DNA of 64,000 nucleotides, from the NCBI GenBank assembly GCA_021325365.1, contig JAJPHF010000155.1, positions 58,680-122,679 of the forward strand. Direction: 5' to 3'. Origin of the DNA: Pseudomonadota bacterium. Lineage in GTDB: Bacteria; Chloroflexota; UBA6077; JAJPHF01. Shown here piece after piece: positions 1-64,000 of the stretch. The position numbers were made by a program, and so were the translations under genes. The notes below the pieces were generated by a model. The model saw nothing but the letters and a program-made list of their open reading frames with translations. It was not told the DNA's origin and did no database searches. Position 1 is the stretch's first letter; each line of letters starts with the position of its first letter.

Positions 1-988
1 CTACGTCGGTGCAGCGCAACTGGCTGCTGAAGTCGATACAGTCGAAGAGGATCACCTCCGCGGGCGAGCCGGCCTCGTCGCCCCCCCGAGCCTGCCGGGC
101 GCCCACCTCCTCGGCCCCGTGTTCCTGCGAGTCGCGGGGCGACGGCCGGTCTTCGCCTTCGGCGTCGTCATGACGAGGCGGAGTCCCCGCGTGGCCGGGG
201 GGCGTCCACGGCGCCAGCGCGCCGTCCCGCCAGGCCGCGGCGTCGACGACGCACACGCTGGCGGCGTGCAGGTCGCCGTGGCCGTCGCGGATGCGCTGCT
301 CGGCCACGCGGCGCTGGAACAGGTCGCGCTGCTCGCGCAAGTAAGCCGCCGTCCACGCCTGCAGGTGCGCGTAGGTCGCGGCGTCGAGCGTGCGACCGAC
401 GTACGGCGCGCAGCGGGCGAGATTGTCCTGCACGGTGTGCCGCACCGCGCCGGGCGTGCCGTAGCGAGCGACGCGCGGCCCGGCCGCGGCGGCGGCGTGG
501 AACGCGGCCACCCGCCGCGCGATCTGCTCCAGGAGCGCGGGCGTCGCGGTGCCGGCCGCGAGCAGGCGCGTGAGCATGCCCTCCTCGGGCAGGCGACGCA
601 TGGCCACCGCGCGCTCGACCACGCGCCCGCGCCCGCCCACGCGCACGGCGCCCGCGCGCTCCACGATGGGCACGACGCCCAGGTAGACGTCGGGCGCGAA
701 GCGGCGGTTCAAAGCGACTTCGCGGCGGCAGTAGTAGGCGCGGCGCGCGGGCGTCGAGTAATCGAGGAAGCCGAGCGCCACGGGCTTCTTGATCTTGTAC
801 ACGCGCTCGCCGGCGAGGAGCACGTAGGAGATGTGGGTCTGGCGTAGCTCGACGGCGGCGGGGCGGGGCTCCGGATACGCGGCCGGCTCCAGCAGCGCGC
901 GGATGAAGGGCGGCAGCGCGCCAGCCCCGCGATCGGGCCGCCGTCCGCCGCGCGCGCGCGTCGTGTCCTGTCCGGGTTGGTGGTCCAT
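1..988 (-). CDS. COG2187-type aminoglycoside phosphotransferase-like protein (C-terminus cut by window edge)
   Basis: The ATG at 988 opens a frame that stays open to base 1, so only the first ~329 residues are present. It reads as the N-terminal kinase-like half of the 'bifunctional aminoglycoside phosphotransferase/ATP-binding' family (COG2187, often followed by a COG0645 P-loop domain). Visible landmarks are a Lys-rich KIKK motif at 65-68, a conserved REVALN segment at 89-94, the catalytic-loop-like HGDLH at 237-241 and FDCID at 315-319. Between HGDLH and FDCID sits an unusual ~62-residue hydrophilic insert (250-311) rich in Asp, Glu, Gly and Arg. The P-loop half, if present, lies outside the window. 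Substrate unknown; the family name is historical and does not show drug resistance. Confidence 0.8.
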   Translation of the reverse strand, partial: MDHQPGQDTTRARGGRRPDRGAGALPPFIRALLEPAAYPEPRPAAVELRQTHISYVLLAGERVYKIKKPVALGFLDYSTPARRAYYCRREVALNRRFAPDVYLGVVPIVERAGAVRVGGRGRVVERAVAMRRLPEEGMLTRLLAAGTATPALLEQIARRVAAFHAAAAAGPRVARYGTPGAVRHTVQDNLARCAPYVGRTLDAATYAHLQAWTAAYLREQRDLFQRRVAEQRIRDGHGDLHAASVCVVDAAAWRDGALAPWTPPGHAGTPPRHDDAEGEDRPSPRDSQEHGAEEVGARQARGGDEAGSPAEVILFDCIDFSSQLRCTDV

Positions 989-1028
989 ACCACCAGTGTA
1001 GTCGGACGGGAACCGGATGGCAGCCCCG

Positions 1029-1406
1029 TTAGCTGCCCACGGAGGCCGACTCAGCCGGGGGGGGTAGGGCCTCGTCGTCGGTGGCGCGCGCTTGCAGATC
1101 GAGCGCGTCCAGGCGCCGCTCGGTGTTCGCGACGATCGTGTCGAGGCGCGCCAGATGCTCGCCCAGCTCGGCCAGCAAGGCCGGCTCCGGCGCCAGCTTG
1201 CGTCCCCGCTGGAGCAGGTGCCGGGCGAGCAGCAAGTGTTCGAGCGCCAGCAACAGCAGCGCCCGACGCCGCGCCGGGGACAGGGGGCTCGCCGGATCAC
1301 GCGCTTCCCGCAGCCAGGCCAGCGCCCGGGTCTGGTGCGCGGCGGCCTGCTCGACACAGCGAGCGAGGTGGCGCTCGTTCACGGCGCTAGGCACAGATGG
1401 CGTCAT
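1029..1406 (-). CDS. small helical hypothetical protein
   Basis: A 125-residue protein from the ATG at 1406. A longer frame upstream to 1526 looks non-coding (Arg/Ser-rich), and a GAGG-like site precedes this ATG. The sequence is almost entirely Ala/Leu/Arg/Glu-rich and predicted helical, with a Leu-rich central helix (ALLLLALEHLLLARHLL) and a second amphipathic helix around ELGEHLARLDTIVANTERRL. No catalytic motif, signal peptide or convincing membrane span is visible. It could be a small coiled-coil or bundle protein. It lies between the COG2187-type gene and a response regulator on the same strand, but the gaps do not prove an operon. I do not recognise a family. Confidence 0.5.
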   Translation of the reverse strand: MTPSVPSAVNERHLARCVEQAAAHQTRALAWLREARDPASPLSPARRRALLLLALEHLLLARHLLQRGRKLAPEPALLAELGEHLARLDTIVANTERRLDALDLQARATDDEALPPPAESASVGS

Positions 1407-1575
1407 GGTCACAGATGACCTCGAGCTGGAGACTGCCCTTCGGGCGCGGCGAGGGAGAGCACGCGGCCGCTTCCGTGCCGCGTATACCCGTAAGATCAGC
1501 GTCCCCTCGCCGTAAGGAGTGTACACGCCGATATGGCGGCGGCAGAATGCTGGGGGCTTAGACTTGCCTTAGAAG

Positions 1576-2337
1576 TCAGCTGTCAAGCTGCCGCGCGGGG
1601 AGGGCGCGGAAGCTGTAGCCGACGCCGCGCTTGGAGAGGATGTAGCGCGGGTTCGCGGGGTCGGGCTCGATCTTCTGGCGCAGGTAGGTGATGTACAGGT
1701 GGACGTAGTGGCTCTCCTCGCGGTACTCGGGCCCCCACACGCGCGCCAGGATCGTCTCGAAGGAAAGCGTGCGCCCCGCGTTCTGGACGAGGTGGTAGAG
1801 CAGGCGATGCTCGGTGGGGCGGAGGCGCAGGCGGCGCCCCTCGACGATGGCCTCGCGCTCCTCGAAGTCGATCTGGAGACGCTCGTCGATCGTCACCAGC
1901 GGCGATTGCGCCACCTCGGTACCCGCCGTGCGGCGGAGCACCGCCTTGATGCGGGCGGCGAGTTCGGCCGGGCTGAACGGCTTGCTAACGTAGTCGTCGG
2001 CGCCGAGCGTCAGCCCGTGGATGCGGTCCGATTCGTCCGAGTGGACCGTGACGATGATGACGGGCACGCTCGAGCTGAGACGCAGGCGCTGCAGCACGTC
2101 GAAGCCATCCATGTCCGGCAGGGCCACGTCGAGCAACACCAGGTCCGGGAAATCGTTGCGCACCGCTTGCAGCGCCTCTTCGCCCGTGGACGCCTCCTGC
2201 ACCTGGAACCCGTGCTGGTGCAGGCTGACCCGCAGGAAATCGACCATCCGCGGCTCATCGTCCACGGCGAGGACGCGCGGCGGCCGCTCGGTCGCGGTGG
2301 CGCTCGACCCACTCAGTGCCTCGAGCCCGGTCTGCAC
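1576..2337 (-). CDS. OmpR/PhoB-family response regulator
   Basis: A 253-residue two-component regulator starting at GTG 2337 behind a GAGGG site. The receiver domain (about 20-136) has the acidic pair Asp26/Asp27, phospho-acceptor Asp70 (LLDVALPDMDG), Thr97 and Lys119. The C-terminal winged helix (about 150-245) carries the typical RPTEHRLLYHL...YITYLRQKIE...RGVGYSF pattern of OmpR/KdpE-like DNA-binding domains. On phosphorylation it should bind DNA and regulate transcription. No histidine kinase lies nearby, so it is an orphan and its stimulus and targets cannot be read from context. The ~20-residue extension before the receiver is low complexity and may be shorter if a downstream start is used. 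Confidence 0.93.
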   Translation of the reverse strand: MQTGLEALSGSSATATERPPRVLAVDDEPRMVDFLRVSLHQHGFQVQEASTGEEALQAVRNDFPDLVLLDVALPDMDGFDVLQRLRLSSSVPVIIVTVHSDESDRIHGLTLGADDYVSKPFSPAELAARIKAVLRRTAGTEVAQSPLVTIDERLQIDFEEREAIVEGRRLRLRPTEHRLLYHLVQNAGRTLSFETILARVWGPEYREESHYVHLYITYLRQKIEPDPANPRYILSKRGVGYSFRALPARQLDS

Positions 2338-2536
2338 ACGGCCCTCGCTTTCGCCCCGCGCGGCGCCCCCGCCAATTCAGGGCCGCCGCGGCGCTCGTCA
2401 GCTCCAGCCCGCGCGGCGCGGCGGCCAGGCGGGCTGGTTCATGCTACCCGCAAGAAGCATGCCGCCTCTCAACGCCCGAGACGATACGCTGCGCGTTCGC
2501 CGAGCGCCGCGGCCAGCCGCCCGGTTACCGGGGGCG

Positions 2537-2956
2537 CTAGCGGCGCAGCGAGATGCCGGGCGCGGTGCTGGGCCCGAGCGGCGCGCTGGCGTCGGAGATG
2601 TTGTTCTGTGCCAGCAGCCATGCCACCACGTCCCAGTACTGCTCATCCGTCAGCGAGCCGGGCGCGTCCTGGGGCATCGAGTCGGTGGTGAAGTCGTACA
2701 GCTCCTGCGCGTTGCGAAAGCCCGTCAGCGCCCGCGGCCCGACCACCAGCGGCGCATCGGGCGCGCTCCGCCCGGCCCCCTCGCCGCGCGCGCCGTGACA
2801 GCTGGCGCACGACGACGCGTAGATCTCGGCGCCGGCCGCCACCTGCTCGGGCGTATACGCGCGCGCGGCTGGTCCGGCCTGCGCCACCCAGCACCCCGCC
2901 GCCAATAGTCCCACCGCGCCCAGGCGCCACGCGCCTCGCCCCCAACGCTGTCCCAT
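2537..2956 (-). CDS. lipoprotein-type mono-haem cytochrome c
   Basis: A 139-residue exported electron carrier. ATG 2956 follows a strong GGAGGGGG site; an upstream in-frame start at 3031 would place a nonsense Arg-rich tail before the signal peptide. Residues 1-22 form a signal peptide ending in LLAAGC, a good lipobox, so the mature protein is probably lipid-anchored through Cys22. One haem-binding motif, CASCH, lies at 50-54, and Met94 in SMPQDAPG is a plausible sixth ligand. The domain resembles class I cytochrome c (Cytochrome_CBB3 type). It is transcribed away from the 2-oxoacid oxidoreductase genes, and no partner oxidase or dehydrogenase is adjacent. Confidence 0.88.
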   Translation of the reverse strand: MGQRWGRGAWRLGAVGLLAAGCWVAQAGPAARAYTPEQVAAGAEIYASSCASCHGARGEGAGRSAPDAPLVVGPRALTGFRNAQELYDFTTDSMPQDAPGSLTDEQYWDVVAWLLAQNNISDASAPLGPSTAPGISLRR

Positions 2957-3202
2957 TCGCGTGTCCCCCTCCGTCGCTCTCGCCGCCCCGCCGCGGTCGC
3001 GGCCGCGAGCCGGGCCGTGTCCGTGCGGCACCCCGCATTATGCACAATCGACGGCCGGGCGCAAGCCGTCGCGGCTCCCCGCTCCGCTAGGTCCAGGTTT
3101 TGCAATGCTCTGCACGGACGCGCGCCGCCGATCGACGAATTGCCCGGTCTTTTTGAGACGTAAAGCGGATATGGTGAGTATGATGGAGGGTGGGAGGATA
3201 CG

Positions 3203-5113
3203 ATGAGCGGACAGGACCTCAACTGGCTGATCGGCGGGCCGCAGGGCAGCGGCATCAATCTCTCGGCCGAGACGTTCGCCAAGGCCTGCACGCGCGCGGG
3301 CTATCGCGTGTTCACCAGTATCGAGTACCACTCGAACATCATGGGCGAGCACAGCTACGAGCGCGTCCGCATCTCCGCCGAGGACCGCGGCTCGGCGCTC
3401 GACGCCGTCCACGTCATGGTGGCGCTCGACGCGGAGACGCTCGTCGGCCCGCACCACGGGGAGTTTCCCGAGCACCGCGGCCACCTCCACGAGCTGGTCC
3501 GGGGCGGCGGCGCGGTCTACGACGCCGCGATCAAGCTCGACGCCGCCCACCTGGAGCGCGACGACGTGCGGCTCTACGCCGTGCCGTTCGACGATCTGCT
3601 GCGCCAGACGCTGCGCGAGTTCGGCCGCGAAGACCAGGCCGCTCGCCTGCGCGTCATGACCAACACCATCGCCGTCGGCGCCTCGCTGGCGCTCATGGGC
3701 TTCCCCATCGACTGCTTCGCCGCGGTCATCAAGGAGGGCTTCAGCGGGCGCCGCGCGGCGCTGGGCGAGATGAACGCCCGCGCCGCCGCGCTGGGCGCCG
3801 AGCACATCCGCGAGCACTTCCCCGAGCCGTTCCCCTTCACGCTGCCGAAGGTCGAGCCGCCCGCGCGCACGCCCATGCTGATCCGCGGCATGCACGCCGC
3901 CGCCATTGCCAAGCTGCAGGCGGGCCTCACGTTCCAGTCGTATTACCCGATCAGTCCGGCCACCGACGAGAACGTGTACCTGGAGGCGCAACAGCGCAAC
4001 TACGACCTGCTCGTCGTCCAGACCGAGGACGAGATCTCGGCCATCAACATGGCCGTGGGGGCGGCGCACGCGGGCGCCCGCGCGTCCACGTCCACCTCGG
4101 GCCCCGGCCTGGCGCTGATGGTCGAGGGCCTGGGCTTCGCGGCGATGACCGAAGCGCCCGGCCCGGTGCTGGTCCTGTGGCAGCGCGGCGGGCCGAGCAC
4201 GGGGCTGCCGACGCGTCAGGAGCAGGCCGACCTGCGCTTCGCGCTCCAGCCCGGCCAGGGCGAGTTCCCGAGCATCGTCGTGGCCCCCGGCGACGTGCCG
4301 CAGACCGCCGAGGACTGCTTCGAGGCGTTCAACTGGGCCGACCGCTACCAGATGCCCGTCATCGTGCTGGTGGACAAGCTCCTCTCGTCGTCGTTCTGGA
4401 CGCTGGACGAGCTGAGCTTCGACGGCTGGCGCATCGACCGTGGGCCCCTGGCCGCCCTGCCGCCGCTGCCGGGCAGCAGCGGGAACGGCCAGCACGCGAA
4501 CGGCAACGGCGCGAGCGGTGCCAAGGTGACGGACTACCTGCGCTACGCGCTCGTCCAGGGCGGCGTGTCGCCCCGAGCCCTGCCCGGCCAGGAGGGCGGC
4601 ATCTTCTGGTCCACCACCGACGAGCACGACCCGCGCGGCCACATCACCGAGAACGCGCAGAACCGCATCGACATGATGCGCAAGCGTATGGGCAAGCTCG
4701 ACAAGGCCGCCGCCGAGATTCCCGCCGACCGCAAGGTACGGCTCTACGGCCCGCCCGACGCCGAGTACACGCTGGTCGGCTGGGGCACGACGAAGGGCGC
4801 CATCCTCGACGCGCTGGCGGAGCTGGCAGCGAGCGGCGGCCCGCGCTGCAACTTCCTCCAGGTACGGCTGATGCGGCCGTTCCCGGTGGCCGAGGTGCAG
4901 GCCGCGCTGCAGGGCAAGCAGGCGATCCTCGTCGAGAACAACTATACGGCGCAGCTCGGGTCGCTGATCCGCGAGCAGACCGGCATCGACCTGCCCGTGA
5001 AGGTGCTGAAGTTCGACGGTCGGCCGTTCTCGCAGGAGGAGATGGTCGAGGGCCTACGCCAGGCGTTCGGCCAGCGGGAGGGCCGCGTGGCCGTGACCCA
5101 TCTGTCGGCGTAG
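3203..5113 (+). CDS. korA: 2-oxoacid:acceptor oxidoreductase, alpha subunit with fused gamma domain
   Basis: A 636-residue subunit of a ferredoxin-dependent 2-oxoacid (2-oxoglutarate/pyruvate-type) oxidoreductase, which decarboxylates a 2-oxoacid to acyl-CoA and reduces ferredoxin. ATG 3203 follows GGGAGG. Residues 1-~195 are the gamma (catalytic-domain) module, opening with GGPQGSG at 11-17. From ~225 comes the alpha pyrimidine-binding module with YYPISPATDEN, TSTSGPGLALM and RGGPSTGLPTRQEQ, then a transketolase C-like module to the end. A Gly/Asn-rich linker (GNGQHANGNGASG, about 430) joins subdomains. The gamma+alpha fusion is the usual KorA layout. The partner beta subunit follows 130 bp downstream. 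Exact substrate cannot be settled from sequence. Confidence 0.95.
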   Translation: MSGQDLNWLIGGPQGSGINLSAETFAKACTRAGYRVFTSIEYHSNIMGEHSYERVRISAEDRGSALDAVHVMVALDAETLVGPHHGEFPEHRGHLHELVRGGGAVYDAAIKLDAAHLERDDVRLYAVPFDDLLRQTLREFGREDQAARLRVMTNTIAVGASLALMGFPIDCFAAVIKEGFSGRRAALGEMNARAAALGAEHIREHFPEPFPFTLPKVEPPARTPMLIRGMHAAAIAKLQAGLTFQSYYPISPATDENVYLEAQQRNYDLLVVQTEDEISAINMAVGAAHAGARASTSTSGPGLALMVEGLGFAAMTEAPGPVLVLWQRGGPSTGLPTRQEQADLRFALQPGQGEFPSIVVAPGDVPQTAEDCFEAFNWADRYQMPVIVLVDKLLSSSFWTLDELSFDGWRIDRGPLAALPPLPGSSGNGQHANGNGASGAKVTDYLRYALVQGGVSPRALPGQEGGIFWSTTDEHDPRGHITENAQNRIDMMRKRMGKLDKAAAEIPADRKVRLYGPPDAEYTLVGWGTTKGAILDALAELAASGGPRCNFLQVRLMRPFPVAEVQAALQGKQAILVENNYTAQLGSLIREQTGIDLPVKVLKFDGRPFSQEEMVEGLRQAFGQREGRVAVTHLSA

Positions 5114-5243
5114 GGGCGACCGCAATGAGCCGCCGCCGTGACCGGCGGGCCTGGCGCTAGCCTCCTGGCCCGGCCTTCAGGCCGGCTCGGGAGCACCGCA
5201 AGGGGCCCCAGGTGCCGGGCGACATGCTAAAAGGGGATTTTTG

Positions 5244-6182
5244 ATGGCAGTTGACACGCGACTCACGGCACGCGACTACAAGACCGACGTCCACAACAAC
5301 TGGTGCCCCGGCTGCGGCGACTTCGGCATCCTATCGGCGATCCAGAGCGCGCTCGCGCAGCTCCAGATCCCGCCGCACCGCGTGGCCGTGTTCTCGGGCA
5401 TCGGCTGCTCCGGCAAGGCGCCGCACTACATCAACGCCTACGGCTTCCACACGCTGCACGGCCGCGCCTTGCCCACCGCCACCGGCGCCAAGCTCGCCAA
5501 CCTCGACCTGACGGTGCTCGCCGTGGGCGGCGACGGCGACGGCTACGGCATCGGCGCCGGCTATTTCGTGAACTCCGGCCGCCGCAACCTGGACTTCACC
5601 TACATCGTGTTCGATAACGGCGTGTACGGCCTCACCAAGGGCCAGGGCTCGCCCACCCTGGCGCGCGGCCTGCAAACGAAGTCGATGCCCGAGCCGGCGC
5701 TGCAGGACGGCATCAACCCCATCGCGCTCGCCGTCGGCGCGGGCTACACGTTCATCGCCCGCGGCTTCGCCCTCGACGTGAAGCACCTGACCGGCCTCAT
5801 CGCCGCGGGCATCCAGCACAAGGGCAGCGCCTTCATCGACGTGCTCCAGACCTGCCCGACCTACAACGACCTGTACACGAAGGACTGGTACCAGGGCGCC
5901 CGCGACAGCCAGCCGCGCCTCTACAAGCTGGAGGAGCACGGCTACGACCCCGTCGTGCGCGACGCCAGCGACCACGAGGAGATCGTCGCCAAGAAGCTGC
6001 AAGCGATCGGCAAGTCGTACGAGTGGGGCCCGCGCATCCCCCTGGGCATCTACTACCAGGCGAACCTGCCGACCTACGAGCAGGAGGCCATCGAGCGACG
6101 GCCCAGCCTGGGCCAGACGCCGCTCGCCGCCATGAAGCTCGACGGACGCGACACCGCGCCCCTGCTGGATGCGCTCCGCTAG
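5244..6182 (+). CDS. korB: 2-oxoacid:acceptor oxidoreductase, beta (thiamine diphosphate) subunit
   Basis: A 312-residue TPP-binding subunit that pairs with the preceding alpha/gamma protein. ATG 5244 follows AAGGGGA; a TTG directly upstream is also possible. The TPP motif GGDGDGYGIGAG is followed by the expected Asn-containing segment (FDNGVYGLTKGQ). Cysteines in WCPGCGD, GIGCSGK and TCPTYND match the positions that ligate a [4Fe-4S] cluster in the KorB/two-subunit OFOR family. The length is typical. The two genes should form one operon with a small protein downstream at 6335. The enzyme would feed reduced ferredoxin to the cell during breakdown of organic or amino acids. Confidence 0.95.
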   Translation: MAVDTRLTARDYKTDVHNNWCPGCGDFGILSAIQSALAQLQIPPHRVAVFSGIGCSGKAPHYINAYGFHTLHGRALPTATGAKLANLDLTVLAVGGDGDGYGIGAGYFVNSGRRNLDFTYIVFDNGVYGLTKGQGSPTLARGLQTKSMPEPALQDGINPIALAVGAGYTFIARGFALDVKHLTGLIAAGIQHKGSAFIDVLQTCPTYNDLYTKDWYQGARDSQPRLYKLEEHGYDPVVRDASDHEEIVAKKLQAIGKSYEWGPRIPLGIYYQANLPTYEQEAIERRPSLGQTPLAAMKLDGRDTAPLLDALR

Positions 6183-6320
6183 CCCCTCAGGGATGCAGGG
6201 GCGCTCCCCTGCCGGGGGGCTGTGGGGGGTGTCCCCCCCACCTGCCCTTTATTCCTCTTTCCCCCGGAATTGGGGGCCGGGGGGCCGGGGGGTGTGGGGG
6301 TGTCCCCCACCAACCTACTT
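6183..6320. repeat. C-run/G-run mini-palindromes between korB and the next gene
   Basis: The 150-bp spacer holds several G-run/C-run units capable of pairing, such as GGGGGTGTCCCCC near 6296-6308 and a similar copy near 6226-6240. Related C-run then G-run sequences appear at 12060-12133, 15940-16022, 24241-24452 and 35785-35818, so they look like members of a dispersed repeat class. A role in attenuating transcription into the small downstream gene is possible but not shown. Confidence 0.5.
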
Positions 6321-6334
6321 GCTGGAGGAAACCT

Positions 6335-6670
6335 ATGGCAGAGCAGATCGAGCCGGGCGCGATAGTGGAATGCACGGACTACCCGCTGGGCGCGGTCGAG
6401 CGCGTGGCCGACGACGGCGCGCTCATCGTGCGGCCGGCGCGGGCCGACTACCTGCTGCGGATCCCGCGCGACCTCGTCGCGAGCGCCGACGCCGGCCGCG
6501 TCTGCCTCAAGGTGCGCTTGCAGGACGTGGAGCAGTACGCCCTCGACGAGCGCGGCGAGCGCCAAGCCGCCGGCGGCGTCGAGACCCAGGCCACCAAGGC
6601 GGCGCCGACCGCGGAAGAGGTCCTGGGCCTCCCAACCGGCGAGCTACCCACCTCGCCCCAGACCGGCTAG
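6335..6670 (+). CDS. small hypothetical protein with PRC-barrel/DUF2171-like fold
   Basis: A 111-residue protein with a strong site (GGAGGAAACCT) just before ATG 6335. Residues ~8-60 read like a small beta-barrel of the PRC-barrel/DUF2171 kind: a 'V-G-x-V' strand pair (PLGAVERVADDGALIV), a basic loop, then IPRDLVASADAGRVCLKV. The C-terminal ~45 residues are low complexity. It follows korAB on the same strand with 150 bp between, so it is probably co-transcribed and may bind or regulate the complex, but this is only positional inference. A bidirectional hairpin follows immediately. Confidence 0.6.
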   Translation: MAEQIEPGAIVECTDYPLGAVERVADDGALIVRPARADYLLRIPRDLVASADAGRVCLKVRLQDVEQYALDERGERQAAGGVETQATKAAPTAEEVLGLPTGELPTSPQTG

Positions 6671-6703
6671 CCGCGCGCCAGGCGTCCACCCGCCCAGACG
6701 TTG

Positions 6704-6756
6704 GAACCGCCGCGATGGCGCGCTGGCTCGGAGCCAGCGCGCCATCGCGGCGGTTC
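6704..6756. terminator. 26-bp near-loopless hairpin, bidirectional terminator
   Basis: Bases 6704-6729 are the exact reverse complement of 6731-6756, with a single base between them. The structure sits between two convergent genes (ending at 6670 and 6776), so it probably ends transcription from both sides. No U-run follows, as is common in very GC-rich genomes. Confidence 0.75.
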
Positions 6757-6775
6757 GCGGCGCTGCGCCCCGGCG

Positions 6776-8014
6776 CTAGCCGGCGCTCGGAATGCCAGCC
6801 ACCACCTGCACCGGCGTGCTCTCGTTCGTGCAGTGCGTGGTCTGACACCCATTGCCCAGCTGGTCCGCCAGGTTGCTGCCCCAGGCCCAGACGGAGCCAT
6901 CGCCCTTCACGGCCAGCCCGTGCTGCTCGCCCGCGGCGATCGCGCGCACGTTCGCCATCCCGCCGCTCACCTGCACGGGCGTCACGCGGTTCGTCGTCGT
7001 GCCGTCGCCTAGCTCTCCGACCCCGTTCTCGCCCCACGCCCAGGCCGTCCCGTCGTCCTTGATCGCGAGGCTAAAGTAGTTGCCCGCGGCCACCGCGGTG
7101 ACGCGGACCATGCCGCCGCTGACCTGGACCGGGCTCGTGCGGCTGACCGTCGTCCCGTCGCCGAGCTGCCCGGCGCCGTTGTCGCCCCAGGCCCACACGG
7201 TCCCGTCGTCCTTCACCGCTAGGCTGTGGACCAGGCCGGCCGCCACGAAGCGGGCGTTCGTCATGCCGCCGCTGACCTGCACCGGGGTGGTGCTGTAGCC
7301 ACCCGTGTCCCCGTTGCCAAGCTGGCCCATGTCGTTGGAGCCCCAGGCCCACACGGTGCCGTCCGACTTTACGGCGAGGTTGTGCGACGCGCCCGCCGCG
7401 ATGCCGATGACGTTGTCCAGGCCGCTCACCTGCACCGGCGTATTGCGATCGGTCGTGGTCCCGTCGCCAAGCTCGCCCACGCTATTGTCGCCCCAGGCCC
7501 ACACGGTGCCGTCGTTCTTCAGCGCCAGGCTGTGCCGCAGGCCGGCCGCGATGGCCACCGGGCTCGCGCGCACGTCCGACAACCCAGTGACGCGCTCTGG
7601 CGCGCTGCGGTCGATGTTCGTGCCGTCGCCTAGCTGGCCCGCCCCGTTGCGGCCCCAGGCCCACACCGTTCCGTCTGAGTCGACGGCCAGGCTGTGGCCG
7701 TAGCCGGCCGCGACGGCCGCGGCCGTGATCCCGATGACCTGAACAGGGAAGCTGATCGTGGTAGCGAGCCCGGGTCCGTCCCCGAGCTGACCATCCACGT
7801 TGCTGCCCCACCCCCAGACCGTCCCGTCCTCCTTGAGAGCCAGACTATGGCGGCTGCCGGCGCTTACCCCGACGGCGCCCGTGAAGCCAGTCGTCTGGCC
7901 GAGCGGGGTCGCCGACGCGTCGGGTGCCGGCAGGGCGGCGGCCCCAATTCCCCCGACTGCCACCAGGCTGAGCGCCACGACCCAGAGAAGGACGCCATGC
8001 GCGCGGGTACTCAT
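6776..8014 (-). CDS. secreted seven-bladed RCC1-repeat beta-propeller protein
   Basis: From ATG 8014 (behind GGGGAGAAG; a GTG at 8029 is less likely) the product is 412 residues. It opens with a signal peptide (about 1-38, hydrophobic GVLLWVVALSLVAVGGIG). The remainder is seven RCC1-type repeats, each with an HSLA(L/V)K..DGTVWAWG core followed by GQLGDGT. Seven copies of the DG(T/S)xWxWG motif can be counted, which is the right number to close a seven-bladed propeller. Such proteins usually act in protein-protein or cell-surface binding; no catalytic residues are evident. It is a single gene convergent with the korAB group. Confidence 0.9.
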   Translation of the reverse strand: MSTRAHGVLLWVVALSLVAVGGIGAAALPAPDASATPLGQTTGFTGAVGVSAGSRHSLALKEDGTVWGWGSNVDGQLGDGPGLATTISFPVQVIGITAAAVAAGYGHSLAVDSDGTVWAWGRNGAGQLGDGTNIDRSAPERVTGLSDVRASPVAIAAGLRHSLALKNDGTVWAWGDNSVGELGDGTTTDRNTPVQVSGLDNVIGIAAGASHNLAVKSDGTVWAWGSNDMGQLGNGDTGGYSTTPVQVSGGMTNARFVAAGLVHSLAVKDDGTVWAWGDNGAGQLGDGTTVSRTSPVQVSGGMVRVTAVAAGNYFSLAIKDDGTAWAWGENGVGELGDGTTTNRVTPVQVSGGMANVRAIAAGEQHGLAVKGDGSVWAWGSNLADQLGNGCQTTHCTNESTPVQVVAGIPSAG

Positions 8015-8203
8015 GCCACTTCTCCCCACTCCTTATGTAAGCCCGCGTCCAGCATGCCAGCCGGCGCCGGAAGGCTCCCTGAACGTCCCGCGCGGCACCC
8101 TAAACGCCCCCTTAACAATTCAGGAGGCGCGGCCCGGGGGGCCGGGCTGGAGCGCGGCCGCCCGGGGGGAAGAGGCAGCGGTCGCGCCATTGGCGACACA
8201 AGC

Positions 8204-8240
8204 AGCGAGGCATTCAGGATGATCTCCTGAATGCCTCGCT
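8204..8240. terminator. 16-bp stem hairpin
   Basis: Bases 8204-8219 pair perfectly with 8225-8240 around a 5-nt loop (TGATC). It lies just past the stop of the minus-strand amidohydrolase at 8271, so it most likely terminates that gene before the RCC1 gene promoter. Confidence 0.75.
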
Positions 8241-8270
8241 GGGCCACTACGGCTATGCGCGGGGGCGACG

Positions 8271-9341
8271 CTAGGCGGGCGCCCCCGCGCGCGCGCCGAT
8301 GCCGAAGAGCGCCTGCGCGTTGTGGTACAGGATCTTCTCCTTGGACTCGCGCGGCAGGCGCGGGTGCTCGCGCAGCCGTACCAGGTTCTTCGGGAACTCG
8401 TTGTCCCAGTGGGGAATGTCCGAGGCGTAGAGGAAGTGCTCGTCGCCGAGCAGCGCCACCGTCTCGGGCAGCATCGTCTCCTCGGCCTCCAGGCTCACGT
8501 ACACCGGCGACTGCTTGAACAGCGCGCTCGGCTTGATCTTGAGGTGCGGCGCCTCGAACTCCCCGCGCAGCTCCCAGTGCTCGTCCAGCCGGTCCAGGTA
8601 GTACGGCAGCCAGGTGGCGCCGATCTCCAAGAAGGCGATCTTGACGTTGGGGAAGCGCAGCGGGATGGCGTTCCACATGACGCTCGTGAAGTGCAGCAGC
8701 AGCCCCGCGGTGAACGTGTAGGCGTGCATCTCGCCGAAGGTGCGGAAGCGGTCGCCGCCCACCTCGGCCGACGACTGGCGGTTGCCGTGGATGCACAGCG
8801 GCACGCCGAGGCGGTTGGCCTCCGCCCACACCGGCTCGTAGATCTTATCGCCCAGCCCGAACGGCAGGCCCATCGACAGGATCTCGAAGCTGATCAGGCC
8901 CAGCTCCTCGACGCCGTAGCGCAGCTCCTCGGCCGCCGCCACTGGGTCCTGCATCGGCAGCACGCCCACGGCCTTCACGCGGGGGGAGATAGCGCTGTAG
9001 TCTTTGGCGAACATGGTGTTCGCCGCGCGGCAGAGTGCCTTGGCGAACTCGACCTCGCGAAGCTTCGTGATGTTGCCCGAGCCCGTGGGAAACAGCACGG
9101 CATAGTCCATCCCGTGCTCGTCCATCGTCTTGAGCCAGAAGGCCACCTCTTCGTCCGGGGCCATCTTGGCGATCGACATCTCGTTGCCCAGCGTGTTGAA
9201 CAGCAGGTTGTCCCACGGCTGGTCCGACGGCCAGAAGCTCGTCCCACGGCGGCTCCACGGCTCCGGCAGGTACTTGCGGATGTCGCTCTGACGCTCGACG
9301 ACGTGGCCATCGGCGTCGATCACGGGCAGATCGTGAGCCAT
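8271..9341 (-). CDS. amidohydrolase-superfamily metal-dependent hydrolase/decarboxylase (COG2159)
   Basis: From ATG 9341, preceded by AGGAGGAG, the protein has 356 residues. It belongs to the ACMSD-like amidohydrolase branch (COG2159), whose members hydrolyse or decarboxylate cyclic and aromatic acids. The metal-binding DADGH lies at 9-13, a central His occurs in PLCIHGNRQ, and a C-terminal acidic ligand in YASDIPHWD. The length is normal. Substrate is unknown; members include 2-amino-3-carboxymuconate semialdehyde decarboxylase and resorcylate-type decarboxylases. It is a single gene with its own terminator and repeat-rich upstream DNA. Confidence 0.85.
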   Translation of the reverse strand: MAHDLPVIDADGHVVERQSDIRKYLPEPWSRRGTSFWPSDQPWDNLLFNTLGNEMSIAKMAPDEEVAFWLKTMDEHGMDYAVLFPTGSGNITKLREVEFAKALCRAANTMFAKDYSAISPRVKAVGVLPMQDPVAAAEELRYGVEELGLISFEILSMGLPFGLGDKIYEPVWAEANRLGVPLCIHGNRQSSAEVGGDRFRTFGEMHAYTFTAGLLLHFTSVMWNAIPLRFPNVKIAFLEIGATWLPYYLDRLDEHWELRGEFEAPHLKIKPSALFKQSPVYVSLEAEETMLPETVALLGDEHFLYASDIPHWDNEFPKNLVRLREHPRLPRESKEKILYHNAQALFGIGARAGAPA

Positions 9342-9561
9342 CGGGCTCCTCCTCTCGGACAGCACGGCGTGCGGCACGTCAGCCCCGGCGGCCGCCACGG
9401 CCGCGCGCGGACGGCGCATTATACCCGCGGCATCCCGCGCGTGCAGGAGCACCCGCGCGCGGCGGTGCCGGCGGCCAGACACCGCGGGCCGCCAATGCGC
9501 TACAACCTCGCGGGGCCTACAGCGGTTTCCCTAGGCATCGAGCCTTGCAGAGCGCGACCGG

Positions 9562-9770
9562 ATAGGGCAGGGACAGGGCTCGCGCCCTGCCGCCCCGATG
9601 GGACTGCCAACCGGCGGGTCAAGCGGACCCGTCGTAGGGCAGGGGCTCGTCCCCTGCCGCCCGCTGGGTCTGCTAACCGGCGGGTCAAGCGAACCCATCG
9701 TAGGGCCGGGGCTCGTCCCCTGCCGCCCGGCCGACGCTGCCCGGCTCGCTTGTCCTGCTAACCGCTGTCA
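9562..9770 (+). repeat. three copies of a dispersed GGCAGGGG/CCCCTGCC repeat
   Basis: The 450 bp between the amidohydrolase and the next gene holds no convincing gene. It contains three units built on GGCAGGGG-CTCGT-CCCCTGCC (at about 9562-9596, 9632-9663 and 9700-9732), each followed by CGCCC and a phrase such as CTGCTAACCGGCGGGTCAAG. The same unit recurs at 21707-21880, 26915-26943 and, reversed, at 38979-39013. The arms pair to make an 8-bp stem. The phrase GCCGACGCTGCCCGGCTCGC follows the last copy here and also the one at 21846. Confidence 0.8.
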
Positions 9771-9794
9771 ATACTGGCTGGTGGAGGGAGCGAC

Positions 9795-10220
9795 ATGAGT
9801 TTGACGCTGGACCAGGCCGCGCGCATCGTCGACACGGCGCTGGCCAAGGGCCGCGAGCTGCGCCTGCAGCCGCTGTGCGTGGTAGTACTCGACGCGGGCG
9901 GCCACCTCAAGGCGCTGAAGCGCGAGGACGGCGCGGGCATCCTGCGCGCCGACGTGGCCATCGGCAAAGCCTGGGGCGCCCTGGGCATGAACGCGCCGAG
10001 CAGCCGCGCGCTCGGGCAGCGCCTGCAAGACCGCCCGTCGTTCCTGGCGGCGATCGGCATGCTGGCCGAGGGCAAGGTCGTGCCGGTGGCGGGCGGGTTG
10101 GCGATTTACCAGGGCGACGAGGTAATCGGCGCGGTGGGCATCTCGGGCGCCTCGTCCGACGAGGACGAGGCGTGCGCCCTCGCCGGCATCCAGGCGGCCG
10201 GCCTCGCCGCGCGTGTCTGA
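9795..10220 (+). CDS. GlcG/HbpS (DUF336) family haem-binding-like protein
   Basis: A 141-residue protein from ATG 9795 behind GGAGGGAG. It matches the GlcG/HbpS family: LTLDQAARIVDTAL at the start, the VVVLDAGGHLKAL strand, and the C-terminal GAVGISGASSDEDEACALAGI pattern. Members bind haem or act as small accessory proteins of glycolate, diol or redox systems, and they form octameric rings. No partner operon is present here, so its role is open. A palindromic hairpin follows its stop. Confidence 0.85.
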   Translation: MSLTLDQAARIVDTALAKGRELRLQPLCVVVLDAGGHLKALKREDGAGILRADVAIGKAWGALGMNAPSSRALGQRLQDRPSFLAAIGMLAEGKVVPVAGGLAIYQGDEVIGAVGISGASSDEDEACALAGIQAAGLAARV

Positions 10221-10264
10221 GGGCCGCCACACCGCCCGGCTGCTATAACCTAATACTCCGTGGA

Positions 10265-10312
10265 GCGCGCAGCGCGGTGGGCCGCGGGCCCGCGGCCCAC
10301 CGCGCTGCGCGC
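10265..10312. terminator. 48-bp perfect palindrome between the HbpS-like gene and lspA
   Basis: Bases 10265-10288 are the exact reverse complement of 10289-10312, giving 24-nt arms with no unpaired centre (some central bases must form the loop in RNA). It lies 45 bp after the HbpS-like stop and 15 bp before the predicted GTG start of lspA. It could terminate the first gene or, if lspA is transcribed from the AT-rich CTATAACCTAATACT just upstream, lie in the lspA leader and affect its translation. Confidence 0.6.
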
Positions 10313-10327
10313 CTGTTAGGCATAAGC

Positions 10328-10846
10328 GTGAAGGTTGTCGAACCCACCGAGCGCCGCCGGGTCGTGGGCTTCGTCGGCGTGGCCGCTCTCGCCACCGTGG
10401 CCGTCCTGGTAGCCGATGCGCTGTCGAAGCAAGCCGTCACGGCCGCCTTGGCCGACGGCAGCGTGCGCGAGATCGTCCCCGGCTGGCTCGTGCTGACCTA
10501 CGTGCGCAACACCGGCACGGCCTACGGCCTGCTGGCCGGGCAGGGCTGGCTCGTCCTGCCGCTGTCGCTCGCGGCGGCCGTGATCGTGCCGCTCGTCCTG
10601 TGGCGCGGCGGCTTCTGGCGGGGCCATCCGCTCCTTGGCGGGCTGAGCGCGGGGCTGATTCTCGGCGGGGCGTTCGGCAACCTCGTCGAGCGCATCCAGA
10701 CCGGCGCCGTCACCGACTTCATCAACGTGCCGCCCATCCCGCTCTTCCAGGTGTTCAACCTGGCCGACGCCTCCATCTGCGTCGGCGCCGTCCTCCTCCT
10801 GCTCCTCAGCAGCACCGACCGCGGCGAGCCACGCGCCGAGAGCTGA
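10328..10846 (+). CDS. lspA: lipoprotein signal peptidase (signal peptidase II)
   Basis: A 172-residue integral membrane aspartyl protease that cleaves prolipoprotein signal peptides. GTG 10328 is chosen because upstream codons run into the palindrome. Four membrane segments are visible. Family blocks are ADALSKQ (30-35), NTGTAYGLL (61-69), GGAFGNLVERIQTGAVTDFINV (113-134) and FNLADASI (143-150). The two catalytic aspartates would be Asp130 and Asp147. The length is typical. The lipobox in the cytochrome c at 2537-2956 is a potential substrate. No pseudouridine synthase follows, so the common lspA-rluD linkage is absent. Confidence 0.92.
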   Translation: MKVVEPTERRRVVGFVGVAALATVAVLVADALSKQAVTAALADGSVREIVPGWLVLTYVRNTGTAYGLLAGQGWLVLPLSLAAAVIVPLVLWRGGFWRGHPLLGGLSAGLILGGAFGNLVERIQTGAVTDFINVPPIPLFQVFNLADASICVGAVLLLLLSSTDRGEPRAES

Positions 10847-11060
10847 CCCCGGCGACCGGAGACGCCGCCCCACGCCTGCATCGAGGCGCCGCGCCCTGCC
10901 GAAGTTGCGCCCCGTGTAGCCGTGCCGTATCCTCGGGCCACGCGCTAGCGACGGTGGTTGTGCTCCGGCCTGCTCCGGTGGCGGCGGCCGGGCCCGGCCG
11001 GCAAGCGGTGCGATCTCGACAGGCTCGTGGACGCGAGCCGCGGAGGAGAAGGGGGCCGCG

Positions 11061-11945
11061 ATGGAACAGCGGGTGACGTTCGAGTCGGATGGGCTGAAGC
11101 TGGCGGGTATCGTGCATACGCCGGCCGACCTGCGCCCGGGCGAGCGCCGCCCGGCGTTCCTGGTGCTCCACGGCTTCGGCGGCAACAAGGACGGCAATGG
11201 CTCGGAGTGGCCGGCCCGGCAGCTCGCCGACTGGGGCTACGTCGCCCTGCGCTTCGACTTCCGCGGCTGCGGCGAGAGCGAGGGCGAGCGCGCGCGCATC
11301 ATCTGCCTGGAGCAGGTCGAGGACACGAAGAACGCGATCAGCTACATGCAGGGCCGGCCCGACGTGGACCCCGACCGCGTGGCGCTCATCGGCAGCAGCT
11401 TCGGCGCGGCGGTCGCTGTCTACACCGGCGGCGTCGATCCGCGCGTCGCCGCGGTCATCTCACAGGGCGGCTGGGGCAACGGCGAGCGCAAGTTCCGCGG
11501 CCAGCACCCGACGCCCGAGGCGTGGGCGCGCTTCACGAACATGCTCGCGGAGGGCAAGCGCCACCGCGAGCGCACCGGCGAGTCGCTGATGGTGCCGCGC
11601 TACGACATCGTGCCCATCCCCGAGCACCTGCGCCACAACCTGAACAGCCAGTCGATCATGTACTTCCCCGCCGAGACGGCGCAGAGCATGTACGACTTCC
11701 GCGCCGAGGACGTCGTGGGCCAGATCGCGCCGCGGCCGCTGATGCTGCTGCACAGCGCGAACGACTCGGTGACACCCACCGAGCAGTCGATCGAGATGTT
11801 CAAGCGCGCGAAGCCGCCGACCGAGCTACACCTGATGACCGACGTGGACCACTTCATGTTCGGCCAGGAGAACCCGCGCGTCATCCACCTGATCGCCGAC
11901 TGGCTGGAGCGCTACCTGCCGGTCCGCGAAGCCGCGAAAGCCTAG
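11061..11945 (+). CDS. alpha/beta hydrolase
   Basis: A 294-residue cytoplasmic serine hydrolase from ATG 11061, behind GGAGGAGAAGGGGG. Oxyanion-hole region HGFGG is at 37-41, nucleophile Ser113 in GSSFG (111-115), acid Asp235 in SANDSVTP and His264 in DVDHFMF, giving a complete catalytic triad. An ~80-residue helical cap-like segment (about 140-220) lies between strands. It resembles the dienelactone hydrolase/acylaminoacyl-peptidase-like esterases. Substrate unknown. It is a single gene; the ~210 bp before it show no gene. Confidence 0.9.
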   Translation: MEQRVTFESDGLKLAGIVHTPADLRPGERRPAFLVLHGFGGNKDGNGSEWPARQLADWGYVALRFDFRGCGESEGERARIICLEQVEDTKNAISYMQGRPDVDPDRVALIGSSFGAAVAVYTGGVDPRVAAVISQGGWGNGERKFRGQHPTPEAWARFTNMLAEGKRHRERTGESLMVPRYDIVPIPEHLRHNLNSQSIMYFPAETAQSMYDFRAEDVVGQIAPRPLMLLHSANDSVTPTEQSIEMFKRAKPPTELHLMTDVDHFMFGQENPRVIHLIADWLERYLPVREAAKA

Positions 11946-12049
11946 CTGGCGCCCGCCTCCAACGGCGGGGCGTGGATTGGCCGGTGGAGCCGGCCCCGGC
12001 GCCCCCCCTTCCTTCGAAGGGTGCGACGCGGAATACTGCGAGCGTCGCT

Positions 12050-12133
12050 GGGCGGGGGGTTAGGTCCACCCGGTCCCCCCGCGTCCTTCCCCCTTTCCCC
12101 TATGCGGGAGTGGGGGGCAGGGGGGTGAGGGGT
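12050..12133. repeat. C-run/G-run repeat between convergent genes
   Basis: Bases ~12077-12133 form a C-rich stretch (CCTTCCCCCTTTCCCC) followed after a short loop by G-runs that can pair with it. It sits between two convergent stops and probably serves as a terminator. It resembles the array at 24241-24452. Confidence 0.5.
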
Positions 12134-12135
12134 TG

Positions 12136-12942
12136 TTAGAGCAGCCGGGGCAGCGGCAGCCCCGCCAGGCCGCGCTGGATCAGCTCGACGCCCGTGAGCA
12201 GCAGGATGCCGAGCACCAGGCGGTTGAACACCTTCTGGTCGATGCGGCCCTGGAGCCAGAAGCCGGCGCGGATGCCGGCCGCCGCCGGCACGCAGAGCGC
12301 CAGGCTTAATCCCACCGTCGCGGGCGTCACCTGTCCGAGGCCGATCAGCGTGAACAGCCGCAGCACCCCCATCGTGGCGAACATCGCCGATACGGTGAAG
12401 GCGAAGGTCGCCTTCGGCAGCTTCAGCGCCAGCAGGTACATCGCCAGGATGGGGCCGGAGACGCCCACCGAGCTGTTCGCCGCCCCGGCCAGCACGCCGA
12501 TGGCCGGCGACGCCCCGCGCTCCCAGCTCGGCGGCAGCGGCAGCGCGCCGCGGCGGAGCGCCGCCAGCGTCGAGATAATGGTGATGATCCCTAAGCCGAG
12601 CGCGATGGCGGGCGCCGGCAGGGCCACCAGCAGGTACGAGCCGACCAGCACGCCGAGCGGCATGGCCAGGAACATCGGCGCCAGCCGGCGCACGACCCCG
12701 ATCTCCGCGCGGTAGCGCACGACGGGGATGAACATCACGACCGGGGTGATGCCGGACAGGAGGATCACCGCCGCCCGCGCGTCCAGCAGGAGGGCCAGCG
12801 CCACGCTCGTGAGATTGGCAAAGCCGATCCCCGTCGTCCCGTTCAGGCAGCCAGCCACGAACACCGCGAGGATCAGCAGCGCGAGCAGGTAGTGATCGAC
12901 GCCGAGCAGGCGGGTAGCGTCCACGCCGCAATGATGGCACAC
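12136..12942 (-). CDS. TSUP (TauE/SafE) family membrane transporter
   Basis: A 268-residue polytopic membrane protein with about eight hydrophobic spans and the two-fold pseudo-repeat of the TauE/SafE family. Each half opens with a Gly-rich segment: GCLNGTTGIGFANLTSVAL near 31-49 and GVLAGAANSSVGVSGPILAMYLL near 148-170. The family exports or imports sulfite, sulfoacetate, taurine or other small organic anions; the substrate cannot be read here. GTG 12942 is used; a GTG at 12924 (VDATRLL) is an alternative. A single gene; no sulfur-metabolism operon adjoins it. Confidence 0.88.
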   Translation of the reverse strand: MCHHCGVDATRLLGVDHYLLALLILAVFVAGCLNGTTGIGFANLTSVALALLLDARAAVILLSGITPVVMFIPVVRYRAEIGVVRRLAPMFLAMPLGVLVGSYLLVALPAPAIALGLGIITIISTLAALRRGALPLPPSWERGASPAIGVLAGAANSSVGVSGPILAMYLLALKLPKATFAFTVSAMFATMGVLRLFTLIGLGQVTPATVGLSLALCVPAAAGIRAGFWLQGRIDQKVFNRLVLGILLLTGVELIQRGLAGLPLPRLL

Positions 12943-13106
12943 CGCCCCGCGCCGCGCAACGCCGCGCCTGCCGAGAGGGTCCGCCCGCGCCGCGCCCCAC
13001 GGCGGCCGGCGTCACGACCGACCGCCGCGGCGCCTGCTGCTCGGTCAACGGTTATTAAGCAGGTGTTGGCTGTTGCCAGCACCCGCTTGATGACCCGTGG
13101 CCGGCG

Positions 13107-13739
13107 CTACACCTTGCCGCGATTCGGATTGGTCGCGCGGATCGTCTTCGCGGTGATCTTGCCGCTCGGATCAACCTCGTAGACGTACACCTCGCCGGTG
13201 CCGATCTCCAGCTTCGGGATCTCGTCGTCGGGGATGTTCTCCAGGTGCTTGACCAGCGCTCGCAGGCTGTTGCCGTGCGCCGCCACGATCACGTTCTTGC
13301 CGGCCTTCAGCTCGGGCAGGATGTGCTGGTCGTAGTACGGGGCGACGCGGGCGTACACGTCCTTGAGCGTCTCGCCGCCGGGCACGGGGTAGTCCCAGCT
13401 GCGGCGCCACTTGAGAAACTGGTCTTCCCCGTACTCCTTCTCCACCTCCCACTTGTTCTTCGCCGTCAGGTCGCCGTAATCGCGTTCGTTCAGCGCCGCG
13501 TCCTCGACGACCGGCAGGTCCTGAATGCCAAGCGCGGTCGTGATGTCGTCGAGCGTCTGCCGCGCCCGCTTGAGCTTCGACGTGTACGCCACGTCGAACT
13601 TGATGCCCCGGAGCGCCTCGGCGGCGCGGCGGGCCTCGGCATGGCCGGCCTCGGTGAGCGAGACGTCCCGCCAACCCGTCCAGAGCCCCAGCGTGTTCCA
13701 TTCCGACTCGCCGTGTCGCACCAGCACCAGGTAAGCCAT
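13107..13739 (-). CDS. gpmA: 2,3-bisphosphoglycerate-dependent phosphoglycerate mutase
   Basis: A 210-residue glycolytic enzyme that interconverts 3- and 2-phosphoglycerate. ATG 13739 follows GGAGTGAG. The RHGE motif at 8-11 contains phospho-acceptor His9; Glu85 (LNERDYG) and His155 (AAHGNSLRAL) complete the active site. The LTAKNKWEVEKEYGEDQ segment and the C-terminal GTGEVYVYE are characteristic of true GpmA rather than broad-specificity histidine phosphatases. The length is slightly shorter than the E. coli enzyme, as in many bacteria. Stands alone between the TSUP gene and a repeat-free spacer. Confidence 0.95.
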   Translation of the reverse strand: MAYLVLVRHGESEWNTLGLWTGWRDVSLTEAGHAEARRAAEALRGIKFDVAYTSKLKRARQTLDDITTALGIQDLPVVEDAALNERDYGDLTAKNKWEVEKEYGEDQFLKWRRSWDYPVPGGETLKDVYARVAPYYDQHILPELKAGKNVIVAAHGNSLRALVKHLENIPDDEIPKLEIGTGEVYVYEVDPSGKITAKTIRATNPNRGKV

Positions 13740-14140
13740 TTCTCACTCCGCGGCGCTTGCCGTCGGCGCCGACGCGCCTGCTGCGCGCGTTATCCTAAGA
13801 GAGGATGGGCAACCGGCCGAACGGAACGCGGGATCGCGCGATTCGGCCGCCGGGGGCCAGGGTGTCCGGCCCGCGCCGTCACGCCAGCATCCTTGCGCTA
13901 CTATCGCCCGCGCGGCCCGCCCGCTTCAAGTCGCCGGGCCGCGCGGCGGCTCGTGCCGCCCCGTGCGAGTCCGTAGCAGGGGGCAGCCAGCGGCGCTTCG
14001 CCGCCCGACGGCAGCGGGCGGGGCAAAATGCGGGCGGCCGAGCCTCGGCTCGCCCTATGCTGGCTGTCGGAGCGGGTGGACCTGCCCGGGGAGCCCGACG
14101 CTCCGTGGGCGGACGGGCGTCTCGCAGGAGGGGGTGCAGT
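13740..14140. other. 400-bp spacer, no gene seen
   Basis: GC-rich spacer between divergent genes. Frames that cross it are Arg/Ala/Pro-rich and have no family resemblance. It must carry the promoters for gpmA and the TPR gene. AGGAGGGGG at 14126-14134 is the ribosome binding site of the TPR gene. Nothing else is evident. Confidence 0.6.
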
Positions 14141-15385
14141 ATGATGCGGGTGCAGCTTGGATGCCGCCCTGGCCTGGCGATCGTGCTGGCCGGGGCGCTG
14201 CTGACCGCGGCCACCGGCGCCCGCGCGGCCCCCGTCGCGCAGGGCGACACCGCGCTCGATCCGGGCGAGCTGTTCGCCCGCGCCATCGCCGAGGCCGACC
14301 ACGACGACCTCGCCGACGCGATCGCGGACCTGGACCAGGCCATCCGCCTCAACCCGGATTACCTCGAGGCCCACGTCGCGCGGGGCCAGCTACGGCTGCT
14401 GAACGGCGATGCCGCCGAGGCGGCCGACGATTTCGCCGCGGCCACGCGCATCGCGCCGAACGATCCGGTCGGCTACAACGAGCTAGGGGGGGCCCGCCTG
14501 GCGCTCGGCGACAACGCGGAGGCGCTGGAGGCCTACGACCAGGCCGTCCGCCTGGCACCCGACAACGCCCGCATCTACTACAACCGGGCTCGGGTCCGCA
14601 CGCTGCTAGGCGACAGCCAGGGCGCGCTCGACGACTATTCGCGAGCCATCGAATTGAACCCGGGCTTTGCCGCCGCCTATTTGGATCGCGGCGTCCATCG
14701 CTCCCGCCTGGGGGACCTGGCCGGCGCTATCGACGACTACTCGCGAGCGCTGGACCTGAACCCCAACTACGCGCTCGCGTACCTCGACCGCGCCCGCGCC
14801 CGCAGCCGGCTCGGCGACCTGGCCGGCGCGGTCGACGATTACACGCAGGCGCTCCAGAGCCGGCCCACCGCCGAGGCCTACTACGAGCGCGGGCTCACCC
14901 GCGCGCGGCTGGACGACTACGAGGGCGCGGTCGTGGACTACACGCTCGCGCTCGACCTCGACCCCAGCGCGAGCGCCATCTATACCAGCCGGGGCGTCGC
15001 CCGCGCCCGCCTCGGCGACGACGCGAACGCCATCGACGATTACACGCAGGCCATCCGCCTGAACCCGGCAGATCCCACCGCCTATTACAACCGCGGCCTG
15101 GCCCACGGCCGACAGGGCGACTACGCGGCGGCGGTCGCGGACTACACGCGCGCCCTGCGGCGGAATCCCGACCACGCGAGCGCGACCTACAGTCGCGGCC
15201 GCGCCCGCGCCCACCTCGGCGACACGCCAGCCGCCCTGGACGACCTGCGCCGCGCCGCCGCGCTCTACGAGCAGCAGGGCGACGAGGCCGGCGCGCGGCG
15301 CGCCGAGAACGCGATCGCTACCCTCGAGAAAGGCACCGCGGCGGATGCGCCGGCCGCGCTGCCAGCGGCGCCAGAGGACCGCTGA
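14141..15385 (+). CDS. exported TPR-repeat protein
   Basis: A 414-residue protein from the double ATG at 14141/14144, which follows AGGAGGGGG. A signal peptide (1-~29, LAIVLAGALLTAATGARA) directs export. The remainder is a continuous stack of about ten to eleven 34-residue tetratricopeptide repeats, each with the form AY.DRG..R..LGD..GAIDDY..AL.LNP. A short Ala-rich tail ends it. TPR stacks are protein-binding scaffolds; no enzymatic domain is visible. The repeats are unusually regular, suggesting recent internal duplication. Confidence 0.9.
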   Translation: MMRVQLGCRPGLAIVLAGALLTAATGARAAPVAQGDTALDPGELFARAIAEADHDDLADAIADLDQAIRLNPDYLEAHVARGQLRLLNGDAAEAADDFAAATRIAPNDPVGYNELGGARLALGDNAEALEAYDQAVRLAPDNARIYYNRARVRTLLGDSQGALDDYSRAIELNPGFAAAYLDRGVHRSRLGDLAGAIDDYSRALDLNPNYALAYLDRARARSRLGDLAGAVDDYTQALQSRPTAEAYYERGLTRARLDDYEGAVVDYTLALDLDPSASAIYTSRGVARARLGDDANAIDDYTQAIRLNPADPTAYYNRGLAHGRQGDYAAAVADYTRALRRNPDHASATYSRGRARAHLGDTPAALDDLRRAAALYEQQGDEAGARRAENAIATLEKGTAADAPAALPAAPEDR

Positions 15386-15406
15386 TCGCGCCGGGCCGCG
15401 GCGCCG

Positions 15407-15847
15407 CTACGGCAGGCGCGGGGGCAGCCAGCGCCAGCAGTCGCCCACGCGGACCAGCGGGATCATCTCCACGTCCGACACCGTGCCCAAGGGCGCCCCG
15501 CGCGCGACCCGCACCGGCACCTCCGACACGGCAGTGAAGCCAGTGCCGGTCACGCCCCAGGTCCAGGCGGGATGCACGTCCGCGGGGAAGACCTCGACGT
15601 CGAGGATCGGCGCGGCGATCGCCTGCGCCTGCCGCGCCGCGGCGAACACCTGGCGGGGCACGCGCAGCTGCGCCTCGGGGTGCAGCACGTCGTAGGCCAG
15701 GTCCCACTGGCCGCCCGCGAGATACTCGCCCACCAGCTCGCTGGCCGTGTCCTCAGGCGTATCGGGGCAGCCCTCGTCCTGCGCCGCGACGGCCGCCGGC
15801 CGTCCCATCAGGCCGACCAGCGCCAGCGCGACCAACATCCGCCACAT
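15407..15847 (-). CDS. secreted hypothetical protein
   Basis: A 146-residue protein from ATG 15847, behind GGAGGGTGAC. Residues 1-~22 (MLVALALVGLMGRPAAVAAQ region) are a signal peptide. The mature part has a pattern like NTF2/DUF4878-type small domains: an opening helix (TASELVGEYLAGGQWDLAYDVLHPEAQ), then beta-strands ending in VEMIPLVRVGDCWRWLPP. Two cysteines (in DEGCPD and GDCWRW) could form a disulfide. Convergent with the TPR gene, with only 21 bp between stops. Function unknown. Confidence 0.65.
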   Translation of the reverse strand: MWRMLVALALVGLMGRPAAVAAQDEGCPDTPEDTASELVGEYLAGGQWDLAYDVLHPEAQLRVPRQVFAAARQAQAIAAPILDVEVFPADVHPAWTWGVTGTGFTAVSEVPVRVARGAPLGTVSDVEMIPLVRVGDCWRWLPPRLP

Positions 15848-15939
15848 GTCACCCTCCCTCCAGCGCGGAGCCTCTGTGCCCCGCAAGGCATAGACGCGCG
15901 TTGCAAGACACGGGCCAGAACCTGCCCCTCAACTCCCTC

Positions 15940-16022
15940 CCCCCCGCTCCCCTGCCCCATCGGGGGGCGAGGGCTTTCGGCTCCGCCCCCGCCGTCCCCC
16001 CGTTCCCCTACGGGGGAGAGGG
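15940..16022. repeat. C-run/G-run repeat after the LLM oxidoreductase gene
   Basis: C-rich runs (about 15950-15960 and 15997-16005) alternate with G-runs (15961-15970 and 16011-16020) that can pair locally. It lies just past the stop of the minus-strand gene at 16024, so a terminator role is plausible. Confidence 0.45.
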
Positions 16023-16023
16023 G

Positions 16024-16929
16024 TCACAGCCGCGTCAGCACCTCGTTCAGCAGCCGGTCGAGGTGGGCCGGATCGCTGCTGACGGGACCGACGATCAGCA
16101 CCTCGGCGCCCGCCGCCTGGTACTCCTGGGCGCGCTCGCGGCACAGCGCCGGCGGCCCGACGAGCGAGGCGGCCGGGACGCCCTGGCGCGCCGGCGGGTA
16201 GTAGTGCCGCATGTAGGCGGCTGCCCGCGCGTCGGCCCGCGCCTGGTCGTCGTCCACCGAGGCCCACACGAGGCAGGCAATCGTCAGGGCCCCGGGATCG
16301 CGCCCGGCGGCTGCCGCGGCCTGGCGCACCGTGTCGGCGGCCGCGCGCAGCCCCGCCGGCCCGCCGGACGAGCTGCCGATGTAGCCGTCCGCCAGCCGGC
16401 CGGCGCGGCGCAGCGCCGCCTCGGCGCTGCCGCCCACCCACAGCGGCGGCCCGCCCGGCTGCGCCGGCCGCGGACCGATCGGCCCCGCGGCCAGCTGGTA
16501 GGCGCGGCCCTCGTGCGCCAGCGGCGCGCCGCTCCACACCTGCCGCAACACGCGCATCGCCTCCGCGAGCCGCGCGCCGCGCGCCGCGTAGGGCACGCCC
16601 GCCGCCACGAAGTCGTCCGGGCGGCTCCCCACGCCCAGCCCGAGGATCACGCGCCCGCCCGACAACACGTCGAGCGTGGCCACCTGCTTCGCCAGCAGCG
16701 CCGGCGGCCGGAGCGTCCCCAGCAGCACGCTGGTGCCGAGCCGCACGCGCGTGGTGCTGGCGGCGACCGCGGCGAGCGCCACGAGCGGCTCGACGTTGTC
16801 GAACACCAGCCGGTCGATGATCCAGACCGAGCCAAGCCCGGCGGCCTCGGCGGCCCGCGCGAAGGTAACGGCGGTGTCGGCCCGCGCGTCGGGCGCGGCC
16901 GTCGGCAGCATCAGGCCAATCTGGGGCAT
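16024..16929 (-). CDS. luciferase-like (LLM class) flavin-dependent oxidoreductase
   Basis: A 301-residue TIM-barrel protein of the bacterial luciferase-like/F420-dependent family. ATG 16929 follows GAGGAGGTCACG. It opens with IGLMLPT, has AEAAGLGSVWIIDR, TSVLLGTLRPPALLAKQVATLD, the Gly-rich GGRVILGLGVGSRPDDF and, in the second half, PLWVGGSAEAALRRAGRLADGYI. The pattern GLGVG..PDDF is typical of members using FMN or coenzyme F420; which cofactor is used cannot be decided. It probably oxidises a small organic substrate. Single gene. Confidence 0.9.
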   Translation of the reverse strand: MPQIGLMLPTAAPDARADTAVTFARAAEAAGLGSVWIIDRLVFDNVEPLVALAAVAASTTRVRLGTSVLLGTLRPPALLAKQVATLDVLSGGRVILGLGVGSRPDDFVAAGVPYAARGARLAEAMRVLRQVWSGAPLAHEGRAYQLAAGPIGPRPAQPGGPPLWVGGSAEAALRRAGRLADGYIGSSSGGPAGLRAAADTVRQAAAAAGRDPGALTIACLVWASVDDDQARADARAAAYMRHYYPPARQGVPAASLVGPPALCRERAQEYQAAGAEVLIVGPVSSDPAHLDRLLNEVLTRL

Positions 16930-17101
16930 CGTGACCTCCTCGGGGGCGGCGCACCGCCGCCTTCGCCGGGGCAGCGTCGGCGAAACCGCGCCGGCCGCTG
17001 CCAGTCTACCGCATCGGCGCGCGCCACGCAGGCCCCAGGAATCGGGCGCCGCCCGACAGGGCGACGCGCCCGCGGCGGCCGGCGGTGGAGCGCCGCAAAC
17101 C

Positions 17102-17133
17102 CTGGCAGCCGGCGCGGGCCGCCAGCGTATAAT
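17102..17133 (+). promoter_or_regulatory. candidate promoter (TATAAT)
   Basis: A perfect -10 hexamer TATAAT at 17128-17133 stands out in very GC-rich DNA, about 50 bp before the ATG at 17184. The best -35 is weak (CTGGCA at 17102-17107, 20-bp spacer). Confidence 0.35.
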
Positions 17134-17183
17134 TCGCCGTGCTCCCGACCATCCCCATTCTCGCCCGTGAGTATTGCCGCCCC

Positions 17184-17516
17184 ATGCACATCAAGGACAT
17201 GATCTCCCTGGCCCAGCCCGCGGCGCCGCTGCGCTCGCACGAACCGCCGTCCGACCGGCCGATGCCGCCAGTGGCGATGGATGTCGTCCTGGAAGAGCCG
17301 GTTTCGCGGGCCCAGCACCTCGTCGACGGCGTCAGACGCATCAAAGCAACCCCCTGGTATCGCCTGCTTCGCAAGCGCGGCCTGCGCTTCGTCCCCCTGG
17401 GCCACCGGGAGGGCGTGATCGTGCTCGTGGTGGGCACGGCGGCGTCGCTCGGCGCCACCTACCTCACCTACAAGCGTCTGAAGAAGGCCCACGACGCGGC
17501 CACCGAACCCGATTAG
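17184..17516 (+). CDS. small membrane-anchored hypothetical protein
   Basis: A 110-residue protein. ATG 17184 is chosen because the TATAAT at 17128-17133 would place the transcription start near 17140, at or after the alternative GTG at 17139. The N-terminal ~70 residues are soluble and Pro/Arg-containing. A single transmembrane helix (GVIVLVVGTAASLGATYLTY) lies near the C-terminus, followed by a basic KRLKKAHDA tail, so the topology is probably N-out or tail-anchored. No family recognised. It stands alone before the 17.7-21.5 kb operon. Confidence 0.5.
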   Translation: MHIKDMISLAQPAAPLRSHEPPSDRPMPPVAMDVVLEEPVSRAQHLVDGVRRIKATPWYRLLRKRGLRFVPLGHREGVIVLVVGTAASLGATYLTYKRLKKAHDAATEPD

Positions 17517-17749
17517 CGCCCGACGGGCTCCCACGCGTCGCTTCCCCCCGGATCCGCAATGGCTTAGCAACGTCCGTCCTCTGCCGTTCGCTTCACGCCG
17601 CGTCCTAGGCTTAACATCGGCGCATCGGCCGCAAGCGGGCTGCCCCCTCGCGGTTTGTAACATCGCGCGCCGTGGCGAGCCCGGAAAATTGCACCGCATG
17701 ACCTGACCAGCCATCATTGTTAGCGGAGCGAGCGAGATGGGGAGAGGCA

Positions 17750-19108
17750 ATGCTGCGCCGAGCGCGAACGCGGCCGGTAGCGCAGGCCTTGTCGAGTTCG
17801 CGCACGCTCAGCCGCTCGCTCCGCTCCAAGGGGGGCGAGGCTTTCGCCCGCCGCGTCCGCCTCATCACTCACCGCTTCGGCTGGAGCCCTGCCCCGCTTG
17901 TCCGCGCCATGGCTCTCTACGCCGACGTGTTGCGCGAGCAGCAGGCGGCCGCGACCTGGACGGTCACCGCGAACGCCGCGCGCCGCCACCCCGCGGTGCT
18001 CGCTCCGTACCGCGAGTCGCTCGTCGAGCTGGGCATTCACGGCTGGCGGCACACCGACCACCAGTGCTCAGACCTCCCGACGCAGCACGCCGAGGTGCAG
18101 CGCGCGCTCGCCGAGCTGGCCCGCCTGGGGCTCCAGCCGGCCGGTTGGCGCAGTCCTTACCTGCGCAGCGGCGCGGGCACCCTCGCGGAGGTCGGCGCGC
18201 TCGGGCTGCGCTGGGAGGCAAGCGCCTCGCTGGAGTTTCCCTGTGCGCGCAAACAGGTGCTGAGCGCGCGCGGGGCGGATACCTGGGAGCGGGCCATCGC
18301 GTTCTATGGTGCCGAGCCCTGGGAGGCGCGGCTGGCGCTGCCCTGGGTGACGGGCGGCGTCGTCCGCTTCCCGACCGCCCTGCCCGACGACGAGATGCTG
18401 ATCGACCGTCTGAGCCTGCCCACCGCCGACCTCACGGCCATCTGGCTAGGCATGTTCGACCGCACCTATGCCGACGGCGAGCTCCTGGTCATGCAGCTCC
18501 ACCCGGAGCGCGCGCGCGATTTCGCGGCGCCGCTGGCCGCGCTGCTGGCGCGCGCCCGTGCGGCGCGGCCCGCCGTCTGGATCGCCTCCCTGAGCGACCT
18601 CGCCGACTGGTGGCGGCGCCGCGCCACGGCCCAGCTCGTCGTGGCGCCGGCCGCCGACGGCTGGGCCGTTGCCGTCGAGGGGCCGATGGGGCCGCTGGCC
18701 GAGTGCGTCACGCCGCGCGCGAGCGTCGCGCTGGTCGCCGCCGGTGATGCCCCGCTGGCGCCGCCGCCGCCAGCCCCCGCGCGCGTTCTGACGATCCCCG
18801 GCGGGGCCTGGCCGGGCGTGGGCGTGGGCGGCCCCGCCGCACCGTCCGTCGTCGCCCGCTTGCGGGCCATCGGCCTGGCGGCCGAGCTGCGCGCCCCCGG
18901 CCGCACCTACGCGGCGACCCTGGACGATCCGGCGGATACCGCGCTGGCAGCGCTCGTGCGCCGCATCGCGCAGGGCGAGGGCCTGGCCGGCCCGCTCGTG
19001 CGGCTGGCCCACTGGCCCGAGGGCTACCGCAGCGCCGTCGCCATCACCGGCGACCTCTGCGCCATCACGCTCTACGACTTCGCGGCGCGCATCGCCGGGA
19101 TGGCTTGA
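17750..19108 (+). CDS. polysaccharide-deacetylase-like protein
   Basis: A 452-residue protein from ATG 17750 (GGGGAGAGG site). Residues ~60-300 resemble a NodB/PuuE-type deacetylase fold: TWTVTANAARRHP, the metal-site-like HGWRHTDH (about 107-114), then GLQPAGWRSPYLRS and QLHPER. The usual early catalytic Asp-Asp motif (TFDDG type) is not found at the N-terminus. Instead the protein ends with a deacetylase start-like motif, WPEGYRSAVAITGDL then AITLYDF. The order therefore looks permuted or two-domain, with a second domain cut short. Stop codon and the next gene overlap (TGATG), so it is translationally coupled to an ATP-grasp protein. Confidence 0.7.
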   Translation: MLRRARTRPVAQALSSSRTLSRSLRSKGGEAFARRVRLITHRFGWSPAPLVRAMALYADVLREQQAAATWTVTANAARRHPAVLAPYRESLVELGIHGWRHTDHQCSDLPTQHAEVQRALAELARLGLQPAGWRSPYLRSGAGTLAEVGALGLRWEASASLEFPCARKQVLSARGADTWERAIAFYGAEPWEARLALPWVTGGVVRFPTALPDDEMLIDRLSLPTADLTAIWLGMFDRTYADGELLVMQLHPERARDFAAPLAALLARARAARPAVWIASLSDLADWWRRRATAQLVVAPAADGWAVAVEGPMGPLAECVTPRASVALVAAGDAPLAPPPPAPARVLTIPGGAWPGVGVGGPAAPSVVARLRAIGLAAELRAPGRTYAATLDDPADTALAALVRRIAQGEGLAGPLVRLAHWPEGYRSAVAITGDLCAITLYDFAARIAGMA

Positions 19109-20274
19109 TGGAGACGGGGGCGCTCGTTATCGGCGGCGACTACCAAGGGTTAGGGATCGTCCGTAGCCTTGGGCGGCGCGGCATCCCCGTCTGGGTGCTC
19201 GACGACGAGCGCTCGATTGCCGCGGTCTCCCGCTACACCCGGCGCGCCCTCCCCTGGCCGACCGACGCGGGGTGCCAGCGCGACTACCTGCTGGCGCTCG
19301 CCAAACAGCACCGGCTGGACGGCTGGGTGGTCTACCCGACGCGCGACGAGACGGTCGGGCTGCTGGCGCGCGAGCACGCCGCGCTGGCCGAGCGCTACCG
19401 CCTCGCCACGCCGCCCTGGGAGATCACCCGCTGGGCCTACGACAAGCGGCTCACCTATCAGCTCGCCGCCGAGAGCGGCCTCGCCGCGCCCTGGACGCGC
19501 TACCCGGCCAACCGCGACGAGGTGGCCGCCCTCGACTGCCAGTACCCGGTCATCCTCAAGCCCGCCATCAAGGAGCATTTCTACCGCCACACCCACGCCA
19601 AGGCCTGGCGCGTGGACGACCGCGCGGCGCTGCTCGCCCGCTACGACGAGGCGTGCGCCCTGCTGGCCCCCGACGAGCGCGACGAGATCATGGTGCAGGA
19701 GCTGATCCCGGGCGGCGGCGAGGCCCAGTTCTCCTTCGCCGCCCTCTGCCACGATGGCGCCATCCTCGCGTCGCTCGTGGCCCGCCGCTGGCGCCAGCAC
19801 CCGATGGACTTCGGCCACTCCAGCACTTACGTCGAGACGATCCAGCTACCCGGAGTGGCGGCCGCGGGCACGGCGCTGCTCGCGGCGATGCGCTACAGCG
19901 GCCTCGCCGAGGTCGAGTTCAAGCGCGACCCGCGCACCGACCGCTACAAGGTGCTCGACGTGAACGCGCGGACCTGGGGCTGGCACACCATCGGACCGCG
20001 CGCGGGCGTGGACTTCCCGTACCTCCTCTGGCGGCTGCTGCACGGCCAGCCGGTGCCGGCGACGCGCGGCCGGCCGGGGGTGCGCTGGATGCGCCTGCTC
20101 ACCGATCTACCGACGGCGCTCCTGGAGATCCGCCGCGGGCGGCTCGCGCCCGGCGCCTACCTGCGATCGCTCGCCGGCCGGCCGACCCCATCGGTCTTCC
20201 AGGTTGACGATCCGCTCCCGGCGCTCCTCGAGCTGGCGCTGGTGCCCTATCTCTGGCGGCAGCGTGGCTATTGA
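19108..20274 (+). CDS. ATP-grasp carboxylate-amine/thiol ligase-like protein
   Basis: A 388-residue protein from ATG 19108, which overlaps the stop of the preceding gene. An N-terminal Rossmann-like pre-ATP-grasp part (VIGGDYQGLGIVRSLGRRGIPVWVLD) is followed by YPVILKPAIKEHF (ATP-binding Lys), EIMVQELIPGGG (hinge), and the metal-binding EVEFKRD...VLDVNARTWGWH. This is the layout of ATP-grasp ligases acting on carboxylates, as in peptide-like natural product and cell-surface modification pathways (COG3919-like). It lies between a deacetylase-like and an FAD protein, suggesting a pathway that trims and then ligates an N-acylated compound. The substrate is unknown. Confidence 0.85.
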   Translation: METGALVIGGDYQGLGIVRSLGRRGIPVWVLDDERSIAAVSRYTRRALPWPTDAGCQRDYLLALAKQHRLDGWVVYPTRDETVGLLAREHAALAERYRLATPPWEITRWAYDKRLTYQLAAESGLAAPWTRYPANRDEVAALDCQYPVILKPAIKEHFYRHTHAKAWRVDDRAALLARYDEACALLAPDERDEIMVQELIPGGGEAQFSFAALCHDGAILASLVARRWRQHPMDFGHSSTYVETIQLPGVAAAGTALLAAMRYSGLAEVEFKRDPRTDRYKVLDVNARTWGWHTIGPRAGVDFPYLLWRLLHGQPVPATRGRPGVRWMRLLTDLPTALLEIRRGRLAPGAYLRSLAGRPTPSVFQVDDPLPALLELALVPYLWRQRGY

Positions 20275-20352
20275 CCCGAGACATTGGGCCCGGGGGGATG
20301 CGCCCCAACCCGCTCCCGAGGGCCTGGGGATTCTGAGCGAAGTGAGGTTGAG

Positions 20353-21549
20353 ATGAGCGAGCAGCAGACGGACGTGGCGGTGGTCGGCGCGGGGCCGTAT
20401 GGGCTCTCGACCGTAGCCCACCTGCGCGCGGCCGGCGTAGAGACGCGAGTGTTTGGCGAGCCAATGGTGTTCTGGCAAGAGCAGATGCCCGTCGGCATGT
20501 TCCTCCGCTCGGCCTGGGAAGCCTCGCACATCGCCGACCCACACCGCCGCTACACGCTAGAAGCCTACCAGGCGGCGACTGGCGCGCGCTTCGCCGCGCC
20601 GGTGCCGCTCGACGACTTCGTGCGCTATGGCCAATGGTTCCAGCAGCAGGTGGCGCCCGACCTCGACCGCCGCCGCGTGGCGCGCGTGGCCCGCGAAGGC
20701 GCCGGCTTCTGCCTGGAAACCGAGGACGGCGATACGCTGCGGGCGCGGCGCGTGGTGCTCGCCACCGGCATCGCCAACGTCGCCCACAAGCCGGCCGAGC
20801 TGCGCATGCTGCCGCCCGACAAGACCTCGCATTCCTCCGAGGAGCGTGACCTCCGCCGCTTCGCGGGCCAGCGCGTCGCCGTGATCGGCGGCGGGCAGAG
20901 CGCGCTCGAGTCGGCGGCGCTGCTCCACGAGGGCGGCGCCGACGTGGAGGTGCTCGTGCGGGCGCCGCGCATCCATTTCCTCAAGGGCGCCGGCCTGCGC
21001 AGCCGTCTACGCGACCGCCTCGGCCCCGCGCGGCCGCTGCTCTACCCCGACACCGACGTCGGCCCGCCCGGCCTCAGCTTCCTGGTTGCCCACCCGGCGC
21101 TGTTCCGCCAGTTCCCACGCGAGCTACAGGACCGCATCGCGCGCCGCTCGATCCGCCCGGCCGGGGCCGCCTGGCTTCGCCCGCGCCTGCAGGACGTGTC
21201 GATCACGCTGGGCCGCGCCGTGGTGGGCGCGGCGCCCGACGGCGAGCGCGTGCGGCTGACGCTCGACGACGCGACCGAGCGCCGCGTCCACCACGTCCTG
21301 CTCGCCACCGGCTACCGTGTGAACCTCGACCGCTATAGCTACCTGGACCCCGCGCTCCTGCGCGCCATCGAGCGCGTCGACGGCTACCCGGCCCTGCGCG
21401 CGGGCTTCGAGACCTCGGTGCCCGGGCTGCACATGGTCGGCGCGCCGGCCGCCATCAGCTTCGGGCCGCTGTTCCGCTTCGTCTCCGGCACCGGCTACGC
21501 CGCCCGCCCCCTCACCCGCCGCGTCCTCGCGGGCGCCCGCGCGGCGTAA
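20353..21549 (+). CDS. FAD/NAD(P)-dependent oxidoreductase (flavin monooxygenase-like)
   Basis: A 398-residue flavoprotein from ATG 20353. Two dinucleotide-binding motifs are present: FAD-type VVGAGPYGLS at 10-19 and NAD(P)-type VIGGGQSALESA near 178-189, with the ATGYRVN motif that precedes the flavin loop. The order and the VVLATGIANVAHKP segment resemble flavin-containing and lysine/ornithine N-monooxygenases (COG2072/COG3486 types). It is the third gene of the deacetylase-like/ATP-grasp cluster, 80 bp after the ATP-grasp stop. It may hydroxylate or oxidise the compound made by the other two; this is inferred from position only. Confidence 0.85.
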   Translation: MSEQQTDVAVVGAGPYGLSTVAHLRAAGVETRVFGEPMVFWQEQMPVGMFLRSAWEASHIADPHRRYTLEAYQAATGARFAAPVPLDDFVRYGQWFQQQVAPDLDRRRVARVAREGAGFCLETEDGDTLRARRVVLATGIANVAHKPAELRMLPPDKTSHSSEERDLRRFAGQRVAVIGGGQSALESAALLHEGGADVEVLVRAPRIHFLKGAGLRSRLRDRLGPARPLLYPDTDVGPPGLSFLVAHPALFRQFPRELQDRIARRSIRPAGAAWLRPRLQDVSITLGRAVVGAAPDGERVRLTLDDATERRVHHVLLATGYRVNLDRYSYLDPALLRAIERVDGYPALRAGFETSVPGLHMVGAPAAISFGPLFRFVSGTGYAARPLTRRVLAGARAA

Positions 21550-21706
21550 TATCAAGCGACGCCGATCAGTTCGCGTACACCGCCAGCAGCCAAGCAGGCC
21601 GGGCCGGTAGGAAGAGGAAGGATTGGCCGTCAGTTGGTATAACTGCGGCAGGCGCCGGCCGCCGGCGGTTGCCATCGCCATGGAGCCCATCGACGGGCGA
21701 CCAGAT

Positions 21707-21900
21707 GGTAGGCCCGGGCCTCGTCCCCTGCCGCCCGGCCGGGACAGCTAACCGCTCGCTTCCAGACACCGCCAAGCGTAGGGCAAGGGCTCGTCCCCTG
21801 CCGCCCGGCCGGGTCTGCTCATGCCAGCCGATCTACCAAACCCGAGGTAGGGCAGGGGACGAGCCCCTGCCGCCCGGCCGACGCTGCCCGGCTCGCTCAC
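21707..21900. repeat. three GGCAGGGG/CCCCTGCC repeat copies in a gene-poor stretch
   Basis: Copies at about 21707-21740, 21778-21811 and 21846-21880 share the GGGCTCGTCCCCTGCCGCCC core seen at 9562-9770. The third copy has the arms in the opposite internal order (CAGGGGACGAGCCCCTG), i.e. the hairpin loop is inverted. The surrounding 21550-22555 region contains no other convincing gene apart from the possible remnant at 22035-22355. Confidence 0.8.
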
Positions 21901-22034
21901 CCTCTAGGCCGCTGTAGTCGAGCCTTCGCGCACCGTCAGCTCACGGCGCTGCAACGAGCAGGCTGGTCATCATGATGCTCGACGACGCCGACTCGCTTGG
22001 AGCGCCTTGCCGAGCGTGTGCCCGCCCAGGTTGA

Positions 22035-22355
22035 CGTCGGGACGGCTTTCACGCCGCTGCTCCTCGGCTTGCTCTCTTGGCCCCGCCCCCGACACTGGTG
22101 CCCGTGCCCACCGCGCCGGTTGCCGCGCCTGGCGCCGCGCTGGGAGCCGAGCCCAGGGTGCCGGTGATCCCGGCGGTGAATAGCCTAGGGCTGATCGGGC
22201 TGGGACTGGTCGCGCTGCTAGTCTTCGCGCGGCGCGCGCACGGCGCCGCCGGCCCGCCGCCCGTGCCACCGCGAAGCGCCGCCACCTGTCCCGAGAATAG
22301 TGCCTCTGAAGCCGCCGCGGCCAGCGGCCCCGCCGGCTGCATCTCACCCCATTGA
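22035..22355 (+). pseudogene. possible remnant ending in an IPTL/PEP-type membrane sorting segment
   Basis: An open frame without ATG (TTG at 22077) encodes a Pro/Ala-rich stretch followed by VIPAVNSLGLIGLGLVALL and FARRAH. That is: an IP-x-x short motif, one hydrophobic helix, then a basic cluster, as in IPTL-CTERM/PEP-CTERM-like surface anchors. The ~40 residues after the basic cluster are unlike a normal sorting signal, and no exported domain precedes it. It may be the decayed 3' end of a surface-protein gene or a chance frame. Confidence 0.3.
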
Positions 22356-22555
22356 CCGCGACACCGTTCCCGGCGAGACCGGCCGGCGCTGACACGTCGC
22401 TGGATTTGACGGCCGGCGGGCGCGCGAGGCGTGGATACCTATCCATTAAATTGGGTCAGTGTGGCACAATGTGAGCGAAGCAGCCGACGCCGTGCCGAAT
22501 GTGGGTGTTGCGCTGCCACCTGAGATAGCCGCCGCATGGCGGGAGGGGGGCAAGC

Positions 22556-23170
22556 ATGCGACCGACTGGCGGGTGGTCCCGGCGACTCCTGACGAGTGGC
22601 GGCGTCCTGGCCGCCACGGTGGCGCTGCTCGTGGCAAGCAGCCCGGCGCTGGCGCAAACGCCGCCGCCGACGACCAATCAGGGCCCGCGTTTCGGCCAGT
22701 GGGGCCCCGGTGAAGCGCCGCCCGCTCCCGAGGGGCCTGCGCCGGGCGCGCCGCCATCCGTGCAAGCCGCGCCTCCGAGCGCGCCCCCGTCGCAGCCCAG
22801 CCTGCCGCCGCCTTCGCCTCAGCCGAACTGGTGGGGCGGCTGCAACTTCGACCTGCGCGGCAGCTGGTACGTCGAGGGCCGCCAGGACCAGCCGTGGTAT
22901 CGGCCCTACACCACCAACCTGTACGTCTCGCAGTACGCCAACTGGCTGCGCATCGACCAGCCCGACGCGGGCTACACCTACTACGGCCAGTGCAACGGCA
23001 ACAACGTCACGCTGGACGTGTACCAGGGCTCGCAGTTTATCGGCTACGAGAATGGCGTGGCCGACTGGGGCGGCGGCGCCTACGCCCGGTGGGGAGGGCC
23101 GCGCGTGCGCGCGAGCTGGCAGACGTTCGTGCCCAGCTCGTCCTCGGGCACTGAAACCTGGCACCGCTAA
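22556..23170 (+). CDS. secreted proline-rich hypothetical protein
   Basis: A 204-residue protein from ATG 22556 behind GGGAGGGGGG. Residues 1-34 are a signal peptide ending at ASSPALAQ. Residues ~35-90 are Pro-rich low complexity. The C-terminal ~110 residues form an aromatic-rich, mostly beta domain starting NWWGGCNFDLRGSWYVEG and including two Cys (CNFD, GQCNGN) that could form a disulfide. The domain looks like a small lipocalin- or lectin-like sandwich, but I cannot name it. A NarL-type regulator follows 125 bp downstream on the same strand. Confidence 0.7.
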   Translation: MRPTGGWSRRLLTSGGVLAATVALLVASSPALAQTPPPTTNQGPRFGQWGPGEAPPAPEGPAPGAPPSVQAAPPSAPPSQPSLPPPSPQPNWWGGCNFDLRGSWYVEGRQDQPWYRPYTTNLYVSQYANWLRIDQPDAGYTYYGQCNGNNVTLDVYQGSQFIGYENGVADWGGGAYARWGGPRVRASWQTFVPSSSSGTETWHR

Positions 23171-23294
23171 CGACGAAACAGGGAATAGGCGACACGGCGG
23201 CCCGGACCGCCAGCGCGGGCATCACGAGGCCCCGCCTTTGGCTTGCCGTGCGCCATGCCGCTCGTGCCGTGTCGACCGACAGACGAGGGATAGT

Positions 23295-23957
23295 GTGAGC
23301 GAGCCGATCCGAGTCCTGCTGGCGGACGATCACACGCTGTTCCGCCAGGGGCTACGCCACTTGCTCGCCGACCATCCTCGGCTGAAGATCGTTGGCGAGG
23401 CCTCCAGCGCCGACGAGGCGGTAGAGGAGGCGCAGCGGCTGAAGCCCGACGTCATCCTCATGGATCTGCACATGCCGGGCGGTGGCGGCATCGAAGCCAC
23501 CCGCATCCTGCGCGGCGAGATGCCCGACGTGGGCGTGCTCATCCTGACGGTCTCCGAGAACGAGGAGGACTTGTTAGCGGCCCTGCGGGCGGGCGCCAAA
23601 GGCTACATCCTCAAGACCTCCGACTTCGAGCAGCTGCTGCGCTCGCTGGACACCGTCGCCGCCGGCCAGGCCGCGCTGGCGCCCGAGATGACCACGAAGC
23701 TGCTGACCCAGCTCAGCACCGACGACGCCACCCCCGGCCCGCGGCGACGCCCCGAGCCGCATCATCAGCTTAGCGAGCGCGAGCTAGAGATCCTGAAGCT
23801 CATCGCGGAGGGCGCCAGCAACCGCCAGATCGCCGGCCAGCTCTATCTTAGCGAGAACACCGTGCGCACCCATCTGGTCCACATCCTCGGCAAGCTAGGC
23901 CTCGAGAACCGTGTCCAGGCCGCCGCCTACGCCCTGCGGAACGGCCTCGCGTCTTAA
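23295..23957 (+). CDS. NarL/FixJ-family response regulator
   Basis: A 220-residue response regulator starting at GTG 23295. Receiver domain ~1-125: Asp11/Asp12, phospho-acceptor Asp57 (LMDLHMPG), Thr85 and Lys107. The LuxR-type HTH domain lies at ~155-215 (LSERELEILKLIAEGASNRQIA...SENTVRTHLVHILGKL). It should bind DNA as a dimer after phosphorylation. No sensor kinase is encoded nearby. It may co-transcribe with the secreted Pro-rich protein upstream. Confidence 0.93.
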   Translation: MSEPIRVLLADDHTLFRQGLRHLLADHPRLKIVGEASSADEAVEEAQRLKPDVILMDLHMPGGGGIEATRILRGEMPDVGVLILTVSENEEDLLAALRAGAKGYILKTSDFEQLLRSLDTVAAGQAALAPEMTTKLLTQLSTDDATPGPRRRPEPHHQLSERELEILKLIAEGASNRQIAGQLYLSENTVRTHLVHILGKLGLENRVQAAAYALRNGLAS

Positions 23958-24240
23958 AGCCGCCGACGCGCAAGATGAGCCGCCACCGTCTGGCGGGACC
24001 GCCCTTCCTGCCCCCGCGGCTCCCGGCACCCGGCCCGGCTCCCCGCGTCTCCCGAGCGACCGCTCCTCGGCCAACCCGGATCTCTCGTAGACGCGACGGC
24101 GCCAAGGAGCACGGTCCGGTCCGCTGGCGCACCGCATGCACGTATGACGGGTAGTGCGCCATATCGGGGCGCTGCTTCCTGCGCCGTGCCGAGGGAGCTT
24201 CCGTCCAGTATCGTGTCGAACCCGGCGCAGGCGTTCCTTT

Positions 24241-24452
24241 ACTCCCTCTCCCCCTGAGAGAGGGCCGGGGGAGGGCGTCCTCCCCCTCTCCCCCTGGGAA
24301 AGGGCCGGGGTGAGGGCGCCTTCCCTCGTCCCTCCCCCTCTCCCCCTGGGAGAGGGCCGGGGTGAGGGCGTCCTCCCCCTCTCCCCCTGGGAGAGGGCCG
24401 GGGGAGGACCGGTCTCTCCCCCTCTCCCCCTGAGAGAGGGCCGGGATGAGGG
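24241..24452. repeat. tandem array of five CTCTCCCCCTG...GGGCCGGGG units
   Basis: Five units of the form CTCTCCCCCTGRGARAGGGCC plus a G-rich tail occur in 210 bp with irregular 38-60 bp spacing. Each unit is itself an imperfect hairpin (CCCTCTCCC / GGGAGAGGG). A single further copy is at 35785-35818, next to the second copy of the 260-bp element. The whole 23958-24922 interval (965 bp) holds no convincing gene: it consists of this array, the 260-bp element and short stretches of similar sequence. Confidence 0.85.
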
Positions 24453-24542
24453 CCCGTCTTGGTCGGCGAACCGCCGGGCCGCATCGGGTATCATCCGCCG
24501 TCGCCGGACGACCGCCCCTCGCCAATGCCGTATTGAGTGAGA

Positions 24543-24802
24543 GGCCGCGAGGCGCGCAGGAGAGCGCCCGCCCTCCGGCGCGACGTGGTCGCCTATCTTA
24601 CGCCGTACACGCCTCCACCCCACCCGCCCTACCGCCCGGTCCCGGGGCCCCGCCCCGCCGGCACCGGCCGCCGCGGGTCGCTCGGTAGAGTATCGTACGG
24701 GGTAAACGATGCGACCTTCCGCGCCCGAGGAGCCCGCGCCAACCCGCGCCCGGCCTAGCACTTAACCACCCGGTCAAGGAGCATCGTTTGACCGTTCCTC
24801 GG
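24543..24802 (+). repeat. 260-bp dispersed leader element, copy A
   Basis: This sequence matches 35837-36096 over its full 260 bp with only scattered substitutions and no net length change. The 3' ~115 bp carry the best conserved part: GTACGGGGTAAACGATGC at about 24694-24711, then GGAGCATCGTTTGACCGTTC at 24778-24797. AAACGATGC and GCATCGTTT are reverse complements about 70 nt apart. The copy ends 120 bp before the ATG of the 79-residue gene and recQ, in the same orientation. Confidence 0.85.
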
Positions 24803-24922
24803 CCAAATTGCGCCGCGGATCAGTCGCCTCACGCCCAGGCTGGCACGCCGGCTGCTTTGGAATCGCCCAGAGCACGGTTCGCCGGACGGCGCCCGGGCAT
24901 CCCACACGCGCGGAGAGACAAC

Positions 24923-25162
24923 ATGCCGTATCGGCTCTTTGTCAAGGACACGGGGCAACCCATCGCCAACATCTCGGAGGAGCAGCTCCAGACGCTCGTC
25001 GATCTGCTCGAAGAAGAGGACGCGGACGATCGCGACTACTACGTTGACGGCGCCGTGCTCGACTATCTGGCTGACCGCGGTGCCGATCCCGCGCTCCTGA
25101 GCCTGCTCCGCAGCGTGCTGCCCCCCGGCGGCGGGGTCGAGGTCGAATGGACAGCGGCGTAG
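24923..25162 (+). CDS. small acidic conserved hypothetical protein
   Basis: A 79-residue protein from ATG 24923 (GGAGAGACAAC site). The sequence YRLFVKDTGQPIANISEEQLQTL then a very acidic EEEDADDRDYY and a C-terminal helix (DPALLSLLRSVL) is typical of a small conserved family found in several GC-rich bacteria; I cannot give it a name. The 3' end overlaps the recQ start by 16 bp, so the two are translationally coupled. It follows copy A of the 260-bp element. Confidence 0.65.
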   Translation: MPYRLFVKDTGQPIANISEEQLQTLVDLLEEEDADDRDYYVDGAVLDYLADRGADPALLSLLRSVLPPGGGVEVEWTAA

Positions 25163-26856
25163 CCCCGGCCGGGCAGCCTTCGCCGCAGGACCTATTGGCC
25201 GCGCTCCGCGAGCGCTTCGGCTTCGCGACGTTCCGGCCAGGCCAGGAGCGGATCGTCCGCGACCTGCTCGCCGGGCGCGACGTGCTGGCGGTCCTGCCCA
25301 CAGGCGCGGGCAAGTCCCTGCCCTATCAGCTCGCTGCCCAGCTCCTGCCGGGCGTCACGCTCGTCGTCACGCCGCTGCTCGCGCTCATGAAGGACCAGGT
25401 CGAGTCGCTGCGCGCGCGCGGCGTGCCCGCCGAGATGATCAGCAGCGCGCAGACCGCCAGCGAGGATGCGGCGGCGCTCGACGACGTGCGCCACGCTGAG
25501 GCCAAGCTACTCTACGTCACGCCCGAGCGCTTCGACGACGCCGACTTCGTGGCCGCCATGCGGCGCCTGCCCATCGCGCTGTTCGTGGTGGACGAGGCGC
25601 ACTGCGTCTCCGAGTGGGGGCACAGCTTCCGCCCCGCCTACCTCGCGCTCGGCCAGGCAGCGGCGGCGCTCGGTCGCCCAACGCTGCTCGCGCTTACCGC
25701 GACCGCCACGCCCTGGGTCCGCCAGGACGTGATCGAGCGCCTGGGCCTGCGCGACCCCGACGTGGTCGTCCGCGGCATGGATCGCCCCAACCTCTTCCTC
25801 GAAGTCATCCGTGTCGAGGACGAGCGCGAGGACCGGCGCGTGCTGGAGCGGCTGCTCCGCGGCGACAGCGCGGGCACGGGCGAGCCAGCCGACGACGGTC
25901 TGGCAGCCGGACTGGCGGAGGCGATGCAGGGCAGTGGCATCGTCTACACGGCGACCACGCGCGCGGCGCGCGAGACCGCCGGCTGGCTGCGCGAGTGGGG
26001 CATCGCCGCCGACTACTACCACGGCCAGCGCCGCAAGGCCGATCGCGAGCGCGTGCAGGACGCCTTCATGGACGGCACGCGGCGCGTCATCGTGGCGACC
26101 AACGCCTTCGGCCTGGGCGTGGACAAGCCGGACGTGCGCTTCGTGATCCACCGCGACGTGCCAGCCAACCTCGAAGCCTACTACCAGGAGGCCGGTCGCG
26201 CCGGGCGCGACGGCGCGCTCGCGCGCTGCACCCTCATCTACCGCCCGGGCGACCTGGGCCGCGCGGCCTTCCTCGGGGCCACTGGTGAGCTGACGCGCGA
26301 CGAAGTCGTCCGCGGCCACCGCGGGCTGATGGCCCGGCGGGAGGGCACCCTGCGCGAGCTAGCGGCGGCGACGGGGCTGAGCCGCGGCGACATCGCCCGC
26401 CTGCTTGGCATTCTGAAGGCGGAGAGGCTGGTGGCCGAGCGGCGCGGGCGCTTCCGCCTGCTGGTGCCGGACTTCGATCCGGCGGCCATCCCGCTGGAGG
26501 CCGAGGCGCGACGCCGCGCCTACGAGCACAGCCGGCTGGAGATGATGCGCGGCTATGCCGAGTGCCCTGCCTGCCGCCGCCGCTACCTGCTCAACTACTT
26601 CGGCGAAGAGTACGAGGCCGAGCGCTGCGGCCGCTGCGACAACGACCTCGCCGCCCCGCCCGAGGCCGCCGCGCCGAGCGCGGCGGCCGCCGAGGGGCCG
26701 TTCGCCGTCAACGACCGCGTGGTCCATGCCGCGTGGGGCGCCGGCGTGGTCCACCGGGTGGCCGGCGACACCCTGACCGTCTTGTTCGACCAAGTAGGCT
26801 ACAAGACGCTCCGCAGCGACATCGTGCAGGAGCAGGCCCTGCTGCAGAAAGCCTGA
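25147..26856 (+). CDS. recQ: RecQ-family ATP-dependent DNA helicase
   Basis: A 569-residue superfamily 2 helicase from ATG 25147. Motif 0 is FRPGQE (29-34), motif I TGAGKS (52-57), motif II DEAH (149-152) followed by the RecQ-specific CVSEWGHSFRP loop, motif III ALTATAT, and motif VI QEAGRAGRDG. A RecQ-type zinc-binding site (CPACRRRY...CGRCDND) lies near 475-500. The usual HRDC domain is absent. Instead the last ~55 residues (NDRVVHAAWGAGVVHRV...TLRSDIV) resemble the DUF3553 Tudor-like tail seen on some UvrD/PcrA-type helicases. It unwinds 3'-5' in recombination and repair. Confidence 0.93.
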   Translation: MDSGVAPAGQPSPQDLLAALRERFGFATFRPGQERIVRDLLAGRDVLAVLPTGAGKSLPYQLAAQLLPGVTLVVTPLLALMKDQVESLRARGVPAEMISSAQTASEDAAALDDVRHAEAKLLYVTPERFDDADFVAAMRRLPIALFVVDEAHCVSEWGHSFRPAYLALGQAAAALGRPTLLALTATATPWVRQDVIERLGLRDPDVVVRGMDRPNLFLEVIRVEDEREDRRVLERLLRGDSAGTGEPADDGLAAGLAEAMQGSGIVYTATTRAARETAGWLREWGIAADYYHGQRRKADRERVQDAFMDGTRRVIVATNAFGLGVDKPDVRFVIHRDVPANLEAYYQEAGRAGRDGALARCTLIYRPGDLGRAAFLGATGELTRDEVVRGHRGLMARREGTLRELAAATGLSRGDIARLLGILKAERLVAERRGRFRLLVPDFDPAAIPLEAEARRRAYEHSRLEMMRGYAECPACRRRYLLNYFGEEYEAERCGRCDNDLAAPPEAAAPSAAAAEGPFAVNDRVVHAAWGAGVVHRVAGDTLTVLFDQVGYKTLRSDIVQEQALLQKA

Positions 26857-26914
26857 TCGGGCTAGGAATCTACAGCGGTTATCACGGCCGTGGAGCCGCT
26901 GTACAGCGGCAGCG

Positions 26915-26943
26915 TCGTAGGGTCGGGGCTCGTCTCCTGCCCG
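26915..26943 (+). repeat. single degenerate GGCAGGGG-type repeat
   Basis: GTAGGGTCGGGGCTCGTCTC then CTGCCCGG repeats the core found at 9562-9770 and 21707-21880. It occupies the 135-bp gap between recQ and the isochorismatase-like gene. Confidence 0.65.
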
Positions 26944-26991
26944 GTGGAACCGACCCGGCAGCCCAACCACGCGCGAGGGGACGACAGAGCA

Positions 26992-27642
26992 ATGTCCGGG
27001 ACCCCGGCCCAGAACGAAGACCTGCACGGCAGCGCGCCCGACACGGCTACTGTCGCGCTGCTGTTGATCGACGTGATCAACGACCTGGAGTTCCCCGGCG
27101 GCGACGCGCTGCTGGCGCACGCGCGCCCGATGGCCGAGCGGCTCGCGGCGCTAAAGCGGCGGGCGAAGGCTGCCGATATTCCCGTGATCTACGTCAACGA
27201 CAATTTCGGCCGGTGGCGCTCCGATCTGCACGCGCTGGTCGCCCACTGCCTAGAGAACGACGTGCGCGGCAGGCCAATCGTCGCGCTGCTGCGGCCCGAT
27301 GCAGACGACTACGTTGTGCTGAAGCCGAAGCACTCCGGCTTCTTCTCGACCACGCTCGACACGCTCCTCAAGTACTTGGAGGCGAGCACCCTGATCCTAA
27401 CGGGAATGGCCGGCAACGTCTGCGTGCTGTTCACGGCGAACGACGCCTTCATGCGCGACTTCCGCCTCGTGGTTCCCGCCGACTGCGTGGCCTCGATCGA
27501 CCCGGCAGACAACGAGCACGCGCTGGCCCAGATGCACTCCGTCCTCGGCGCCGATCTCACGCCCTCAACGGCCCTCGACCTGGACCGGCTGCGCCGCCGA
27601 GCCGCGCAGCCGGTCCACCACTACCTTACCGGCGGGAGCTAA
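26992..27642 (+). CDS. isochorismatase-family cysteine hydrolase
   Basis: A 216-residue alpha/beta hydrolase from ATG 26992 behind GAGGGG. The catalytic triad of the family can be placed: Asp27 (LLIDVIND), Lys113 (VLKPKHSGF) and Cys144 (TGMAGNVCVLFTAND), with the cis-peptide-bearing GMAGNVC. Members hydrolyse isochorismate, nicotinamide, N-carbamoyl compounds or biuret. The substrate cannot be read. A truncated relative lies at 29128-29354. A hairpin at 27800-27840 closes the gene. Confidence 0.9.
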   Translation: MSGTPAQNEDLHGSAPDTATVALLLIDVINDLEFPGGDALLAHARPMAERLAALKRRAKAADIPVIYVNDNFGRWRSDLHALVAHCLENDVRGRPIVALLRPDADDYVVLKPKHSGFFSTTLDTLLKYLEASTLILTGMAGNVCVLFTANDAFMRDFRLVVPADCVASIDPADNEHALAQMHSVLGADLTPSTALDLDRLRRRAAQPVHHYLTGGS

Positions 27643-27799
27643 AGCCGCTTGCAGGGACGGAGAGCGACCGGCGTCGCGTAAGAGCGGGTCTGGTGCCCGC
27701 CCGCGGCCTGTGGCGCGGAATCCTGCAGGCGCACGCGCCGCCCAAGCCCCTGGCCAAGGACGGGCAATCCCATCCCTCGGCACCGGCTTAAAAGAGCGG

Positions 27800-27840
27800 C
27801 GGCCGCGCGCCGCCCCGGCCTGCGGGGCGGCGCGCGGCCG
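27800..27840. terminator. 18-bp stem hairpin between convergent genes
   Basis: Bases 27800-27817 pair perfectly with 27823-27840 around a 5-nt loop. It sits between convergent stops at 27642 and 27847 and is preceded by TTAAAA, so a bidirectional terminator is likely. Confidence 0.75.
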
Positions 27841-27846
27841 TGCGCG

Positions 27847-28179
27847 CTACACGCCGCCGGGCACGTCGGGGAGGCTGCTCAGCCCCGCGTGAGTGTCGTG
27901 CTCGATGCGGGCGCTCGCCGTGAACTGCGCCCCCACGGCTTCGGCCTCGATCTCGAAACTGATGCGCAGGCCATTCTCCAACTCAAGCTCGCCGCCGAGC
28001 GTGCGGGCCTGTTCGAAGAGTTCGGCGTCGGGCGTGCCGGCCGTGGCGACGACCATCAGCTTCCCGCCGACGACCGCAATGTCGACCGCGTCGTCGCCCT
28101 GCACGAGGTTGTCGGGCGCCAGATCATCCGCCGTGATACCCTCGCCGACGAACGCCATCTGCACGTTGCGCCGCTTCAT
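27847..28179 (-). CDS. small hypothetical protein
   Basis: A 110-residue protein from ATG 28179, which follows GAGGAGGCAGC. It is acidic and predicted to be mostly beta: QMAFVGEGITADDLAP, VDIAVVGGKLMVVATAG, LENGLRISFEIEAEAVGA. No membrane span or export signal. I do not recognise the family. It lies downstream of the biotin ligase gene on the same strand, about 100 bp away. Confidence 0.55.
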   Translation of the reverse strand: MKRRNVQMAFVGEGITADDLAPDNLVQGDDAVDIAVVGGKLMVVATAGTPDAELFEQARTLGGELELENGLRISFEIEAEAVGAQFTASARIEHDTHAGLSSLPDVPGGV

Positions 28180-28278
28180 GCTGCCTCCTCTTGACGGCCG
28201 CATCGTGTGGACGCGGGCCGTTATAAGGCCGGAGCCTTCGCAACTCGCGTGCCGCCGCGCGGCGCGAAGGGGCGGCGC

Positions 28279-29115
28279 CTACAGCAGCACGTCGCCGACG
28301 GTGACGCGATGGAGCGCGCCGCTCGGCAGGCGCAGGAGCAGGGCCCCGTCGAGCGCGGCGCCCTCGACACGCCCGGCCAGCGTTTCGGCGTCTGTGGCGA
28401 GGCGCACCGTCTGGTGGCGCCGCCACAGATGGCGTAGCCATTCGCCGTACAGCCCCCCCTCCCAGGCCGTCGCGGGCGCGGCCAATAGGGGCGCTAGCTC
28501 GCGCAGGAGCGCGCCGAGCAGCGGCCCGCGCGGCAGCGGCCGGCCCAGCTCCCAGTCGAGCGCCGTGGCGAACGGCGGCAGCGCGTCCCGCGCCGCGCCG
28601 TAGACCACGTTCAGGCCGATGCCGACGATCTGATAGGCGCCTGCTGCGCCGCTCACGCGCTCCGTAAGCACGCCGGCCACCTTGCGGTCGCCCAGCAGCA
28701 CGTCGTTCGGCCACTTGACCGCGGGCGCCAACCCCTCGCGCGCCAGCACACGGCAGAGCGCCAGCGCGCAGACCGCCGTCTGGGCGAACGGCGCCAGCCG
28801 CACGTCGCGAGCCACCAGGCTGAACAGCAGGCTAGTGCCCGGCGGCGCCAACCACGCCCGACCGCGCCGGCCCCGGCCGGCGCGCTGCCAGTCGGCCACG
28901 TAGACCGTGCCGTGCGGCGCTCCCGCCTCGGCTGCGGCGCGCGCCAGGTCCTGGGTCGAGGCGGCCTCGGCTCGGTAGTGAACCACCCAGCCGGGCGGCC
29001 AGCCGCCGGCGGGCGGCGCCGCGCAGTAGGCGGCCAGGTCGTCCGCTCCCGGCCGCGGCTCCGGGGCGGCGCGGTCCGGCGCCGCCCCGGAGCCGCCTAG
29101 CCGTTCACACGACAC
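28279..29115 (-). CDS. birA: biotin--[acetyl-CoA-carboxylase] ligase
   Basis: Up to 278 residues from GTG 29115; the true start may lie further in, because the first ~35 residues are built from a palindrome (29055-29096). The ligase core has STQDLARAAAE, the biotin-AMP loop GRGRRGRAW, KWPNDVLLGDRKVAGVL, GIGLNVVYG and a C-terminal SH3-like domain (RVEGAALDGALLLRL). There is no N-terminal HTH, so this is a monofunctional ligase rather than a BirA-type repressor. It would biotinylate the carrier domain of the acyl-CoA carboxylase at 50625-52679. Confidence 0.9.
   Translation of the reverse strand: MSCERLGGSGAAPDRAAPEPRPGADDLAAYCAAPPAGGWPPGWVVHYRAEAASTQDLARAAAEAGAPHGTVYVADWQRAGRGRRGRAWLAPPGTSLLFSLVARDVRLAPFAQTAVCALALCRVLAREGLAPAVKWPNDVLLGDRKVAGVLTERVSGAAGAYQIVGIGLNVVYGAARDALPPFATALDWELGRPLPRGPLLGALLRELAPLLAAPATAWEGGLYGEWLRHLWRRHQTVRLATDAETLAGRVEGAALDGALLLRLPSGALHRVTVGDVLL
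29055..29096. repeat. 18-bp-arm inverted repeat overlapping the birA 5' end
   Basis: Bases 29055-29072 pair exactly with 29079-29096 across a 6-nt loop. It lies inside the first codons of the predicted birA frame and just after the stop of the isochorismatase remnant. It could be the old terminator of that gene, in which case birA starts downstream of it (for example near the GWVVHYRAEAAS segment). Confidence 0.6.
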
Positions 29116-29127
29116 CGGGGCCGCTGC

Positions 29128-29354
29128 CTAGGCGCCGGCGCTCGCGCCGACCGGCTGCCGCTGCCAGGCAGCCAGCACCTCGTCGGCCGTAGCGACCACG
29201 CCGAAGTGCCGGCGCATGTTCGCCAGCGTAGCCTCCTGCGCGGCCGGGCCGTCGTTCGTGGCCGTGCAGTCGGACAGGAAGACGACGTAGTAGCGGGGTC
29301 CGCGAGATACGCCAGCGAATCGGTCACGAGTATCCCCTGCCCTCGCGTGCTCTC
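29128..29354 (-). pseudogene. 3' fragment of an isochorismatase-family hydrolase gene
   Basis: The frame ending in TAG at 29128-29130 reads RYYVVFLSDCTATNDGPAA, QEATLANMRRHFGVV and ATADEVLAAW. This matches the C-terminal quarter of isochorismatase-like hydrolases. Upstream it continues only to an in-frame TGA near 29352-29354, and the catalytic Asp, Lys and Cys segments are missing. It is therefore a 5'-truncated remnant. It differs clearly from the intact gene at 26992 and is not a simple duplicate of it. Confidence 0.65.
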
Positions 29355-29524
29355 ATTCTGTGATATAACCTCGACGCCGCTCGCTTCGACCGCTCCGGGA
29401 GAGCGCCGGTTTCCCGCAGCGGTTTGTGACGATATCTCAACGCCGAGCGCCGCGAATCCTCAACGGGTCGAGCCACATAATAGGCCTACATATCGGGTAG
29501 ATCATAGACCACCGGGAGTGCGCG

Positions 29525-29701
29525 ATGGCTACCGGTTCAACCGCGGACCCGTATCGTGTCGTCGAGAGCCCCCTGGACTCGATGCGCGACCGCGTCGAGG
29601 TGGCGGCCGCCTTTCAGCGGTGGCTACAGGAGAACGGCCACACCGACCGAGGCCATTGTCCCGGCTGCGCCGCCTACTACGGCCACCATGACGAATCTTG
29701 A
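29525..29701 (+). CDS. very small Cys/His-containing hypothetical protein
   Basis: A 58-residue frame from ATG 29525, with GGGAG nine bases upstream. It ends in HCPGCAAYYGHH, a cluster that could bind one zinc ion. The helical middle (MRDRVEVAAAFQRWLQENG) looks protein-like. A second tiny frame (ATG 29689 to 29801, 37 residues, basic) overlaps its end but also overlaps the convergent CoA-transferase gene and is less credible. Function unknown. The 29355-29524 gap before it is otherwise empty. Confidence 0.4.
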   Translation: MATGSTADPYRVVESPLDSMRDRVEVAAAFQRWLQENGHTDRGHCPGCAAYYGHHDES

Positions 29702-29738
29702 GCGGGCTCACCAGGCCGGCGCCCGCGCCGCGCGGCGC

Positions 29739-30473
29739 TCAACCGCCGTGAAACTCCTGGCGCCGCACGCCGCGCGGATCAACGGCGGCAAGCGCCGCTA
29801 GCTCGGCAGCCGTGGGCGGGGCCAGGACCGGCCAGGCGGCTGACGCGTCGAGCGCAAAGCCGGTGCTCGCCGCGACCTCGGCGGCGGAGCTAGTGGGGAA
29901 GACCGCCTCGACCTGCAAGCGGCCTTCCCGCCGCTGAAACACGCAGAGCGGCGTCACCACGCGGTCCACGTTGCCGGCGGCGGTCACGAAGTCGAGCCGC
30001 TCCACGAAAACGCGCCGCGAGTGCTGCGTCCGCCACAGGATCACGCGCCGCGCCGTGGGCATGATCATTGCCGCGCCGCCGCCGCCCGGCAGCCGCACCT
30101 TCGGCCGCGCCTGCTCCCCGATCGCCGAGACGTTCGTGCGGCCTTGGGCGTCGATCTGCACGGCGCCGAGAAACGCCGTGTCGACGCCGCCGCGGGCGCA
30201 CAAGTCATAGAAGTCCTCGTTGTTGAACAGGCTCGCCGAGCCGCGCGCTAGCTCCGCGTCCGTCGTCGAGTCGGGCAGGTAGCGGGGCGCGGGATCGACG
30301 CCGCCGGCGATGTTGACGTAGATGAGACGCGGCGCGTGCAGCCGCCGCGCGAGGGCGATGGCGACCATCGGTAGCACCGAGTTGACGCCCTGAAATACCA
30401 CCTCGCCGTCGCGCAGCAGGCGCGCGATGGCCACCGCCATCAGCTCGGCCGGCCCGTACGTCGCCGCGGTCAC
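29739..30473 (-). CDS. CoA-transferase, beta subunit (glutaconate/3-oxoacid type)
   Basis: A 244-residue subunit starting at GTG 30473, whose GTGA overlaps the stop of the alpha subunit. Family landmarks: LRDGEVVFQGVNSVLPMVAIALA, NNEDFYDLCARGGVDTAFLGAVQID, the RTNVSAIGE and KVRLPGGGGAA strands. In this class the catalytic Glu lies in the beta subunit; here the region EDFYD/FLGAVQIDAQG occupies that zone, but the nucleophile cannot be assigned with confidence. It would move CoA between carboxylic acids with the alpha subunit, if the alpha gene is functional. The C-terminal ~40 residues are Ala-rich. Confidence 0.85.
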   Translation of the reverse strand: MTAATYGPAELMAVAIARLLRDGEVVFQGVNSVLPMVAIALARRLHAPRLIYVNIAGGVDPAPRYLPDSTTDAELARGSASLFNNEDFYDLCARGGVDTAFLGAVQIDAQGRTNVSAIGEQARPKVRLPGGGGAAMIMPTARRVILWRTQHSRRVFVERLDFVTAAGNVDRVVTPLCVFQRREGRLQVEAVFPTSSAAEVAASTGFALDASAAWPVLAPPTAAELAALAAVDPRGVRRQEFHGG

Positions 30474-31315
30474 TGCGCGACGCTCCCACCGACGGGGGCC
30501 GGCTCGCCGCGCAGGGCGCCGTCCTCAGCGGCCAGGTACGCGGCGAGCGCGGCCGGGTCGCCACAGGCGGCCAGGTAGGCCTCCACGCCCGCGCGGTCGA
30601 CGTCGTAGTCTGGCGCGCAGCTACAGGGCCGCGCGCCGCCCGGCGCCGCGACCACGGCGCGCACGAGCAGGCCCGGAATCACGGTTAGCTCGGGCTGGCG
30701 CGCGAGCGCCGCCGTGGGCACGATGCGCTCGGCGGTGAGGATCACGCCACGTGCCGCCCGCGACATGAGCCGGTCCCAGAAGACACTGCCGTAGATGCGG
30801 GCATTGCCCTGCGCGTCGGCCTCGTGGACGTGCAGGATCGCCCAGTCGGGCCGGATGGCCGGCACTACGTAGACCTCGGCGCCGCCATACGGGTCGCGCA
30901 CCGTGCGCAGGCCGCTGGCCGCGGGAATGTCGCTGCCGTGCAAGCCCGCGACCGGCTGGAAGGGCACCCCGAAGGCCGCGGCCCGCAGCCCTGCTGCCAG
31001 GCTAATTCAGGCGTGCTCCCGGAGGCGCACGTGGCCCGCCTCGACCGCGCGACGGTAGCTGGGAGCCAGCCCGAAGCCCCCCTCCATGACGACGATGCCC
31101 GCGTAGACCGTGCTCAGGCAGCCCGCCGCACACAACAGGTCGATGTCGTAGGCGGCCGAGGGCTTGACGAAGGTGAGGTTCCGGCAGCCCTGGCGCGCCA
31201 GCTCACGAGTGAGTGCCGACGGCCCGCGGTGCAGCAGGCTGCCGCCGAACGCCACGCTCTGGCCGTCCGTCACGAGCGCGGCCGCGTCGGCCAGCGACAC
31301 TAGCTTGCCCTCCAT
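30470..31315 (-). pseudogene. CoA-transferase, alpha subunit, interrupted by one in-frame TGA
   Basis: ATG 31315 (GGAGGAGGGCG site) opens a frame that reads as a full alpha subunit of a glutaconate/3-oxoacid CoA-transferase: GGSLLHRGPSALTRELARQG, NLTFVKPSAAYDIDLLCAAG, GFGLAPSYRRAVEAGHVRLREH. A TGA at 31007-31009 then interrupts it. The same frame resumes at once with ISLAAGLRAAAFGVPFQPVAG and continues normally to 30470. No base is gained or lost, so it is a single nonsense codon, genuine or a base-call error. The 3' part could be translated from a GTG at 30967. It overlaps the beta subunit by four bases. Confidence 0.75.
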
Positions 31316-31844
31316 CGCCTTACGCCCTCCTCCGGATGCGGCTCGCTATGGCGCCATCGCTCTTGACGACAGACAGCGGCGCAACAGCCGCGAAACTGCC
31401 TGCCGGCGCTACGCCTCGCGCTCATGATACTATGGCGCCCCCGGCGGGACGGGCGGCGCCCTGCGCGACGCCGTGAGAGCGAGGTTAGGACGGCGCGCGA
31501 GCGTATCGCTACAACCGAAAAACGATCAAATGATGCTCCCTTTCGAGCGGCCCAACATCCGGTCCGCCGGCCGCTCGCCCCGAGACGTGCCGCGAAGCCC
31601 CGGTCGCGAGTCGCCCCGCTAACCGCACGAAGGTGCGTCCCAGCGCCAACCCGCCACCACCGCCGCCCTGCCGCTCGGGACGCATCCCCTCACCCCGAGA
31701 ATGCGCCCGTGTGCGAAGCAGGTCACACCCCACATGTGCTTCCGCTCATAGGCGTCAGCATCCCCAGGCGCTAGGGTGTGATCAAGCTGCTCTCCGAGCA
31801 GACAGGCGGCGCGGTGCGCGCCAAATTTTAGGAGGAGACCCACG
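31316..31844. other. 530-bp divergent intergenic region
   Basis: No convincing gene. It separates the CoA-transferase alpha gene from a divergent membrane-protein gene. It carries a degenerate copy of the leader-element core at 31507-31535 (minus orientation). The AGGAGG ribosome binding site of the downstream gene is at 31829-31834. Confidence 0.55.
31507..31535 (-). repeat. degenerate copy of the leader-element core (copy D)
   Basis: Read on the minus strand this is GGGAGCATCATTTGATCGTT followed by TTTCGG, matching GGAGCATCGTTTGAYCGTTC + CTCGG of copies A-C with a few changes. It lies about 190 bp before the ATG of the CoA-transferase alpha gene, in the same orientation. The pairing upstream arm seen in the other copies was not found. 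Confidence 0.5.
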
Positions 31845-32840
31845 ATGCAAACGACGCTTCCAGCCACCGGACTTCCGCGAGCCGACTATTCTCCGCGACT
31901 GCGCCCGCTCGGCGTGGGCGACCTGCTCGACGAGGTGTTCTCGTTGTACCGGCGCGGCTTCCGGCCGCTGGTCAGCATCACCGCGCTGGCCGGCGTGCCG
32001 CTTGCGATCCTGTCGCTCTGGCAGCTGCAGCTTGTCGCCAGCGGGGACCAAGCGCTGCTGCCGTTGGCCAGCATGGTGCTGAACGTCGTCGGGCTGGTGC
32101 TCGGCAGCCTGCAGATCGCGGCGGTCTGCTCCGCAACTTCGGCGCTCATCCTTGGCCAGACGCCCGGAGTCGCCCCGGCCTGGCGCCGTGCGCGCGACCG
32201 CTTCTGGGCGCTGGTGCGCCTGGCGCTGCTGGGCGGGGTTGCGTTCACGGTCGGGACGATAGCGCTCTGCGTCGTTGCGGGGCTGTTGGCGGTCCTGGGA
32301 GCGCTTGTGCTCCAGGCGACCGTGCCCGGCATCGCCGCGGGCCTGCTGGCGGCGTCCGTCTCGGTCGGCATCGGCGTCGCCATCGGGGCGCTCGCGCTGG
32401 TGATCTGGGTGCTCTGGAGCCTGGCAGTCCCGGTGCTGGTCGTGGAGGAGCGAACTGGCGCTGTCGCCGCCATACGACGCGGCCGTGCGCTGGCGAAGGG
32501 GGGCGTGGGACGGATCCTGCTGACCCTCCTCGCGCTAATTGCGCTGTGCGCGGTACTGCAGATCATCGCCTGGCTCCTGGTGGCCGTGGTTACCGGTCAG
32601 CTCTCGACGGTCTGGCACGCCGCCACCAGCGGGGGGAGCCCCGCCTTGGTCGCCGCGCTGGGCCCGGCCGGCCAGCCCGTCGCCGTGTGGGTGCTGCGGA
32701 CGCTCCTCAGCAGCGCGCTGAGCCTCGTCCTGGCGCCGCTGCTGGGTATCGGCATGACCCTAGTCTATTACGACCGGCGGGTTCGCGTGGAAGCTTACGA
32801 CCTCAGCGTCCGAGGGAGCGAGCTGGCGCGCTCCGAGTGA
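31845..32840 (+). CDS. polytopic membrane protein, GPDPase-membrane-domain/DUF-like
   Basis: A 331-residue protein from ATG 31845, behind AGGAGGAG. After ~35 soluble residues (PLGVGDLLDEVFSLYRRGF) come about six long hydrophobic segments rich in Ala, Val and Leu, with an internal cytoplasmic VVEERTGAVAAIRRGRALAKG loop. This layout is typical of the family related to the membrane domain of glycerophosphodiester phosphodiesterases, found as stand-alone proteins in many GC-rich bacteria. No catalytic residues are evident. Role unknown. Confidence 0.7.
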   Translation: MQTTLPATGLPRADYSPRLRPLGVGDLLDEVFSLYRRGFRPLVSITALAGVPLAILSLWQLQLVASGDQALLPLASMVLNVVGLVLGSLQIAAVCSATSALILGQTPGVAPAWRRARDRFWALVRLALLGGVAFTVGTIALCVVAGLLAVLGALVLQATVPGIAAGLLAASVSVGIGVAIGALALVIWVLWSLAVPVLVVEERTGAVAAIRRGRALAKGGVGRILLTLLALIALCAVLQIIAWLLVAVVTGQLSTVWHAATSGGSPALVAALGPAGQPVAVWVLRTLLSSALSLVLAPLLGIGMTLVYYDRRVRVEAYDLSVRGSELARSE

Positions 32841-33025
32841 GAAGCCAGGAGCCTGCTCCGTCCGCCGGCAGCGCGCCCACGGCGTCAGCTGCCGGCGGAC
32901 CGCGGGAGCAGGCGTGGAGCGCCCAGACCCGCCCGGTGGCCGCCGGGCGAGCGACGCTGCTAGCGGCCTCCACCCCGGAAGCGGTCCGCGGCTCTGAGCC
33001 CCGTCTGACACCGTTAGCGCCCCGC

Positions 33026-33514
33026 TCAGCGGGATGGGTAATCGAAGCGGACGATCATCGGCACGACGCCGTGCTGGTCGCCCAGCTCGAAGCCCGCCGC
33101 GCGGTAGGTGCGGCTCGCCCGCTCGTTCGACGGGTCCACCAGCAGCAGCAGGTAGGCGGCGCCGTGCGCGGCCGCGTAGCGCTTGGCGTGCTCGACGAGC
33201 CGGCGGCCAACGCCCCGGCCGCGCGCCTCGGCCTCCACGGCCATCGCCAGCCGGTAGCCCACCACGCGGCCGGCCGCGCGCTCGTGTACACGCAGCAGGA
33301 GCATGCCCAGCCGCCGCCGGCCGCGGTCCTCCGCGACGAACGCCAGCTCGTCGGGGGCCGGCCAGGCCGCCCAACGTTGGTCCTCGAGCGCCCGCAGCGT
33401 CTCCACGCCCAGCGCGGCGAGCAGCCGCGGCGACGCCTGGATCGCCTCCCACTGCATCCGCCGCAGGAACGGCACGTCGCCCGGCGTCGCCAGCCGGATC
33501 GTCAGGTCGTCCAT
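33026..33514 (-). CDS. GNAT-family N-acetyltransferase
   Basis: A 162-residue acyltransferase from ATG 33514, behind GGGAGGCAAG. It starts with the typical TIRLATPGDVPFLRRM. The acetyl-CoA-binding loop EARGRGVGRRLVEHA (motif A, R/Q-x-x-G-x-G/A) is followed by AYLLLLVDPSNERASRTYRAAGFE, the motif B region. It would acetylate a small molecule or protein N-terminus; the target is unknown. It is followed on the same strand after 59 bp of spacer by the MutS-like gene upstream. Confidence 0.9.
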   Translation of the reverse strand: MDDLTIRLATPGDVPFLRRMQWEAIQASPRLLAALGVETLRALEDQRWAAWPAPDELAFVAEDRGRRRLGMLLLRVHERAAGRVVGYRLAMAVEAEARGRGVGRRLVEHAKRYAAAHGAAYLLLLVDPSNERASRTYRAAGFELGDQHGVVPMIVRFDYPSR

Positions 33515-33572
33515 CTTGCCTCCCGCCTGGCGAGCCGCGGGACGGTGGCCCCCACACCGCCGGACGATGGCG

Positions 33573-35474
33573 CTACCGCCAGGCGCCGTCGTCGAGGTCG
33601 AGGCCGACGAGCTGCATGAGCTTGAGCGCGTTGGTCGAGGTGGCCACCCCCGGCCGGATCGTGTAGTCGAACGACATGGACGGTCCATCGGGGCCGCTGT
33701 GGAACTGCTCGGTGAAGTGGATCGACCGCGCCACGGCGGCCATGTCGGGGTGCTCGGCCAGCGTCAGGTCGTGGGTCGAGACGGCGCCGATCGCACCGTT
33801 CGCCACGAGGTGGAGGATCACCCGCCGCGCCGCGATCTGGCGCTCGGCGGTGTTGGTGCCCTGCAAGATCTCGTCGAGCAGGAACAGCAGCGTGCGCGTG
33901 CCATCAGCCTGCGCCCGCTCGGCCAGGTCCACGACCTCCTTCAGCCGCTGCAGCTCGGCCATGAAGTAGGACACGCCCTGCTCCAGCGAGTCCTGCACGC
34001 GGATGCTCGTGCCGAGCGTCACGGGCGGCAGGCGCAGCGCCGTGGCGCACACCGGGCCGCCGGCCTGGGCCAGCACGGCGTTCACGCCGATGGCGCGCAG
34101 AAGGGTGCTCTTGCCCGACATGTTCGAGCCGGTGACCAGCAGGAACGTCCCCGGCGGCCCAACCTCGACGTCGTTCGTGACGCGGACGGCGTCGGGCAGC
34201 AGCGGGTGGCCGAGGCCCCGCGCCGTGTACAGCGGCGGGTCGTCGTCGGCGACCGTCGGGAAGGCCCAGGTGGGCTCGTCGTGGGCCAGGCTGGCGAGCG
34301 CCGCCAGGGCCTCCGTCTCGCCCAAAGCCGCCAGCCAGCCGCGTGCCCGCGCGCCGGTCCGCGCCTGCCACCCTTCCAGCAGCGCGAGGGTGTGGAAGTT
34401 CCAGAGGGTCAGCGTCTGAACGGGGAAGTAGAACATCGAGAGCCGCAGGTAGGTGAGCCGCACGCGCCGCGCCAGCGACCGCGTCTGGCGGGCGGCGCCG
34501 AGCGGGCCGTCGCCAAGCGCGGCCTGCAAGCGCTGGAGCAAGGGCGCCTGGAAGCTCGTGCCGGCCAGCGCCGCGAACACTTCCGCGTAGTGCTCGACGG
34601 CGCTCGCCTGCGACGCCACGCGGTCGAGCAGGAGGTCGACCTGCTTGCCCGCCGTCTGGCTGAGGGCGACGTTCGCCAGCGCGCAGGCGAGCCACCACGG
34701 CTGCGCAACCACGCCGACAAGCTGCGCCACGAGCAGCGCGCAGGCACCGAGACTGAGCGCGCGGGCGGCCCATAGCAGTCCTGGCCGGCAGGTCAGCCAG
34801 GGCTCTCCCTCGGCCCACTCGAGAAATGGCTCCGGATCGGCGCTGGCGGGGCCCATCAAGCGCCCGCGCAGGGCTAGCTCGTCGCGCAGGTCGAGCAGCG
34901 GCGCCAGCTCGCCTACCGCCGCCTGGCGCTCGCGGATTGACGCGGGCGGCGCCGGGTGCAGCAGCCAGCGGCCAAGGGTGGCCGCGCCGGGGGGCGTGCT
35001 GACGGCCCCGAGCAGCTGGAAGACGGATGCCCGGCCGAAGAGGTCGAGGTCGGCCGCGAAGGCGTGCGCCGCCGCCTCGGGTGGCGGGGGGCGCTGCGGC
35101 AGGCCGTCCCAGTCGCGCGCCAGGCGACGCAGCGCCTCGGCGTCGAGCTGCCACAGCGTGGCGTAGCGGCGGCGCGTGCGGGCGACGCGCTCATGGTAGA
35201 CGACGAGCGCCACGAAGCCGACGCCGCAGGCGGCCGCCGCGGCGACGAGCGCCAGCGCGCCCGTGACCAGCCCCCAGACGAGCACCGCAACGGCGCTGGC
35301 GAACACCGCTAGGCGCGCGTAGCCGACGCGCCGCAGCCGGCGGTCGAGGCGGTCGCGCTCGGCGGCGAAGCGGGCGCAGCGCTCGCGGTAGGTCGCGGCC
35401 GCGGGGCTGGTCGGCTCGACGGGGGAGCGCTCGGCCGGGAGCGGCGCGGCCGTGCGGGGGGGCGCCTGGCTCAT
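33573..35474 (-). CDS. membrane-anchored MutS-like ATPase
   Basis: From ATG 35474 (AGGAAGG site) the product is 633 residues. Residues ~50-95 contain a hydrophobic hairpin (YARLAVFASAVAVLVWGLVT / LVAAAAACGVGFVALVVYH), and a second hydrophobic pair lies near 230-265. Lever/clamp-like helices lead to a MutS-type ATPase: Walker A GSNMSGKST, Q-loop region, Walker B LFLLDEILQGTN and the H-loop STHDLTL. No mismatch-binding domain I (FxE) is present, so it is not a canonical MutS; this architecture matches the widespread MutS-related membrane family. It is divergent from the amidase gene across copy B of the 260-bp element. Confidence 0.85.
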   Translation of the reverse strand: MSQAPPRTAAPLPAERSPVEPTSPAAATYRERCARFAAERDRLDRRLRRVGYARLAVFASAVAVLVWGLVTGALALVAAAAACGVGFVALVVYHERVARTRRRYATLWQLDAEALRRLARDWDGLPQRPPPPEAAAHAFAADLDLFGRASVFQLLGAVSTPPGAATLGRWLLHPAPPASIRERQAAVGELAPLLDLRDELALRGRLMGPASADPEPFLEWAEGEPWLTCRPGLLWAARALSLGACALLVAQLVGVVAQPWWLACALANVALSQTAGKQVDLLLDRVASQASAVEHYAEVFAALAGTSFQAPLLQRLQAALGDGPLGAARQTRSLARRVRLTYLRLSMFYFPVQTLTLWNFHTLALLEGWQARTGARARGWLAALGETEALAALASLAHDEPTWAFPTVADDDPPLYTARGLGHPLLPDAVRVTNDVEVGPPGTFLLVTGSNMSGKSTLLRAIGVNAVLAQAGGPVCATALRLPPVTLGTSIRVQDSLEQGVSYFMAELQRLKEVVDLAERAQADGTRTLLFLLDEILQGTNTAERQIAARRVILHLVANGAIGAVSTHDLTLAEHPDMAAVARSIHFTEQFHSGPDGPSMSFDYTIRPGVATSTNALKLMQLVGLDLDDGAWR

Positions 35475-35784
35475 GCGCCATCCTTCCTGGGCCCGGGACG
35501 CTACGCGGGAACGCCTCCACCGCCAGGTGAAGCGTTCCCGCGACCGCTCCCGAGCCGTTACACACCTTGACGCTTGGAGTGTAGCCCTGTACCCTCCCCG
35601 GCAGCCAGCATACGGGCCGCGCGGGGTGTGCCCCGGCATTTTGCGGGCGGGCGCGCGGCTCCACTGGCTGCGCCGGACGATGGCTCTCTGCCAATGCCTT
35701 AGCTTGTAGGGGGCGTAGCAAGCAGTGCCCCGCCCGGTCGCCACCCGGCCCGGTGTCCCAGCGAATCCGGTGCTGGGGCGTCTC

Positions 35785-35818
35785 ACTCCCTCTCCCCCTG
35801 GGAGAGGGTTGGGGTGAG
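35785..35818 (+). repeat. single CTCTCCCCCTG...GAGAGGG unit
   Basis: Same unit as the five-copy array at 24241-24452, here as one copy. As there, it lies shortly upstream of the 260-bp element. The rest of 35475-35784 shows no gene. Confidence 0.75.
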
Positions 35819-35836
35819 GGCGCGCCCCCAGTACCC

Positions 35837-36096
35837 GGCCGCGAGGCGCGCAGGAGAGCGCCCGCCGTCCGGCGCGACGTGGTCGCAATCTTACGCCGTA
35901 CACGCCTCCCCCGCACCCGCCGCCCGCGCCCGGCCCGGGGCACCCCGCCCCGCCGGCCCGGCCCGCGGCAGGACAGCCGGGGAGTATCGTACGGGGTAAA
36001 CGATGCGACCTTCCGCGCCCGAGGAGCACGCGCCAACCCGCGCCCGGCCTAGCAGTTAACCACTCGGTAAAGGAGCATCGTTTGACCGTTCCTCGG
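35837..36096 (+). repeat. 260-bp dispersed leader element, copy B
   Basis: Collinear with copy A (24543-24802) at equal length, with about 25-30 scattered differences concentrated in the middle third. Conserved landmarks: TTACGCCGTACACGCCTCC, then GTACGGGGTAAACGATGCGA at about 35990-36009 and GGAGCATCGTTTGACCGTTC at 36072-36091. It ends 65 bp before the amidase ATG in the same orientation. No open frame is conserved between the copies. Confidence 0.85.
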
Positions 36097-36161
36097 ATAC
36101 ACGGTGCTGCAAAATCATGGGGCACACCCGGCCGCACGGCGGCTGGTGGATGGGAGGGCGC

Positions 36162-37874
36162 ATGGCAAGCACGGTAACGCGCCGACTGGCATTTCTGGAC
36201 GGCATCGATCTGGCGCCGAGCGAGATCGACGCGATCGCCGCCGAGCTAGCAGAGTACGAGCAGGCGCTGGCCGCGCTGGAGCCGTTCGCCGCGGCGGCGG
36301 CCTGGCCGGTGATGCAGGCGCAGCCCTACCGCGCGAGTAGGCCCCCCCAGCCCCCCAATGCGGGGGGGAGCGCCACCGCCGCGGCCGGCCCCGCCCCAGC
36401 CTCGGGGGAGGCCGCGCGAAGAGAGCCGGGGGCTGGGGGGGAGATCGCCTCTGAGGCCGAGGCGACGGAGCTGTGGCAGCTCGGAGTGGCGGCGCTGGCG
36501 CGGCGGCTGCGAGCGCGCGAGGTGTCGTCGCTGGAGGTGACGGATGCGGTGCTGGCGCGGCTGGAGCGGCTCGAGGGGCGGCTGAACGCCTTCATCACGA
36601 TCATGGCCGAGCACGCCCGCGACGCGGCGCGGCAGGCGGACGCCGAGATCGCCCGCGGCGAATACCGGGGGCCGCTGCACGGCGTGCCGGTCACGATCAA
36701 GGACATGTTCAACACGGCCGGCGTGCGCACGACCGGCGGCTCGGGGATCCTGGCGGGCTGGGTGCCCGACGAGGACGCCGCGCTGGTGGAGCGGCTGCAC
36801 GCGGCCGGCGCCGTGCTCGTCGGCAAGACGAACCAGGACGAGTTCGGCCACGGCGGCACCTCCACCCTGTCGTACTTCGGCCCCGTCCACAACCCCTGGG
36901 ACCTCGAGCGCATCGCCGGCGGCTCCAGCGGCGGATCGGCCGCGGCGGTCGCCGCCGGCATCGGGCCGCTCTCCTACGGCACCGAGACCGGCTCATCCGT
37001 GCGCCGGCCGGCCGCCTACTGCGGCATCGTCGGCTACAAGCCGACGTTCGGCATCATCAGCCGCTACGGCTCGTTCCGCGGCGCCTGGAGCATGGACCAC
37101 GTCGGCGACTTCGCGCGCTCGGTCGAGGACGCGGCGCTGGGGCTCGACGCGGTGGCCGGCTACGACCCGCGCGACCCCGCGAGCGTGCCGCAGGAGCCGC
37201 CCGCCTACGCTGCGCGGCTGAGCCCCGACGTGCGGGGCCTGCGGATCGGCGTGCTGCGTCGCTTCGCCGACGACCCGAGCGTGCAGCCGGCGGTGCGCGC
37301 GGCGTTCGAGGCGGCCGTGGCCCAGTACCGCGCGCTCGGCGCCGACGTGCGCGACCTGGACGTGCCCGAGATTAGCTACGCGGCGATGACCTCGATGATG
37401 AACAGCGCGGCCGAGGCATCGGGCAACAACCGCGAGTGGGTGTACTCGCGCGCCGGCGACTACGTGCCCGACGTGAAGCGGCGCCTGGCGATGGGCATGG
37501 GCATCACGGCGTCGGAGTATCTGGTCGTACAGCGGGCGCGGCACCGCATCCAGGGCGCCGTGCGCGCGGCGTTCGACGCGGTCGAGATCATGCTGGCGCC
37601 GACGACGGCGCGCGTGGCGCCGCCGATCGCCCAGGGGCCGCGCGGCAACGGCGACAGCACTTACGCCGTGAGCCACAACCTGTCGAACCTGCTGCGGCTG
37701 GCGAGCATGCTCGGCCTGCCAGCCTGCTCGCTGCCGTCGGGGGTGGGCGAGGATGGCCTGCCGACGGCGATCCAGTTCTTCGGCGTCTGGTACGACGACC
37801 AAACCGTACTGAACGCGGCCGCCGCCTTCGAGCAGACGACGCCCTGGAGCCGGCGGCGGCCGCCCATCGACTGA
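36162..37874 (+). CDS. amidase-signature family amidase
   Basis: A 570-residue amidase from ATG 36162, behind GGGAGGGCGC. The Ser-cisSer-Lys triad can be placed at Lys180 (VTIKDMF), Ser255 (GGSSGGS) and Ser279 (GTETGSSVRRPA). It resembles GatA-like and general amidases, which release ammonia from carboxamides. A GatA role is unlikely because gatB/gatC are absent. Residues ~60-100 form a low-complexity linker encoded by a C-run/G-run element with 14-nt inverted arms (36342-36355 and 36428-36441), apparently inserted in frame between an N-terminal helix and the amidase domain. Copy B of the leader element lies just upstream. Confidence 0.92.
   Translation: MASTVTRRLAFLDGIDLAPSEIDAIAAELAEYEQALAALEPFAAAAAWPVMQAQPYRASRPPQPPNAGGSATAAAGPAPASGEAARREPGAGGEIASEAEATELWQLGVAALARRLRAREVSSLEVTDAVLARLERLEGRLNAFITIMAEHARDAARQADAEIARGEYRGPLHGVPVTIKDMFNTAGVRTTGGSGILAGWVPDEDAALVERLHAAGAVLVGKTNQDEFGHGGTSTLSYFGPVHNPWDLERIAGGSSGGSAAAVAAGIGPLSYGTETGSSVRRPAAYCGIVGYKPTFGIISRYGSFRGAWSMDHVGDFARSVEDAALGLDAVAGYDPRDPASVPQEPPAYAARLSPDVRGLRIGVLRRFADDPSVQPAVRAAFEAAVAQYRALGADVRDLDVPEISYAAMTSMMNSAAEASGNNREWVYSRAGDYVPDVKRRLAMGMGITASEYLVVQRARHRIQGAVRAAFDAVEIMLAPTTARVAPPIAQGPRGNGDSTYAVSHNLSNLLRLASMLGLPACSLPSGVGEDGLPTAIQFFGVWYDDQTVLNAAAAFEQTTPWSRRRPPID
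36342..36441. repeat. inverted-repeat insert inside the amidase linker
   Basis: CCCCCCCAGCCCCC at 36342-36355 is the exact reverse complement of 36428-36441, 72 nt apart. The enclosed DNA keeps the reading frame and encodes a Pro/Gly/Ala-rich linker. Its composition resembles the non-coding C-run/G-run repeats elsewhere in the window. Confidence 0.6.
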
Positions 37875-37888
37875 GTGGGAGGCGCCCC

Positions 37889-38464
37889 GTGTCCGACATG
37901 CCCGACCTGTACGCGCTGCCCGCCGACCTGCCGGTGCCGGTGGACGACGGCGCTGCGGACCACCTGGCGGGAGCGCGCATTCCGGCGCTCGCGCTGCCTT
38001 CCACCCGCGGCGGCGCCGTCGATTTGGCCGCCGCGGCCGCGGGGCGGGCCGTGTTCTACTGCTACCCGCGCACGGGCACGCCGGGCGCGCCGCTGCCGAC
38101 CGGCTGGGACGCGATCCCCGGCGCGCGCGGCTGCACCCCGGAGGCCTGCGGCTTCCGTGACCGCCACGCCGATCTGGCCGCACTGGGCGCCACAGTGTTC
38201 GGCATCAGCACGCAGACGACCGCCGAGCAGCGGGAGTTCGCCGCGCGCGTCCACCTGCCGTTCGCGCTGCTGAGCGACGCGGCGCTGGGACTGGCCCGGG
38301 CGCTGTGTCTGCCCACCTTCGCCGTGGACGGCCGGACGCTGCACCGCCGCCTGACGCTCATCGCCGAGGGCGGGGTAGTGGCGAAGGTCTTCTACCCGGT
38401 GTTCCCGCCCGACCAGCACGCGGCCGAGGTCGTGGCGTGGCTGACGAAGCGGGCGACGGGCTAG
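37889..38464 (+). CDS. peroxiredoxin-like (AhpC/TSA-Redoxin) protein
   Basis: A 191-residue protein from GTG 37889, which is well placed after GGGAGG (an ATG lies three codons in). It matches the redoxin subgroup with the TGxPGxPLPxGWDxIPGARGCTPEAC signature (about 68-92): the peroxidatic Cys is in GCTPEACGFRD, with two cysteines five residues apart. The thioredoxin fold continues with FGISTQTTAEQREFA, PFALLSDAAL and HRRLTLI. It probably reduces peroxides. It follows the amidase by 14 bp and is likely co-transcribed. Confidence 0.85.
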   Translation: MSDMPDLYALPADLPVPVDDGAADHLAGARIPALALPSTRGGAVDLAAAAAGRAVFYCYPRTGTPGAPLPTGWDAIPGARGCTPEACGFRDRHADLAALGATVFGISTQTTAEQREFAARVHLPFALLSDAALGLARALCLPTFAVDGRTLHRRLTLIAEGGVVAKVFYPVFPPDQHAAEVVAWLTKRATG

Positions 38465-38473
38465 CGGCGCGGC

Positions 38474-38875
38474 TCAGGGCAGGCGGCGGGGATCGGCGGG
38501 GGCGTCGCGGTATTCGTGGCGCTCTGGGGGGTGGGCGAGCAGGTCGAGCGCGAGCCAGACGGTGCGCGAGAAGGGGTAGAGCAGCAGGGGAAACAGCGCG
38601 ACGGCGACCAGCGACCCGATGGTGAGGAGCCGCCAGGGCGGGTTCGGCCAGGTCAAGACGAGCACCAACACGAAGCCGACCACGAACCCTAGCTCGGCGA
38701 CCAGGACGTTCACGAGCATGGCGCCCAGATAGTAGCCCTCCTCGCGCTCCAGGCGCAGGCCGCAGCGGGGACACTCCGGGCGGCTCTGGAACCAGCCGCC
38801 GAAGATCGGCCCGCCGCCGCAGGCCGGGCAGCGCAGGCGGAGGGCGCGGGTTAGCAACAACAGGGCGCGGGTCAT
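38474..38875 (-). CDS. DUF983-family zinc-ribbon membrane protein
   Basis: A 133-residue protein from ATG 38875, behind GGGAGGCCC. Two CxxC pairs (CPAC at 16-19 and CPRC near 35-38) form a rubredoxin-like zinc ribbon typical of DUF983. They are followed by two membrane helices (LVNVLVAELGFVVGFVLVLVL and LLTIGSLVAVALFPLLLYP). DUF983 proteins are small, widespread inner-membrane proteins of unknown function. It converges with the peroxiredoxin gene, with only 9 bp between stops. Confidence 0.85.
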   Translation of the reverse strand: MTRALLLLTRALRLRCPACGGGPIFGGWFQSRPECPRCGLRLEREEGYYLGAMLVNVLVAELGFVVGFVLVLVLTWPNPPWRLLTIGSLVAVALFPLLLYPFSRTVWLALDLLAHPPERHEYRDAPADPRRLP

Positions 38876-38978
38876 CGGGCCTCCCGGATCCGGTCGCCTT
38901 CCCTGCTCTCAGTATAGAGGGCGAGCGTAGGCTCTCTGGCCGGCGGCAGGTTGTCGCGGCCCAGCTCTGCCAACCGAC

Positions 38979-39013
38979 GGCCGGGCGGCAGGGGGCGAGC
39001 CCCCGCTCTACGT
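38979..39013 (-). repeat. GGCAGGGG-type repeat, reverse orientation
   Basis: Read on the minus strand: GTAGAGCGGGGGCTCGCCCC then CTGCCGCCCGGCCG, a member of the family at 9562-9770 and 21707-21880. It lies in the divergent region between the DUF983 and cupin genes. Confidence 0.7.
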
Positions 39014-39164
39014 CTGATCTGATATGTATCCCTCGGAACGAGAGGGCGGCGGATGTGTTCCGCCCGACGGGATAACGGTGCCGGATGGCAGCGGCAGGCG
39101 ATTGACACGGGCAGACGGGCGGTGCATCCTTTGGCTGCGAGCAATGGGCGCTGGGAGGACGAAC

Positions 39165-39527
39165 GTGGCAGAGGCGACGCGCTTCCACGAGAGCGAGGTG
39201 GATTGGGTCCGCGACCTGGGCGAGGGCGTCATGGCGCGCAGCGGCGGGCGCTCGCGGCGCAAGATGATCGGCGACCCCGAGCAGGGGCTATTCGTCAACC
39301 TGAGCGAGTACGACCCGAACATCACGCTGGAAGCACACAGCCACAACCAGCCGGAGCTGATGTACATCCTGGAAGGCGAGATGACGGTGGGGGGCGAGCG
39401 GTGCCGACCCGGCACCGTGCTGCGCGTGCCGGCGAACACCGTCTACGGGCCGCTCACGGCCGGACCGGAGGGCGTGCGCTTCCTGGTCATCCGCTCCGGG
39501 CCCGCGCGCACGACCGTCGCGGAGTAG
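39165..39527 (+). CDS. cupin-domain protein
   Basis: A 120-residue single cupin. GTG 39165 is preferred because GGGAGGAC lies at the right distance; an ATG at 39144 is possible. Cupin motif 1 is seen in EAHSHNQPELMYILEGEM (His-x-His plus Glu) and motif 2 in GTVLRVPANTVYGPL; the usual second-motif His is replaced, so the metal site may be incomplete. A beta-barrel with sensory or small-molecule role; substrate unknown. A single gene. Confidence 0.8.
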   Translation: MAEATRFHESEVDWVRDLGEGVMARSGGRSRRKMIGDPEQGLFVNLSEYDPNITLEAHSHNQPELMYILEGEMTVGGERCRPGTVLRVPANTVYGPLTAGPEGVRFLVIRSGPARTTVAE

Positions 39528-39662
39528 GGAGCACTACGGGCGGCGGCCGCGCATGATGGGCGAGCGCGGTCGTGGGCGAGGATGCGAAGCTGTCGCGCAT
39601 CGTCCCGCAGTCCCACGGCGCGGGCCTGGTGGTTGGGCGCGGCCGTCGCTGGATGATCGCGG

Positions 39663-40403
39663 CTAGAGCCCGTAGCCGCCGGTGGCGTCGACCGTCTGGC
39701 CGGTGACCCAGCCGGCCTCGGGGCTGGCCAGGAACAGCACCGCCGCCGCCACGTCGTCCGGCTGACCGATGCGCCCCATGGGGATCTGGCGCAGCCGCGC
39801 CGGATCGTCGGCATGGTCGCCGAGCATCGGGGTGGCCGTGAGGCCGGGCGCGACACAGTTCACCGTGATGCCGCGGGGCGCCAGCTCGACGGCGAGCACC
39901 CGCGTCCAGGCCTCCACGGCCCCCTTGCTGGCCGCGTAGACGCTGCGATTCGGCCGGCCGCGCCGCGCCGCCGTGGCCGAGAGGGTGACGATGCGGCCGC
40001 CGTCCGGGCCGAAGGCGCGCGCGGCGGCGCGCGCCGCGAGCAGCGGCCCGAGCGCGTTCGTGCGCAGCACCGCGGCGATCTCCGCCTCGTCGGCGTCCAC
40101 GATCGCGCGCGTGTAGTTCGTGGCCGCGCTGGTGACAAGCACGTCCAGGCGCCCGAAGCGAAACACGGTCGCCGCCACCAGGCGCTCCGCCTCGCCCAGC
40201 TCCGACATGTCGCCCGCCACCCAGTCCACGCGCTCAGGGTGAGCGCGCAGTAGCTCCTCGCCCGCGGCGGCCAGCCGCGCGGCGGCGCGCGCCGCAAGCG
40301 TCACGCGGGCGCCCTCGGCGAGCAGCCCCCGCGCCGTGGCGAGCCCAATGCCGCTGCTGCCGCCGATGACCAACGCCACCTTCCCGTCGAACCGACCCGG
40401 CAT
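39663..40403 (-). CDS. short-chain dehydrogenase/reductase
   Basis: A 246-residue SDR from ATG 40403, behind GAGGGAGGGGACGG. Cofactor motif GGSSGIG at 14-20, the catalytic Ser142, Tyr156 and Lys160 (YAASK), and the PG motif VAPGLTATPM are present. The ASRAA-like segment LAARAAARLAAA after beta-2 suggests NADP(H) preference, but this is weak. It resembles FabG-type and gluconate-5-dehydrogenase-like SDRs. Substrate unknown. A single gene. Confidence 0.92.
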   Translation of the reverse strand: MPGRFDGKVALVIGGSSGIGLATARGLLAEGARVTLAARAAARLAAAGEELLRAHPERVDWVAGDMSELGEAERLVAATVFRFGRLDVLVTSAATNYTRAIVDADEAEIAAVLRTNALGPLLAARAAARAFGPDGGRIVTLSATAARRGRPNRSVYAASKGAVEAWTRVLAVELAPRGITVNCVAPGLTATPMLGDHADDPARLRQIPMGRIGQPDDVAAAVLFLASPEAGWVTGQTVDATGGYGL

Positions 40404-40476
40404 CCCGTCCCCTCCCTCGGCATACGCGCCCGCACGGTACTGGTAGCCCGCGGGGCTGCGCGCCGTCAACCTCCGC

Positions 40477-40584
40477 GCTGCTGGCCGCCAGTAACCTCAG
40501 GTCGCGGACGGTCGGTGGGGGGCTAGCGCCTGCTCAGTGTGGCATGGGTGCTGCTGCCCGCCAGTAACCCCAGGTCGCGGACGG
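40477..40584 (+). repeat. 35-bp direct repeat, two copies
   Basis: Bases 40477-40511 and 40550-40584 match at 33 of 35 positions (core CGCCAGTAACCYCAGGTCGC), with a 73-bp period. They lie in the 340-bp divergent region between the SDR and the Tat-exported protein, where no gene is seen. Could be a duplicated regulator site or simple slippage. Confidence 0.7.
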
Positions 40585-40741
40585 GGCATCCCCGATCGGC
40601 CCTGCCGGCCGCCTCTCGTCCACGCGGCGGCGCTACGCTACCATGTAGGGGAGCCCCCGCGCGCGAGTGATCGGCGTGCGCAGCCGCGCGCCCGCTGGGC
40701 GGGTCGCCAGCACGCCCGCGCGGGCTACGAAGGAGCAGCCA

Positions 40742-41479
40742 ATGAGCGAGTCCGTGCGGCACAACCGGGGACGGATCACGCGGCGGGCGGCACTGCGCGG
40801 CGCGGCCGTCGCCGGCGCCACGATCGCCGCCGGCCTGGGGGCCGGCAGCCGCCCGCCAATCGTCCAGGCCCAGTGGCGGGCAGCCAACGACGTGCAGGCC
40901 AGCTACGAGGCGGCGATCAGCCGGCCGGCGCGGCACTATCAGGTGGTCGCCTACGACGACGTGGGACACCTCGGACTGGGCGAACACGTTGTGAACTCGC
41001 TGAACGCCTCGCAGTTCTCCTACGAGGAAGGCCCGGATGGCCTGCTGGTCGCCGTGCAGCTTTACGGTACGGGCGACGTGCTGGCGTTCAACGACCACCT
41101 CTGGGACAAGTACCAGCTTGGCGCGAAGTACGCCGTGAACGACCCACGCACGAAGGCGCCCGCCACCCGCAACATTTTCTATCCGCGCGCCACGAGCGGC
41201 GGGCCGGAGCTGCCGCCGACCGACCGGCAAAGCCTCTGGATGGACCCGTCGATCGAGGCGCTGCAAGCACGGGGAGTGTTGTTTCTCGTCTGCCACAACG
41301 CGCTGGTGGGCATCGCCGGGCAGGCTGTCGCGGACGGTCGCAACCCGGACAATCTCACAACCGCACAGGTGGCCGACGAGATGATGGCGAATCTGGTGCC
41401 GGGTGTCTTCCCGGTGCCCGCCGGCGTGTTCGAGCTACAGCGCTTGCAGGACCGCGACTTCCGCCTGCTCGTGTACTAG
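40742..41479 (+). CDS. Tat-exported DsrE/DsrF-like protein
   Basis: A 245-residue protein from ATG 40742. The N-terminus carries a twin-arginine signal (GRITRRAALRGAAVAGATIA, ending near GLGAGS). After a linker the mature part resembles the DsrE/YchN-like fold: a first strand HYQVVAYDD, an internal helix, LLVAVQLYGTGDVLAF, and a C-terminal ARGVLFLVCHNAL followed by helices and LVPGVFPVPAGVFELQRLQ. The single Cys in FLVCHNAL sits where the reactive Cys lies in DsrE-like sulfur-relay proteins. Export by Tat suggests it folds, or binds a cofactor, before secretion. Function not established. Confidence 0.65.
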   Translation: MSESVRHNRGRITRRAALRGAAVAGATIAAGLGAGSRPPIVQAQWRAANDVQASYEAAISRPARHYQVVAYDDVGHLGLGEHVVNSLNASQFSYEEGPDGLLVAVQLYGTGDVLAFNDHLWDKYQLGAKYAVNDPRTKAPATRNIFYPRATSGGPELPPTDRQSLWMDPSIEALQARGVLFLVCHNALVGIAGQAVADGRNPDNLTTAQVADEMMANLVPGVFPVPAGVFELQRLQDRDFRLLVY

Positions 41480-41679
41480 CGAGCCAGCTCCCCGCGATCG
41501 CTGCTCCCCGTACCGCGATAGGCGGAAGGGTTCCCGGCAAATACAGGCGGGCCCTCTTTCCAGGCCCCGCAGACGTGGGGCAGGGGATCGTCTGCCTCGA
41601 CGAGCTTCGCACCAGGAGAAGCATTCGTCAGACCGTAAACATCGACGTCCTCTGAGCTTGTCGGTCGCGCACCAGGCCG

Positions 41680-42657
41680 TCAATCAGGCACCGCGCGCCG
41701 TCCATTAGTTGGCCACCAGAAGGCGGGGAGCTTGGCGCGCTGTCCAGGCTCAAGCGTCAGGCGAGGTAGCAGGCCAGAGCGGGCGAGCGGCGCGGGCACC
41801 CAACCGGCCTTGGGGCCTTGCAGCCGGCCGCGCCGCGCCACCACGTCGGTCAGCGGCCAGACGGTCGCCGTCACCTGCTGGGCGGCCGCGCGGCCAATGT
41901 GGCCGCCGAGCATGGTGGCGGGCTGGTAGCCGTGCAGGTGGAGCGCCTGGCCGGGGGCGGCGACGGCCGGCTGGAGGGCGGGTTGCGCCGCGTAGAGGCC
42001 GACCATCGACCAGGCGGCCGGGGCGTAGTCGCCGAAGCGGAAGTAGTCGTCGCCCACGTAGCCGCCGCTCAGGTCCAGCCCGGTCAGCGGGATGTTGTAG
42101 GCGACGGTGGTCTGCACGGGGCCGAACGAACCCTCCAGGCGGATGCCGGCGAGCGCGATGCCCTGTGCCGCCAGCCGCGCGGCCAGCCAGGCGTGTACGT
42201 CGTCCACGTCATCGAGCGAGAGCGTTACGGCCGCCGCGGGGTCGCCGACGGCGAGGCCGACGAACGGCAAGTAGGGCTCGCCGCCGAGCGCGCGGTCCGT
42301 GCGCCAGGCCGCCAGATCGCGGATGGTGGCGTGCGTCGGCGGATCGGGGTCCGCCCACCAGTAGTGGAGCGCTGCGGCGGTGCCCTCGGGCATCAGCTCG
42401 CCGTTGCGCCCGAACCAGTTGGTCGTCCCGACGCCGACGACCGGCCAGTTGGGCGGGAAGGCGGCTAGGTCGCGATTCACATCGTCGATGGTCACAGTGT
42501 GCAGCAGGTCGCCGGCCAGGAGGCTCTCCACCGTGTTGTAGAGCAGGAGCGACGGCTGCGCGGGGCTGCCCTGCGCGCTCGCCCCGTCCCCGCCGGTGAG
42601 CAGCCCGAGCGCCAGGACCAGTGCGAGCAGCACGACCGCCAGACGGCGCAGTTTCAT
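41680..42657 (-). CDS. secreted alpha-acetolactate-decarboxylase-like protein
   Basis: A 325-residue protein from ATG 42657, behind GAGGAGGAGAGG; a long in-frame extension to 43362 overlaps the upstream gene and is rejected. It has a signal peptide (MKLRRLAVVLLALVLALG). The body resembles the acetolactate decarboxylase fold: LLLYNTVESLLAGDL at the start, GVGTTNWFGRNGELM, IRLEGSFGPVQTTVAYNIPL, and the metal-ligand pair ALHLHGYQPAT / LGGHIG, similar to the HxH...GGHV of BudA. The rest diverges, so the reaction may differ. It follows the haem-type membrane protein by 32 bp and is likely co-transcribed. Confidence 0.55.
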   Translation of the reverse strand: MKLRRLAVVLLALVLALGLLTGGDGASAQGSPAQPSLLLYNTVESLLAGDLLHTVTIDDVNRDLAAFPPNWPVVGVGTTNWFGRNGELMPEGTAAALHYWWADPDPPTHATIRDLAAWRTDRALGGEPYLPFVGLAVGDPAAAVTLSLDDVDDVHAWLAARLAAQGIALAGIRLEGSFGPVQTTVAYNIPLTGLDLSGGYVGDDYFRFGDYAPAAWSMVGLYAAQPALQPAVAAPGQALHLHGYQPATMLGGHIGRAAAQQVTATVWPLTDVVARRGRLQGPKAGWVPAPLARSGLLPRLTLEPGQRAKLPAFWWPTNGRRAVPD

Positions 42658-42689
42658 CCAGTCCTCTCCTCCTCCGCGCCGGCGACCGA

Positions 42690-43250
42690 TCAGCTCAGGC
42701 GCGTCCGCCGGGCGCGGCGGACGGCGACACGGCGCAGGTAGCTGCCGCCGCGGATAGCCACGCCGAGCGCGGCGGCGGCCAGCGCCGCGCTGTAACCGAC
42801 GCGCAGCACCGGATGCCAAGCGTCTGGCCCCGCCGCGACGCCGTGCCACAAGGCGACCGCCGTGGCCGGGTAGGCGAGCGCGTGCAGCCAGCGCCAGCGG
42901 GGATAGCCCACACGCCGCCGCGCGTAGTAACTGGCCGTCACGATGGCCAGCGTGTACACGACGAACGGCCCCACAGCGATGGCGAACGGCACGCCCTCCA
43001 CCGCGACGGGCCACCACCAGGCTAGCCCAGCGCCCGGCCCGCGCCGCGGCCAGAGCAGCGCGCCGTGGGCCACGGCCAGCGCGACGAGCGCCCAGGAGAG
43101 CCACTGATGGCTGTCGAACAGCCAGCGACGGCCGGCCCAGCGCGCGCCCAGGCGGCCCGACAGCAGCGCGCCGCCCACCAGCGCGGCTACCCCCACGGCA
43201 TAGCCTACCAGACCGAGGACGTTGCCCCAGTAGGCCGCGCTCACCGGCAT
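42690..43250 (-). CDS. ferric-reductase/YedZ-like haem membrane protein
   Basis: A 186-residue integral membrane protein with about five spans. Histidines are placed in hydrophobic helices at FDSHQWLSWALVALAVAHGALLW and RWLHALAYPATAVALWHGV, giving two pairs about 13 residues apart. That is the bis-haem pattern of the ferric-reductase-like transmembrane (FRD/MsrQ) family. It would carry electrons across the membrane. No flavin or NAD-binding tail is attached. The next gene downstream is the secreted acetolactate-decarboxylase-like protein. Confidence 0.7.
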   Translation of the reverse strand: MPVSAAYWGNVLGLVGYAVGVAALVGGALLSGRLGARWAGRRWLFDSHQWLSWALVALAVAHGALLWPRRGPGAGLAWWWPVAVEGVPFAIAVGPFVVYTLAIVTASYYARRRVGYPRWRWLHALAYPATAVALWHGVAAGPDAWHPVLRVGYSAALAAAALGVAIRGGSYLRRVAVRRARRTRLS

Positions 43251-43408
43251 ACCACCTCCGTCGTCGCGATAAGCCTATCCGCGAGCATCGTATGGCGCGC
43301 GGTCGGGCTGATCGATCCGAGGGCGCCGGGCGCGCGGCCCGACGGCCCCGAACATGATGCACGACATCCCTGCCCGACGTTGACCGCAGGCAGTGCGGGC
43401 AAGGCGCA

Positions 43409-45121
43409 TCAGTCCTGACCGCGGGCGACGACGGCGACGAACGGCGCTACGGCGCCCAGGTAGGCCAGGCCGATGCTGGGCGCGACGACGCGCGCGGGCA
43501 GGAGCGAGAACAGGCCCACGCCCAGCGCGGCGCTCAGTACGGCGCCGGACCACAGGCAGCCCGGCGCGACGATGGCGAGGTCCACGAGCCGCCACCGACG
43601 CGTCCAGCCCAGGCGCACACGGCTGCTCAGCAGCAGGTGGGGCAGCGCAGCGACGGCCGCGAGCAGCAGGTTGGACACGAGCGCCGCCACGGCGTAGCTG
43701 CCCACGAGCGCGAGCGTGAAGGCGAGGCGCTCGGCTGGCGGGCTAGCGCCGCGCAGCCGGCGTCGCAGCGCGTAGAGTCCCACCAGGCCCGTGAGCACCA
43801 GGCCCACCCACGCGCCGACGCGCGGGCCTGTCGGGGCGGCGCCCAGCCCCGGCAGCGGCGCAGTCAGCCCGACCAGAGTGGCGAGGCCCACGGCCCCCAG
43901 CCAGTAGCCCGCCGGTCCTGCTAGCGCTCGGACGCGGCGCCGGTCGGGGGCCACCGCCAGGAGGGCGCGGCCGGGGCCGGGCGCGGCGCGCGCCGCGCCC
44001 GGCCCCGGCCGCGCCCCTAGCCCCGGCCCTCTAATGCCCAGCCCGACCGACGCGATGGCGAGCTGCGCCAGCGCGAACAGCGCGACCGCCACCCCCGCGC
44101 CCCAGACCTGCCAGGCGGGCACGTAGCGGTTGCCCTGGACCAGGAACCGGCCCGAGCCGCTCAGCAGGCCGCCGCCATCGACGCGGCGCACGAACTCCTC
44201 GGCGAAGCGCCCGGCCCGGCCCAGCGCCTCGGCCGACACCTGGTCGAGCGTGTCACACGGCTCGTGGTAGCAGTGGCGCGGGGCGCCGGGACGCGGCGGG
44301 CCGTCGTAGAAGAACAGCGCGGGATAGCCGCGCAGCGCAAACACGGCCGAATCGCTGCCGGGGTCGTCGATGGCGCCAGCCACGCGCCACCACGTCTTGG
44401 CGCGGTCGGGCACGAGGGCGGCCGTGTCGCGCGCCACGAGGTCGAAGAGCAGCGCGGTGGCGGGCAGGGGCAGAAACGTCCAGTGGCCCACGTGAGTGCT
44501 GGCGGCGTCGCGCCAGCCGAGCATGTCGAAGTTCAGCATGAGCCGCACGCGCGGCAGATCGGGCCAGTGGTCGGCGAAGTAGGCCGCGCCCGCCAGGCCG
44601 ACCTCCTCGGCGCCGAAGGAGACGAAGACGTAGGTGTAGTGGTGCGGGGTAGCGGTGAGGGCGCGGGCTAGCTCGAGGAGAGTGGCGGTACCCGAGCCGT
44701 TGTCGTCGGCGCCCTGCCGGGTCGTCGCTACCACGTCGCGGTGGGCGCCGAACACGAGCGCGTCGGGGACCGCGCCCCGCTGCACGCCGACGACGTTGAT
44801 GCCGTCGTAGCGGCCCCAGTCGGTCACGCCCGCAAAGCCGTAGGCCTGGAAGCGCTGCTCGGCGACTTCCAGGCCCAGCCCGCGCAGCTCGTCACCGACC
44901 CAGCGCGCCGCTGCCGCGTCGACCGGCGTACCCGTCACACGGTCCGGGAACTCGGTTGCCAGCCGCATCAGCTGCGCGTAGGCGCGCGCCTGGTCGAAGC
45001 CGAGCGGGGGCGACGGTGGGAGCGCTGCGCTTGGCAGGGGCCGCGACCACGCTAGTAGGCCGTAGCCCAGCGCGGCGAGCAATGCGTAGCTCAGCCACGT
45101 TAGCCGGTCGAGCGATCGCAT
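43409..45121 (-). CDS. M28-family metallopeptidase with polytopic membrane tail
   Basis: A 570-residue protein from ATG 45121 (a GTG at 45130 is an alternative). An N-terminal membrane helix (WLSYALLAALGYGLLAW) is followed by an M28 aminopeptidase domain: zinc ligands His and Asp in GAHRDVVATTRQGADDNGSG, catalytic Glu-Glu in FGAEEVGLAG, Asp in LNFDMLGW and the last His in YHEPCDTLD. From ~345 there are about six more hydrophobic segments. The first loop of this tail contains a 54-bp perfect palindrome in the DNA (43963-44016), encoding a Gly/Pro/Arg/Ala-rich patch. The peptidase domain would face outside the cytoplasm. Confidence 0.9.
   Translation of the reverse strand: MRSLDRLTWLSYALLAALGYGLLAWSRPLPSAALPPSPPLGFDQARAYAQLMRLATEFPDRVTGTPVDAAAARWVGDELRGLGLEVAEQRFQAYGFAGVTDWGRYDGINVVGVQRGAVPDALVFGAHRDVVATTRQGADDNGSGTATLLELARALTATPHHYTYVFVSFGAEEVGLAGAAYFADHWPDLPRVRLMLNFDMLGWRDAASTHVGHWTFLPLPATALLFDLVARDTAALVPDRAKTWWRVAGAIDDPGSDSAVFALRGYPALFFYDGPPRPGAPRHCYHEPCDTLDQVSAEALGRAGRFAEEFVRRVDGGGLLSGSGRFLVQGNRYVPAWQVWGAGVAVALFALAQLAIASVGLGIRGPGLGARPGPGAARAAPGPGRALLAVAPDRRRVRALAGPAGYWLGAVGLATLVGLTAPLPGLGAAPTGPRVGAWVGLVLTGLVGLYALRRRLRGASPPAERLAFTLALVGSYAVAALVSNLLLAAVAALPHLLLSSRVRLGWTRRWRLVDLAIVAPGCLWSGAVLSAALGVGLFSLLPARVVAPSIGLAYLGAVAPFVAVVARGQD
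43963..44016. repeat. 54-bp perfect palindrome within the M28 peptidase gene
   Basis: Bases 43963-43989 are the exact reverse complement of 43990-44016. It encodes a Gly/Pro/Ala/Arg patch in a loop between membrane helices, and keeps the frame. It resembles in form the loopless palindromes at gene ends (10265-10312, 6704-6756). Confidence 0.85.
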
Positions 45122-45213
45122 GGCTCTCACGCGTGAATGGTAGACTGCCAGCGGCGCATGCGGGTACTAATGACTGAGTTCAACGCCGGAATCGGGGCGA
45201 GGAGTAGCGGAGC

Positions 45214-46704
45214 TTGCTCGCGCACGGCCGCCTGTGGACCGCGTACCTGATCGTGTTCGTCAGCAGCGCGTGCACGCTCGTGCTCGAGCTGGTCGCCGGG
45301 CGCCTGCTCGCCCCCTACGTCGGCGTCTCGCTGTACACCTGGACCAGCATCATCGGCGTCGTGCTGGCGGGCATCACGATCGGCAACTACCTGGGCGGCG
45401 TGCTGGCTGACCGTCGTCCGCAGCGCAGCACGCTCGGCGCGCTGCTGCTCGCGAGCGGGGCGGCGAGCCTGGCGGTGCTCGCGCTCGTGGGGCTGCTCGC
45501 CCCGGTCGCGGGCGCCGGCTGGCCGCTCGTGCCGCGCATCCTCGTGCTGGCCACGATCTTCTTGGTGCCGAGCACCATCCTGGGCATGGTGGCGCCCGTC
45601 GTCGTGCGGCTTAGCCTGGACGACCTCACCCGCGCGGGCCACACTGTAGGTAAGATCTACGCGTGCTCGGCGCTCGGTAGCATCGTCGGCACCTTCGCGA
45701 CCGGCTACTGGCTGATCGCCACGTTCGGCACCCGCGCGATCATCCTGGGCGTGGGGCTGGCGCTGGTCCTGATGGCGGTTGCGTTCGGCGGCTTCTGGCG
45801 CCCGGCGCGGCGCCCGCTCGTGATCGCCGCCGTCGCGGCCGGGACCGGCGCGCTGCTTGGGGCGACAGGGTTGCTGGCAGGGCCCTGCAACGTGGCCGAG
45901 AGCAGCTACTACTGCATCCAGGTGCGCGACGGCGAGTATCAGGGCCACCCGGTTCGCCAGCTGATCCTCGACCACCTGATCCACAGCCACAGCGACCTGG
46001 CCGACCCGACCTACGTCGCCTACGAGTACGAGCGCGCCTACGCCACGGTGACGGCGACCATCGCCGCGCGCCAGCCTAACCTACGCGCGCTGTTCCTCGG
46101 CGGCGGCGGCTACACCTTCCCGCGGTACCTGGCAGCGCGCTATCCCGCGGCCAGCATTGAGGTAGCCGAGATCGATCCCGCCGTAACGGCCGCGGCCTAC
46201 CAGTACATGGGACTGCCGCCCGACTCGCGCGTGGTGACCTACAACCGCGACGCGCGGCTCGTGTTGGACGACCTCGTCACGAGCGGGCGGCAGTACGACG
46301 TGATCTTCGGCGACGCCTTCAACGATCTCTCGATCCCATACCATCTCACGACGCGCGAGGTCGCGGCGAAGCTCGCGCGGCTCGTGGCTCCAGGGGGCGC
46401 TTACCTCGCCAACATCATCGACGACCCCGCGCGCGGCGAGTTCATGCGCGCCTACGCGCAGACGCTCGCCACAGCCTTTCCCGATGTCGCGGTAGTGCGC
46501 ACCGAGGCCAGCCGCGACTTGAACGGCCTCAGCACCTACGTGCTGGCCGCGAGCGCGGCGCCGCTTGACCCCACGGCGATACCCATTCTTCCCCCCGAGC
46601 GCGTGGCCGATTGGCTGGCCGCGGGACGGCCGCTGGTCCTCAGCGACGATTACGCGCCCGTCGATAATCTTATGGCGCCAATGTTCAACGAGCGCGGCTC
46701 GTGA
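45214..46704 (+). CDS. membrane-fused spermidine synthase-like protein
   Basis: A 496-residue protein starting at TTG 45214, behind GAGGAG. The first ~225 residues contain six to seven transmembrane helices (from LWTAYLIVFVSSACTLVLELVAGRLLAPYVG on). The C-terminal half is a spermidine synthase/methyltransferase fold: LFLGGGGYTFPRYL (nucleotide loop), VAEIDPAV, RDARLVLDDL and FGDAFNDLSIPYHLTT. Such fused proteins are widespread and rarely true spermidine synthases; the catalytic pattern is only partly kept. It is divergent from the M28 peptidase gene, 92 bp apart, sharing a promoter region. Confidence 0.85.
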   Translation: MLAHGRLWTAYLIVFVSSACTLVLELVAGRLLAPYVGVSLYTWTSIIGVVLAGITIGNYLGGVLADRRPQRSTLGALLLASGAASLAVLALVGLLAPVAGAGWPLVPRILVLATIFLVPSTILGMVAPVVVRLSLDDLTRAGHTVGKIYACSALGSIVGTFATGYWLIATFGTRAIILGVGLALVLMAVAFGGFWRPARRPLVIAAVAAGTGALLGATGLLAGPCNVAESSYYCIQVRDGEYQGHPVRQLILDHLIHSHSDLADPTYVAYEYERAYATVTATIAARQPNLRALFLGGGGYTFPRYLAARYPAASIEVAEIDPAVTAAAYQYMGLPPDSRVVTYNRDARLVLDDLVTSGRQYDVIFGDAFNDLSIPYHLTTREVAAKLARLVAPGGAYLANIIDDPARGEFMRAYAQTLATAFPDVAVVRTEASRDLNGLSTYVLAASAAPLDPTAIPILPPERVADWLAAGRPLVLSDDYAPVDNLMAPMFNERGS

Positions 46705-46935
46705 GGTAGCGCTCGGTCGTTCGGGGTCGGTACGCCACGGGCGGTGGTCGTTCCAGTCGAGCCGCGTGCCCAGCCGCGCTGGCGACCGGTCACGCATTCG
46801 CCTACAATCGGCCGAAGCGGGCGGCTGGCGCGGTGGGCTCGCCCATTCGGGTGAAGCCGGCACGCAGCCGGCGCTGGCGCTTTCTGGGCGCTGCCAATTC
46901 CAGGTGGCGTCCTGCGGTCGAGGCCAAGGTAGGGT

Positions 46936-48108
46936 ATGCGGGTTCTAATCGCGGAAGACAGCGCCATGACGCGCCGCATCCTGCGGGAGGCGGTGGAGTC
47001 GCTCGGGCACCAGTGCCTGGAGGCAGCCGATGGCGCCACCGCTTGGGCGCTGTACCAGGACACGGGCGCCGACGTCATCATCAGCGACTGGATCATGCCC
47101 ATTATGGACGGCCCCGAGCTGTGCCGACGGGTGCGCACCCATCGCTGTGACGCGGCGTGCGGCGCCCACCCAGCGTACACGTACTTTATTTTCCTGACCA
47201 TGCTGGAGGACAAGCAGCACGCGGTCGAAGGGATGGAGGCGGGCGCGGACGACTACCTCGTCAAGCCGCTCGATCGCGACGACTTGCACCTTCGGCTCAT
47301 CGCCGCCTCCCGGGTCACCGCACTACACCGAGAGCTAGCCGCCCGCCGCGGCGAGAGCCTACGGCGGCTCGCGCGGCGCGAAGCGTTGCTGCGCCTGGCC
47401 CGCCGCTTCGCTGCCGAGGGCAATCTTGAGCAGCTCCTCACGGAGCTGCTCACGGAGGCGGTTGCGGCGCTAGGCGCGGAGAACGGCAACTTGATGCGGT
47501 GGAACGAGCAGGAGGCGCGCCTAGTGACGGCGCGTACGCGGTTCGCGACGACGGCGGTCCCGGACACGCTCACGCTAGGCCAGGGCGCCGCCGGTCGGGC
47601 CGTGGCGCGGCGCGCGCCGGTGATCGTCATGGACTACCAGCACGAGTGCATGGGCGAGACGCCCGCGGCGGCCGTGGGCGTGCGCGCGGCCGCCGCCGCG
47701 CCGATGCTGCACGAGGGGCGCCTGCTGGGCGCGATCTCGGTGATCAGCTTCGATCCGGCCAAGCGGTTCACCGCCGAAGACGCGGAAGTGCTCGAGCTGC
47801 TCGCCGGCATGGGCGCGGCAACGCTGGTAGGGCTGGAGCGCGCGCGGCTCGACGGCGTGCTGCTGGCGGTCCGCACGCTGGAGCACGAGCTGAACAACAA
47901 GCTCACGCTGACGGTGGGCTACACAGAGATGATCGGGAGCGCCGACGACTTGCCGCCGCGGCTCCGTCCCGCCGCGAGCGAGGCGCATCGCGGGGCGCGG
48001 GACGCGGCCCATATCGTGCAGCAGCTTCAGCAGGTGATCCAGCTCCAGGAAATCGAATGGGGCGCGCACGTGGGCACAACGATCGACCTCGACGAGTCCA
48101 TGTGCTAA
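46936..48108 (+). CDS. receiver-GAF protein with a kinase-like dimerisation helix
   Basis: A 390-residue signalling protein from ATG 46936. Receiver domain ~1-125 with acidic Glu7/Asp8, phospho-acceptor Asp51 (ISDWIMPIMDG), Thr88 and Lys110. A coiled segment leads to a GAF domain (~150-305; LTLGQGAAGRAVARRAPVIV, AAPMLHEGRLLGAISV). The last ~75 residues resemble a histidine-kinase phosphotransfer helix, with LEHELNNKL around His317, but the protein stops before any ATP-binding domain. It may act as an output or phosphotransfer protein for another kinase. No partner is adjacent. Confidence 0.85.
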   Translation: MRVLIAEDSAMTRRILREAVESLGHQCLEAADGATAWALYQDTGADVIISDWIMPIMDGPELCRRVRTHRCDAACGAHPAYTYFIFLTMLEDKQHAVEGMEAGADDYLVKPLDRDDLHLRLIAASRVTALHRELAARRGESLRRLARREALLRLARRFAAEGNLEQLLTELLTEAVAALGAENGNLMRWNEQEARLVTARTRFATTAVPDTLTLGQGAAGRAVARRAPVIVMDYQHECMGETPAAAVGVRAAAAAPMLHEGRLLGAISVISFDPAKRFTAEDAEVLELLAGMGAATLVGLERARLDGVLLAVRTLEHELNNKLTLTVGYTEMIGSADDLPPRLRPAASEAHRGARDAAHIVQQLQQVIQLQEIEWGAHVGTTIDLDESMC

Positions 48109-48120
48109 GCTGGTCTGCTG

Positions 48121-48162
48121 GGGTGGGGCGACGCCTGCCGTGCGCTGGCATCGGCCCCACCC
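48121..48162 (+). terminator. candidate 9-bp hairpin terminator
   Basis: GGGTGGGGC at 48121-48129 pairs with GCCCCACCC at 48154-48162 across a 24-nt loop. It lies in the 80-bp gap between the receiver-GAF gene and the carboxylase gene. It may be a terminator or attenuator; the long loop makes this uncertain. Confidence 0.35.
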
Positions 48163-48189
48163 TGGACCGGACGCTAGGGGCCGAACGCA

Positions 48190-49812
48190 GTGGCAGACGC
48201 CGAAGGCGCGGTTCTTCCGACGGCCGTGGACCCGGCCAGCCCCGCCTACCAGGCCAATCGCGCCCACGCGGAAGCGCAGCGCGCCCTGCTCACGGAGCGG
48301 CTCGCCTGGGCACGGGCGGGCGGCGGCCCCGAGGCTGTGCGGCGTCACCGCGCGCGCGGCAAGCTGCTCGCCCGCGAGCGCATCGACGCGCTGGTGGACC
48401 CGGGCACCGCGTTCCTCGAGTTCTCGCCGCTCGCCGCCTGGGAGATGTACGACGGCGAGGCGCCGGCCGCGGGCATCGTCACCGGGATCGGCGCGGTCCA
48501 CGGTCAGGAGGTCGTGGTCGTCGCGAACGACGCCACCGTGAAGGGCGGCACGTACTATCCGCTCACCGTCAAGAAGCACCTGCGCGCTCAGGAGATCGCC
48601 GCCGAGAACCACCTGCCGTGCGTGTACCTGGTGGACTCGGGCGGCGCCTTCCTGCCTCTCCAGGACCAGGTGTTCCCGGACCGCGACCACTTCGGCCGCA
48701 TCTTCTACAACCAGGCGCAGATGTCGGCCGCTAACATCCCGCAGATCGCGGCGGTGATGGGCTCGTGTACCGCCGGTGGGGCCTACGTGCCGGCGATGAG
48801 CGACGAGACGATTATCGTGCGCGGCACGGGAACGATTTTCATCGGCGGGCCGCCGCTGGTGAAGGCGGCAACCGGCGAGGAGGTGACCGCGGAGGAGCTG
48901 GGCGGCGCCGACGTACACACGCGGCTGTCGGGGGTAGCCGACTATCTGGCTGAGGACGACCGCCACGCGCTGGCGATCGTGCGCGACATCGTGGCACGGC
49001 TGCACCGACCACGCTACCTGCCGTGGGAGGTGCTGCCCGTGCGGCCGCCGCGCTACGACCCGGCCGAGCTATACGGCATCGTGCCCGCTGATCCGCGCCA
49101 GCCCTACGACGTACACGAGGTGCTGGCTCGCCTGCTCGACGACAGCCGCTTCGACGAGTTCAAGGCCCGCTATGGCACGACGCTCGTCTGCGGCTGGGGA
49201 CGTATCTGGGGCTACCCAGTGGGTGTGCTGGCGAACAACGGGGTGCTGTTCTCGGAGAGCGCGCTGAAGGGCGCCCACTTCATCGAGCTGTGCTGCTTCC
49301 GCAAAATCCCGCTGCTGTTCCTACAGAACATCACGGGCTTCATGGTGGGCCGCGAGAGCGAGAATCGAGGGTTGGCCCGCGACGGCGCGAAGCTGGTGAT
49401 GGCGGTGGCGAACGCGCAGGTGCCCCGCTTCACGGTCATCATCGGCGGCTCGTATGGCGCCGGGAACTACGGCATGTGCGGGCGGGGCTACAGCCCGCGG
49501 CAGCTCTGGCTGTGGCCCAGCGCGCGGACGGCGGTGATGGGCGGCGAGCAGGCCGCCGACGTGCTGGTGACGGTGCGGCGCGACCAGCTGCGGGCGCGGG
49601 GCGCGGCGCTGGACGCGGCGGCGGAGGCGGCGCTGCGCGACCCGATTCTGGCAAAGTACGAGCGGGAGAGCAGCCCCTACTACAGCACGGCGCGCCTGTG
49701 GGACGACGGGCTGATCGACCCCGTGGACACGCGCCTGGTGCTGGGCCTGGGCCTCGCCGCGGCCACGCGCGCGCCCATCCCCGAGCCGCGCTTCGGCATC
49801 TTCCGCATGTAG
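48190..49812 (+). CDS. mccB: biotin-dependent acyl-CoA carboxylase, carboxyltransferase subunit (methylcrotonyl-CoA type)
   Basis: A 540-residue carboxyltransferase from GTG 48190. It moves CO2 from carboxybiotin to an acyl-CoA. It matches the 3-methylcrotonyl-CoA carboxylase beta type: [101 protein letters not shown], and NITGFMVG with [14 protein letters not shown] near the end. Together with the biotin carboxylase subunit at 50625 it would form the leucine-degradation enzyme, but propionyl- or geranyl-CoA cannot be excluded. The subunits are separated by a conserved hypothetical gene. Confidence 0.93.
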
Positions 49813-49836
49813 CCGGCCGCTGCCCAGTCGGCAAAG

Positions 49837-49862
49837 CTGACGCGGAATGGGCAGCGTATACT
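49837..49862 (+). promoter_or_regulatory. candidate promoter upstream of the 183-residue gene
   Basis: TATACT at 49857-49862 is a good -10 match in GC-rich DNA, about 60 bp before ATG 49922. The nearest -35-like sequence (CTGACG at 49837-49842) is too close for a canonical spacer. It suggests an internal promoter in the carboxylase gene group. Confidence 0.3.
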
Positions 49863-49921
49863 AGGAGTATCCTGCCAGGACCGCTCCAAGCCATCACCGG
49901 GTCACCGTGTAGAGGAATGCC

Positions 49922-50473
49922 ATGCCGAAGTGGCGCGAGGAGGTCTACAAGCTGCCCAAGGACCCGAAATGGCCCGCTCGTCCCGGCTACAAGACGTTTG
50001 TGGCCGAGCGGGGCGCGGTCCGCTTCGACATCCCGCAGGACTGGGTCGTGGAGCCGGGCGACAACTCGATCAAGTTCCTCGATCAACCCTCGCCGGACAA
50101 TACCTGCGGGCTCGAAATGTCGGTCTTCCACCTGCGTCCGGGCCCCGATTGGAGCAAGCTGCCGCTCGTCCAGCTTCTGTCGAACGTTACCAAGGAGAGC
50201 AACTTCGAGGTGCTGTCCCGCCGTGAGCCGGTGTACCAGCGGCGGAGCGACCTGGAGATCGTGTGGCTGGAGACGCGCTACATCGATCCAGAGGAACACC
50301 GCGAGGCGCGCTCGCGGACCAGCGTGGCGCGGCGCGGCCTGATTCAGCCGCTCTTCACCTTCGCCTTCTGGCCCGAGGATGCCCGGCGCGTGCTGCCCGC
50401 GTGGAACGAGCTGCTGCGCTCCCTGCGCCTGGGCGAGTACGTCGCGTTCCCCCTCCAGCTCGACCACAACTGA
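49922..50473 (+). CDS. conserved hypothetical protein within the carboxylase group
   Basis: A 183-residue cytoplasmic protein from ATG 49922, with AGAGGAAT just before it. No membrane span or export signal. The sequence AVRFDIPQDWVVEPGDNSIKFLDQPSPDNTC and then LEMSVFHL looks like a beta-sandwich, followed by a helix-strand pattern (LEIVWLETRYID, FTFAFWPEDARRVLPAWNELLRSLRLGEY). This pattern resembles the PsbP/DcrB-like fold (FAFW..D...W..LL.SL), though without a lipid anchor. Its place between the two carboxylase subunits suggests co-expression. Function unknown. Confidence 0.65.
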   Translation: MPKWREEVYKLPKDPKWPARPGYKTFVAERGAVRFDIPQDWVVEPGDNSIKFLDQPSPDNTCGLEMSVFHLRPGPDWSKLPLVQLLSNVTKESNFEVLSRREPVYQRRSDLEIVWLETRYIDPEEHREARSRTSVARRGLIQPLFTFAFWPEDARRVLPAWNELLRSLRLGEYVAFPLQLDHN

Positions 50474-50624
50474 GTTGGCGGCCCGGCCCGCGCGCAGGTC
50501 CGCATACGTCGAAGCTTCCCGTGGCCTGGGCGAGGCGTTCGGCGACTGGTCAAGGAGCTGGTGTCGTCCGCGACGAGCCGACAGCCCAGAGCGCCACATT
50601 CATGACGAGGTGCTAGCGCCGCCG

Positions 50625-52679
50625 ATGTTCCGCAAGGTGTTGATCGCGAACCGCGGCGAGATCGCCGTGCGGATCGTGCAGGCGTGCCAGGAATTGGGCG
50701 CGCGCGCGGTGGCGGTGTACTCGGAGGCTGACCGCGACGCGCTACACGTCGTCCGCGCCGACGAGGCCATCTGTATCGGTCTCGCGCCGGCGGCCGAGAG
50801 CTACCTGAACATCCCGCGCATTATCGAGGCGGCACGGGCCAGCGGCGCCGAAGCGGTGCATCCGGGCTACGGCTTCCTGGCCGAGAACCCCGCGTTCGCC
50901 GCCGCGTGCGCGGCGGCCGAGCTCGTGTTCGTCGGGCCGTCGCCGGCGGCGCTGCGGCTGCTCGGCGACAAGGCGGCCGCCAAGCGCCTGGCGCAGCGCG
51001 CGCGCGTGCCCGTGGTGCCGGGCTACCAGGGGACCGCGCAGGCACCCGGCCAGTTGCTGGCACGGGCGCGGGCGGTCGGCTTCCCGCTGCTCATCAAGGC
51101 CGTGGCGGGCGGCGGCGGGCGCGGCATGCGCCGCGTGGAGAGCGCCGAGGGCTTCTCGGACGCGCTCGCTCAGGCGCAGCGCGAGGCGCAAGCGGCGTTC
51201 GGCGATACGCGCGTGCTGCTGGAGCGCGATTTGACGCCGGCGCGCCACGTCGAGGTACAGTTCCTGGCCGATCGGTACGGACAGGCGGTGGCGATCGGCG
51301 AGCGCGACTGCTCGGTGCAGCGCCGTCACCAGAAGCTCGTCGAGGAGGCGCCGGCGCCCGGGCTGGCGCCGACGGAGCGCGCGCGGCTCGGCCGCTGGGC
51401 GGTGCGACTGGCGCGCGCCGCCGGTTACGTGAGCGCGGGCACCGCCGAGTTCTTGCGCGATGCGCAGGGCCAGTACTACTTCCTGGAGGTAAACGCGCGC
51501 CTTCAGGTCGAGCACCCGGTGACCGAGCTGGTCTACGGCGTGGACCTCGTTCACTGGCAGCTTCGCATCGCCGCCGGCGAGCGGCTGACGCTGAGGCAGG
51601 CCGCGCTCAGACCGCGCGGCCACGCCGTCGAGGTGCGCCTGTACGCCGAGGATCCGGCGCACGGCTTTCAGCCGACCCCCGGTCCCGTCGAGCGCTTCGC
51701 GCCGCCGCTGGGGCCGGGCCTGCGGCACGACGTGGGCGTGCGCGCGGGCGACGTCGTCTCGCGGTACTACGATACCTTGCTCGCCAAGCTCATCGTACAC
51801 GCCTCCGACCGCGACGCGGCGCTGGCCCGCCTCGTCTGGGCGCTGCGCCACTACGTCGTGCAGGGGCTGCCGACGAACCAGGCGCTGCTGCTGGCCGTGG
51901 CCGAGGACGCCGACTTCCGCGCTGCGCACCTGAGTACCGACTTTCTGGACCAGCGCCCGGCGCTGTTGCAGCCGGCCCCCGTGCCCACCGCGGCGCTATG
52001 GGCCGCCGCGGCCGCCGACCTCGCCGGGCTGGGGGGGCCAGGCGCGCCCGCGCCGGAGGGGCCGTGGGCCGCCGCCGGTCCCTGGCGCGGCCAGGCGACC
52101 CCCGCGCCGCTCTACTACCTGCTCGACGGCGCGCTGCACACCGTTCACGCGCACCCGCTCGGCCCCAGCGCCTGGACCGTGCGCGCCGAGCGCCTGGGCC
52201 GCGCCGGGGCGGCGGCGCCGGCGCCCGACGAGGCCGAGCATCGCCTGGAAGCGCTGGCGACTGATGGCCGGCTGACCATCTCTCTGGACGGGGCGCCACT
52301 CGACGCCGCAGTCGCGCCCCAGACGGAGCCACCGGCCTTGCTCGTCCAGATCGGCGGGCACGCATACACCGTCGCGCGCCCGCCGCCGCCCACCGTGCCC
52401 GCCGCGACGGGCGTGAGTGCGCCGGGCGGCGGCGCGGGCGAGGTGCGCGCGCCCACGGCGGCGGTCGTCGTGGCCGTGCACGTGCGGCCCGGCGCGGCAG
52501 TGGTCGCCGGCCAACCGCTCGTCGCGCTCGAAGCTATGAAGATCGAGCAGACGCTCACCGCCCCGCGCCCCGACCGCGTGCGCGCCGTCCGCTGCGCCGT
52601 GGGCGACAGCGTGGCCGGCGGGGCGCTGCTGATCGAGCTCGAAGGTGCTGACGATAGCGGATCGGTATCATCAGGGTAG
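50625..52679 (+). CDS. mccA: biotin carboxylase/biotin-carrier subunit of acyl-CoA carboxylase
   Basis: A 684-residue alpha subunit from ATG 50625. The biotin carboxylase half (about 1-450) has FRKVLIANRGEIAVRI, HPGYGFLAEN, the ATP-grasp glycine loop KAVAGGGGRGMR, ERDCSVQRRHQKLVEEAP and EVNARLQVEHPVTE. The C-terminal biotinyl domain ends with EAMKIE, in which Lys639 would be biotinylated by the ligase at 28279-29115. Between them is the middle (BT-like) domain, rich in Ala and Pro. With mccB it should form an alpha-beta acyl-CoA carboxylase, probably for methylcrotonyl-CoA. Confidence 0.93.
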   Translation: MFRKVLIANRGEIAVRIVQACQELGARAVAVYSEADRDALHVVRADEAICIGLAPAAESYLNIPRIIEAARASGAEAVHPGYGFLAENPAFAAACAAAELVFVGPSPAALRLLGDKAAAKRLAQRARVPVVPGYQGTAQAPGQLLARARAVGFPLLIKAVAGGGGRGMRRVESAEGFSDALAQAQREAQAAFGDTRVLLERDLTPARHVEVQFLADRYGQAVAIGERDCSVQRRHQKLVEEAPAPGLAPTERARLGRWAVRLARAAGYVSAGTAEFLRDAQGQYYFLEVNARLQVEHPVTELVYGVDLVHWQLRIAAGERLTLRQAALRPRGHAVEVRLYAEDPAHGFQPTPGPVERFAPPLGPGLRHDVGVRAGDVVSRYYDTLLAKLIVHASDRDAALARLVWALRHYVVQGLPTNQALLLAVAEDADFRAAHLSTDFLDQRPALLQPAPVPTAALWAAAAADLAGLGGPGAPAPEGPWAAAGPWRGQATPAPLYYLLDGALHTVHAHPLGPSAWTVRAERLGRAGAAAPAPDEAEHRLEALATDGRLTISLDGAPLDAAVAPQTEPPALLVQIGGHAYTVARPPPPTVPAATGVSAPGGGAGEVRAPTAAVVVAVHVRPGAAVVAGQPLVALEAMKIEQTLTAPRPDRVRAVRCAVGDSVAGGALLIELEGADDSGSVSSG

Positions 52680-52724
52680 GCGAGCGATGGACAATAGTCG
52701 GCTCATGGCGGCCGGGAGGGGATC

Positions 52725-53183
52725 ATGCTGGTCGGCTGGGAGACGAACCTGGTGGACGACGACGCGGGCATCCGCGCCATCCTGGAGGAGTGCCGGCGCG
52801 TGGCCGTGCTGGGCATCAAGACCGAGGCGCAGGCCGGCCAGCCCGCGATCGAGGTGCCGCGCTACCTGGCCGCCCAGGGCTACGACGTGGTGCCCGTCCC
52901 CGTCTACTATCCGGAAGTGCAGGAGATCCTCGGGCGGCCAGTCTATCGCCGCGTACAGGACGTGCCCGGCGGCGTCGATTTGGTCGACGTCTTCCGCCGC
53001 CCACAAGACATCCCGCCTCACGTGGACGACTTGATCGCCGCGCACCCCAAGGCCGTGTGGTTCCAGCTCGGCATCCGCAACGACGATGCGGCCCGGCAGC
53101 TCGCCGCAGCCGGCATCCGCGTCGTGCAGGACCGCTGCACGCTCGTCGAGCACCGCCGCCTCGTCGGCCACCCAGTCAGCTAG
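52725..53183 (+). CDS. CoA-binding (CoA_binding_2) protein
   Basis: A 152-residue Rossmann-fold protein from ATG 52725, behind GGGAGGGG. It has the family pattern: CRRVAVLGIKTEAQAGQPAIEVPRYLAAQGYDVVPVPVYYPE, then GVDLVDVFRRPQDIPPHVDDL, AVWFQLGIRND and the end segment GIRVVQDRCTLVEHRRL. These are stand-alone relatives of the CoA-binding domain of succinyl-CoA synthetase. It follows mccA by 45 bp and probably belongs to the same transcript. Confidence 0.88.
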   Translation: MLVGWETNLVDDDAGIRAILEECRRVAVLGIKTEAQAGQPAIEVPRYLAAQGYDVVPVPVYYPEVQEILGRPVYRRVQDVPGGVDLVDVFRRPQDIPPHVDDLIAAHPKAVWFQLGIRNDDAARQLAAAGIRVVQDRCTLVEHRRLVGHPVS

Positions 53184-53231
53184 CCGGGTGCTCGCGGCGA
53201 TGCGGGACGACTGCGGCGTCCCCGGTTGGCC

Positions 53232-56117
53232 TCAGGCCGGTCCCAGTGACGGCTCGTCTCGCGCCATGCGGTCGGCCACTAGCTCCTCGGCGTGGGGCGC
53301 GGCGGCCGCTCCATCCAGCCCGCAGAGCTGCCCACTGGTCTGGTCCAGCAGCTTCGCCACCAGCGCCGTCCACCCCGTCTGGTGGCTCGCGCCCAGCCCG
53401 ACCCCGGTGTCGCCATGGAAGTACTCGTGGAACAGCAGATAGTCGCGCCAGTGCGGGTCGGTCTGCACGTACTCGTTCGCGCCGAACACCGGGCGCCGTC
53501 CGTCAGGGCCGCGCACGAAGATGCTGATGAGCCGCTGCGACAGGTGCTCGGCGATCTGCCAGAGGGTTAGCTTCTGGCCGGAGCCGGTGGGGCACTCGAC
53601 GAGGAAGTCGTCGCCGTAGTAGTGGTGGAACTTCTGGATGGCCTCGATGAGGAGGTAGTTGATCGGGAACCAGATGGGGCCGCGCCAGTTCGAGTTGCCG
53701 CCGAACAGCCCGCTCGACGATTCCGCCGGCTCGTAGTGCACCGTGTGGGCGGTGCCGTTGACGCGCAGCTCGTAGGGGTGCTCCGCGTGATAGCGACTGA
53801 CCGAGCGCACGCCGTGGTCGCTCAGGAACTCGGCCGGGTCCAGCATCCGCTTGAGTAGCCGCTTCATGCGATGTCCACGTACCAGCGCGAGCAAGCGGCG
53901 CTCGCCGGCGCCCGGCTCGTACCAGCGCGACACGAGACTTGCCAGATCGGGCTTGTTGGTCAGGAACCACTCCATCGCCGCGCGGAACGTCGGCAGTCGC
54001 TCGAGCAGGTCGGGCTCGATCGTCTCGACCGCCAGCAGGGGAATCAGCCCTACCAGCGACCGGACCTTGAGCGGTCGCATCTCCCCGCTGGGAAGCTGCA
54101 GCACGTCGTAGAAGAACTCGTCCTCCTCGTCCCACAGGGCGATGCCTTTGTTGCCCAGGTTGTTCATGGCGCCGGCCACGTACATGAAGTGCTCGAAGAA
54201 CTTGATCGCGACGTCCTCGTAGACGCGGTTCTCGCGCGCTAGCTCGAGCGCGATGGCGAGCATAGTCAGGCAGTAGGCGCCCATCCAGGCCGTGCCGTCC
54301 GACTGTTCGAGCTGGCCGCCGGTCGGCAGCGGGGCACTGCGGTCGAATACGCCAATGTTGTCCAGCCCGAGGAACCCGCCCTGGAACACGTTGCGGCCAT
54401 CGGGGTCCTTGCGATTGACCCACCACGTGAAGTTCAGCAAGAGCTTGTGAAAGATGCGTTCCAGAAAGGGCCGGTCGGCGTGGCCGGTCAGGCGCTTCTC
54501 GATCTTGTACGTGCGCCAGCTAGCCCAGGCATGGACGGGCGGGTTTACGTCGCCGAACGCCCATTCATAGGCGGGGAGCTGGCCGTTCGGGTGCTGATAC
54601 CACTCGCGCCCCAGCAAGAGCAGCTGCCGTTTGGCGAACTCGGGATCGACCAGCGCCAGCGGGATGCAGTGGAACGCCAGGTCCCAGGCGGCGAACCAAG
54701 GGTACTCCCAGGTGTCGGGCATGGCGATCACGTCGTGGGCGTTCAGGTGTACCCAGTCGTGGTTGCGTCCGTGCCAGCGCTCGGGCGGCGGCGGGGGCTG
54801 CGCCGGGTCGCCGGTCAGCCACTCGTCCACGTCGTAGTAGTAGAATTGCTTGCTCCATAGCAGCCCGGCAAACGCCTGGCGCTGCACGCGCCGCTCGTCG
54901 TCAGAGACGCCCGGCGCGCCGAAGGCGGCGTAGAACCGATCGGCCTCGGCCTGACGCCGTGCGAACAGCGCCGCGGCCTCGGCGAACGGCGCGGCCAGCA
55001 GCCGGGCCGAGAGCCGCAGCAGCCGCGTCTCCGTCGCGCCCGGCGCCACGTCCAGCACGTAGTGGGCGGCGACCTTCGTGCCCGTGCCGGCGGGGTTCAC
55101 GACGGTCGCATCGCCGTGCACCACGGCAGTATGGATGCTGTCCTTCACGTAGGGCGTGCGGTTGGGTAGCCCCCAGAGGCGCTCGGCGTTGGTCTCGTTC
55201 TCCGTAAACAGCAGGGGCGGCGTCCCTTCGCACGCCAGCCAGTACTCGCCCAGGTCGCGATGGTAGGCGTGGACGCGCCGGACGCCCGGCGCTGAGCGCT
55301 CAGCGCCGAGAGGGACGGATACCAGCCCGTCTGCACCAGCCCGAAAGCGCGTCGCGCGACCCGGCAGCGGCGTCTGCCGCTCGAAGGCCTCGGTGGCCGG
55401 TGCATCGACGCTGCTCAGAGACGAGCCCATCCCCGTCACGTCGTGCAGGAGCGGGCGCCGGTCGTCGCGGCCCCAGGCCCAAGTGTTGCGGAACCAGAGG
55501 GTGGGCAGTAGGTGTAGCGGGGCGGCATCGGGGCCGCGGTTCGTCACGGTGAGGCGCACGAGGATGTCGTCGGGAGCAGCCTTAGCGTACTCGATCAGCA
55601 CGTCGAAGTAGCGGTTCTCGGCGAACACACCCGTGTCCAGCAGGTCGAACTCGGGCGCGGCGCGGTCGCGGCGGCGGTTCTCGGCGACCAGCTCAGCATA
55701 GGGGAAGGTGCGCTGCGGATACTTGTACAGCGCTGCCATGTAGGAGTGCGTGGGAGTGTTGTCGAGGAAGTAGTAGCACTCCTTCACGTCCTCGCCGTGG
55801 TTGCCCTCGTTGCCGGTCAGCCCGAACAGCCGCTCCTTCAGGATAGGATCGGCCCCGTTCCACAGCGCCAGCGCGAAGCAGAGCGTGGCGCGGTCGTCGG
55901 CGATGCCGAGGAGGCCGTCCTCGCCCCAGCGGTAGGCCCGCGAACGGGCCTGGTCGTGCGGGAAGTACTCCCAGGCGGTGCCGTAGGGCGAGTAGTCCTC
56001 GCGCACGGTGGCCCACTGGCGCTCGCTCAGGTAGGGGCCCCAGAGATACCAGGGCGCCCGGCCGTCCCGCGCCGCGGCCAGGCGCGCGCGCTCGGCGTCG
56101 AGGGCCGCGCCCCTCAC
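53232..56117 (-). CDS. MGH1-type glucosidase (GH63-like glycoside hydrolase)
   Basis: A 961-residue enzyme from GTG 56117, whose GTGA overlaps the stop of the upstream membrane-protein gene. It matches the long MGH1-type/GH63-like glucosidases: [20 protein letters not shown] at the start, [52 protein letters not shown] (the catalytic barrel region with a conserved Asp), [15 protein letters not shown], and at the end [22 protein letters not shown]. No signal peptide is present, so it acts in the cytoplasm on an alpha-glucoside, mannosylglycerate or a related compatible solute. Confidence 0.9.
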
Positions 56118-57226
56118 TGCTCGCTCGCGACGCGCGATGCCACGGCCGCCGGCGCGGGCACGGCGCGCGCCGGCGGAGCGCTTCCGGCCACCAGCCGAGC
56201 CGCCTGCACGGCGCGCTCCTCGCGAATCATGTAGTTGAGGGCGCCCAGGATCACCAGATCGATCGCCAATCCCACGACCGCCCCGAGCTGCTCGGTGTAG
56301 AAGGCGAAGAACTGGACCAGGAAGATGGACACCAGGATCGAGCGCTTGAACCAGTAGTAAGCGAACAGCCGCGACGCGCGCAGGCGGATGGCGCCCAGCA
56401 CCACCAGCACGGTCGACAGCGCCGTCGAGAGGGTGTCGCCCCAGTCCTCGATCGAGACGGCCGGGTCGATCCAGGAGAACCGCGGGTCGGTCGCGATGAG
56501 CACGATCAGCGCCACGATAGCCACGGCCGCGTGCAGCAGGAAGCCGCCAACGATCAGCCGGTGGAACCAGCGGAAGCCGATGAGCCGCTCATAGGCCGCG
56601 CGCGCGTGTCCGGCGACAGAGGCCGTGAACGGCTGCTGAGCGGCCGGGCTACAGGCGGTCTGCAGGAAGAGCGCCTGTAGCCCGCGCACCAGCGGATTGT
56701 CCGCGTCGGCGCGGGCGAGCAGCGCCAGCCCGCGCTCGCGTGCGCCGCTCTGAGGCCGCAGCACGGCCTCGCGCAGCAGCTCCACGGCGTTCCCCAAGCA
56801 TTCCGTCGGCGAGAGCTGTTGGCGCCGCTCGATGGCGCGGAACCAGAGGAAGAGCAGGACGAAGATGGCGTAGATGAGCGCGATTGTCGGCTGGAAGAAG
56901 TAGTTGTTGTCGCTGGTGATGAACTTGCCTAGCTCGTCGATGAAGGTGCCGAAGCCGATGCCCGCCACGATCGCGGCCAGGTGCTGCACCCACTTGCCCA
57001 GGTAGGCGAGAAGCAGCACGACGCCGACGACCAAGAGCGCACCGCCCCACAGCATGTGCGCGATGTGCAGACCGCGGCCGCCGATCTGCGGGTAGCCGGT
57101 TAGCTCCAGGTAGACCCGAATCACCAGCACCGCGCTTACGGCCGCCACCAGGAAGCTCTCGAGGAAGCTTCCCGCGTCAACGTTCCGCACGAGCCGTAGC
57201 GGCGGAACCCGGAGTCCATGCACCAC
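56114..57226 (-). CDS. polytopic membrane protein co-transcribed with the glucosidase
   Basis: From GTG 57226 (GGGAGGAAGCG site) the product is 370 residues; the extra upstream frame to 57376 is Arg/Pro-rich and unlike protein. About seven hydrophobic segments are visible, in two groups (~15-140 and ~210-340) separated by a helical, soluble ~70-residue stretch ([22 protein letters not shown]). Residues such as [21 protein letters not shown] stand in a loop. It overlaps the glucosidase start by four bases. No transporter family recognised. Confidence 0.7.
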
Positions 57227-57473
57227 GAGCCGCTTCCTCCCGCGAGGGCAATGCGCTGGCCGCCCTCTACCCGCGAGTATACGAGAGTGGGACGGGGCGT
57301 GCCGCTCGCCGCGGCCACGGCGGCCCGCGAGACGGGGGGCAAGCGGCAGCGGGGCCGGCAGGCGAGTCGCGAGCATCGACGGCGAACGACACGAAAAGGG
57401 GAGCCGGGCCGGGGCGTTGGCGCGGCCCCGGACTCGGCCCCCGTCGTTGTCGGGCGCCGGTGATCGGCGAGGA

Positions 57474-57914
57474 TTACTGGCCCGCGGTGAGCGCGATCCG
57501 CCGCGGCTTGGCCGACTCGGCCTTCGGCAGGACCAGGCGGAGCACGCCGTGCTCGTAGTGCGCCTCGGCCTGGTCGGCGTTCAGCTCGGTCGGCAGGTAG
57601 ATAGTCCGCTCGAAGTGGCCGGTGCCACGCTCGCGGAACAGGTACTGGCGACCCTCCGGGGCCGTGGGATAGTCGCCGCTGATGGTAACCTCGTTGCCGA
57701 GCACCGAGACGTGGACCGCATTCGGGTCCAGGCCGGGCAGGGCCGCCTCGATGACGAAGTTGTCGCCCTCGGCGTAGACGTCGAGAGACGGCGTCGCCTG
57801 CCAGCCGTTGCCGCTCCAAGCAGTGGGGCGGACGAAGCTCTGCTCGAACAGGCGATCCATCGCATCGCGCAGCGTGGGCATCTCGTGGAAGGGGGACCAA
57901 CGTCGCATCGCCAT
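57474..57914 (-). CDS. Hsp20/alpha-crystallin small heat-shock protein
   Basis: A 146-residue chaperone from ATG 57914, behind GGAGGTAGT. The alpha-crystallin domain runs from ~45 to ~138: VYAEGDNFVIEAALPGLDPNAVHVSVLGNEVTISGDY, GHFERTIYLPTELNADQAEAHYEHGVLRLVLPKAE. The N-terminal MRRWSPFHEMPTLRDAMDRLFE is typical. There is no C-terminal I-x-I tail; it ends RRIALTAGQ. It binds unfolding proteins without ATP. No CIRCE or HAIR operator was recognised in the ~150 bp upstream. Confidence 0.95.
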   Translation of the reverse strand: MAMRRWSPFHEMPTLRDAMDRLFEQSFVRPTAWSGNGWQATPSLDVYAEGDNFVIEAALPGLDPNAVHVSVLGNEVTISGDYPTAPEGRQYLFRERGTGHFERTIYLPTELNADQAEAHYEHGVLRLVLPKAESAKPRRIALTAGQ

Positions 57915-58058
57915 ACTGACTACCTCCGCTTCTGGGGGTGATGAGGAGTGCCGCTGCAGCTAGTATGGTCTGAGGTATGTTAGAGGCGCGTCGGGAGCCG
58001 ATAAGACTCGCATTAGAGCCCAGTTAGCGTGGCATATGACGCAATACCATGAACGCGA

Positions 58059-58092
58059 CGAGCCGGCCGAGCCCGTAGGCTCGGCCGGCTCG
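58059..58092. terminator. 15-bp stem hairpin
   Basis: Bases 58059-58073 pair perfectly with 58078-58092 around the tetraloop CGTA. On the minus strand it follows the 26-residue membrane peptide gene (stop at 58111), so it probably ends that transcript before the Hsp20 promoter. Confidence 0.75.
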
Positions 58093-58110
58093 CTTGATAC
58101 GCCGTTCTGC

Positions 58111-58191
58111 TTAGTGGCCGACGCCCAGCAGCCAGAGGATGATAATCAGCCCCAGTGGCAGGCCGAGTAGCCAGAGCAGGATCAGCAGCAT
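58111..58191 (-). CDS. 26-residue single-span membrane peptide
   Basis: ATG 58191, preceded by GAGAGGAGCC at the right distance, opens a 26-residue peptide made almost wholly of Leu, Ile, Gly and Trp (start MLLILLWLLGLPLGLIIILW). It is a single hydrophobic helix ending GVGH. It lies between the membrane protein at 58228 and a terminator hairpin, so the two are probably one transcript. Very small, so confidence is limited. Confidence 0.5.
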   Translation of the reverse strand: MLLILLWLLGLPLGLIIILWLLGVGH

Positions 58192-58227
58192 CGTCGTGGC
58201 TCCTCTCTCCGCGCCGCGCTACCGCGC

Positions 58228-58839
58228 TTAGCGCGTCTCGTGCGCGACCGCGCGGTCGCGCTCAACGTAGTGGTGGAAGGTCATCGGCTCGCCGGAGGCG
58301 AGCCAGCCGCCGATTACTGAGCCCATCAGGCCGATGAGCAGCGTGGTGAACGTGGCGAGCGCGCCGTTGCGCGCCGCCGTAGCGACGTTGGGATCGACCG
58401 CGGTATTGGGAGGCACGACCCAGGCCGGCGTGCCCGCCAGGCCACCGTACCAGCCGCCGAAGTAGCTGCTGGCGCCCAGCGCCGCGATCCCCACCAGGAA
58501 CGGCACCGCGAGCGCCCAGACGATCGCGCCGTGCAGGATCGCTGGCTCGGCGCGGACTAGGCCCGCGATCTTGGCGGCGACCCAGCCGCCGACGACGAAC
58601 GAGACGAAGGCCCCGACGACGCTAAAGACGAGGGCGCCGATGCCCACGGTGGACCACCGGGTAATCTGCTGCGTCGCGCCCATCTCGTGGGCGCCCACCG
58701 CGATGGCGGCCAGGCCGAACAGCAGCGCCACCGCCAGCGCGGCCAGCATGCCCACCCAGATCCCGCTCCAGTAGACGGGCCAGCGGACCCAGGGGTCCGC
58801 GCGGCGTTCGGTCGCGACGTCTTCCCGTACAGTCTGCAT
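58228..58839 (-). CDS. polytopic membrane protein of unknown function
   Basis: A 203-residue protein from ATG 58839, with GGGGAGTAACC upstream. Four to five hydrophobic helices: WSGIWVGMLAALAVALLFGLAAIAVGAH, a second with GALVFSVVGAFVSFVVGGWVAAKIAG, a third around GAIVWALAVPFLVGIAALGAS, and a fourth FTTLLIGLMGSVIGGWLA. The GWVAAKIAG and SVIGGWLASG repeats suggest an internal pseudo-repeat. This looks like the small permease-like membrane protein often annotated as hypothetical in GC-rich bacteria. Confidence 0.7.
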   Translation of the reverse strand: MQTVREDVATERRADPWVRWPVYWSGIWVGMLAALAVALLFGLAAIAVGAHEMGATQQITRWSTVGIGALVFSVVGAFVSFVVGGWVAAKIAGLVRAEPAILHGAIVWALAVPFLVGIAALGASSYFGGWYGGLAGTPAWVVPPNTAVDPNVATAARNGALATFTTLLIGLMGSVIGGWLASGEPMTFHHYVERDRAVAHETR

Positions 58840-59230
58840 ACCGGTTACTCCCCGGCCGCGCACCATCCGGCGGCTGGCGCCCGGGACGCCAGGTCCCGCC
58901 GCGGTGGTTCGAGCAGCCCCATCGCTGCTGACTTGCCCGCGGGCTTCGTTGCCCAGTCAGCAGGCTAGTCCTCGCGGAAGCGCTCAACTCGCTTCCTCGC
59001 TGCCCGCTAATGCAGGGCGCGTGCCACGGCCGGCCCGAGGCCGCTCGTACCGCGCGCTGGCGCGGAAAACTGGGGCTCGCGGACGGCGGGCCGAGGCCGT
59101 GCGCCAGCCGCGGCGGACAGTTGGGGCATATGCCGAGAGTCGCCAGCGGCGAGGACGCGGGCGCTCCACGCCGCTGGCGCCGGCCGGCGGGAGCCGCCAG
59201 CGCGCTGCGCGAGCGAGCGCCGGGCGCGGC
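58840..59230. other. 390-bp spacer, no gene seen
   Basis: GC-rich DNA between the NAD synthetase 3' end and the membrane-protein gene. The frames crossing it are Arg/Ala/Pro-rich and not protein-like. Short complementary stretches (for example CTGGCGCCGGCC near 59170) could form a terminator after the synthetase gene, but no long stem was found. Confidence 0.5.
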
Positions 59231-61371
<2,141 letters not shown>

Positions 61372-61459
61372 GGCGCCCTCCCCACGCGATTTGCCCACTG
61401 GGATGATACCGCCGCTGCTGCTCTCTGCTGACGCGCGGCGCGGCGGCGCCCGCGCGTTT

Positions 61460-61566
61460 AATTTCCGAGGAACGATCAAACGATGCTCCCCGGGGGTGGC
61501 CGGCAGCCCAGGCCGGCGCTGGCTTCGCGCCCCGAGCGGGCGCGGTAAACAAAGCATCGTTTGGCG
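61460..61566 (-). repeat. leader-element core (copy C), upstream of the NAD synthetase
   Basis: On the minus strand it opens with GGCGCCAAACGATGCTTTG (61548-61566) and closes with GGAGCATCGTTTGATCGTTC then CTCGG (61466-61490). CAAACGATGCT and AGCATCGTTTG are exact reverse complements of 11 nt. The 3' core matches copies A and B; the middle shares GCGCC...GCGCCGGCCT-like segments only. It ends about 90 bp before the nadE ATG, in the same orientation. Confidence 0.75.
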
Positions 61567-61838
61567 CCGTTGCGCCCGGAACGGAAGACCGCTGCCTGGG
61601 TGCCGGGCGGAAACGGCGCGGGCAGCCAGCGCCGTGCGTCGCCTCGGGCAGCCGTCGCGGTCACGTCGTCGCGGCGGACGCGCGACTTCTACACCGGAGA
61701 GCATCGGCGGGGGGCTGGCGTCCGGGGAGGGGGTGTCGAACTCTTCGGCGGTCGGGGGAACCTACCGTGGGATGCCGCGGCAGCGGGACCGGAGGGGCGC
61801 TGGCCGGTGGCGCGTCAAGCGGGAGAAGGTGGAGCGTC

Positions 61839-62027
61839 ATGGGGGGGTTGAGGGCGTGGTGCCGGGCGATGGGCTTCGTGCTCTTCAGCCTGGGGATGTA
61901 CGTGTTTGGGTTCGTGGGCCTGCTCGTCGTCGTCGTGATCGCGGGCCTGAACCCGGCGCTGGGCGTGATCAGCCTGATCGCGTTCCTGGGGGCGCTCGTC
62001 GCCGTGAGCGGCGCCCTGGACGACTAA
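61839..62027 (+). CDS. 62-residue two-span membrane protein
   Basis: From ATG 61839 (GGAGAAGGTGGAG site). The peptide has two hydrophobic segments (FVLFSLGMYVFGFVGLLVVV and GVISLIAFLGALVAVS) separated by GLNPAL, and a short basic N-terminus, so it should lie in the cytoplasmic membrane as a hairpin. No family recognised. Codon use and site look like a true gene rather than a chance frame. Confidence 0.5.
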   Translation: MGGLRAWCRAMGFVLFSLGMYVFGFVGLLVVVVIAGLNPALGVISLIAFLGALVAVSGALDD

Positions 62028-62130
62028 CGCTCCCGCGCCCCGGTCCCACGAGGAAGGATGGGATGCCGAATTCTCTTGGCAGGGCGCGCCTGCACTGGGG
62101 ACGCTAGCCGGGAAGACGGGGCACTGCCGC

Positions 62131-62676
62131 TTACGCAAATATCTCCCGCACGGCGATCTGCCACCCCGGCACCACATCCGCGCCGTCCAGCGTGTCGTGC
62201 TCCGTGAGGAGGCGCGGTGCCTCACCGGGCCGGTGTACCAGGATCGTCCGCCAGCGCGGATTGACCACCAGCACCAACCGCGCCCCGTGCGCCAGCCAGG
62301 TCGCCACCTTGTCGTCGACTTCCGTATAGCGATCGTTCGGCCAGATCACTTCGACGACCAGGTCGGGCGCGCCGAGCCAGTAGCCGGGCTGGGGTGGGCC
62401 GGTGAGCCGTTCCTGCCGGATGAACGCCGCGTCGGTCGCGCGTACGGTGTCCGGGTCCGCTTCGAGCTTGCACCCCAGCTCGCCGTAGACCCGACCCAAG
62501 CGGTGGGCACGGACGTGATGGGCAAGGGGAGCGATCAGGTTGACCTGGAGCCAACTGTGTTCTTCGCCAGGCGGCGCCATGGTAAGCAGCCTTCCCCGTA
62601 CCAGCTCGTGGCGTTGCCCGTCGTCCGGGAGTAGCGACAGCTCCTCGGCCGTCATGAGCTTGTCCTGAATCGCCAT
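62131..62676 (-). CDS. Uma2-family (DUF820) endonuclease-like protein
   Basis: A 181-residue protein from ATG 62676. It matches the Uma2/DUF820 family of PD-(D/E)XK-like proteins: MTAEELSLLPDDGQRHELVRGRLLTMAPPGEEHSWL, then the core PDLVVEVIWPNDRYTEVDDKVATWLAHGARLVLVVNP. The Glu in VVEV and the Asp/Lys of VDDKVATWL are the likely active-site residues. These proteins occur in many copies in cyanobacteria and Chloroflexota; their biological role is unproven. It is divergent from the YifB-like gene. Confidence 0.88.
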   Translation of the reverse strand: MAIQDKLMTAEELSLLPDDGQRHELVRGRLLTMAPPGEEHSWLQVNLIAPLAHHVRAHRLGRVYGELGCKLEADPDTVRATDAAFIRQERLTGPPQPGYWLGAPDLVVEVIWPNDRYTEVDDKVATWLAHGARLVLVVNPRWRTILVHRPGEAPRLLTEHDTLDGADVVPGWQIAVREIFA

Positions 62677-62840
62677 GGTCGTTCCCTCGGCGCGCGCCGG
62701 CTCGCGCCCTTGCTCTCGGCCCTGAACCTCATTCTAGCACCGCTGCCGAAACTGCCTTGCTCCACCGGCGTGATGCGGCGCTCGTACGTCGGAACTTGCT
62801 ATGATGGCGCTGCGTGTGACGAGCGGCGAGGGGGTAGGGC

Positions 62841-64000
62841 ATGCTGGCGAAGGTGCTGACCGGCGCGGTGGTGGGGCTAGACGGCGCGCTGGTCGAGGTC
62901 GAGGTGGACATCGCGCCGGGCGGGATGCCCAACTTCCTCGTCGTCGGGCTGCCGGACGCGGCGGTGCAGGAGGCCCGCGAGCGCGTGCGCGCCGCCATTC
63001 GCAACAGCGGCCTCAGCTTCCCGATGCGCCGCATCACCGTGAACCTGGCGCCGGCCGACCTCAAGAAGGAAGGCCCCAGCTACGACCTGCCCATCGCCGT
63101 CGGCATCCTGATTGCGAGCGGCCAGGTCGAGGCCGAGCCGGGCGGCGTGTTGTACCTCGGCGAGCTGAGCCTGGACGGCAGCCTACGCCACACGCCGGGC
63201 ATCATCGCGCTGGTGGCGCTGGCGCGCGAGCGGGGGCTGGACACGGTGTACGTGCCGGCGATCGACGCGCGCGAGGCAACGCTGCTGGGCGGCGTGCGCG
63301 TGATGCCGGTGCCGACGCTCGGGGCGCTCGTGGCGCACCTCCGCGGCGAGGCGCCCATCGCGCCGGCGCCGGAGGGCGAGGACCTGGCGGCGGGCGACGA
63401 CGAGCGGCCGGGCGGTGACCTGGCCGACGTGAAGGGCCAGGAGCACGCCCGCCGGGCGCTGGAGGTGGCCGCGGCCGGCGGCCACAACCTGCTCATGAGC
63501 GGGCCGCCCGGCGCGGGCAAGACGCTGCTCGCGCGGGCGCTGCCCTCGATCCTGCCGGCCATGACCCGCGACGAATGCCTGGAAGTGACCAAGATCTACA
63601 GCGTGGCCGGGCACCTGCCGCCCGAGCGCCCCGTCGTGCGGCAGCGGCCGTTCCGCGCGCCCCACCACACCATCAGCCATGCCGGCCTGGTCGGCGGCGG
63701 GCGCTGGCCCCGCCCGGGCGAGATCAGCCTGGCGCACCGCGGCGTGCTCTTCCTCGACGAGCTACCCGAGTTCGGCCAGCCCGCCCTTGAAGTCTTGCGC
63801 CAGCCGCTCGAAGACGGCCACGTCACCATCAGCCGCGCGCAGGGCAGCGTCACCTTCCCCGCCAAGGTGATGCTCGTCGGCGCCATGAACCCCTGCCCGT
63901 GCGGCTACTACGGGGACAGCCTGCGCGCTTGCACGTGCTCGGAGACGCTGGTGACGCGCTACCAGAAGCGCCTCTCGGGGCCGCTGCTCGACCGCATCGA
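62841..64000 (+). CDS. YifB/ComM-family Mg-chelatase-like AAA+ ATPase (3' end outside window)
   Basis: ATG 62841 opens a frame that stays open to the right edge (386 residues seen). The N-terminal Lon-like ChlI domain runs ~5-125 ([46 protein letters not shown], and [18 protein letters not shown]). The AAA+ core follows with Walker A GPPGAGKT, the [19 protein letters not shown] segment, Walker [12 protein letters not shown], then [13 protein letters not shown]. This matches ComM/YifB, which in naturally competent bacteria helps branch migration of incoming DNA. The C-terminal part lies beyond the window. Confidence 0.92.

Follow-up and report, generated by a model that had tools for sequence, protein, structure and literature searches.

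In the 64,000-nt window (the whole stretch of DNA that we analysed, whose positions are used throughout), two similar stretches of intergenic DNA lie in front of unrelated genes. The first copy (c1; 24543–24802, plus strand) is located upstream of an open reading frame of 79 amino acids and of recQ, and the second (c2; 35837–36096, plus strand) upstream of an amidase gene, with recQ and the amidase recognized by Pfam. The 79-amino-acid frame (24923–25162, plus strand) overlaps the recQ start, has no Pfam match, and, with a best tblastn E value of 0.17 across six recQ loci from relatives, lacks a convincing homolog there. The end-to-end match of the two copies, as reported in the initial annotation, is borne out by blastn (90.6 per cent identity over 265 columns, E 1e-96). 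Their equal length of 260 bp is likewise correct, but it is the product of small gaps that balance each other.

Conservation between c1 and c2 is uneven. The 3′ third had been singled out as the best conserved part, and only 4 of the 115 columns of the 3′ block differ, but the 73 columns at the 5′ end (block A; 24543–24615 in c1, plus strand) are equally well kept, with three differences. In the C-rich middle (24616–24687 in c1, plus strand), 23 of 74 columns differ. The contrast among the blocks is strong (Fisher P = 5.6e-9, with block borders set after the alignment had been viewed). This block-wise conservation suggests selection as a hint, not as proof, because the C-rich middle may have a higher mutation rate.

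The last 25 bases of the element (consensus GGAGCATCRTTTGAYCGTTYYTCGG) are present not only in c1 (24778–24802, plus strand) and c2 (36072–36096, plus strand) but also at 61465–61489 and 31515–31539 (both minus strand), which brings the number of sites detected by blastn and a weight matrix to four in 64 kb. The third site terminates a diverged copy upstream of the NAD-synthetase gene (c3; 61465–61724 from left block to 25-mer, minus strand), and the fourth, upstream of a CoA-transferase gene, consists of the 25-mer alone (c4). On a matrix made from these very four sites, they score 42–46 bits; the next-best place in the window scores 13.7 bits, and five Markov-random windows reached 13.0 bits at most. 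Beyond the last G of the 25-mer, the flanks of the four sites have no significant similarity to each other, giving the element a sharp right boundary. Block A is not significant in c3 or c4, and in c4 neither the left block nor the left arm described below is significant, so that the 25-mer is the sole significant part there. When the upstream region of c3 was compared as a whole to those of c1 and c2, the global scores were reached by 3 and 9 of 300 shuffles, respectively, but local scores gave no significant similarity (16 and 135 of 300 shuffles). A covariance model of c1–c3 scores c3, one of its own sequences, at 102 bits and c4 at 15.2 bits (E 0.095), with a chance match in the window reaching 14.7 bits.

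The element is larger than the 260 bp first described. An upstream block, CGGACGM-N9-GCCRATGC, is common to c1 (24505–24528, plus strand), c2 (35674–35697, plus strand), and c3 (61701–61724, minus strand), and these are its only three matches in the window. From the left block to the 25-mer, the element spans 298 bp in c1, 260 bp in c3, and 423 bp in c2 (35674–36096), where a CTCTCCC unit is included. Within the right end, the arm AAACGATGC precedes its inverted partner GCATCGTTT by 68 nt in c1 (24704–24712 and 24781–24789, plus strand), 68 nt in c2 (35998–36006 and 36075–36083, plus strand), and 67 nt in c3 (61554–61562 and 61478–61486, minus strand). This spacing is constant in the three copies although the spacers have drifted. 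The chance figures for these features (0.06 matches expected in the window for the left block, and 0 of 100 shuffles for the arms) are somewhat generous, because both patterns were composed after the copies had been viewed.

The CTCTCCC palindromes are a separate, wider repeat family. In c2, a unit at about 35785–35820 separates the left block from the 260 bp; at c1, an array of such units at about 24234–24460 lies outside both. Of 82 genomes of the order, 25 contain the palindrome with at most one mismatch, and the reversed control gave no match. These matches in relatives provide a positive control, as they demonstrate that the pattern search is able to detect dispersed repeats in those genomes. 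Another dispersed palindromic repeat (core about GGGGCTCGTCCCCTGCC) is located at 9628–9740 and 21702–21887 and, inverted, at 38975–39024. Two tandem repeat arrays lie within genes, at 6962–7864 and 14278–15158 (periods of about 155 and 102 bases), and the second of them encodes a TPR protein. The heptamer GTATCAT, possibly a −10-like box, is present four times in the window (24488 and 52665, plus strand; 31424 and 61403, minus strand), compared to 1.1 expected and with four reached in 4 of 100 shuffles. Three of its four occurrences are near the element: immediately before the left block of c1, and 55 and 84 nt past the 25-mer of c3 and c4, respectively.

Genes in the window were picked by third-position GC content and corrected by hand, and intergenic regions of 60 bp or more, 37 in number, amount to 17 per cent of its length. 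All four sites are intergenic, for which the probability is 0.0009 for four random sites. The claim that the element precedes a gene in the same orientation holds at all four sites, but it carries less than it seems to: the neighbors of c2, c3, and c4 are divergent genes, so that an element on either strand would precede a gene in this way, and only c1, between same-strand genes, is informative. Orientation toward the next gene therefore weighs little. For an intergenic site placed at random, the probability of pointing at a start codon is 0.53, and thus 0.077 for four of four. The regions that host the element rank high in length (the top three of 10 divergent regions and number two of 19 tandem regions), which is the expectation if DNA was added. 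Two of the neighboring genes appear irregular. The NAD-synthetase frame (58984–61350, minus strand) seems broken, as the main match ends at query residue 500 of 788 in seven of seven related genomes and the remainder reads as low-complexity sequence; an assembly error or a pseudogene seems to be the cause. The frame of the CoA-transferase subunit (30470–31315, minus strand) has an in-frame stop after residue 102, and the portion behind the stop still matches Pfam CoA_trans.

The copies had been described as having no shared open frame. This is inexact, since in c1, c2, and c3 one sense frame runs through the 3′ block without a stop and ends in EHRL(T/I)VPR, but their non-coding appearance stands. 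The sense frame is unlikely to be coding, because three of the four differences that separate c1 from c2 are amino acid replacements; every change within the 25-mer alters a residue as well, and in c4 the frame stops two codons past the 25-mer. An antisense frame common to all four copies reads (E/K)RSNDAP, and three of four distinct changes in the 25-mer are silent in it. In both c1 and c2 that frame runs into a stop within a few codons, and by our estimate three silent changes out of four are not rare when six frames are considered. In a protein search, a 119-amino-acid sense frame over c2 had no match at E ≤ 10 among 556 candidates.

The window is Chloroflexota-like, with a Chloroflexota bacterium MAG as the named best match of recQ (65 per cent). 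In five genomes of one order recQ is 63–68 per cent identical, and the NAD synthetase is 61–66 per cent identical in 7 of the 15 genomes searched. Searches for the element itself in the order (82 genomes), the class (158), and a sample of the phylum (400) yielded nothing above chance. With the 260-bp query, 100 relatives yielded six places in four genomes (E ≤ 0.001), all of them GC-rich and within query bases 58–137, and with the 115-bp query, matches at E ≤ 1 were obtained in 70 of 82 genomes (best 5e-4; no longer than about 50 nt among the matches listed); we read both sets as low-complexity chance matches. Allowing up to three mismatches, the 24-mer occurs in 2 of the 82 genomes of the order, and the 25-mer in one of the 400, where the match lies within an open reading frame of 159 amino acids and was rejected. 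The 18-mer (at most two mismatches) has matches in 64 of the 158 genomes of the class, with a maximum of three per genome, whereas the reversed control has up to five in one. Run with stricter filters, the covariance model matched 4 of the 82 genomes of the order at E ≤ 0.1 (0.03–0.07), against about eight expected by chance. When 13 loci of relatives that hold recQ or NAD synthetase were scored with the matrix (one recQ gene was included twice), the best reached 13.4 of 41.7. An exact 33-mer of c1 and c2 had no match in genome contigs, the 21-mer, 24-mer, and arm patterns had none in viral contigs, and blastn searches of c2 against plasmids and of the 3′ block against phages returned none. 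Because the element is not above chance in the order, the class, the phylum sample, viral contigs, plasmids, or phages, it seems, as far as these sequence collections go, to be confined to a lineage outside the genomes searched. In the part of the literature search results that we surveyed, no description of the element was found. With four sites in 64 kb, it could rank among the main repeat families of its genome and serve as a marker for a Chloroflexota lineage outside the collections searched.

The initial annotation had offered two readings, a leader or a mobile element. The four sites of different age in one lineage favor the latter, and orientation scarcely supports the former. With about even confidence, we regard the sequence as a dispersed, non-autonomous element of intergenic DNA, young and restricted to one lineage, that measures about 260–300 bp (the lengths of c3 and c1) and was probably once mobile. 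Judged from sequence, four copies of different divergence within 64 kb would fit mobility better. The sharp right boundary, the left block, the constant arm spacing, the absence from relatives in which the CTCTCCC palindromes were detected, and the long host regions also point in this direction. An enzyme encoded elsewhere in the genome would have recognized the left block and the stem-forming right end, in which two inverted arms about 67 nt apart end sharply in the conserved 25-mer. Copies would have spread into long intergenic regions, their middles would have drifted, and c4 would be the oldest copy, of which the right end alone remains. If transcribed, the right end would form a hairpin of about 119 nt in the leader of the next gene. 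Several observations stand against mobility. No target-site duplication was seen by eye at the 260-bp borders of c1 and c2, which is indecisive as the true left end is uncertain; blastn (word size 7, E ≤ 1) did not detect the right end in inverted form at the left end; no transposase is among the families matched by the 29 window frames scanned with Pfam; and block A was not found in c3 or c4. In addition, a near-complete 25-mer beside drifted sequence exceeds the needs of an inert relic.

The main rival to a mobile element is a selected cis-regulatory role, in which a leader or operator is reused at several genes and its blocks are kept by selection. This we consider possible but doubtful, and we propose equally tentatively that the arms would then be a hairpin in the mRNA leader or, together with the 25-mer, DNA bound by a regulator. 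Selection would account for the survival of the 25-mer in c3 and c4, for the location of all four sites between genes and before a start codon, and for the 5′ and 3′ blocks of c1 and c2, which differ at 7 of 188 columns, although the C-rich middle that contrasts with them may just mutate faster. Three of the four sites, however, are in the divergent regions where pointing at a start means little, the start codon lies at varying distances from the 25-mer (120 nt in c1, 20 or 65 nt in c2 with its two possible starts, 114 nt in c3, and 199 nt in c4), and the downstream genes have no common function.

Signals of RNA structure are similarly divided. In the consensus fold of c1–c3, 4 of the 37 pairs are changed on both sides, which is matched by 3 of 500 shuffles, and three of these four pairs sit in one small helix just before the 25-mer. 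The fold is a lead only, because it is derived from the same three sequences, two of which are nearly alike. The arm pairs never vary in c1–c3 and hence yield no covariation. For c1 and c2, folding of the 3′ region is about as good as that of shuffled sequence (z = −1.17 and −0.24), and the 25-mer folds differently in the four copies, with no fold common to all. No Rfam 15 family matches anywhere in the window at its gathering score, and at E ≤ 5 the c2 region has two unrelated matches far below theirs.

The two readings could also be combined. The 25-mer and its inverted partner may be a working control module (an RNA hairpin or a looped operator) that spread on a mobile carrier in one Chloroflexota lineage and was then selected at many gene starts, joining recQ, NAD synthetase, the amidase, and the CoA-transferase in one regulon; we view this as speculative and rather unlikely. 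If the 25-mer is indeed kept in place by selection, a dispersed repeat would here have become a control element common to several genes.

A family of small RNA genes, with a promoter of their own in the 5′ block and a hairpin RNA made from the 3′ block, is improbable. It would agree with two conserved blocks that flank a variable spacer and with a possible long paired stem in c2. Block A, however, which would have to supply the promoter, was not found in c3 or c4, and a scan of 23900–36300 (which holds c1, c2, and c4, with c3 outside) revealed no sigma-70-type promoter in that interval and no terminator-like site near these three copies. Integron attC sites, T-boxes, and promoters of other sigma factors were considered and dropped. 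A short coding sequence or leader peptide is very improbable, as the sense frame open in c1–c3 and the antisense peptide shared by all four copies are outweighed by the residue replacements, the stop in c4, the early end of the antisense frame with its unremarkable count of silent changes, and the missing protein match.

Returning to a dispersed element that was probably once mobile, its resemblance to known systems is partial. With structured mRNA leaders of the riboswitch type it has in common conserved blocks, possible paired arms, and a site before start codons; unlike them, it corresponds to no Rfam family, has no terminator-like site at c1, c2, or c4, precedes unrelated genes, and was not found in relatives. 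REP sequences and the ends of IS200/IS605-type elements are also short stem-forming intergenic repeats with a conserved end, and GTAG repeats have been reported from Chloroflexi (PMC3733652). In the definition given in PMC6006769, a REP has a GTAG or GTGG tetranucleotide 0–2 nt before a short, fully paired stem. The 25-mer shows no such arrangement: it starts with GGAG, is much less palindromic, folds differently among copies, and belongs to a longer element, and no TnpA is encoded by the window frames scanned.

We place the element near miniature inverted-repeat transposable elements (MITEs) without filing it there, because inverted repeats at both outer ends were not found (an inverted arm is found only about 68 nt inside the right end) and no target duplication was seen at the 260-bp borders, of which the left may not be the true end. 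Like a MITE, it has several non-coding copies (two near-complete, one diverged, and one reduced to the 25-mer). The Correia element, which is presented as a prokaryotic MITE-like intergenic element in a review (PMC10969869), differs in that its arms are at both outer ends, whereas here they are inside the right end, with no target-site duplication seen and no parental insertion sequence known. The two nonetheless have much in common: both are small, non-coding, and intergenic, are present as diverged copies that are often just upstream of genes, and carry inverted arms.
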